Under the pieces are notes generated by a model. That model made no database searches. It was not told the origin of the DNA and saw only the letters and a list, made by a program, of their open reading frames with translations. Positions 1 through 32,457 of a stretch of DNA of 32,457 nucleotides are shown here, one piece after another. This stretch comes from Gemmatimonadota bacterium (GTDB lineage Bacteria > Gemmatimonadota > Gemmatimonadetes > Gemmatimonadales > JACORV01). The position numbers and the translations under genes are program-made. Location: positions 1 through 32,457 of the forward strand of contig JACORV010000005.1 of assembly GCA_016179225.1 (NCBI GenBank). Reading direction: 5' to 3'. How positions within the stretch are numbered: the first letter of the stretch is position 1; every line of letters begins with the position of its first letter.

Positions 1-96
1 CACGGATAAGCTCAAGTCGAGCACGTCGGAGATGGACATCCCCTACTAGCACACCTAGAGCGTCTCGCCCTAATATCGCCTAACCAAACATACCTC

Positions 97-99
<3 letters not shown>
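1..99 (-). pseudogene. Degraded in-frame continuation of uvrA with five stop codons
   Basis: Reading on past the stop at 97-99 in the same frame still gives recognisable UvrA: EVC, RRY, GETL, V, then G-M-S-I-S-D-V-L-D, matching the family's CEVCKGKRYNRETLEV and YKGKSIADVLD. Stops replace expected residues at 97-99 (TGA for Cys), 70-72 (TAG for Asn), 55-57 (TAG for Glu), 46-48 and 43-45 (TAG for Tyr and Lys). Nearly all changes look like single substitutions and there is no frameshift. That pattern suits low-quality sequence at a contig end, or a recent pseudogene. Confidence 0.75.
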
Positions 100-2418
<2,319 letters not shown>

Positions 2419-2499
2419 AGCCCCGTAGCATAAGTGAAGCGGGGGGATGGATTCAACGGGCGGGGTCCGTGCGGGTCTTGCTCCGCGACATGCAACCGG

Positions 2500-2602
2500 C
2501 TCGCGGCTGAAGCCGCTGCTCGGCAGAGGACTGTCGCTGAAGCGACGAACGACGCGACCGTCACTTCAGTGACAGACGCCGAGCCGCGACTTTAGTCGCG
2601 AG
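2500..2602. repeat. Compound inverted repeat made of four 14-16-base hairpins (REP/BIME-like)
   Basis: Four short palindromes sit 26-30 bases apart: GCGGC-TGAA-GCCGC (2503-2516), GTCGC-TGAA-GCGAC (2533-2546), GTCAC-TTCA-GTGAC (2560-2573) and CGCGAC-TTTA-GTCGCG (2585-2600). The first two have TGAA loops. The last two have the reverse-complement type TTCA/TTTA. The left pair aligns with the reverse complement of the right pair, including a shared GCTCGGC and CTGTC between hairpins, so the whole is one imperfect inverted repeat with two nested hairpins per arm. It lies upstream of uvrA in a gene-free stretch of about 525 bases (2419-2943), in which I see no convincing gene, only this element and a short heptamer repeat. 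Function unknown; it resembles interspersed REP/BIME elements. Confidence 0.8.
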
Positions 2603-2827
2603 GAGGCGCGTTCGGCGACCCGCGATCCCGCTGGCGCGCCAACGTATTGCGGAGCGAGTTGGATAGCGGCGCGGCAGCGGGACGAGGCGGTGCAAAAATG
2701 TGCATGCGGAGGTCCCGGGCCGACATGTCCACGTGCAAGACACCATCTCCAGATACCGGACGTGAAGCGGCTGCGGCGAGTGGCGACCACAGTGGGCGAC
2801 GTGCAGGGTCGCTCGCGGGCCGGCCCC

Positions 2828-2848
2828 TTAACCGCTAACCGGCTACCG
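2828..2848 (+). repeat. Degenerate tandem heptamer (TTAACCG, CTAACCG, GCTACCG)
   Basis: Three adjacent 7-base words share the pattern T-(A/N)-ACCG in the intergenic stretch before the HExxH gene. The element is short and could be chance, but it resembles the other tandem 7-8-mers in the window. Confidence 0.4.
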
Positions 2849-2943
2849 CGCCTTCACTTGGACAGGTGAGACAGGGCCCAGGCCCGGCGGTCGCGGGCAA
2901 AGCGAGGCTGGAACGGAACCATTCTTGCAACACGAGACGTTGT

Positions 2944-3612
2944 ATGAGCGTGGCTAACCCATCCTATTCGTCGCCGGCGCCGACCTTCCCCGGAGCGCAG
3001 GATCATCCGGGGCAGGCCAGCACCACGGTGGCCGTGCTCCCACGCGCTCCCGAAGTAGAGCTCGAGCTGCACGGCGAGCCGCGCGGCGAGTGGGCGCCGG
3101 ACGTGATGCGCCACTTGTGCTCGGAGACGGCTCGCGTGGTGTGGGCGAAGCAGGGTGGAGCGCCCGGAACGCTGAGCGTCGCGCTCGTGCACGGCGCCGC
3201 GCCGACCGCTGGTCTGCCGCACCGCGTCGCAGTGGGCGCGTACAGCCCCGAGACGCGCACGGTGCTTCTCTTCCTCGAGGCGATCGAGCGGGCCCGGCGC
3301 GACCAGCCGTCGGCGCGGCGCCTTCTGCGGGCGCTGGTGCACGAGATCACCCACGACGTCCAGCACCACCGGAACCCCGACCTCCGGCCCAGCCGGCGAG
3401 GGTCGGTCACCATGGATCGCTCGACCTACGCGGCGGATCCAATAGAGCGTGAGGCGGCGCGCGAGGAGGCGGCATTCGACGCCGCCGTGTTCGAGGACGC
3501 AGCCGACCGGGAACCCTCGGCCGACGTCGCGGCCTACCGAACCGTGATCACCACGCGGCTCAGGATTCTCCTCACGGCGCTCGACTTTTGCGCCGAACGC
3601 GCCGCCGCCTAG
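2944..3612 (+). CDS. Small putative zinc metallopeptidase with an HExxH motif
   Basis: About 222 residues from ATG 2944. An in-frame GTG at 2866 would add 26 residues of unconvincing sequence. The centre reads LVHEITHDVQHH, a classic HExxH zinc site (about residues 133-137). About 30 residues later comes YAADPIEREAAREEAAF, where a Glu could be the third ligand, as in small metallopeptidase-like proteins with a downstream P-x-E-x-E-A motif. No signal peptide or membrane segment is visible, so it is probably cytoplasmic. It is convergent with the M50 operon, only 5 bases from that operon's last stop codon, which makes a link to the peptide module possible but unproven. I do not recognise a named family; substrate unknown. 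Confidence 0.75.
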   Translation: MSVANPSYSSPAPTFPGAQDHPGQASTTVAVLPRAPEVELELHGEPRGEWAPDVMRHLCSETARVVWAKQGGAPGTLSVALVHGAAPTAGLPHRVAVGAYSPETRTVLLFLEAIERARRDQPSARRLLRALVHEITHDVQHHRNPDLRPSRRGSVTMDRSTYAADPIEREAAREEAAFDAAVFEDAADREPSADVAAYRTVITTRLRILLTALDFCAERAAA

Positions 3613-3617
3613 CCGTC

Positions 3618-5681
3618 CTACAAGAGCAGGTCGCTCCGCACCCGCTTGCGTAGCGCCCACCACAGGCGGCCGATGGCGTTCGACTGGCGCACCGTGACCT
3701 TCGCCTCGCCGGTCACGCCGGGCCGGTACGCGCCCCCCGCCCGCACCGCCACGCGCGCCTCGAACTGGCCTTCGGACAACCTGCCTGCCCCAGCCGCCGA
3801 CACCGTGGATACCGCGACGCGGGTCGCGGCACCGACATCGGAGTACGGGATCACGTGCGCGACCTGGCCCGGCTTGACGAGCGTCGCGCCGGCCCGGTCG
3901 AGCGCGACCCGCAGCTCGAGCGTGTCCGGGCTGCCGAGGAGACGCACCACCGTGTCGCCGCGCTCGAACAGGCGACCGACCAGCTCCTCAAGGCGCGGCG
4001 TGGCGACGATCGCGGCGACCGGCGCGCGCAGCGTTAGCTGCTCGAGCTTCGACCGGAGCGCGGCCAACTCGGCCGAGGTCTCCTGGTGCGCCGCTCCGAG
4101 CCGGGCGATGTCGGCCGCCGCGCCGCGGGAGCGCGCCTCGACCGCGCGGGCCGCCAGCGAGTCGGCGCGCCGCTGGAGCGCGAGCGCCTGGCGCTCGAGG
4201 TCGAAGTTGCGCAGGACCAGAACCGGCGCGCCTGCGGGCACGCGCGTCCCCTCACCAGCGATCACGCGGGTGAGCACCCCGTTCTCCGACGCCGTGAGCT
4301 TGAGGTCGAGCGGCGCCGCCGTCGCAAAGACACCGCCCACCTGGATCGACATCGGGACGAGCGCGCCGAGGAGGGCGATGACGGCCGCCGCGAGCCCGAC
4401 CCGCCGCCAGAGCCGCCTCGACCGCCACAGGCCACGATGCTCGCGAAAGGTGGTCACGATGGCCTGGGCCCATAAGCGGATGCCGCGGCGCAGGACGGAC
4501 CACAGGAAGAACGCGAACGCCACCGCGCCGAGGGCGCCCAAGAGGCCGCTCACCCAACCGAGCAGCCGCAGCGCGAGCAGCGTGAGGAGGCTCCAGATAT
4601 ACGCGAGCGCGAGCAGGCCGTAGATCACAAACACCCGGCGCTCGCGGTCGTCGACCTGCGGCTCGGGCACCGAGAGGCGCAGCACGTAACGCCGGATCAG
4701 CCACCCCACGTAGCCGAGCGCCCGCTGGCGCATGTTGGGGATCTCGAGGTAGTCGCTGAGCGCGTAGTACCCGTCGAGCGGGATCAGCGGGTTGGCGTTC
4801 GCCATGATCGTGGTGACGCCGCCCATCAGCACCGCCACGACACAGATCTGCGCGACGAGCGTGTCGGGCTCGACGACCCACAGCACGATCGCGGCGAGCC
4901 CGGCCACCACCATCTGGATCCAGGAGCCCGCCGCCGTCACCCAGAGCCGCGCGCGGAGGTCGGAGAAGGTCCAGGCGTCGTTGACGTTGCAGTAGAACGC
5001 CGGCTGGCCGTAAATGAGCATCGCGCCCATCTCGTGCACTTCCCCGCCGAAATACTTGCACGTGAACCCGTGGCCAAACTCGTGAATCACGACGACGGAA
5101 AGGCCCGTGAGCCAGAACACCAGGAAGAACTGTAGCGTCCACCGGCTCGGGGTGTAGAGCGTCTGCAGCAACCCGATCACCTGGGGCCACTTCGCCGCGA
5201 CGATCACCACGTACCCGAGGAACAGCACGACCGAGAGCGCCAGGAACGTCTTCGAGAAGAAAAAGCCGAGGCGAGGCGTCCACCGGTCGAAGAAATCGTT
5301 CGGATCGCCGACCGACCAGCGCATCCGCAGAATGCTGCCGGTGTAGTGCGTGCGCTTGACGCGCCGGTTGCGCTCGGCGCGCAGGCGCTCCATCAGCAGC
5401 ACCGAGCGCTCCTGCACCGTGCGCTCCAGGAGTCCCATCTGGTTCAGCTTCCTCGCGAAGCCCTCGACCGCGGCGGGCTTGAGGGGCAGCCCCTGCTCGG
5501 CCAGGGCGGCCGCCACGCCGACGAAGGACCGCTCGCCGTCGAACTGCTGCATGACCATGATCTCGAGGAGCTTGAACCGGAAGTACTTGTGAGTCGCGTG
5601 CTCCTTGACGATGAAGCTCTGTTCGCCGCGGTATGTCTGCTCGACGATGGTGAGGTCGGAGCGGAGCTTCGGCGCCTTCAT
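3618..5681 (-). CDS. PqqD/RRE-like domain - M50 site-2-type protease - HlyD-like fusion protein
   Basis: About 687 residues from an ATG that overlaps the upstream stop as ATGA (5678-5681). Residues 1-90 look like a PqqD/RRE-type winged-helix peptide-binding domain (VKEHATHKYFRF, FDGERS, GLLE). Membrane segments follow, with the M50 zinc motif HEFGHGF at about 200-206 and the partner motif NPLIPLDGYY at 297-306, where the Asp is the expected third ligand. After more membrane segments a final TM (about 428-448) leads to an HlyD-like periplasmic part: a barrel-sandwich half, a coiled coil rich in Ala, Glu and Arg, and a beta domain. M50 proteases cut substrates within the membrane; PqqD-like domains bind leader peptides. 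Its place after two HlyD-type genes and a leader-like peptide suggests that it recognises, cuts or exports that peptide. Domain calls are solid; the substrate is inferred. Confidence 0.88.
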   Translation of the reverse strand: MKAPKLRSDLTIVEQTYRGEQSFIVKEHATHKYFRFKLLEIMVMQQFDGERSFVGVAAALAEQGLPLKPAAVEGFARKLNQMGLLERTVQERSVLLMERLRAERNRRVKRTHYTGSILRMRWSVGDPNDFFDRWTPRLGFFFSKTFLALSVVLFLGYVVIVAAKWPQVIGLLQTLYTPSRWTLQFFLVFWLTGLSVVVIHEFGHGFTCKYFGGEVHEMGAMLIYGQPAFYCNVNDAWTFSDLRARLWVTAAGSWIQMVVAGLAAIVLWVVEPDTLVAQICVVAVLMGGVTTIMANANPLIPLDGYYALSDYLEIPNMRQRALGYVGWLIRRYVLRLSVPEPQVDDRERRVFVIYGLLALAYIWSLLTLLALRLLGWVSGLLGALGAVAFAFFLWSVLRRGIRLWAQAIVTTFREHRGLWRSRRLWRRVGLAAAVIALLGALVPMSIQVGGVFATAAPLDLKLTASENGVLTRVIAGEGTRVPAGAPVLVLRNFDLERQALALQRRADSLAARAVEARSRGAAADIARLGAAHQETSAELAALRSKLEQLTLRAPVAAIVATPRLEELVGRLFERGDTVVRLLGSPDTLELRVALDRAGATLVKPGQVAHVIPYSDVGAATRVAVSTVSAAGAGRLSEGQFEARVAVRAGGAYRPGVTGEAKVTVRQSNAIGRLWWALRKRVRSDLLL

Positions 5682-6655
5682 CGCGGCTGCGCGAGGCGCT
5701 CTCCCCGCGCGAGGCCGCTCACGACTTCGATCCGACCGTCCCTCAGCCGGGCGCCCAGGGTCACGGCGCGCAGCGCCGTGCGACCGTCCTCCCAAACCAG
5801 GACGTAGCCCGAGTCGGCCACGGCGGCCGCCGGGATCGCGATCACCTGCCGCCGCTCTCCCCCGAGACTCACCGTGACGCTGGCCCCCGGCCGCATGCGC
5901 GCGCCCGGCGCCAGCTCGAGGATGAACTCACGCGTACCGCTGGCGGCGTCCACGTTGGGGGAGGCGCGGATCACGGTGGCTCGCGCGCCGGCCCCGTCCA
6001 GGCCCGCCGCGTAGGCGCTCGAGCCGACGCCGATCCCGCGCGCGGCGCCCTCGGGCACATGCACCGCCACCCGCAGCGGCGCGAGCGCCGTCACCCGGAA
6101 GAGCGAGTCGCCCGGCGCGACGAGCCTGGCCGGCCGGATCGTCTTCGCCGAGACCGCGCCGGCGAAGGGCGCCGTGACGCGTGTCAGCTCGAGGTTGCGC
6201 CGCGCCTGCTGCCGCCCCAGCTCGGCACGGCGGAATTCCAGCTCGGCGCGCTCCGAGTCCGCCACGGCGACCAGACGCGACTGCGCGAGCGAGCGCTGGC
6301 GCTCCAGCTCGCGCCGCGCGTTCTCGTAGGCCACTTCGGCCTGCTGCGCGGCGATCAACTGGTCGGCCTTCTCGAGCTGGGCGAGGAGATCGCCGGCTCG
6401 CACCTCCGAGCCGAGGTCCACGTAGAGCGACTCCACGACCCCGGTCGTGCGCGCGTACACCCAGGTGTCGTGCTCCACGTAAAGCTGCGCCGGTAGACTG
6501 AGCGGCACGGCGACCGTCGCGGTGTCCGCCGTGTAGAGGACCTGCTGCGCCGTCTGCTGCCCCGCCGCCGACTCGGCGCTGCTCCCGCAGCCCGAGAGGG
6601 CCAGCATGGGTAGTGCCAGCAAGAGGTAGGGCGCCCGGCTTTGAACCGTCTTCAC
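5678..6655 (-). CDS. HlyD/RND-type periplasmic adaptor lipoprotein
   Basis: About 325 residues from a GTG at 6655 that overlaps the upstream stop as GTGA. The N-terminus has a lipoprotein signal with lipobox LALSGC (Cys about 23), followed by a low-complexity linker. The body matches membrane-fusion proteins: a barrel-sandwich first half (YARTTGVVESLYVDLGSEV), a long coiled coil (QAEVAYENARRELERQRSL onward), the second half (LELTRVTAPFAGAVSAK), a beta-barrel and a membrane-proximal domain. Such adaptors join an inner-membrane pump to an outer-membrane channel, yet no pump or TolC-like gene lies next to it. Its neighbours also carry HlyD-like parts, so the three may assemble together. The stop overlaps the next start as ATGA. 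Confidence 0.88.
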   Translation of the reverse strand: MKTVQSRAPYLLLALPMLALSGCGSSAESAAGQQTAQQVLYTADTATVAVPLSLPAQLYVEHDTWVYARTTGVVESLYVDLGSEVRAGDLLAQLEKADQLIAAQQAEVAYENARRELERQRSLAQSRLVAVADSERAELEFRRAELGRQQARRNLELTRVTAPFAGAVSAKTIRPARLVAPGDSLFRVTALAPLRVAVHVPEGAARGIGVGSSAYAAGLDGAGARATVIRASPNVDAASGTREFILELAPGARMRPGASVTVSLGGERRQVIAIPAAAVADSGYVLVWEDGRTALRAVTLGARLRDGRIEVVSGLARGERLAQPR

Positions 6656-8592
6656 GCCCAGATCCTCCACCACACGAGCCGGAGCCACCGCACCGGGCCG
6701 CGCAGCACACGCCCGGCCACCGACATCCGCCCCGTGAGCACCTTCGCGTGCGCTACCATGCCCGGCTTGAGCAGGCCGTCCAGGTTCGCCACCAGCACAC
6801 GGACGGGGAAGGTCACCGTCTTGCCGGAGTCCGCCGGCACCTGACCGACGAACGTCACGCTCCCCTCGAAGGTCCGTTGGGGGAGCGCGTCCACCCGCAC
6901 GCGGACTCTCTGCCCCATCGCCACACGGCCGATCTCGCGCTGTTCCACGCCGAAGTTCAGCTCCAGCGTATCGGTCCGGCCGAGGGCGACCACGAGATCG
7001 CCGGCATCGAGATGCGTGCCGATCCGCTCCTCCGGCCGGGCGGTGAGCACGACCCCGGAGACCGGCGAGCGAACCGTCGTCGCCGCGATCTGCTCGTCGA
7101 GGAGCGCGACCTCCCGCCGTAGCGCCCTGGTCCGCGCGCGCTGCAGCTGCTCCTCGGCGGCATTGCCCCGGCTTCGCGCCGTGGCGGCGAGCCGGTCAGC
7201 CACGTCGGCCGCCGCCGCCGCCGCCTCGCGCTCGGCCCGCAGCTCGGCGTCGCGCAGGTGCGCGAGGGGCGCGCCGCGCGTCACCGCCGTCCCTTCCCGC
7301 ACGAAGGTCCGCTCGATCACCCCGGGCACGAGCGCTCGCGCTTCCGCATACATGGAGGCGCGGAACGCCGGGTCGCTCCCGCCCACCCGGAACGGCCAGC
7401 GCACCAGCGTGACCAGCACCAGCGCCACGACCGCCGCGACGACGTACGTCTGCAAGCGACGCCGAGGCATCGCCATCAGCGCGCGCTTCTTCGCCGCCAG
7501 CGCGCCCAGCGCGTCCACCAGCGGCACCTGGTTGTACAGCTCGGCGTTGCGGAGCGAGACCGTGGCCTGGTTCGCGAGGATCTCCGACAGCTCGCGCTGG
7601 GTTGGGGAGATGAAGTCGGGCTGCCTGGACTCGAACATCAGTACGCCAAGGGTGCCCTGCTCGTCCTTGAGCGGGAGATAGAGACCGCTCTTGAGTCCTT
7701 CCCCGTCGAGGTCCGCGCCGAAGGCCTCGGTAAACGCCGCCTCCGCGTCGCTCCCCGGCGCGTCTCGGTCCGAGAGATAGAACGGCTCGCCGCGCCGCGC
7801 GACCCACTCGCCCCACGTGGCCAGCCGTAGCGCGCGCTCACTCTTTAGGTCCACCTGCTCTTCGCCGGCGATGGCGTGGATTTCGCACTTGCCCTTCTGA
7901 TAGAGGCCGATCGCTGCCTGATCGAACGTCAGCGCGCGCGAGGCCAGGTTCACCACCGATTGGAGCAGCCGGTCCATGTCGAGGGTGGAGGTGATCTCAC
8001 GGCTGATCTCGAGCAGAGTGGCCAGGTCGCGAGCCCGCTTCTCGGCCTGGTGGAGCTGCGCGTTCCGCAGCGCGACGGCGGCGCTCGAGGCGAGCCCCTC
8101 GAGCAGCTCCCGGTCCCGGTCGGTGAAGATTCCAGCGTCCGTGACCTTGTTGGTGACCTGGATCGAGCCGACCGTCACCCCCTCCGTGACCATCGGGGTC
8201 GCGAGCAGGGTGGTCGTGACGAAGCCGCTCATCCGCGCCGACTGCATCTGGAAGCGCGGGTCTCGCATCGCGTCCGAGACGATGGTGCTGCGCTGCTTGC
8301 GCGCCACGTCGCCGACGAACCCGCTGCCGATCGGGACCGTCGTGCCCATCAGCTTCTGGCTCGCGCCGCCCATGGCCAGCCTGCACCGGAGCACGTCGCC
8401 TTCGGCGATCCAGATGGACCCACCCTGGGCGCCGAGGGCGGTCAGCACGCGGTCGAAGACCTTGGGGAGGAGGGTGTCGAAGTCGAGAGACGCCGTGAAC
8501 TCCATACTGATCGTATGGAGCAGACGCAGGCGCTCGAGCTCGTCGCGGAGCTCCTCGGGGGGTGCCGACTTCAGGTCGCGCTCGTCGTCCAT
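6652..8592 (-). CDS. GAF-GAF-transmembrane-HlyD fusion protein
   Basis: About 646 residues from ATG 8592 (MDDERDLK). An upstream TTG/ATG at 8658-8661 lies in the tail of a probable terminator and adds an unlikely segment. Two GAF domains (about 25-180 and 195-350; LLHTISMEFTASLDFDTLL, then LLEISREITSTLDMDRLL) should be cytoplasmic. A single TM follows (about 382-400, YVVAAVVALVLVTLV), then an HlyD-type adaptor: a barrel-sandwich half starting EARALVPGVIERTFVREG, an Ala/Arg-rich coiled coil, ATTVRSPVSGVVL, and a beta-barrel part. The C-terminus (WLRLVWWRIWA) is aromatic-rich. GAF domains usually bind small ligands or sense redox state and normally feed a kinase or cyclase. Here the output is an envelope adaptor, which suggests signal-gated export. 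It is the second gene of the peptide operon. Confidence 0.87.
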   Translation of the reverse strand: MDDERDLKSAPPEELRDELERLRLLHTISMEFTASLDFDTLLPKVFDRVLTALGAQGGSIWIAEGDVLRCRLAMGGASQKLMGTTVPIGSGFVGDVARKQRSTIVSDAMRDPRFQMQSARMSGFVTTTLLATPMVTEGVTVGSIQVTNKVTDAGIFTDRDRELLEGLASSAAVALRNAQLHQAEKRARDLATLLEISREITSTLDMDRLLQSVVNLASRALTFDQAAIGLYQKGKCEIHAIAGEEQVDLKSERALRLATWGEWVARRGEPFYLSDRDAPGSDAEAAFTEAFGADLDGEGLKSGLYLPLKDEQGTLGVLMFESRQPDFISPTQRELSEILANQATVSLRNAELYNQVPLVDALGALAAKKRALMAMPRRRLQTYVVAAVVALVLVTLVRWPFRVGGSDPAFRASMYAEARALVPGVIERTFVREGTAVTRGAPLAHLRDAELRAEREAAAAAADVADRLAATARSRGNAAEEQLQRARTRALRREVALLDEQIAATTVRSPVSGVVLTARPEERIGTHLDAGDLVVALGRTDTLELNFGVEQREIGRVAMGQRVRVRVDALPQRTFEGSVTFVGQVPADSGKTVTFPVRVLVANLDGLLKPGMVAHAKVLTGRMSVAGRVLRGPVRWLRLVWWRIWA

Positions 8593-8663
8593 TGCGGCCA
8601 AAAGGCTCGCAAAAGCCGGGGGTGTCAAGATGGCGAGGGGGAGCGATCGGGAAAACATCAAGA

Positions 8664-8688
8664 GGGCGCCCGCTGCTAACAGGCGCCC
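8664..8688 (-). terminator. GC-rich hairpin between peptide gene and downstream operon; probable partial terminator
   Basis: GGGCGCC (8664-8670) pairs with GGCGCCC (8682-8688) around an 11-base loop. On the minus strand it is followed by TCTTGATGTTTTCC, a weak T-rich tail. It lies 26 bases after the peptide stop and about 70 before the GAF-HlyD start. A leaky terminator here would give more peptide than machinery, as is common for RiPP precursor genes. Confidence 0.55.
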
Positions 8689-8713
8689 CCTTGTGAGGAT
8701 GAAGTCTGGCGGG

Positions 8714-8863
8714 CTACTCGGGGAGCACGCCGCCGGGGGCGATGCGCTCTTCGAGCTCCTCGACCGAGAGCTCCAGCGCTTCGGCGTTCTTGCCCGTGGC
8801 CTTGCGGATCGCGGCCTGCTGCTCGGGGGTCAGATTCATCCGGAAGGGCGTCTTGCCGGCCAT
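8714..8863 (-). CDS. 49-residue leader-like peptide (candidate RiPP-type precursor or signal peptide)
   Basis: A short gene with an excellent ribosome site: AGGAGG lies about 6 bases before ATG 8863. The product begins MAGKTPFRMNLTPEQQAAIR, continues KATGKNAEALELSVEELEER and ends IAPGGVLPE. It is charged, probably helical, and has no signal peptide or Cys. The stretch LELSVEELEE followed by GG resembles the double-glycine leaders of RiPP and bacteriocin precursors, but only VLPE follows the GG, so a conventional core is missing. It is the first gene of the operon encoding the RRE-like/M50/HlyD proteins, has its own terminator-like hairpin, and has a SARP-style promoter upstream. Coding status is well supported by the ribosome site and clean frame. 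Function is inferred: exported peptide, leader-only signal, or regulatory subunit of the complex. I do not recognise a named family. Confidence 0.75.
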   Translation of the reverse strand: MAGKTPFRMNLTPEQQAAIRKATGKNAEALELSVEELEERIAPGGVLPE

Positions 8864-8919
8864 GAGAACCTCCTACTGGGTGATGGTGGTTCGGGAACCA
8901 GGGGATCAACTCGCGGGGC

Positions 8920-8953
8920 AAGCTAGCACCCCACCGTGAAAGCACCGTGAAAG
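8920..8953 (-). promoter_or_regulatory. SARP-type operator and -10 element upstream of the peptide operon
   Basis: An 11-bp unit (CACCGTGAAAG on the plus strand) is perfectly duplicated at 8932-8942 and 8943-8953. On the minus strand this gives two TTCACGG heptamers at 11-bp spacing. The proximal one ends exactly 8 bp before TAGCTT (minus strand; 8920-8925), a TANNNT -10 match. Streptomyces SARPs bind heptamer direct repeats at 11-bp periodicity, with the last repeat 8 bp upstream of the -10 box. The predicted transcript would have a leader of about 50 bases. The divergently encoded SARP at 9016 is the obvious candidate binder. Confidence 0.6.
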
Positions 8954-8958
8954 CCGAC

Positions 8959-8991
8959 TTGCCGCGGCGTGATAGAGGGATAGTTTATCCC
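8959..8991 (+). promoter_or_regulatory. Putative promoter of the SARP gene with overlapping palindrome
   Basis: TTGCCG (8959-8964) and TAGTTT (8981-8986) are 16 bp apart and could be -35 and -10 elements. A perfect inverted repeat, GGGATA-GTT-TATCCC (8977-8991), covers the -10. A protein bound there would block transcription, so this could be an operator. The SARP start ATG is at 9016. Confidence 0.35.
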
Positions 8992-9015
8992 CCGTCCCTT
9001 GGCCGAGGCGTGGTC

Positions 9016-11274
9016 ATGCCCGGCATTGCGCTTCACCTGTTGGGCCCTCCCTCCGTGGCACTGCCGCGCGGGACGACCGCGCCCGGCGGTCTGGCGTCCA
9101 AGACCGTCGCCCTCCTCGCCTATCTCACGCTCGAAGCCGGCCCCCACTCGCGGGAGGAGCTGGCGACGCTCCTATGGGGGGAATCCCCGGAGACCGCGGC
9201 CCGCGCGTCGCTCCGCCAGGCGCTGAAGCAGCTCCGGGCGGCCACCGGCGAGGCAGTCCGCGTCGATCGGCAGAAAGTCGAGCTGGCCGACCCCGTAGAG
9301 TGCGACGTCACCGCCTTCCTCGAGGCGGCCGGTACGCGCCCGTCCGAGGCGCTGCGCTACGACGTTCCCCGGTTCATGAGCGGGTTCTCCGTGCGTCACG
9401 CGCCCGGGTTCGAAGAGTGGATGACCTCGACGCGGCAGATGCTGCGGCGACGGTACGAGCAGCTACTGCGTGCTGCGGCGCGGGACGCGGTGGCGCGCTC
9501 CCACTTTCGCGAAGCGGCGATGATCGCGGAGCGGTGGCTGGCAGTTGACCCGCTCTCGGACGAGGCCACGCGCGTGGCGGTTGAGGCGCTCTACATGCTG
9601 GGAGACCGGGCCGCCGCGCTGGCCCGGCTTGCCGAGTACCGCAACCACCTCGCGCGCGAGCTCCGCACGCCGCCGTCCGCCGCGCTGCTCGACCTGGCGC
9701 GCCGGCTCGAAACGGACCTGGATGCGGACCGGCGCCGGGCGCCGGCCGAGGAAACCGGCGCCTTCACGCCGTCGTTCCAGGCCGGCCTGGTGGGACGCGA
9801 GCGCCAGTGGGGCGCTCTGATGCAGGCGTGGCACGCCGTTGCCGGCGGCGCGGGACGTGTGGTGCTGGTCGAGGGCGAGGTGGGCGTGGGCAAGACGCGG
9901 CTCGCCGAGGACTTCGTGCGGTGGACGCGCGCCCAGGGGGCCACGGTGCTGCGCGGGCGTGGCTACGACCCCAAGACCGGCATCCCGTTCGGCCCGATCG
10001 CCGAGATGCTGCGTGAGGCGCTGGAGGCTCCCGGAGTGAGCGGCAGCGCGCCCGAGTGGCTGACGGAAGTGACACGGCTCCTGCCCGAGCTGCGGCGCCG
10101 GTTTCCCGGGCTGCCCGAGCCGCCCGCGCCGACCGATGCCGCAGACCGGTGGCGGCTGTTCGAGGGCGTGGCGCAACTGCTGCTGGCCCTCGCGTCCGAG
10201 CGGCCGACCATCCTGCTGATTGACGATCTCCAGTGGTGCGACGGCGAGACGTGCGCGCTCCTCCATTTCCTCTCGCGTCGCCTCGAGATCGCGGCGGCGG
10301 CGCTGGTGGCGACGGTGCGGCTGGGCGAGCTGGAGCGGGACCTCCCGGCGGCGCGGCTCTGCCGCTCGCTCCGCGCGCGCGCCGGAGCGACGGTTGTGGA
10401 GGTGCCGCCGCTCACCGTGGACGAGCTGTGGCTCCTGATCCGGGAGATGGGAAAGATCCGCTCGCCCACCGGCGGTCGCCGGTTCGCGAGCCGCATTCAC
10501 GAGGTCACCGACGGCAACCCGTTCCACGCGATCGAGCTGCTCAAGACGCTCTTCACACAGGGGCTGCTGGCCGTGGACGATGCGACCGGGGAGTGGACGG
10601 CGTCGAGCGTGGGGAGCGCGGAGCAGTCGGAGCTGTTGCCGATGCCGCCGACGGTGCGGGACGCCATCGCCGAGCGGGTGACGCGGCTGCCGTACGACCT
10701 CCGGGATCTCCTCGCCACGATCGCGGTCTCGGCGTCGGGGTGTCGCACGCCGGTGCTCTCCCACGTGCACGGCATCTCGCGGCTCCAGGCCGCACTCCGG
10801 TCCGACGCGCTGGTCGAGCGGCATCTCCTCGCCGAGGACGGTGGCGTATATCGCTGCGCGCATCCGGTGATCGCGGACGTGGTGCGCGACGGGCTGAGCG
10901 CGCCGCGGCGGCGCGAGATCCACCGCGCGATCGCGCTGTCGCTGGAAGCGGTCGCGGGGCCAGCGGAGCTGGCCGAGGTCGCGAGCGCGATCGCGCGGCA
11001 CGCCGCGCGCGGAGGCGAGCGCGCACTGGCCTACCGCTTCGCGCTGCTCGCGAGCGAGGAGGCGGTGCGACGGTACGCGTTCGAGGAGGCGCTCTCATGG
11101 CTGGACCTCGCCGCCGGCGTCGCGGAGGAGGGAGCGGAAGCCGACATGGTCAACCGGAGCACCGCCGACGTGCTAGGGCTCGCCGGATGGACGGAGCCGC
11201 CGCGTCGCCCGAGGCGTCCCGGGACTCCCGCCCGGGGGATCGCCCAAATCGATTTGGACCTCGGGGTGACCTGA
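9016..11274 (+). CDS. SARP-family transcriptional activator with BTAD and AAA ATPase domains
   Basis: About 752 residues from ATG 9016 (MPGIALHLLGPPSVALP), with a GAGG-like ribosome site; an in-frame GTG at 8947 lies inside the operator repeat and is less likely. Residues 1-95 form an OmpR-like winged helix of the SARP type (SKTVALLAYLTLEAG, SREELATLLWG, ASLRQALKQLR). Residues 97-235 form the BTAD, an all-helical TPR-like domain. An AAA/NTPase module follows with Walker A GEVGVGKT (287-294) and Walker B TILLIDDLQWCD. The C-terminal part is helical but has no long TPR array. Large SARPs activate secondary-metabolite and peptide gene clusters in actinobacteria. Divergence from the peptide operon, with a SARP-like repeat between them, argues that it controls that operon. 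Confidence 0.87.
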   Translation: MPGIALHLLGPPSVALPRGTTAPGGLASKTVALLAYLTLEAGPHSREELATLLWGESPETAARASLRQALKQLRAATGEAVRVDRQKVELADPVECDVTAFLEAAGTRPSEALRYDVPRFMSGFSVRHAPGFEEWMTSTRQMLRRRYEQLLRAAARDAVARSHFREAAMIAERWLAVDPLSDEATRVAVEALYMLGDRAAALARLAEYRNHLARELRTPPSAALLDLARRLETDLDADRRRAPAEETGAFTPSFQAGLVGRERQWGALMQAWHAVAGGAGRVVLVEGEVGVGKTRLAEDFVRWTRAQGATVLRGRGYDPKTGIPFGPIAEMLREALEAPGVSGSAPEWLTEVTRLLPELRRRFPGLPEPPAPTDAADRWRLFEGVAQLLLALASERPTILLIDDLQWCDGETCALLHFLSRRLEIAAAALVATVRLGELERDLPAARLCRSLRARAGATVVEVPPLTVDELWLLIREMGKIRSPTGGRRFASRIHEVTDGNPFHAIELLKTLFTQGLLAVDDATGEWTASSVGSAEQSELLPMPPTVRDAIAERVTRLPYDLRDLLATIAVSASGCRTPVLSHVHGISRLQAALRSDALVERHLLAEDGGVYRCAHPVIADVVRDGLSAPRRREIHRAIALSLEAVAGPAELAEVASAIARHAARGGERALAYRFALLASEEAVRRYAFEEALSWLDLAAGVAEEGAEADMVNRSTADVLGLAGWTEPPRRPRRPGTPARGIAQIDLDLGVT

Positions 11275-11344
11275 AGGGGTTGGGTATTGCGGCCCGCACC
11301 GCAAAGCCGCATCTTCACCGTTCGCTTCTCAATGCCTTGACCCC

Positions 11345-11701
11345 ATGAACCTTAACGCATCCGATCCACCCTACCTGATGGCGCTTACCACGGCGCCGTC
11401 AGCCGAGGCGGCTCGGGTGCTGGTCCGGGCCCTGGTCGAGCGGCGTTTGGTGGCGTGCGGCACGGTGATTCCCGGCGCGACCTCCATATACTGGTGGCGC
11501 GACGTAGTGGAGGAGAGCGCGGAGTGCGTCATCATCCTGAAGACGACGGCAGCGCGGTGGAGCGAGCTGGCGGCAGCGCTGCCGGGGCTTCACCACTACG
11601 AGGTTGCGGAGCTGATCGCTGTACCGATCATGGCGGGGCATGAGCCGTATCTGGAGTGGCTGAGCGCGGAGACGGGGAGCTCCGCACGAGGGAAGGAGTG
11701 A
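11345..11701 (+). CDS. cutA: CutA, divalent cation tolerance protein
   Basis: 118 residues from ATG 11345. It has the CutA1 hallmarks: an early LMALTTAPS strand, VERRLVACGTVIPGATSIYWW, a central acidic strand (EESAECVIILKT) and the closing HHYEVAELIAVPIMAGHEPYLEWL. CutA1 is a small trimeric ferredoxin-like protein linked to copper and other divalent-metal tolerance; its molecular role is still debated. It is the first gene of a plus-strand run. A short stem, TTGCGG/CCGCAA (11287-11304), lies between it and the SARP gene and may limit read-through, though it lacks a T-tract. Confidence 0.93.
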   Translation: MNLNASDPPYLMALTTAPSAEAARVLVRALVERRLVACGTVIPGATSIYWWRDVVEESAECVIILKTTAARWSELAAALPGLHHYEVAELIAVPIMAGHEPYLEWLSAETGSSARGKE

Positions 11702-11706
11702 GCGGC

Positions 11707-12837
11707 ATGGGTCGTTCGCGAAGGCGGCAGCGGCTAGCGGGAACGTCGCAACCGGACCCTCAGGCGCCGGCGGCGCCGGTTGACACGCTTACACCGACCT
11801 ACGTTCCGACGACGGCAACGCGCGAGTGGACCCCGGACGTGGAGGCGCCCGTCCTTGCGCTGGAAGGGCTCCAGCCCTGGGAGCCGATTGCCGGACCCGC
11901 GCTGGCGCTGGAAGAGCCGGAGCTCGATGAAGGGCGGGTGATGGAGTCCGACGACCCGTGCCAGCTCGTGCTAGAGCCGGCGGCGGCCGGCGAGACGGCT
12001 GCGCGGCCGGGTGGTGACGAGTTCGCGGGGAGCGGCCGCGACGCCACCGTCCTAGCCGCCGCCGCACCCGCCGCGGACCTCGAGCTGGAGATCGTCTCGT
12101 CGGCGGCGGCCGAGCCGGAAACGTCGGCCGCGGTCGTTCCCGAGGAGACGGCCGACATCGCCGGGACGCAGGGTGGAGCCGAGCCGGCGGTGGTGGAGCC
12201 GACGCCGGAGCCAGAGCCCGATGCCGCCGAGCAGCTGTATCTTCAGGCGCACGACGCCGGAGACGCCGGCAACATCGCGGAAGCGAAGGCTCTCTACCGC
12301 CAGCTGCTCACGTCGCACCCCGAGCACGTCCGAGCGCGCAACAACTTGGCGCTCCTGCTCGACGCGGCCGGCGACCACGCCGGCGCCCTGGCCGAACTGG
12401 ACCGGGCGCTCGACGTGGATGCGGAGAATGCGACGCTCCTGGTCAACCGTGGCGCCCTGCTGGGCGCGATGGGCCGCTTCGCGGCGGCGGAGCGCGACCT
12501 CAAGCGCGTGCTGCGGGTCGAGCCGGCGCAGGCGGAGGCCCTGTTCAACCTCGGGGTCGTGATGACGAAGAAGGGGCTCTGGGCCGAAGCGGTGCCGCTC
12601 CTCAAGCGCGCCATCGAGCTCGAGCCGGGTCGCGGCACCGCGCACTTCTACCTCGGAGAGGCGCTGAACCACGTAGACGACCTGCCCGGGGCGATGGCCG
12701 CGTACCAGCGCGCCGCCGAGCTCCAGCCCCACAACCCGCGTGCGCTCTACGGTCTCGGCATCGTGTACGACCGGCTCGGCCGTCCGGACGACGCCGCGCA
12801 GATGTACCGCCGCTCGCGGGAGGTGGGCCGAAGGTGA
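11707..12837 (+). CDS. TPR-repeat protein with an acidic low-complexity N-terminal half
   Basis: 376 residues from ATG 11707, preceded by an AAGGAG ribosome site. Residues 1-190 are low complexity, rich in Ala, Glu and Pro, and probably disordered. Residues about 195-376 hold five to six tetratricopeptide repeats, for example AEAKALYRQLLTSHPEHVRA, GALAELDRALDVDAENATLL and DDAAQMYRRSREVGRR. TPRs form a protein-binding solenoid. No signal peptide is visible. The stop overlaps the next start as GTGA, so it is likely co-translated with the macro-domain protein. No specific partner is evident. Confidence 0.85.
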   Translation: MGRSRRRQRLAGTSQPDPQAPAAPVDTLTPTYVPTTATREWTPDVEAPVLALEGLQPWEPIAGPALALEEPELDEGRVMESDDPCQLVLEPAAAGETAARPGGDEFAGSGRDATVLAAAAPAADLELEIVSSAAAEPETSAAVVPEETADIAGTQGGAEPAVVEPTPEPEPDAAEQLYLQAHDAGDAGNIAEAKALYRQLLTSHPEHVRARNNLALLLDAAGDHAGALAELDRALDVDAENATLLVNRGALLGAMGRFAAAERDLKRVLRVEPAQAEALFNLGVVMTKKGLWAEAVPLLKRAIELEPGRGTAHFYLGEALNHVDDLPGAMAAYQRAAELQPHNPRALYGLGIVYDRLGRPDDAAQMYRRSREVGRR

Positions 12838-13334
12838 TCCACGTGGTCGTGGGCGACCTCGCGTCCGTAGTGGCGGATGCGGTGGTGCGACCCGCGAACA
12901 CCAGGCTCGAGCCGATCACCCCGGCCCTGCGGCGCCTCGAAGAGGCTGCAGGGCCGCGGTTTCAGGAGCAGTGCCGCGTGCAGTGGGAGCTGGGGGTCGG
13001 GGCGGCGGTGGTGACGCGGGCGGGCGATCTCCCGACCGAGTTCGTGATCCACGCCGTCATCGGGACCGGTCAGGACGCCGTGACCGCGGACGGGGTGCGG
13101 CGCGCGGTGGCGGCCGCGCTGTGGCAGTCCGCGCAGTGGCAGATCGAGACGCTGGCGTTCCCCGCCCTCGGCCAGGGCCCGCTCTCGGCGCAGGAGTCGG
13201 CCGACGCGATCGTGCCGTCGATCCGGGAGCACCTGCGAAACGAAGACCATCCCGCTACTGTACTCATCGTGGTGAACAGCGACGCCGAGCGTGATGTTTT
13301 CCAGGCCCGCATCGGGCCGGGTGATCCCCTCTGA
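12834..13334 (+). CDS. Macro-domain protein (possible ADP-ribose binding)
   Basis: 166 residues from a GTG overlapping the upstream stop. The fold signature is readable: IHVVVGDLASVVADAVVRPAN (an NAAN-like loop, here RPAN), GAAVVTRAGDLP with VIHAVIG, and LAFPALGQGPLSAQESADAI. Macro domains bind ADP-ribose or its derivatives, and some remove ADP-ribose from proteins or RNA. The first Asn of the usual NAAN is replaced, so catalysis may be weak or absent. It lies between a TPR gene and a transglutaminase-like gene in one transcription unit. Confidence 0.85.
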   Translation: MIHVVVGDLASVVADAVVRPANTRLEPITPALRRLEEAAGPRFQEQCRVQWELGVGAAVVTRAGDLPTEFVIHAVIGTGQDAVTADGVRRAVAAALWQSAQWQIETLAFPALGQGPLSAQESADAIVPSIREHLRNEDHPATVLIVVNSDAERDVFQARIGPGDPL

Positions 13335-14923
13335 CCCGTTTTCGCATCGCCGTCCTCATCGTACTCGCGTGGCTGGCGGGGCTGGGGCTCCTGGTCAAGC
13401 GCGAGTACTTCAAGCCGTCGACCATGCGGCTGGCCGAAGCGGCCACGCGCGTCGGGCCGGGTGCGAGCTACTACGCGCTGTCGCTGGGCGCCGGGCCGAT
13501 CGGCTACGCCTCGAGCACCGTGGACACTATCGGTCCGAAGGCGCCCGGCGATACGACGACGCCCGGCGTGCACGTGCTGGAAGTGATGGTCCTGGACATC
13601 GAGGCCCTCGGCAGCGTCCAGCGGGTGGAGCTGACGACGGACATCCTGCTGACGCGCGAGCTGCACGTGCGGTCGTTCCAGGCGAGCTTCAACTCCGACG
13701 CGGCACGCCTGAGCGCGCGGGGCAGCGTGGAGGGCGACAGCGCGCTCGTCCTCGACATCGATGCGCGCGGCTCGCGGCCGCAGCATCGGCGCGTCCCGCT
13801 CGAGCGGCCACTCGTTCTCCCTGCCCAGCTACCGCTCCAGCTCGCGTTCGGCGGCGAGCTCCAGATCGGCAAGACGTACACGCTCAGGATCTTCGATCCG
13901 ACGCTGTTCGCCGATCGCGATGTCGCCGTGCAGGTGCTCGCCGAGAGCACGTTAATCGTGCCCGACAGTGCGAGCAGGGACTCGGCATCGGGCCAGTGGG
14001 TGGTGGCGCGCGAGGATACGGTGCACGCCTGGAAGGTGGCGCAGGAGTACGGCGGCATCATCATGGAGTCGTGGATCGACGACCTGGGCAGCATCGTTAG
14101 CGCGGTCTCGCCGATCGGGTTCCGCATGGAGCGGACGGCGTTCGAAATCGCGGTCGAGAACTGGCGGCGCGCCCGCGGGACGGCGCGCTACGCGGCGGGG
14201 CAGAATAGCGACGTCATCCAGACCACGGCGATCACGGCGAACGTCCGCCTGGCACCCGAGGCGCTGACCTCGCTGCGCGTCCGGGTGGGGAACGTCACCT
14301 TGCAGGGCTTCGACCTCGGCGGCGGGCGGCAGCGCCTGGCGGGAGACACCTTGACCGTGACCCGCGAGACCGGCTTCGGCGAGGGGCCGAACGGTCCGCG
14401 GCCGTCGGGCTTCGACGCGCGGCTCCCGATGGCCGCATCAGACACGGCGCTCGCGGCCGCGCTGGCAGCCGAGGCGCTGGTGCAGTCGGACGATCCGCGC
14501 ATCCAGGCGCAGGCGCGACAGATCGCGGGACGGGAGCGGCGCGCGGGAGTGGTCGCGCAGCTGCTCACCCACTGGGTCTACGACAACCTCGAGAAGAAGA
14601 TCACGGTGAGCGTGCCCAGCGCGGCGCAGGTGCTGGAGGATCGCCGTGGCGACTGCAACGAGCACACGGTGCTCTACGTCGCGCTCGCGCGCGCGCTCGG
14701 CCTGCCCGCCCGCACGGCGGCGGGCGTGGTGTACCTGCGCGGCCACTTCTACTATCACGCCTGGCCGGAGGTCTGGCTGGGGCAGTGGGTGGCGGTGGAC
14801 CCGACCTTCGACCAGTTTCCCGCGGATGCCGCGCACCTCCGTTTCGTCATCGGCGGGCTGGCGCGGCAGGTCGAGCTGATCCGGCTCATCGGGCGACTCC
14901 AACTCACCGTGGTGCCCTCGTGA
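13331..14923 (+). CDS. Membrane-anchored transglutaminase-like protein; apparent CTG start
   Basis: The first in-frame ATG is at 13424 (499 residues). The frame is open upstream to a TGA at 13322-13324, and those codons encode a convincing N-terminal membrane anchor (FRIAVLIVLAWLAGLGLLV). The only start-like codon there is CTG 13331, which overlaps the macro gene's stop as CTGA, just like the GTGA and ATGA junctions nearby. From CTG the protein has about 530 residues. The C-terminal transglutaminase core has the Cys of RRGDCNEHT (411 from the ATG), the His of FYYHAWPEVW (445) and the Asp of WVAVDPTFDQFP (459), a complete Cys-His-Asp triad. The large N-terminal part is probably periplasmic and of unknown function. 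The family includes proteases and cross-linking enzymes; the substrate is unknown. Confidence 0.83.
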   Translation: MTRFRIAVLIVLAWLAGLGLLVKREYFKPSTMRLAEAATRVGPGASYYALSLGAGPIGYASSTVDTIGPKAPGDTTTPGVHVLEVMVLDIEALGSVQRVELTTDILLTRELHVRSFQASFNSDAARLSARGSVEGDSALVLDIDARGSRPQHRRVPLERPLVLPAQLPLQLAFGGELQIGKTYTLRIFDPTLFADRDVAVQVLAESTLIVPDSASRDSASGQWVVAREDTVHAWKVAQEYGGIIMESWIDDLGSIVSAVSPIGFRMERTAFEIAVENWRRARGTARYAAGQNSDVIQTTAITANVRLAPEALTSLRVRVGNVTLQGFDLGGGRQRLAGDTLTVTRETGFGEGPNGPRPSGFDARLPMAASDTALAAALAAEALVQSDDPRIQAQARQIAGRERRAGVVAQLLTHWVYDNLEKKITVSVPSAAQVLEDRRGDCNEHTVLYVALARALGLPARTAAGVVYLRGHFYYHAWPEVWLGQWVAVDPTFDQFPADAAHLRFVIGGLARQVELIRLIGRLQLTVVPS

Positions 14924-14957
14924 GCGACTTGCGCCTGTCTCCTGGCGACTGCGAACC

Positions 14958-14981
14958 GCTGCAACTCTGCAACGCTGCAGC
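14958..14981 (+). repeat. Tandem octamer repeat (GCTGCAAC, TCTGCAAC, GCTGCAGC)
   Basis: Three adjacent 8-base units differing at one or two positions lie in the 70-base gap between the transglutaminase-like gene and the ABC ATPase gene. They may reflect replication slippage. No gene fits here. Confidence 0.65.
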
Positions 14982-14993
14982 TCTGGTGTGTGG

Positions 14994-15752
14994 ATGATCA
15001 CGATCGAGAAGCTGACGAAGAAGTACGGCTCCTTCACGGCGGTGGACGACATCTCCCTCCACGTGCCGTCGGGGACGCTGTATGGCTTCCTCGGCCCCAA
15101 CGGGGCGGGCAAGACGACGACGCTCCGCATGATCGCCGGCATCCTGCGCCCGACCAGCGGCCGGATCCGCCTCGGCGGGCACGACGTCGCGGACAACCCG
15201 ATGGCCGCGAAGGCAAAGCTCGGCTTTATCCCCGACCGGCCGTTCGTCTACGAGAAGCTGACCGGCGCGGAATTCCTCCGCTTCGTGGCCGGCCTCTACG
15301 GGCAGGACGGCCAGCTCGTGGAGCGGCGCATCGACGAGCTGCTCGAGGTCTTCGAGCTCTCGACCTGGAAAAACGAGCTGGTGGAGTCTTACTCGCACGG
15401 GATGCGGCAGAAGCTGATCATCTCCTCCGCGCTGATCCACCGGCCCGAGCTGATCGTCGTGGACGAGCCGATGGTGGGGCTCGATCCCCGCGCGGCGCGA
15501 CTGCTCAAGGACCTCTTCCGCGGCTTCGTCAGCCGCGGCGGCACCGTGTTCATGAGCACCCACACCCTCGAGATTGCCGAGGCGCTGTGCGACCGCATCG
15601 CGATCATCCAGGGCGGCAAGATCGTGGCGGCGGGCACGATGGCGGAGCTCAAGAGCCAGCACGCGGCCGGCGACGTGGGACTCGAGGACCTCTTCCTCCG
15701 TCTCACCGGCGGTGAGGCGGCCAAGGAGCTCCAGGCGGTCCTTGAGGCGTGA
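14994..15752 (+). CDS. ABC transporter ATP-binding protein
   Basis: 252 residues from ATG 14994 (MITIEKLTKKYGSF); a GTG two codons earlier is possible. It has Walker A GPNGAGKTTT (about 34-43), signature SYSHGMRQKL in place of canonical LSGGQ, Walker B LIVVDEPMVGLDP and the H-loop STHTLE. The sequence is of the ABC-2 export type (CcmA/NatA-like). It drives the membrane protein encoded next, whose GTG start overlaps this stop as GTGA. Substrate unknown. Confidence 0.93.
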   Translation: MITIEKLTKKYGSFTAVDDISLHVPSGTLYGFLGPNGAGKTTTLRMIAGILRPTSGRIRLGGHDVADNPMAAKAKLGFIPDRPFVYEKLTGAEFLRFVAGLYGQDGQLVERRIDELLEVFELSTWKNELVESYSHGMRQKLIISSALIHRPELIVVDEPMVGLDPRAARLLKDLFRGFVSRGGTVFMSTHTLEIAEALCDRIAIIQGGKIVAAGTMAELKSQHAAGDVGLEDLFLRLTGGEAAKELQAVLEA

Positions 15753-17440
15753 GCCAGCCGACCCTCACCCACGTGCTGCAGCCCAAGTGGCGCACCGCGC
15801 TCACACGGATGCGCCAGGAGCGGGAATCGGGCGGGCGCGGGAAGCTCCTGGTCCTCGCGACGGTGGGGCTGATCTTCTGGGCCGCGGTCTTCGGGGTGCT
15901 CTTCCGGGTGCTCGGCTACTTCAAAGGCGTCGAGGAGATCGGTGCGCTGCTGGCCGGGAAGCTCCTGTCGCTGGTGCTGCTCTCATTCGTGTCGGTGCTG
16001 CTCCTCTCTAACGTCATCACCGCGCTCTCGTCGTTCTTTCTCGCGAAGGACCTCGATCTCTTGGTGAGCTCGCCAGTGGACGGGCTACGGCTCTACCTCG
16101 CCAAGCTCGGCGAGACCCTGGTGCACAGCTCGTGGATGGTGGCGCTGATGGCGGTGCCGATCTTCGCTGCGTACGGCATCGTGTACCAGGGCGGCTGGCT
16201 CTTCGGACCGTTCGCGATGCTGGCCTTCCTGCCGCTCCTCGTGCTGCCGGCCGTCGTGGGGTCCACGGTCACGATGATCCTCGTGAACGTCTTCCCCGCG
16301 CGACGCACCAGAGACCTGCTCTCCATCATTGCGCTCGGCGCCGCCGCCGGCGTCATCCTGATCTTCCGCATCGTCCGGCCCGAGCAGCTGGCGCGACCGG
16401 AAGGCTTCCAGAACCTCCTCGACTTCATCGCGGTCCTTCGGACGCCGACCTCGCCGTTCCTACCAAGCGAGTGGGTGACGAAGTCCGTCATGAGCTACCT
16501 GTCGGGGCCGTTGGACTGGCTCCCCGTCTATCTACTCTGGTCCACGGCGGCGGTGTTCGTGACCGGTGGCGTGTGGGTCTACGGACATTTGTACCACACC
16601 GGCTTCACGAAGGCGCAGGAGGGCGCCGAGCGGTTCGTGCGCGGCGGCTTCTGGAACTGGTCGCTGGGCGCGGCGTTGCGGCCGCTCGGCGCGGCGCGGC
16701 GGGAGTTCGTGCTCAAGGACCTCCGGCTTTTCTTCCGCGACACGACACAGTGGAGCCAGCTAATCCTGCTCGCGGCGCTCCTGGTCGTGTACCTGTTCAA
16801 CATCAAGGCCCTGCCCCTCTTCCGCGGCGAGCAGGTGCCGTTCTTCCTCGTCTCGGTCGTGTCGTTCCTCAACCTCGGACTGGCGGGCTTCGTTCTCGCC
16901 GCCATCGCGGCCCGCTTCATCTTCCCCGCGGTGAGCCTCGAAGGGCGGCAGATGTGGCTGCTGCGCTCGAGCCCGCTGGAGCTCCGGGCCATGCTGTGGG
17001 CCAAGTACTGGGTGGGCACCGTTCCGCTCCTCGTCCTGGCGCTCGCCATCACGGTGCTCACCAACGTGCTCCTCAAGGCGAGTCCGTTCATGATGGCCGT
17101 CGGCGTCGGGACGATCCTGCTCCTCACGCTCGCCATCAGCGCCATGGCGCTCGCCTTCGGCGCGCTCTACCCGCAGTTCGAGACGGAGAACGCGGCACAG
17201 ATCCCGACGAGCTTCGGCGGGCTGGTGTTCATGATGGCAACCATCGCGCTGCTGGCGCTGGTGATCGTGATCGAGTCGGTGCCGGTTTACCGGTACCTCA
17301 GTGCCTCGTTCGAGCAACAGCCGCTCACCGTGACGCCGCTCATGGTGGGCTCGTTCGCGCTGGCGGCCGCGGTGTGCATCACCGCCACGATCGTGCCGCT
17401 CAAGATCGGGCTCCGGCGGATGGAGGAGTTCGAGTTCTAG
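15749..17440 (+). CDS. ABC transporter permease (ABC-2-like exporter membrane subunit)
   Basis: 563 residues from a GTG overlapping the ATPase stop. It has many hydrophobic segments (about 10-12), for example LLVLATVGLIFWAAVFGVLF, LLSLVLLSFVSVLLLSNVI, LILLAALLVVYLF and ALLALVIVIESVP, with a cytoplasmic loop near the middle (EFVLKDLRLFFRDTTQWSQ). This architecture fits the large putative ABC exporter membrane proteins that pair with single-domain ATPases. The last 12 codons are duplicated just after the stop (see the repeat at 17399-17482). Substrate unknown; cutA to permease may be one transcription unit. Confidence 0.87.
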   Translation: MSQPTLTHVLQPKWRTALTRMRQERESGGRGKLLVLATVGLIFWAAVFGVLFRVLGYFKGVEEIGALLAGKLLSLVLLSFVSVLLLSNVITALSSFFLAKDLDLLVSSPVDGLRLYLAKLGETLVHSSWMVALMAVPIFAAYGIVYQGGWLFGPFAMLAFLPLLVLPAVVGSTVTMILVNVFPARRTRDLLSIIALGAAAGVILIFRIVRPEQLARPEGFQNLLDFIAVLRTPTSPFLPSEWVTKSVMSYLSGPLDWLPVYLLWSTAAVFVTGGVWVYGHLYHTGFTKAQEGAERFVRGGFWNWSLGAALRPLGAARREFVLKDLRLFFRDTTQWSQLILLAALLVVYLFNIKALPLFRGEQVPFFLVSVVSFLNLGLAGFVLAAIAARFIFPAVSLEGRQMWLLRSSPLELRAMLWAKYWVGTVPLLVLALAITVLTNVLLKASPFMMAVGVGTILLLTLAISAMALAFGALYPQFETENAAQIPTSFGGLVFMMATIALLALVIVIESVPVYRYLSASFEQQPLTVTPLMVGSFALAAAVCITATIVPLKIGLRRMEEFEF

Positions 17441-17482
17441 CGCTCACTCAAGATCGGGCTCCGGCGGATGGAGGAGTTCGAG
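17399..17482 (+). repeat. 36-bp direct duplication of the permease gene's 3' end
   Basis: The 36 bases at 17399-17434, which encode L-K-I-G-L-R-R-M-E-E-F-E, recur perfectly at 17447-17482, 48 bases downstream. The second copy lies outside the gene and ends 6 bases before the stop of the convergent metalloprotease gene. It is a tandem duplication that left a non-coding copy in the convergent gap. Confidence 0.95.
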
Positions 17483-17488
17483 CTCCAA

Positions 17489-19999
17489 TCACCGCGGATT
17501 CAATATCCGATCGATCCTCGCCCTCAAGTCCTCAAAGTGTGCCCGCGTCGTGCGTTCCCTGGTGCGGACCAGCGCTGTGCGCAGCCCGGCATCGAGATCG
17601 CGCAACTCGGCGCGGGCCAGGGCCTGCGCGTCCGCCGGAGGGCGGGCCGGCGGCGGGATGACCACGCCGGGCGGCAGGCCGGGCGGCGGGCCGGGTGGCG
17701 GCGGGGGTGTAATGACCCGCTCCAGCCCTTCGACGAAGGCTCGCTGAAGGTTGCGGCGGTAGCTGTCCACGACCGGCCGCGCGGTCGCTGCCTCGCCGAA
17801 GATCCCGCGCCGGAGGTCGCCGAAGAGGTCGGCGATCGCGTAGGCTGTGCCCGGCGGCATCGTCGCCTGCTGCTCGACGAGCCGTCCGAGACGTCCGCCG
17901 TCCCACAGCGTGGTGAGCAGCGCCGCTTGGCGTGCGCGGATCCGCTCGACGCTCCCTGTTGGCTCGATACGCCGCAGCACCGCGGTATCGAGGAAGTACG
18001 TCGGCGTCGTGAAGGCGTTCTCCAGCAGGAACCGCACCGCCGCCTCTTGCCGCTCGCGCGGCACCGGTCGATGGATGACGCCGTCCTGGTTGGGGTACTT
18101 CTCGTGGCGGTACACGCCGCCCACGACCGCGGCCACGTGGCCCATCTCGCGCGCCCACTGGCCGATGAGCTCGCCGTACATGGTGTTGAGCTCGGTGTAG
18201 TCGCGCAGGCGGTCGGTCGTCGTGGCCGGGAGCAGCATCGGCACGAGTCGCCGGAGGTTGGCGAGGCCGTAGCGCGTCGCCTTCACCGGGTCGTCGCCGA
18301 GCGCCTCCGTGGTCGTGCGCGGATCAATGCCGTCGGGATTGCCGAAGCGCAGCTCGGACCGCGCGTCCTGGAGCCGGGCCAGGGAGTCGAGGATCGGCCG
18401 CTCCGCCTCCGGCGAACCAGCGCCCGGGAAGCGGCGGTAGCCCCAGTTGATGACGTAGTAATCCCACACGCCGATCTTGGGCTGCAGCTGCACGTCGTCC
18501 CCCGGCTGGGCGACGTAGTTGTTGCGCGCGTAGTCCATGATCGAGTACGACGTGCCGTGCCGGCGCGTGTACGTCGGGCTGCGCAGCGAGTCCACGGGGT
18601 AGTAGCCCGAGGACAACTGGTTGTGCGGCAGCCCGAGCGTGTGGCCGACCTCGTGCGCCGCGACGTAGGCGATCAACTCGCCCATCAAGTCGTCGGGGAG
18701 CGGCAGGCGCTGGGCCCGCCGGTCCACGGCGCCCGCCTGCGTCCAGTACCACGACTGCAGCAGCGAGCTGATGTTGTGGAACCAGCCGATGTTGGACTGC
18801 AGGATCTCGCCGGTCCGCGGGTCATTGACGTGCGGGCCGTACGCGTTCTCGATCGTGGAAGGCAGCCAGCGGATCGTCGAGTACCGCATGTCGTCCAGGT
18901 CGAACTCCGGGTCCTGCGCCGGTGTGGGGGCGCGGCGTGCGGCGATGGCGTTGCTGAAGCCCGCCGCCCGGAAGACCGGCTCCCACATCTCGACGCCACG
19001 GATCAGCCACGGCACCCACTGCTCCGGCGTCGCCGGATCGATGTAGAAGACGATCGGCCGGACCGGGTCCGAGACGGCGGCGCTGGAGTCCCGTGGCTCG
19101 AGCCGCCAACGCGTGAGGTAGCAGCGCCGAGGCACCCGCGCCTCGTCGCTTCCGTAGTCCTCGAAGCTCACCGAGAAGAACCCGACCCGGTTGTCACACA
19201 GCCGCGCCATCATCGGGTGCTCGGGCAGGAGGAGCATCGAGTAGTTCATCAGCATGGTGAGCGAGTTCACCGACCGGTCGTAACCCCGACCGAGGGGCAG
19301 TGGAACCGAGTCCACCTCGAACGTCTGGAGGGCGCTCACCTCGACATTGCGTGGGAAGCTGCGCGCTCGCTCGATGACCGAGCGGGCGGAGTCCAGCCGC
19401 CGCACCCGCACGCCGTTCTGCCGGACGTTCAGCTCGGCGACATCCGTCGTGAATAGTCGCGTCACCTCGACGACCGCGTTGCTGTCGTCCGGGCTCCAGG
19501 CGGCGACGTCGAAGCTCATGATGATCGGCGCCTGGTTGGACAGGTTGACGGCGCGGCTCACCGGCAGGTTGGAGTCGGCGCGCATGGCGTACGACACCAG
19601 CCGGAGGAGCACGCGGTTGCCGATTCGCTCCCAGCGAACGACCCGCGCCGAGACCTGCTCGCCCGCATAGCCGACGCCGCGGACGGTGCCCCGCTGGTCG
19701 GCCACCAGCCGGAACTCGCGAGAGAACAGGCTCCGCGGAATCTCGTAGAACAGCTTCTCGCCGATCCGGTGGATGATGAAGACGCCGGAGTCGGTCACGG
19801 CCTGCGCGGTGATGACGTCACGGTAGGGTTTGGGACCCTCCGGCTGCTGCGGGCGGGCGCCTGGCGCTTGGCCTTGCGCCTGCGCGCCCGGTTGCTGGGG
19901 CGTTGGGGATTGGGGTGTGGGGTTTCGGGGGTTTTGGGCCGCGATGCCCGTGGCGGCGGCAAGCGACACGAGGGTGGTCACCAGGAGGCGTCTCAGCAT
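17489..19999 (-). CDS. Secreted zinc-dependent metalloprotease (HEVGHxxGLPHN; DUF5117/DUF4953-like)
   Basis: About 836 residues from ATG 19999 (MLRRLLVTTLVSLAAATGIAA), a clear signal peptide followed by a Pro/Gln-rich linker. The N-terminal part (about 60-320) is beta-rich and matches the DUF5117-type domain. The catalytic site HEVGHTLGLPHN lies at about 449-460, an extended HExxHxxGxxH zinc site, with SIMDYARNNYVAQPGDDV downstream supplying the Met-turn region. The C-terminal part includes a Pro-rich loop of P and G. Proteins like this are common in Bacteroidetes and Gemmatimonadetes-like genomes and are presumed extracellular or periplasmic peptidases. The gene is convergent with the ABC permease gene. 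Codons about 21-34 overlap a G-quadruplex-like run on the opposite strand. Confidence 0.9.
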   Translation of the reverse strand: MLRRLLVTTLVSLAAATGIAAQNPRNPTPQSPTPQQPGAQAQGQAPGARPQQPEGPKPYRDVITAQAVTDSGVFIIHRIGEKLFYEIPRSLFSREFRLVADQRGTVRGVGYAGEQVSARVVRWERIGNRVLLRLVSYAMRADSNLPVSRAVNLSNQAPIIMSFDVAAWSPDDSNAVVEVTRLFTTDVAELNVRQNGVRVRRLDSARSVIERARSFPRNVEVSALQTFEVDSVPLPLGRGYDRSVNSLTMLMNYSMLLLPEHPMMARLCDNRVGFFSVSFEDYGSDEARVPRRCYLTRWRLEPRDSSAAVSDPVRPIVFYIDPATPEQWVPWLIRGVEMWEPVFRAAGFSNAIAARRAPTPAQDPEFDLDDMRYSTIRWLPSTIENAYGPHVNDPRTGEILQSNIGWFHNISSLLQSWYWTQAGAVDRRAQRLPLPDDLMGELIAYVAAHEVGHTLGLPHNQLSSGYYPVDSLRSPTYTRRHGTSYSIMDYARNNYVAQPGDDVQLQPKIGVWDYYVINWGYRRFPGAGSPEAERPILDSLARLQDARSELRFGNPDGIDPRTTTEALGDDPVKATRYGLANLRRLVPMLLPATTTDRLRDYTELNTMYGELIGQWAREMGHVAAVVGGVYRHEKYPNQDGVIHRPVPRERQEAAVRFLLENAFTTPTYFLDTAVLRRIEPTGSVERIRARQAALLTTLWDGGRLGRLVEQQATMPPGTAYAIADLFGDLRRGIFGEAATARPVVDSYRRNLQRAFVEGLERVITPPPPPGPPPGLPPGVVIPPPARPPADAQALARAELRDLDAGLRTALVRTRERTTRAHFEDLRARIDRILNPR
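19897..19938 (+). other. G-quadruplex-like motif with six G-runs
   Basis: The plus strand has G-runs of 4, 4, 4, 4, 5 and 3 at 19897, 19905, 19912, 19919, 19927 and 19936, separated by 3-4 bases. The consensus unit is TGGGGNN, partly a tandem heptamer. It lies on the template strand of the metalloprotease gene, just after the signal-peptide codons. Confidence 0.7.
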
Positions 20000-20033
20000 G
20001 ACTTGGACTCTTTGGAAAGGTGGACGGTACGAG

Positions 20034-20492
20034 TTACGGACGAGGGGCAAGTTTTGTTGCAGCGCCGCACTCCACGCAAAACCTGCCGCTGCCCTCGAGC
20101 CCGCTGCCGCACTCGATGCAGTACTTGCGGCCATTCGACTTCGAGGACTCCCTAGCGGAGGCGATGAGGGCCTCGACGGTGTCCGCGGCGCTGGCCGGCG
20201 GTCCGGCGGTCAGGCGGTCAGGGAAAGCGGCATCGGCCGCGCGGAGCGCCTCCAGCGCTTCCGTCGTGTACTTCGCGCGCAACCGCTCGTAGTCCTCGTC
20301 CGACAGCTTGCCCGTGGCGCGGTCGAACTCGATCTCCTTGAGCGCGGCCAGGGCGGTGTCGCGGCGCGCGAGCGTGGCGTCGTCATCGAAGGCGGCCAGG
20401 CGGTCAGGCGCCCAGACGGCCGGTCGGAGGACCGGCTCCAGCACGACGAAGACAGCCGCGAGGGCGATGATCAGTCCGGCCAGGACGAGCAC
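20034..20492 (-). CDS. CcmI-like cytochrome c biogenesis protein with a zinc ribbon
   Basis: 152 residues from GTG 20492, one base after the ccmH stop. An N-terminal TM (LVLAGLIIALAAVFVVL) is followed by the CcmI-type segment TALAALKEIEFDRATGKLSD and EDYERLRAKYTTEALEAL. The C-terminus is a zinc ribbon, YCIECGSGL and FCVECGA (two CxxC pairs), which CcmI proteins usually lack. CcmI presents apocytochrome to the haem ligase; here the TPR part is absent and replaced by the ribbon. It is the last gene of the ccm run. Confidence 0.82.
   Translation of the reverse strand: MLVLAGLIIALAAVFVVLEPVLRPAVWAPDRLAAFDDDATLARRDTALAALKEIEFDRATGKLSDEDYERLRAKYTTEALEALRAADAAFPDRLTAGPPASAADTVEALIASARESSKSNGRKYCIECGSGLEGSGRFCVECGAATKLAPRP
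20197..20220 (+). repeat. Tandem octamer GGCGGTC(C/A), three units, inside the ccmI-like gene
   Basis: GGCGGTCC, GGCGGTCA and GGCGGTCA lie head to tail within coding sequence and encode D-R-L-T-A-G-P-P on the minus strand. Three units are 24 bases, so the frame is kept. Confidence 0.85.
20391..20414 (+). repeat. Degenerate octamer repeat GGCGGCCA/GGCGGTCA/GGCGCCCA
   Basis: Three 8-base units of the same family as 20197-20220 lie in the 5' part of the ccmI-like gene and encode part of the segment after the membrane anchor. Confidence 0.55.
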
Positions 20493-20493
20493 G

Positions 20494-21156
20494 CTACGCC
20501 TCGAACCGCTCGAGCTCGCGCTTCAGGCGCTCGAGCTCCTGGCCGGCGACGCCCACGCCGGGCGGCGGCGTCTCCACTTCGATCAGGGTCGCGGGCCGGG
20601 CGCGGATCCACCGCCGCATCACCAGGCCCACGATCGCGATCCCCACGCCGAGCCCCACGAACGGCATGATGTAGGCCGCCCAGTTGAAGCCGCGCTTGGG
20701 CGGTGCCATCAGGACCGCCTGCCCATACTGCGCCTCGAACGCCGCCACGATCTGCTGCGGCGTCATCGCGGAGTCGAGCCTGGCGAGCACCTGGCGGTGC
20801 ATCGCCGGCGAGGTCGCGCAGCTGAAGTCGGTGGTGCGGCAGGTGAACACGTCGAGGTTGCAGCCGCAGGTGCAGCGGAGCTTTCCTTCGATCGCCTTGA
20901 CCAGGGCGTCGTTGTCGCGGGCGGTGACCGGCGCTCGGGACTGGACCATGTTCGGCGCGTACAGGCGGCCCAGGCTGTCGGTCGAGGACGGGGCGGTCAG
21001 GCGGGCAGGCGGTCGGGCGGTCGGCGATTGGGAGACGCCGCTCGGCGTCGCCGCGTCCGCGCGCTCGCGCGCCTGCGCGTCAGCGCGTCCACCGAGCGCC
21101 AACGCCAGCACCGCCGCGCGTACGGCTGTACCGCCGTACCACCGTACCGCCCTCAC
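20494..21156 (-). CDS. ccmH: CcmH, cytochrome c maturation thiol-disulfide subunit (CxCGC variant)
   Basis: 220 residues from a GTG overlapping the ccmF stop as GTGA. A signal-like segment (AVRAAVLALALGGRADAQA) precedes a low-complexity linker that contains an octamer repeat. The redox domain reads KLRCTCGCNLDVFTC (Cys about 95, 97, 99 and 106, with a fifth Cys at about 113) instead of the usual LRCxxC. A TM (AYIMPFVGLGVGIAIVGLVM) and a charged tail follow. CcmH reduces apocytochrome cysteines and works with CcmF in haem attachment on the outer face of the membrane. The Cys pattern is a variant form that I have not matched by search. Confidence 0.9.
   Translation of the reverse strand: MRAVRWYGGTAVRAAVLALALGGRADAQARERADAATPSGVSQSPTARPPARLTAPSSTDSLGRLYAPNMVQSRAPVTARDNDALVKAIEGKLRCTCGCNLDVFTCRTTDFSCATSPAMHRQVLARLDSAMTPQQIVAAFEAQYGQAVLMAPPKRGFNWAAYIMPFVGLGVGIAIVGLVMRRWIRARPATLIEVETPPPGVGVAGQELERLKRELERFEA
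20992..21023 (+). repeat. Tandem octamer GGCGGTC(A/G), four units, inside ccmH
   Basis: GGCGGTCA, GGCGGGCA, GGCGGTCG and GGCGGTCG lie in the linker after the CcmH signal segment and encode P-T-A-R-P-P-A-R-L-T-A. Confidence 0.85.
21120..21151 (+). repeat. Tandem octamer GTACCGCC, four units, at the ccmH 5' end
   Basis: GTACGGCT, GTACCGCC, GTACCACC and GTACCGCC cover the first codons of ccmH. On the minus strand the unit is GGCGGTAC, close to the GGCGGTCA octamer found in the other orientation nearby. Confidence 0.85.
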
Positions 21157-23177
21157 GTCGTCACCTGCGCGACGTACCCGGCCGGCGCGGCGCGGCGGCG
21201 GCTCGCCGCGGTGGGAGCGTCACCCGGCCACATCGTGATGAGCCCGCCGATCACCAGCACCACGCCGCCGTACCAGACCCACCAGACGAGCGGGTTCAGC
21301 GTGATGCGGTAGACCGCCTCCTCCGTCCCCTGTACCGATCCGGCGTACACCAGATAGACGTCCTCGCGCAGATCGCTCCGGATCGCGACCTCCGTCGAGG
21401 GCTCGAAGGTCGGCCGGCCCATCGAGTCCATGTGCTGGCGCTTCTCGCTCTTCATGACGCCGAGGTACTTCTCGTCGCGCCAGACGTCCATGCTCGCCGC
21501 GGAGACGAACCGGTTCAGCTGCTCGTACTGCGAGACGCCCTGGTGGGTGAAGCGGTAGGCGTGCCCGTACGGGGAGCGCACGGTCACGCTCTCGCCCGGC
21601 TTGAGCGTCGCCTCGGTGTCGCTCTTGAAGGCGAGCCCCGCGAACCCGGCGAACAGCATCACCATCCCGAGGTGCACGACGTAGCCGCCATAGCGCCGCC
21701 GGTTGCGGGCGATGAGCCGGCCGAGCGCGACCGGGATCGACTCGCCGTGGAGCCGGTGCCGGGCGCCCGTGCCGCGCACGAACTCCTGCGCCACCGTCGT
21801 CGTCACGAACGCCGCGAGCGCGTAGGCCGCGATCGCCCATCCATCGGAAATGCGGGCCGCCGCCAGCGCGACCGCCGTGAGCAGCATCGCGGCGACCGGC
21901 CAGCGAAACTGGCGCTTGAGGTTTCCGGGCGACGCGCGGCGCCAGGCGATGAGCGGCCCGATCCCAGTGAGGAGGAGGAGCAGGAGGCCCAGCGGCACGT
22001 TCACCTGATTGAAGAACGGCGGCCCCACAGTGACCTTCGTCCCCTTCACCCACTCGGAGAGGATCGGGAAGAGCGTCCCCCACAGCACCGAGAAGGCGAT
22101 GACGATGAAGATGAGATTGTTGAAGAGGAACGCCGCTTCGCGGCTCACCATGGACTCCAGCTTCGCCTCGGCCTCGAGCTCCGGCCAGCGATAGTAGAGG
22201 AGGCTGAAGCCCGCCACCGCCGCGAAGAGGAGGAAGGCGAGGAAGAAGTACCCGACGCTCGACTGGGTGAAGCTGTGCACGCTGGAGATCACGCCGCTGC
22301 GCGTGATGAAGGTGCCGAAGATCGAGAGTAGGAACGAGCCCACGACGAGGCCGACGTTCCACCGCTTCAGCATCCCGCGCTTCTCCTGGATCATCACCGA
22401 GTGAAGGAACGCGGTCATCGTGAGCCACGGCAGGAACGACGCGTTCTCCACCGGGTCCCACGCCCAGTACCCGCCCCACCCCAGCTCGACGTACGCCCAC
22501 CACATCCCGAGGACGATGCCGCACGAGAGGAAGAGCCACGAGAGCAGCGTCCACCGGCGGATGGCGTGCAGCCAGCCGGTGTCGAGCCGGCCCGAGAGCA
22601 GCGCGGCCACGGCAAACGCGAAGGGGATGGTGATGCTGGTGTAGCCGAGATAGAGCATCGGCGGGTGGATCGTCATCCCCGGGTTCTGGAGCTGCGGGTT
22701 GAGGCCGCGCCCGTCGGGTGGCGTGAAGCCGAGCCGCTCGAAGGGGTTCGAGGCGAAGAGCATCACCGCCACGAAAAAGGTGACGACGACGAGCACCACG
22801 CCCGCCACGTAAGGCATCAGCTCCCGGTACCTGCCGCGGTTGGCGAGCAGCGCGGCCGAGCCGAAGGTCGCGACCACGATCGCCCAGAGGAGGAGCGACC
22901 CCTTCTGCCCCGCGTAGAAGGCCGACCAGGTGTAGTAGACGGGCAGGTTGCGGCTCGTGTACGAGGCGACGTACTCGACGTTGAAGTCGTGGGTGAGCAG
23001 CGCCCGCATCAGCCCCACCGAGGCGATGACGAGCAGCCCCCACGTCACGTACACCGCGCGCTCGGCCGAGAGGGCGAGCTCGGCGCGGCCGGTCCGTCCG
23101 CCGACGAAAGCGACCGCGCTCCCCCAACAGCCGATGAGGAGCGCGACCCAGAGGGCGATGTTGCCGAGGTCGGTCAT
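21153..23177 (-). CDS. ccmF: CcmF, cytochrome c haem ligase subunit
   Basis: 674 residues from ATG 23177 (MTDLGNIALWVALLIGCWGS). It is a large polytopic membrane protein with the WWD motif GGYWAWDPVENASFLPWL and conserved His residues in PGMTIHPPMLYLGY and in the HSFTQS and YVVHLG regions. CcmF with CcmH transfers haem from CcmE to the CxxCH sites of apocytochromes. It lies between ccmE and ccmH in one orientation and overlaps ccmH. A tandem octamer repeat fills the gap towards ccmE. The nine haem sites encoded just upstream would be its substrates. Confidence 0.96.
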   Translation of the reverse strand: MTDLGNIALWVALLIGCWGSAVAFVGGRTGRAELALSAERAVYVTWGLLVIASVGLMRALLTHDFNVEYVASYTSRNLPVYYTWSAFYAGQKGSLLLWAIVVATFGSAALLANRGRYRELMPYVAGVVLVVVTFFVAVMLFASNPFERLGFTPPDGRGLNPQLQNPGMTIHPPMLYLGYTSITIPFAFAVAALLSGRLDTGWLHAIRRWTLLSWLFLSCGIVLGMWWAYVELGWGGYWAWDPVENASFLPWLTMTAFLHSVMIQEKRGMLKRWNVGLVVGSFLLSIFGTFITRSGVISSVHSFTQSSVGYFFLAFLLFAAVAGFSLLYYRWPELEAEAKLESMVSREAAFLFNNLIFIVIAFSVLWGTLFPILSEWVKGTKVTVGPPFFNQVNVPLGLLLLLLTGIGPLIAWRRASPGNLKRQFRWPVAAMLLTAVALAAARISDGWAIAAYALAAFVTTTVAQEFVRGTGARHRLHGESIPVALGRLIARNRRRYGGYVVHLGMVMLFAGFAGLAFKSDTEATLKPGESVTVRSPYGHAYRFTHQGVSQYEQLNRFVSAASMDVWRDEKYLGVMKSEKRQHMDSMGRPTFEPSTEVAIRSDLREDVYLVYAGSVQGTEEAVYRITLNPLVWWVWYGGVVLVIGGLITMWPGDAPTAASRRRAAPAGYVAQVTT

Positions 23178-23181
23178 GTCA

Positions 23182-23205
23182 GGCGGTCAGGCGGTCCGGC
23201 GGTCA
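23182..23205 (+). repeat. Tandem octamer GGCGGTC(A/C), three units, between ccmE and ccmF
   Basis: GGCGGTCA, GGCGGTCC and GGCGGTCA lie 4 bases upstream of the ccmF start codon, covering the place where a ribosome site would be expected. It is the same family as the repeats inside ccmH and the ccmI-like gene. Confidence 0.85.
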
Positions 23206-23218
23206 GCCCGCAGGACCG

Positions 23219-23638
23219 TCACACGCGCGGGCCGCCCTGCGTGGGCGAGGCCTCGTAGCGCGAGCCGCACTTGGCGAGCAGCGTCGTCGCGCGGAAGGTG
23301 CCATCGGGTTGCAGCCGGCCCTCGACGACTACGTCCACCTCATCCGTGAACGTGTCCGGCGCGAGACCGCGGTAGACGACCGGATAGCTCTGCACGCCGT
23401 CGGTCACGCGGAAGGTGATGGTCTGCGAGGCGACGTCGCGCTGGATGGACCCCTTCACGACGCGTGCGCCCATCTTCATGCCGACATCATAGAAGGAATG
23501 GTCGGTACGGACCTTCGCGGCCAGCTCCGAGGGCGTGAGGTAGTAAACGCCCGTCTCCTTGATGCCGGACGCCATGAGGTAGCCGACGGTGGCGAGTATG
23601 AGACCGCCGCCGATCAGGAACTTGGTCTGAGCCTTCAT
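23219..23638 (-). CDS. ccmE: CcmE, haem chaperone of the CxxxY type
   Basis: 139 residues from ATG 23638 (MKAQTKFLIGGGLILATVGY), an N-terminal anchor followed by an OB-fold domain: GVYYLTPSELAAK, VVKGSI, VVYRGLAPDTF and DVVVEGRLQPDGTFRATTLL. The haem-binding motif is AKCGSRYEA, that is Cys124-x3-Tyr128, where classic CcmE has His (HxxxY). Cys-type CcmE is known from Desulfovibrio and archaea. CcmE carries haem to CcmF. The first gene of the ccm set in this orientation; ccmA, B, C and D are not in the window. Confidence 0.94.
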   Translation of the reverse strand: MKAQTKFLIGGGLILATVGYLMASGIKETGVYYLTPSELAAKVRTDHSFYDVGMKMGARVVKGSIQRDVASQTITFRVTDGVQSYPVVYRGLAPDTFTDEVDVVVEGRLQPDGTFRATTLLAKCGSRYEASPTQGGPRV

Positions 23639-23711
23639 GATAGGTTCACCCAGGTCCAAAGATATCCGACCGCTGGTATCCGCAAAAGTAATACCGCGTT
23701 ATGGATGTTGG

Positions 23712-23717
23712 ATCATA
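23712..23717 (-). promoter_or_regulatory. Possible -10 element upstream of ccmE
   Basis: TATGAT on the minus strand, about 75 bases before the ccmE start, is a good -10 match. The 157-base gap to the cytochrome gene is locally less GC-rich. No good -35 is visible at 16-18 bases, so confidence is low. Confidence 0.25.
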
Positions 23718-23795
23718 CACCGTTGGGGACAAAAAGACCCAAAGGCGGGATGGACGATGGGTCATCACCCTCCTTCGCCATGCCGGCACTCGACC

Positions 23796-25016
23796 TCAGC
23801 GACGGGGGATCGCGCGCCGAGCCGGCGCTGTGGAGCGGGCAAGGCTGCGGAGAAAAACCGAGAGGTCCCGCATCTCGTCTCCCTCGAACCGCGGCCACTC
23901 TACGGTGCGAGTACGCATCACCTCGTACATCGCGGGAGCGTGGTTCCACATCGCGGCGGCCAGGCGCATAGGCGCCGTCACGGCCTCCGACCGCGAGAGG
24001 TCCGGACCGATGGCCGCGCCGGTGTCCGGCCGGTGGCAGCCGGCGCAGCCTTTCGCGCGGAAGACCTGCACGCCCGCCGCGCTGTCGCCGCGGGTCTCGT
24101 CGAACCGCAAGTAGTAGAGGAAGGCGATGACGTCGGCCATTTCGGTTCCGCCGAAGCGTGGAAAGGCGAACCCGCGTTCCCGCATCCGCGCGGACATCTC
24201 AAACGAGTGGTTCCAAAGCACGCCTGCGATTTCGGAGACACGCATCCGGACGGTCGCCGCCCGGAGGTCGGGACCATAGGGCGTGCCGCGACCCGTGTCG
24301 CCATGGCAGCGGAGGCAGCCTTTGGTCCTGAACAGCTGCCTGCCGCGCTCCGGGTGGGGGGGCTCGAGGAAGACCGCCCTGCGTGGCGCCTCTCGGGAAA
24401 CCTCGCGAACGTAGGCCTGAATGTCGGCCATCTCCCGCCCTACGAAGGTTGGCGTCGCTACGCCGCGCATCCGCTGGGTCGCCTGCATGGCCGGGCCGTG
24501 GTTCCACATCCCTTCGGCGAGCATGATGGGCGCCACGTAGCGGGCGTAGCGGTCGAGCGGCGGGCCCACCCGGCCGCCGCTCCCGCCGACACTGTGACAG
24601 AGCATGCACTGCTTCTCCCGGAACCATCGTTCGCCCAGGTCGGGGTCGCCCGGCTCGTCGAACAGCTTGACGTAATAGAGGTAGCCGATGACGTCGCTCA
24701 ACTCGGTCTCGGTGAGCCTGGGCCACTCGAAGCCGCTGCGCCGCATGGTCTCCATCATCCGCGGCGTGTGGTTCCAGAACAGTCCCGCAAGCTGCTGCAT
24801 GCTGCGACCGGCGCCGACCGTGGCGAAGTCCGGGCCGAGTCGGCCGCCGTTGCCCCAAATCGCGTGGCAGCGGACGCATCCCTTGTCGTGAAAGACTCGC
24901 CGTCCGGCGCTCGGGTCGCCGCCCGGCAACGAAGGACCAGCTTGCGCTGAGCCCGACGAGGCCAGCACCAGCGCCAGGCCGACAACAGCGCACGCTCGGC
25001 CCGTGGACTTCGACAT
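23796..25016 (-). CDS. Tetrahaem c-type cytochrome built from four similar monohaem domains
   Basis: 406 residues from ATG 25016, which overlaps the NrfD stop as TGATG. A signal peptide (VVGLALVLASSGSAQA) is followed by four repeats of about 90-100 residues. Each starts with a haem motif (CVRCH, CMLCH, CLRCH, CAGCH), then a G-rich GPD/GPP strand, then a W-N-H-x3-M motif (WNHTPRM, WNHGPAM, WNHSFEM, WNHAPAM) and an acidic helix such as MADVIAFLYYLRF. The Met or His of WNHxxxM is a likely distal haem ligand. It is the last gene of the molybdoenzyme operon and is probably the periplasmic electron carrier or a subunit of the complex. The open frame continues upstream through the NrfD gene, but that part is not its own. 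Confidence 0.9.
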   Translation of the reverse strand: MSKSTGRACAVVGLALVLASSGSAQAGPSLPGGDPSAGRRVFHDKGCVRCHAIWGNGGRLGPDFATVGAGRSMQQLAGLFWNHTPRMMETMRRSGFEWPRLTETELSDVIGYLYYVKLFDEPGDPDLGERWFREKQCMLCHSVGGSGGRVGPPLDRYARYVAPIMLAEGMWNHGPAMQATQRMRGVATPTFVGREMADIQAYVREVSREAPRRAVFLEPPHPERGRQLFRTKGCLRCHGDTGRGTPYGPDLRAATVRMRVSEIAGVLWNHSFEMSARMRERGFAFPRFGGTEMADVIAFLYYLRFDETRGDSAAGVQVFRAKGCAGCHRPDTGAAIGPDLSRSEAVTAPMRLAAAMWNHAPAMYEVMRTRTVEWPRFEGDEMRDLSVFLRSLARSTAPARRAIPRR

Positions 25017-26374
25017 CAGTCCGCCGCCACCGGTTCCGGCGGCAAGTACCCGGCCACCCGCTCGGCCACCTCGCGCACCGACGCTTCCCTCCCCTCGCGC
25101 ATCTCCCAGATGGAAATGATCGGGAAGAATTTCGTGGCCACCATGTAAAGGAGGATGAAGCCGGCGAAGGTGCCGGCGAGGATCGACAGCTCGACCCACG
25201 ACGGGAGATAGTGGCCGAGCGACTCGAACTCGAAGCGCGGGTTCACCGACGTCGGGACCACGATGTTGAACCGCTCCAGCCACATCCCGATCACCACCGC
25301 CACGCCGGCAACGAGCGTTCCACCCGGGGTCCGCGTCGCACGCCGGCACATTAGCGCGAGGGGGATCACGAAACAGCACGTCACCATCGTCCAGAACGGC
25401 GCTGCGAAGGGCCCCCGGACCTTGGCCCAGAAGGTGCGCATTTCCGCCGGCTCGGCACCGTAGAACGCCGTCAGGTACTCGGCGAACGTGAAGTAGAACC
25501 ACAGTAGGCTGAACAGCAGCAGCAGCCGGCCCATGTAGTCGAAGTGGACCGCCCGGAAGTACTCGTGGAAGCCGTAGGCCCGCCGGAGCACGACCATCGC
25601 GATCAGGATGGCCGCGATACCCGAGTAGATCGCGCCCATCACGAAGTAGGGGCCGAAAATGGTCGAGTGCCACATCGGACGCAGCGTCATCGCGAAGATC
25701 CAGCCGATCACCGTGTGCACCGACACGGCGATCGGAATCACGACGATGGCCAGCACGCCGATCACTCGCTCGAGGCGCGCTCGCTGCGCCGGCGTGTCGC
25801 GGTAGCCCGCCGCCAGGAACCGGTAGAACCGAGGCGCCTTGATCCCCGCGTCCCGAATGATGGCGAGATCGGGCAGCATAGGCAGGTAGAGGTAGATCGT
25901 GCTGGCGCCGAAGTAGAGGCCGATGCTGATGACGTCCCACAGCAGCGGAGACCTCAGCTGGGCGTGCAGGAACACGTTCAGCAGCCGGTCGGGACGGCCC
26001 AGGTCGATGATCGGCTGGATCGCCCCGAACCCGAGCACGAGTACTGTGATGAACTCGGCCGAGCGGGTGATTGAGCGGCGCCATTCGGCCTTGCTGATGC
26101 GCAAGATCGCCGAGATCAGGGTGCCCGCGTGGCTGATGCCGATGAAGAACACGAAGTCGATGATGTAGATGCCCCAGTACTCCGGTTGGTTGAGGCCGGT
26201 GCGGCCCAGCCCGAACCGGAGCTGGAGGTAGTAGGCCGTGAGGCCCCACAGCGCGATCGCCCCGAGGACGGTCGCGGCTGCGCGGAACCGCCAAGTCGTC
26301 TCGACCAGCGGAGCCAGCAGCTTCCGCGCATCGTCGGGCAGCGCCCGCAGCTTCAGCCGCGCGTCGTCGGTCAC
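25016..26374 (-). CDS. NrfD/PsrC-type quinone-interacting membrane subunit
   Basis: 452 residues from GTG 26374, two bases after the Fe-S subunit stop. About ten membrane segments are seen, for example YWGIYIIDFVFFIGISHAGT, LIAMVVLRRAYGFHEYF and FAGFILLYMVATKFFPIISI. The NrfD-family landmarks GISHAGTLISAILRI and AVSVHTVIGWIFAMTLRPMW are present. Proteins of this type (PsrC, QrcD, ActC) exchange electrons with menaquinone or ubiquinone and pass them to or from the periplasmic Fe-S subunit. The close sequence style to ActC/QrcD suggests a quinol:acceptor complex rather than nitrite reductase. Confidence 0.92.
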   Translation of the reverse strand: MTDDARLKLRALPDDARKLLAPLVETTWRFRAAATVLGAIALWGLTAYYLQLRFGLGRTGLNQPEYWGIYIIDFVFFIGISHAGTLISAILRISKAEWRRSITRSAEFITVLVLGFGAIQPIIDLGRPDRLLNVFLHAQLRSPLLWDVISIGLYFGASTIYLYLPMLPDLAIIRDAGIKAPRFYRFLAAGYRDTPAQRARLERVIGVLAIVVIPIAVSVHTVIGWIFAMTLRPMWHSTIFGPYFVMGAIYSGIAAILIAMVVLRRAYGFHEYFRAVHFDYMGRLLLLFSLLWFYFTFAEYLTAFYGAEPAEMRTFWAKVRGPFAAPFWTMVTCCFVIPLALMCRRATRTPGGTLVAGVAVVIGMWLERFNIVVPTSVNPRFEFESLGHYLPSWVELSILAGTFAGFILLYMVATKFFPIISIWEMREGREASVREVAERVAGYLPPEPVAAD

Positions 26375-26375
26375 C

Positions 26376-27059
26376 TCACGTCCTCGGTGTCAGGTAGTAG
26401 ACCTTCGGCTCGGTGCCGAGGTCCTCCATCAGGCGCATGGCCCGCGGATCGTGCCGCAGCTCCGACACGCGGTGCCGCGGGTTGTCGAGGTCGCCGAACA
26501 CGATGGCCCGGGTCGGGCAGGCTTCCGCACACGCCGGCTGATAGTCGGACTCCCGCAGCTCGCGTCCCTCGGCGCGCGCCTCCTCGCGAGCCTTCTGCAG
26601 GCGGTGGTGGCAGAAGGTGCACTTCTCGATGACCCCCTTGGGCCGCACCGAGACGTCAGGGTTGAGGTGCGCGCGCTCCGACTCGGGCCAGGTTGGCGCG
26701 TACCAGTTGAAGTACTTCACCGTGTACGGACACGCGTTCGCGCAGTAGCGGCACCCGATGCAGCGCGGGTAGATCTGGCCCACGATCCCCTCGGGGCTGA
26801 TATACGTCGCCTCTACGGGGCAGACCTTGACGCACGGTGGGTTGTCGCAGTGCATGCAGGGCCGCGGCGCGAACCGCAGCGTGTTGTTCGGGAACTCGCC
26901 CTCCACCTCGGCCATTACCCGCATCCAACTGATCGTCCTGCCGAGTGCTGCCTGCTCCGGCGCGACAGTGGCGATGTTGTTCTCGCTCTTGCACGCCACC
27001 TCGCACGCCGCGCAGCCGGTGCAGCGATCCAGGTCGATGACCATCCCCCAGCGCGGCAC
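26376..27059 (-). CDS. 4Fe-4S dicluster-type ferredoxin subunit with four cluster motifs
   Basis: About 227 residues from GTG 27059 (VPRWGMVIDLDRCTGC), preceded by GAGG 9 bases upstream; the open frame extends to 27104, overlapping the upstream gene, and ATG 27044 is another option. Cysteine groups are CTGCAACEVAC, CMHCDNPPCVKVCP, CIGCRYCANACP and CTFCHH...CAEACP, enough for four [4Fe-4S] clusters. This is the PsrB/QrcC/TtrB-type electron-transfer subunit that bridges molybdenum protein and NrfD subunit. There is no signal peptide; it would be exported with the Tat-targeted catalytic subunit. Confidence 0.93.
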   Translation of the reverse strand: MPRWGMVIDLDRCTGCAACEVACKSENNIATVAPEQAALGRTISWMRVMAEVEGEFPNNTLRFAPRPCMHCDNPPCVKVCPVEATYISPEGIVGQIYPRCIGCRYCANACPYTVKYFNWYAPTWPESERAHLNPDVSVRPKGVIEKCTFCHHRLQKAREEARAEGRELRESDYQPACAEACPTRAIVFGDLDNPRHRVSELRHDPRAMRLMEDLGTEPKVYYLTPRT

Positions 27060-27070
27060 CTGGGCGGTCC

Positions 27071-29446
27071 TCAGGCGCGCTCCAGGCGCACGAACGTCGT
27101 GCACCAGGATGCGAGGTCGGTGAGCGGATCCGTCGCGCCGTCCAGAAGCTGGAGCGGGTTCGCCAGCGTGCCGTCAGGGTGCCGGAGCCCGTAGGGCGCA
27201 TTCACCACGTCGCGCGCGGCTCCGGCGAAGTGCTTCATCTGTGCGAGGTACCGGCCGCGAATCGAGACCACCCACACCATGGCGCCGTCGCCGAGCCCCA
27301 GCTCGCGCGCGGTCATCGGGTGCACCTCGACCCACGGTATCCAGTGGACCTCGGGGAACGTCGTGGGCCGCTCCGCGAGCCACGGTGCGAGCCCGACGGT
27401 GCCGGAGGCCAGGGTAGACATCCGGTACGGGTTCAGGCGGAGCGGGAAGGCGTCCGCAGTGCGGTCATCGTCGGTCCGGAACCGATACGGGTCTCTGGCC
27501 TCCGCGCCGTCGGCTTGCCGCCGCAACTGCTGCGGAATGAGCTCGATCCTGTCGCCTGCCGTGCGCGCCAGACGGGTCGGGTCGGTATGGTCATAGAACG
27601 GATCGACCCACCCACCACGCTCGACCAGGGCGGTCCAGAACGCCTCGAAATCCGGCGCCGAGGCCAGCCACCAACCGCGCTCCTGCATCTGCTGCTGGTG
27701 CTCGGTCTCGAACTCGTCACCGAACGGCATACCGCGACGCGCGTCGTAGAGGCCACGCGCCCGCGCCTTGAGGAGCGCCTCGAAATCGACGTACGGCAGA
27801 CTGGCCCCCACCGTTCCTCCCAGCCGAGCCGCCAGCGCGAGGATCAGGTCGCCCGTGCTGCGGCCGCCGCCCGGCGATGTCACCAGCGGCCGCGCGATGC
27901 CCCAAACCGGATAGGGGTAGGACGCGGGGGCGGGCCCGTCCTGCCATCGCTCCGCTGGCAGGAGATCCGGGATGACGAGGTCCGCCTGGCTCGTCGTCTC
28001 GTCGAGAAACGGTGAGAAGCTCACCACCAGGGGGACGCGGGACAGCGCAGCAGTCCACGTCGCCCCGTCGGAGGACGAGGCCAGCGGATTCGCGTAGTAG
28101 AGAAGAAGCACCTCCACGGGCGAGGCTTGGGTCGCCGCGATCTCCTCCGCGAGCCGGCGAGCGTTGGGCGCTCCGAGCGGCGCCGGCAGCGCGACGGGGC
28201 TTCGCGCCAGCCCACGCCGCGTCATGGCGTCGAGCGCCGCGGGCGGAAGGGCCGCCAGCGGAGGTTCGTCGCGGAAGAGCACGCCGCCGGGCCGGTTGAT
28301 GTTGCCCGTGAGGACATTGAGGCTGTGGACGGCCATGCCTGCCGGCAGACCGTCCGGAGCCTGTGTCACGTCGGCGCCGCAGACGGCGACGGCAGGACCA
28401 CGGTCGGCGACCATCTTCGCGAGGCCTACGATGCGCTCGATCGGCACGCCAGTCGCGGCCGAGACCTCCTCCGTGCGATAGTGCCGGAGGACGAGGGACC
28501 GGTAGCCTGGCTGGAGCGTGCCCCGGTCGTCCAGCCAGTCATCGAAACCCGCCACGTGCCGCGCCAGGAAGTCCGCATCGATCCGCTCCTCTTTGATGAG
28601 CACGTAGGCGATGCCCAGGGCGAGGATGGCGTGCGTGCGCGGCCTGACAGCCACCCACTCGTGGGCGCGAGCGGCGGTGCGCGAGAACCGGGTGTCGACC
28701 TGAATGAAGCGCGGATGCCGCTCCCGCTCCTCGCCCGGCCGGCCGAAGGCCACGTACGCCTGGAGCGGTGACCACCACGCCTCGAAGAGGGGCGCGCCGA
28801 ACGAGAGCACCAGCCCGGCGCGCTCGAGGTCGTAGCTGGGCCGCTGCGGGATACCGTGCATGGCAGCCATGATGGCGTCGGTTCCGTCCGGGTAGGCGTC
28901 GGCCACGTAGTTCGGCGAGCCGAAGGCGCGCAGGAACTGGCGCCACACGGCGTCCATGGATCCCGCGCAGTAGCCCGCGAGCACCGCGAGCGCCTCCGGC
29001 CGACCGGCAGCCCGCAGCTGCTGAAGGCGATCGGCGAGGAACGTCAACGCGCCGTTGGGTGTGAGCGAACGCCAGCGCCCCGCGCCGCGAGCACCGACGC
29101 GCAGCAGCGGCGTGCGCAGGCGCTCGGGATGGTAGAGCGTCTGCACGGCCGCGGCGCCACGGGGACAGATTCCGCCTCGGCTCAGCGGGTGCAGCTGGTT
29201 GCCACCGATGCCGACGAGACGACCGTCCACCGCGCGCCCCCTGATCCCACAGCGAGAGGGGCAGACGAGACACGTCGAGTTCAAGCGCTCCTCGAGGCCC
29301 GGCGCCCACCCGGGGCCGGCCGCCTCGTCCGCCGGCCACCGCACATCGCACGACTCGGCCAGCGCGAGGCCGGCCAAGCCCCCGCCGAGCGTCAGGATGA
29401 ACCGCCGGCGGCCGAGATGCCCCGGCTCGTGCGCTAGCGGTGGCAT
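27071..29446 (-). CDS. Tat-exported molybdopterin oxidoreductase catalytic subunit (Psr/Qrc-like)
   Basis: 791 residues from ATG 29446. A twin-arginine signal (GRRRFILTLGGGLAGLALAESC) is followed by a complete [4Fe-4S] site, CLVCPSRC with a fourth Cys 27 residues later in GGICPRG. Molybdopterin-fold landmarks include DAYPDGTDAIMAAMHGIP, FIQVDTRFSRTAARAHEWV, LNVLTGNINRPGGVLF and a C-terminal barrel (HPMTARELGLGDGAMVWV). ActB and QrcB relatives can lack molybdenum; here the Cys ligands of the cluster are all present. The expected active-site ligand position is not clear to me, so the substrate (polysulfide, tetrathionate, arsenic species or quinol:cytochrome electron flow) remains open. It overlaps the cytochrome gene by 13 bases. 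Confidence 0.92.
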   Translation of the reverse strand: MPPLAHEPGHLGRRRFILTLGGGLAGLALAESCDVRWPADEAAGPGWAPGLEERLNSTCLVCPSRCGIRGRAVDGRLVGIGGNQLHPLSRGGICPRGAAAVQTLYHPERLRTPLLRVGARGAGRWRSLTPNGALTFLADRLQQLRAAGRPEALAVLAGYCAGSMDAVWRQFLRAFGSPNYVADAYPDGTDAIMAAMHGIPQRPSYDLERAGLVLSFGAPLFEAWWSPLQAYVAFGRPGEERERHPRFIQVDTRFSRTAARAHEWVAVRPRTHAILALGIAYVLIKEERIDADFLARHVAGFDDWLDDRGTLQPGYRSLVLRHYRTEEVSAATGVPIERIVGLAKMVADRGPAVAVCGADVTQAPDGLPAGMAVHSLNVLTGNINRPGGVLFRDEPPLAALPPAALDAMTRRGLARSPVALPAPLGAPNARRLAEEIAATQASPVEVLLLYYANPLASSSDGATWTAALSRVPLVVSFSPFLDETTSQADLVIPDLLPAERWQDGPAPASYPYPVWGIARPLVTSPGGGRSTGDLILALAARLGGTVGASLPYVDFEALLKARARGLYDARRGMPFGDEFETEHQQQMQERGWWLASAPDFEAFWTALVERGGWVDPFYDHTDPTRLARTAGDRIELIPQQLRRQADGAEARDPYRFRTDDDRTADAFPLRLNPYRMSTLASGTVGLAPWLAERPTTFPEVHWIPWVEVHPMTARELGLGDGAMVWVVSIRGRYLAQMKHFAGAARDVVNAPYGLRHPDGTLANPLQLLDGATDPLTDLASWCTTFVRLERA

Positions 29447-29985
29447 GCGATGCAGTCCCGGGTTTGGCCGCTACGCCGATGGCAGTCGAGACAGAACCCC
29501 ATCCGAATTTTCACGAGCGGCCGCGCTGGTGGGCGCGTCGTGAGCGCGATGTTCCCATGGCAGTTACGGCATTCCAGGCGCCCGATGCCTACGTGCCGCC
29601 GGTGCGTGTAGAAGACGTGCGGCGGGAGGCGGAACAGCTTCTCGAAGGTCAGCGGGCGGCCTTGCGCGACCAGTTCCGTGACACGCGCTGCCTCGCGCGT
29701 CGTGCCCTGCGTGGCCTGATGGCACATCGCGCAAGTCTCGAGCGACGGCAGCCCGGGATGAGCGCCAGTCCGCACGTAGGAATGGCACAGCTCGCAGTCG
29801 AGCTGGAGATCCTGGGTGTGCTTCCGGTGGTTGAAGGCGATCGGCTGGGCGACGCCGGGGCCTTGGGCGACGGCCACGATGGCGCCGGAAACGACGAGAA
29901 GCGCCGCAGCGACGATGCCGAACTCGCCTGGTCGCGCCCGAACTTGGGCCACCCGCCGTCTGAGCCACGCCACACGCATCCCCAT
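29434..29985 (-). CDS. Membrane-anchored pentahaem c-type cytochrome (QrcA/ActA-like)
   Basis: 183 residues from ATG 29985, with GAGGGG 9 bases upstream. An N-terminal TM (FGIVAAALLVVSGAIVAVA) is followed by five haem motifs, CELCH, CAMCH, CRNCH, CLDCH and CIACH, and by extra His residues typical of bis-His c7/c3 cytochromes (FNHRKHTQDL, FYTHRRHVGI). It is the first gene of the operon. In alternative complex III (ActA) and Qrc (QrcA) a five- or six-haem cytochrome in this position links the NrfD/Fe-S core to periplasmic carriers. The haem count is seen directly; the role is by family comparison. Confidence 0.92.
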   Translation of the reverse strand: MGMRVAWLRRRVAQVRARPGEFGIVAAALLVVSGAIVAVAQGPGVAQPIAFNHRKHTQDLQLDCELCHSYVRTGAHPGLPSLETCAMCHQATQGTTREAARVTELVAQGRPLTFEKLFRLPPHVFYTHRRHVGIGRLECRNCHGNIALTTRPPARPLVKIRMGFCLDCHRRSGQTRDCIACHR

Positions 29986-30206
29986 TCCGGCTCGCCCCTC
30001 ATCGCGGCATCTGGGACTGCTCTGCCGGCGCTGAGTGGGCGAAATGCCCCAGCCGACACGCCGCCTGCGGAAGCCGACGCCGTCCCCGGCAGCCCTCAGG
30101 ACTCAGCGAGCAGGTTCGGTGCCAGGGCGTAGCGGCGCTGCTCAACCCCCTGCGTGCTTTGCGTTTGCCGCTATGAGGGACCACACTGGCGGGGCGCGGT
30201 CCGTGC

Positions 30207-32165
30207 GTGAAATGCCCCGAAGCGCGTCGGCTCGCCGAGTCGGCCGGCAGACTGGCGTGGCACTTGCTGCTCCACAAGCGCGAGACTCTTTGGGCAGGTA
30301 CGGTGCCGGGTCAGCTGGCAACGTGGCGGACGCTGTGGCGTGAGAACCCCCTGCGCAGTGCGCTGGGCAAGAAGCTTCTCGCGTGGCTGCTCCTGCTCTC
30401 GCTCGTCCCGCTGTTCGTCTCCAACACCATCGGCTACCTCGCAAGCGGTCGCATCATCAACGGGCTCGCCGAACGGGACCTGCAGGCGCTCACCGCCGTC
30501 CAGGCGCATCACGTGCGCGACGAGATCGAGCGGTTGCTGCTGGGGCTCGTCTCGGCCGCGCGAGCGGATCGCCTGCTGGTGGCGAGCGCCGCCGCGCTCC
30601 GCGACTCCTCCGCGAGCCCGGTGGTTCTGAGCGGCGCCAGCGGCCTGGCGGCCGAGGAGCTCCAGCGCCTGCGCGAGCAGCTCGGCACGTTCGGCGAACT
30701 GCTGCTCGTCGGTCCGAGCGGTACCGTGGTCGCGTCCTCGCCGCGATTCGCGTCCGGGGTGCACTGGCGGGATGCGGGGCTGGTGGCGCATGCGGCGACC
30801 GAGGGGCGGACGTTCGCGATAGGAAGCGCGAGTGCAACCGCGGCGCCACCGCTGCTCTTTGCTGCAGCCCTCCCCGGCCCCGATGCCACAGGGCCAGCCA
30901 TCATCGTCGGTACCGTCGCCGCAGCCGATGTCGGCACCGCGCTCCAGATCCCGCGTCTGTTGGCCGGCGTGATCGAGGCGTACATCGTGGACGACGTTGG
31001 CCGCCCGGTGTTCGTCTCGCGTCCGCGCGGGCCGATCGACTATCAGCAACCGCTGCCGCTCTATCGCGCCCTCGCTGAGGGGGCCCGGCGCTACCGCGGG
31101 GACGAGGCGGGTGAGGTGGTGGCCAGCAGCCACGCGGTGCCCGGCTATGCGCTGCGTTTCATAAGCGAGGTTCCCGTCCGTGCAGCGCTCGGCGAGCTGC
31201 GCTGGCTGCGCCGGCTGTCCGTGATCCTCGAGGCGACGTTCGTGTTGGTGCTCATCGGGGCGGCGTGGATCGTCTCGCGCGGCATCCTGCGGCCGGTGAG
31301 CCAGCTGGTGGCTGCAGCCGAGCGCATCGGCCAGGGCGACCTCGAGGCGCGGGTCGCCGTGCACCAGCGGGACGAGGTGGGACAACTGGCGGAGCGCTTC
31401 AACGACATGGCGAGGCAGCTGCACGAGTCGGCGGTGCGGATTCGCAACCTGCACGACGAACAGATGCGGCGCGCCGAGCAGTTGGCCACCGTCGGGGAGC
31501 TGGCGGCGGGGATCGCCCACGAGCTCAAGACCCCGCTGCTCGGCGTCGCGAGCGGCGCCCAACTGCTCAGCCGACGGCTCGAGCCGTCCGACGCGGAGGG
31601 CCGCCGCCTCGCGGGCGAGATGCTCCAGCGCATCCGGCGCATGGAGGAGGCGATGCAGGCGCTGCTCAGCTACGCGCGTCCCTCCCCAACCCGGCTCTCG
31701 CGGCTCGACCTGAATGCGATCGTCGAGCGCGCGTTGCGGCTCGTGGAGCCGCGGGCCGACCGCTCCAGCGTGGCGATAACCCGGCGGCTGGCTCCCACTT
31801 TGCCGAGCGTGCAGATGGACCCGGATCAGATCGGGCAGGTGATCGTGAATCTGGTGCTCAACGGAATCGAGGCGATGGCTGAGGGCGGGTGCCTCGAGGT
31901 CGAGACCAGAGTGGCCGACGGGACCGTGGAGCTGTGGGTGAGCGACTCGGGGCCCGGAATCGCGTCGGCGGAGCGCGAGCGCATCTTCCGCCCGTTCTAC
32001 ACCACGAAACACACGGGAACCGGCCTCGGTCTCGCGATTGTGCGGCAGATCGTGGAACGGCACGGCGGGCTGGTTTTCGTGATCGACCGGCCGGAGGGTG
32101 GGACGCGCTTCGTGGTCGCGCTTCCGCTGGACCGGCAGCCTGGACTCGGCGGAGGCAAGGGATGA
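30207..32165 (+). CDS. Membrane sensor histidine kinase (HAMP-HisKA-HATPase)
   Basis: 652 residues from GTG 30207; later starts such as GTG 30303 are possible and would trim the odd N-terminus (MKCPEARRLAESAG). TM1 is at about 57-80, an extracytoplasmic sensor region at 81-335, TM2 at about 338-358 and HAMP at 360-412. The HisKA box is AAGIAHELKTPLLG (His438), the N box NLVLNGIEAMAEGG, and the G boxes DSGPGI and GTGLGLAIV. It phosphorylates a partner regulator, encoded next with an ATGA overlap. Divergence from the respiratory operon, with a shared 221-base gap, suggests that it senses an electron acceptor or redox state, but the ligand is unknown. Confidence 0.93.
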   Translation: MKCPEARRLAESAGRLAWHLLLHKRETLWAGTVPGQLATWRTLWRENPLRSALGKKLLAWLLLLSLVPLFVSNTIGYLASGRIINGLAERDLQALTAVQAHHVRDEIERLLLGLVSAARADRLLVASAAALRDSSASPVVLSGASGLAAEELQRLREQLGTFGELLLVGPSGTVVASSPRFASGVHWRDAGLVAHAATEGRTFAIGSASATAAPPLLFAAALPGPDATGPAIIVGTVAAADVGTALQIPRLLAGVIEAYIVDDVGRPVFVSRPRGPIDYQQPLPLYRALAEGARRYRGDEAGEVVASSHAVPGYALRFISEVPVRAALGELRWLRRLSVILEATFVLVLIGAAWIVSRGILRPVSQLVAAAERIGQGDLEARVAVHQRDEVGQLAERFNDMARQLHESAVRIRNLHDEQMRRAEQLATVGELAAGIAHELKTPLLGVASGAQLLSRRLEPSDAEGRRLAGEMLQRIRRMEEAMQALLSYARPSPTRLSRLDLNAIVERALRLVEPRADRSSVAITRRLAPTLPSVQMDPDQIGQVIVNLVLNGIEAMAEGGCLEVETRVADGTVELWVSDSGPGIASAERERIFRPFYTTKHTGTGLGLAIVRQIVERHGGLVFVIDRPEGGTRFVVALPLDRQPGLGGGKG

Positions 32166-32457
32166 AGACGCGACGGGCGCGAATCCTGATCGTGGACGAC
32201 GAGGAGCTCCTGCGGCTGTGGCTCGGGGACCAGCTGCGCGCGGCCGGCTTCGAGGTGTTCCTCGCGGGGTCGCGCCAGGAGGCGCTCCGGTTGGCGACCC
32301 AGGAAGCGCCCGCCGTGGTGCTGCTCGATCTCCGGCTGCCCGACGTGCAGGGGCTTGAGGCGCTGGAGCAGCTGCGCAAGCTCGACCGGGACATGGCGGT
32401 CATCATCATGACCGCCTACGGCGAGGTGGAGACGGCAGTCGAGGCCGTGAAGCTCGG
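32162..32457 (+). CDS. Response regulator, receiver domain, cut by the window end (NtrC-type likely)
   Basis: 98 residues are visible from ATG 32162, which overlaps the kinase stop as ATGA. Receiver residues are in place: acidic pair VDDEE (12-13), phospho-acceptor Asp56 (VVLLDLRLPD), Thr84 (IIMTAYGEVETAVEAVKL) and Lys97. The MTAYGEVETAVEA tail resembles NtrC-family sigma-54 activators, but the output domain is beyond the window. Confidence 0.92.
   Translation, partial: MKTRRARILIVDDEELLRLWLGDQLRAAGFEVFLAGSRQEALRLATQEAPAVVLLDLRLPDVQGLEALEQLRKLDRDMAVIIMTAYGEVETAVEAVKL

Follow-up and report, generated by a model that had tools for sequence, protein, structure and literature searches.

A tetrahaem cytochrome of four CxxCH...WNHxxxM modules at the end of an ACIII-like gene row in a Gemmatimonadota bacterium: a candidate electron outlet with a putative distal Met on a helix

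The window analysed here, a stretch of 32,457 nucleotides (positions 1 to 32,457 of contig JACORV010000005.1) from a Gemmatimonadota bacterium, contains an operon-like row of five genes that lie on the same strand and overlap or abut one another. They encode a pentahaem cytochrome, a molybdopterin-family subunit, an iron-sulfur protein, an ActC-like NrfD protein and, in last position, a tetrahaem cytochrome that we call TH4 (Table 1). The ATG of TH4 at 25016 overlaps the stop codon of the NrfD gene by one base (TGATG). An open frame of 832 aa (23796-26294) extends TH4 without a frame change across the NrfD gene; its portion upstream of the TH4 ATG is taken to be a shadow frame. Judged by eye, TH4 plausibly begins with a signal peptide. 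The row is followed by Ccm genes and preceded by a divergent sensor kinase; past the kinase, a frame starting at 32164 that resembles a response regulator by eye runs off the contig. Elsewhere in the window, a large Met-zincin gene (DUF4953/DUF5117; 17489-20134, minus strand) lies downstream of the Ccm genes, and a frame at 6652-8661 (minus strand) unites GAF domains with a HlyD/CusB-type barrel-sandwich domain, which is an unusual combination.

Table 1. Genes of the TH4 row, neighbouring genes, and haem-binding and WNHxxxM motifs of TH4 (positions in the window)
Feature	Positions	Strand	Evidence or remark
CcmH	20494..21156	minus	Pfam CcmH 57 bits
CcmF haem lyase	21153..23177	minus	same neighbour in G001
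CcmE haem chaperone	23219..23659	minus	starts 137 bp downstream of TH4; Pfam CcmE 98 bits; same neighbour in G001
TH4 tetrahaem class I cytochrome, 406 aa	23796..25016	minus	Pfam Cytochrom_C 99.8 bits over whole protein
WNHAPAM, domain 4 (W357-M363)	23928..23948	minus	within model helix 349-370
CxxCH, domain 4 (C324-H328)	24033..24047	minus	
WNHSFEM, domain 3 (W268-M274)	24195..24215	minus	within helix 260-281 of full model
CxxCH, domain 3 (C234-H238)	24303..24317	minus	
WNHGPAM, domain 2 (W171-M177)	24486..24506	minus	within model helix 164-184
CxxCH, domain 2 (C137-H141)	24594..24608	minus	
WNHTPRM, domain 1 (W81-M87)	24756..24776	minus	within model helix 73-94
CxxCH, domain 1 (C47-H51)	24864..24878	minus	
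NrfD, ActC-like membrane subunit	25016..26374	minus	Pfam NrfD 120 bits; R. marinus ActC chain 6f0k_C E 4e-66
Iron-sulfur subunit, ActB2/QrcC-like	26376..27104	minus	6f0k_B residues 797-1023 E 1e-62; NCBIfam QrcC 316.7 bits, cut-off 400
Molybdopterin-family subunit, QrcB/ActB1-like by context	27071..29446	minus	NCBIfam QrcB 264 bits, cut-off 440
Pentahaem cytochrome, ActA/QrcA-like, 5 CxxCH	29434..29985	minus	8k9e_A E 1e-22; 6btm_A (ACIII subunit A) E 3e-20
HAMP sensor histidine kinase, divergent	30207..32165	plus	

An earlier note on this DNA had read the gene as a cytochrome with four CxxCH...WNHxxxM modules, and the translation bears this out: the product carries four CxxCH, each of which is followed by a WNHxxxM whose Trp lies 34, 34, 34 and 33 residues after the first Cys in units 1 to 4. 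Only 13 of 100,000 shuffles of the protein contained at least one WNHxxxM, so that four such motifs at a fixed spacing are not due to chance.

Each unit of TH4 is predicted to adopt a class I cytochrome c fold. The protein matches the Pfam families Cytochrom_C and Cytochrome_CBB3, and an AlphaFold2 model of the whole chain, built on an alignment of 73 sequences, reached a pLDDT of 89.5 and a pTM of 0.83. In this model the motif lies inside a helix of 21-22 residues in every unit; in a model of domain 3 alone (pLDDT 90.6) a break at the motif His divides it into 41-50 and 52-62. Compared by VIA-align, domain 3 is most similar to NorC (4xyd_B, Z 8.6 over 88 residues, 3.1 Angstrom), followed by the caa3 cytochrome domain 1w2l (Z 8.2), SoxX (Z 7.6) and MtoD (Z 7.2), all of them proteins with one class I haem each. 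Scores near Z 8 can reflect a merely common arrangement, but these matches span the whole domain and agree with the sequence. The full model attained a Z of 7.2 at best, and Foldseek gave no match with E <=0.001 for either the full model or the domain 3 model. Among the five alignments listed for a search of the domain profile against PDB sequences, it was mainly the CxxCH half that aligned, and they do not settle the ligand column. As is usual for class I cytochromes c, each unit of TH4 has its CxxCH close to the start of a helical class I fold; the other usual feature, a distal Met at its place on the loop that precedes the C-terminal helix, is not seen. Pfam, the AlphaFold2 models and VIA-align together back the view that this tetrahaem protein is one class I unit used four times.

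To find homologues, 84,980 species genomes were scanned for two peptide patterns, of which one was the domain 2 motif. The 72 loci obtained belong to Gemmatimonadota, Rokubacteria, NC10, Ignavibacteria, Acidobacteria, KSB1, Calditrichota, Verrucomicrobia, Lentisphaerae, Nitrospirae, Bacteroidetes, Deltaproteobacteria and others, with weak matches in the final few of these groups. TH4 belongs to an old and widespread family, and its four-unit plan is common to many phyla. Its distribution within the phylum is patchy: 17 of 249 genomes possess it, as do 6 of 61 near relatives, the genome of the window included.

The origin of the four units by internal duplication, which the earlier note had likewise supposed, can be stated more exactly as the doubling of a dihaem protein. 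In a tree of 312 domains, a single edge with a support of 0.909 separates D1+D3 from D2+D4 for 98% of the 300 domains that come from tetrahaem proteins, and the alternative pairings sort 72% at most. This grouping indicates that a dihaem AB unit doubled before the family spread; the event must be old, because the units of one protein share a mean identity of 32-37%. Dihaem proteins with motif-like WNHxxxM units occur at two loci (L033:12045-12755 and L053:12756-13427), with similar frames in L039 and L048, and are possible relatives of the ancestral AB unit.

Which residue of the motif binds the haem was left undecided between His and Met in the earlier note, and natural variants favour Met for the first three units. 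We aligned 75 full-length tetrahaem proteins, equal to 300 units; of the 90 frames in 82 loci, 7 had been left out as exact copies of others, 2 as multihaem frames unrelated to the family and 6 for having fewer than four haems. The motif Met is present in 285 and the motif His in 270 of the 300 units, figures that are inflated, most of all for domain 2, because the domain 2 motif partly served as bait in the homologue search and the frame filter demanded motif-like residues. Among the 75 proteins, unit 1 has both residues throughout, unit 2 has His in 72 and Met in 74, unit 3 has His in 49 (Lys in 25, Gln in 1) and Met in 74, and unit 4 has His in 74 and Met in 62; pooled over units 1-3, Met occurs in 223 of 225 units versus 196 of 225 for His. 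An alignment of 44 domains, a smaller set, shows no variation at CxxCH, at one Gly and at the Trp and Met of the motif (Met 44/44), and the motif His only just exceeds 90%. The His is replaced by K, A, S, N or Q, and by R in the partial loci L007 and L018, with Met retained alongside; some of these residues are not ordinary haem ligands. Because natural variants keep Met more than His, the motif Met is likely to be the distal ligand in units 1-3, and probably in unit 4, of TH4, judged from this conservation. The distal Met would then likely have shifted from the usual loop to a helix.

In NorC the distal ligand is located on a loop, and we used its Met112, which we take to be the haem ligand, together with the structural match to 4xyd_B to place the corresponding slot at the residue before the conserved Pro. 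If the units were ordinary class I domains with a loop ligand and WNHxxxM had a purely structural purpose, as the fold and the Pfam matches would allow, this slot should hold a ligand; Met and His are found there in just one unit each out of 300, however, units 1-4 of TH4 have W, T, F and W, and no His or Met column of the 44 domains reaches 90% besides CxxCH and the motif. Met stands two residues upstream of the slot in 18 of the 300 units, in which a loop Met may therefore still serve, but for the family we regard the loop as very improbable. A better, though still rather doubtful, prospect is that coordination is mixed, with some haems, above all that of unit 4, ligated by two His through the motif His and others by His and Met, so that the potential would step along the chain. 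This idea draws on the K clade, 25 proteins (support 0.991) with WNKxPxM in domain 3. In all of them Lys replaces the His of unit 3 and Met is kept, and in 13 of the 25 the Met of unit 4 is lost and the His kept in all 13, through four inferred changes on the whole tree; no such loss is seen in the 50 proteins outside the clade. A K-clade unit 4 that lacks Met would likely have either His or an open site at its haem, and a five-coordinate unit 4 fits the pattern equally well. No unit out of 300 lacks both residues, but this proves nothing, since only about 0.6 double losses are expected by chance, and a mutual exclusion of the two losses, considered as a further argument, was not significant. 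Unit 4 of the window's own protein retains both His and Met. The choice offered by the earlier note therefore narrows to Met as the likely ligand in units 1-3, and may be reversed where K-clade proteins have lost the Met of unit 4.

The gene row suggests the role of TH4. The best solved relatives of the NrfD, iron-sulfur and pentahaem subunits are ACIII chains (for NrfD 6lod_C, 4e-68, and 6f0k_C, 4e-66), with 6lod and 8k9e taken to be ACIII entries. As in ACIII, an ActA-like pentahaem cytochrome, an iron-sulfur ActB2-like protein and an ActC-like NrfD as quinol subunit are combined with a terminal class I cytochrome. In contrast to ACIII, ActB is split, and neither ActD nor a second NrfD (ActF) was found in the row, with one NrfD gene among the ten proteins scanned and Ccm genes coming after TH4. 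The monohaem ActE is replaced by a protein with four CxxCH and another distal-ligand motif, and the large subunit is nearer to molybdenum enzymes. Of the ActC residues listed for R. marinus in PMC8076601, the NrfD of the window keeps 13 of 13 in the N-side half-channel, 5 of 6 on the P side and 2 of 4 at the quinone site, where ActC His139 corresponds to Asp and Asp253 to Ile. The four-subunit plan is also that of Qrc, and in NCBIfam the three subunits concerned match QrcA, QrcB and QrcC best, all of them below the curated cut-offs (90/180, 264/440 and 317/400 bits). The row differs from Qrc by five haems instead of six, by the additional tetrahaem class I subunit, and by a large subunit that keeps a 4-Cys motif, while QrcB is described as devoid of cofactors in PMC13059093.

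The same genome has a canonical-looking act cluster on contig C30, composed of a fused ActB-like frame of 1231 codons, an ActC-like NrfD, a frame of 221 codons, one of 202 codons with a single CxxCH, and a membrane frame of 429 codons. The labels ActD, ActE and ActF are our reading of the last three, and the NrfD model missed the 429-codon frame. Since C30 already contains an act cluster, the window adds a second ACIII-like complex to this genome. C145 encodes a COX1 oxidase subunit, and cytochrome b was not found in the genome, which is 72% complete.

The large subunit of the window begins with a Tat-like RRRF and carries a 4-Cys [4Fe-4S] motif. Among solved structures, the molybdenum enzymes ArrA (7e-39) and thiosulfate reductase (4e-35) come closest to it, and the ACIII chain 8k9e_B lies further off (5e-16). 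These relatives, the 4-Cys motif, which is kept in all 29 covering relatives, and Asp187, which stands opposite an ArrA Cys that we take to be the Mo ligand, could speak for a true molybdenum enzyme for some substrate, with TH4 as its electron partner. We hold this to be distinctly improbable. At the Mo-ligand position the window and its 7 nearest covered relatives have Asp (8 of 29 overall), but the 29 as a whole vary between D, Q, K, A, R and other residues with no ligand common to all, while they have the remaining operon genes in common; among NCBIfam models, QrcB fits this subunit best; and the 4-Cys motif recurs in the ActB-like protein encoded elsewhere in this genome, and is hence no marker of Mo binding. 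Retention of that motif, once considered a special trait of the window complex, was dropped for the same finding. We lean towards a large subunit that would be without Mo, as in Qrc and ACIII. The Asp-Gly at the Mo-ligand stretch (residue 187) is retained in the window and its 7 nearest covered relatives and not across the wider family, and a Mo site restricted to Gemmatimonadota members is possible from these sequences.

Neighbours were counted in 57 named loci (L011 and above) of 4-17 kb with a full-length TH4, several of which share a genome. At least two of the four ACIII-like subunits are encoded in 26 of the 57, Rieske together with cytochrome b in 24, one or the other of the two sets in 42 and neither in 15; six have an MtrB-type porin according to our own profile. 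Pfam matches bear out these assignments in five cases for Rieske, six for cytochrome b and two for MtrB. The 23 loci of the K clade include 15 with Rieske and cytochrome b and 17 with a nonahaem cytochrome, and this neighbourhood is perhaps that of a bc-type complex with many haems. Nonahaem, Rieske and cytochrome b genes accompany K-clade genes in L033, L045, L046, L048, L050, L058, L061, L062, L065 and others. Upstream of the K-clade tetrahaem genes of L058, L060, L061 and L062 lie frames with 11-19 CxxCH, and the one with 19 (L058) bears a cytochrome b561-like domain. In L020, L022, L054 and L056 a frame of about 90 codons, missing from the window, recurs between the NrfD and tetrahaem genes; in L022 and L054 it has, by eye, a stretch like a membrane helix.

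A possible recipient of the electrons is found next to the operon in a genome of the same genus (G001), whose TH4 is 84% identical. There the flanking kinase is followed by a decahaem MtrA and then by an MtrB/PioB porin (locus L100, G001:C272:7000-22000, at 4512-7802), while the contig of the window stops at 32457, soon after the kinase and short of that point. L011 likewise has MtrA and MtrB genes adjoining the operon, and L040 has them next to its tetrahaem gene. In the window's genus, an MtrAB-type conduit of decahaem cytochrome and porin is a likely partner of TH4, to judge by gene order. Among the 249 genomes of the phylum, 17 have TH4 and 21 have MtrB, with an overlap of 3 versus 1.4 expected, which is not remarkable, and in all three the two genes share a contig. 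Most members must have another partner, given so small an overlap. The nosZ gene is present in 7 of the 17 TH4 genomes and was not found in G000, G001, G003 and G038. Co-occurrence was therefore abandoned as a guide to the acceptor: with MtrB in 3 and nosZ in 7 of the 17, no single acceptor emerges.

From the gene row, the neighbours in the 57 loci and the MtrAB genes of G001, we propose that TH4 would be the periplasmic equivalent of ActE and would let electrons out of a reduced ACIII-like quinol:cytochrome oxidoreductase, perhaps with a connection to the outer membrane. Menaquinol would be oxidised at the NrfD subunit, and the electrons would pass through the iron-sulfur subunit and the pentahaem cytochrome to TH4, which would convey them along the class I haems of its four units to a partner in the periplasm or the outer membrane; for the window's genus, the MtrAB-type conduit whose genes adjoin this operon in G001 is a likely one. 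Each haem would have the His of CxxCH as its fifth ligand; as the sixth, the WNHxxxM Met, placed on a helix rather than on a loop, is the most likely. We infer the assembly of the complex, its potentials and its direction from genes and models, and give the whole path, Met ligation included, slightly better than even chances.

The flow may also run the other way, TH4 accepting electrons from a periplasmic or extracellular donor, e.g. Fe(II) through a conduit of the MtoAB/PioAB type, and the complex reducing menaquinone. The related four-subunit Qrc runs towards quinone, according to PMC13059093. The Qrc models that score best, though below cut-off, for three subunits, the MtrA and MtrB genes at G001, L011 and L040, the class I cytochrome MtoD among the structural matches and the Asp in place of ActC His139 would all be compatible with this direction. 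On the other hand, the best solved relatives of three subunits belong to ACIII, and 24 of the 57 loci combine the gene with Rieske and cytochrome b, which normally oxidise quinol. We consider reversed flow unlikely for these reasons, and prefer TH4 as an outlet.

Cytochromes c3, NrfH/CymA and NapM resemble TH4 in having four haems and a function in periplasmic electron transfer, but have other folds and mainly bis-His ligation. An ActE-like tetrahaem protein has appeared in print in one sentence on the ACIII-like 'cluster 4' of MBNT15 SHF-111, in PMC9386147; this sentence includes no motif, ligand or family analysis. A different NrfD cluster, with actD, ccoP and ccoII, is reported in PMC10732223. 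No description of the WNHxxxM motif or of its family was recognised in a literature search that took in few subscription papers, and a text search for the motif itself gave no hit there. Taken as a whole, the family might be one of class I cytochromes in which the Met moved from loop to helix, an AB unit was doubled to AB-AB, and the product became an exchangeable outlet for both ACIII-like and Rieske/cytochrome b complexes, which are unrelated to each other and oxidise quinol, with a ligand switch in the K clade (Met only in unit 3, His only in unit 4) and a bridge to MtrAB-type conduits; in this full form the picture is tentative, and we would not expect every part of it to hold.

TH4 represents a widespread and little-described electron-transfer protein whose gene accompanies quinol-oxidising complexes of two kinds in Gemmatimonadota, Rokubacteria, NC10, Ignavibacteria, Acidobacteria and others. 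With its natural His-only and Met-only variants, it allows a possible relocation of the distal ligand in class I cytochromes to be put to the test, and it is a candidate link between quinol chemistry at the inner membrane and porin-cytochrome conduits of the outer membrane in uncultured phyla.
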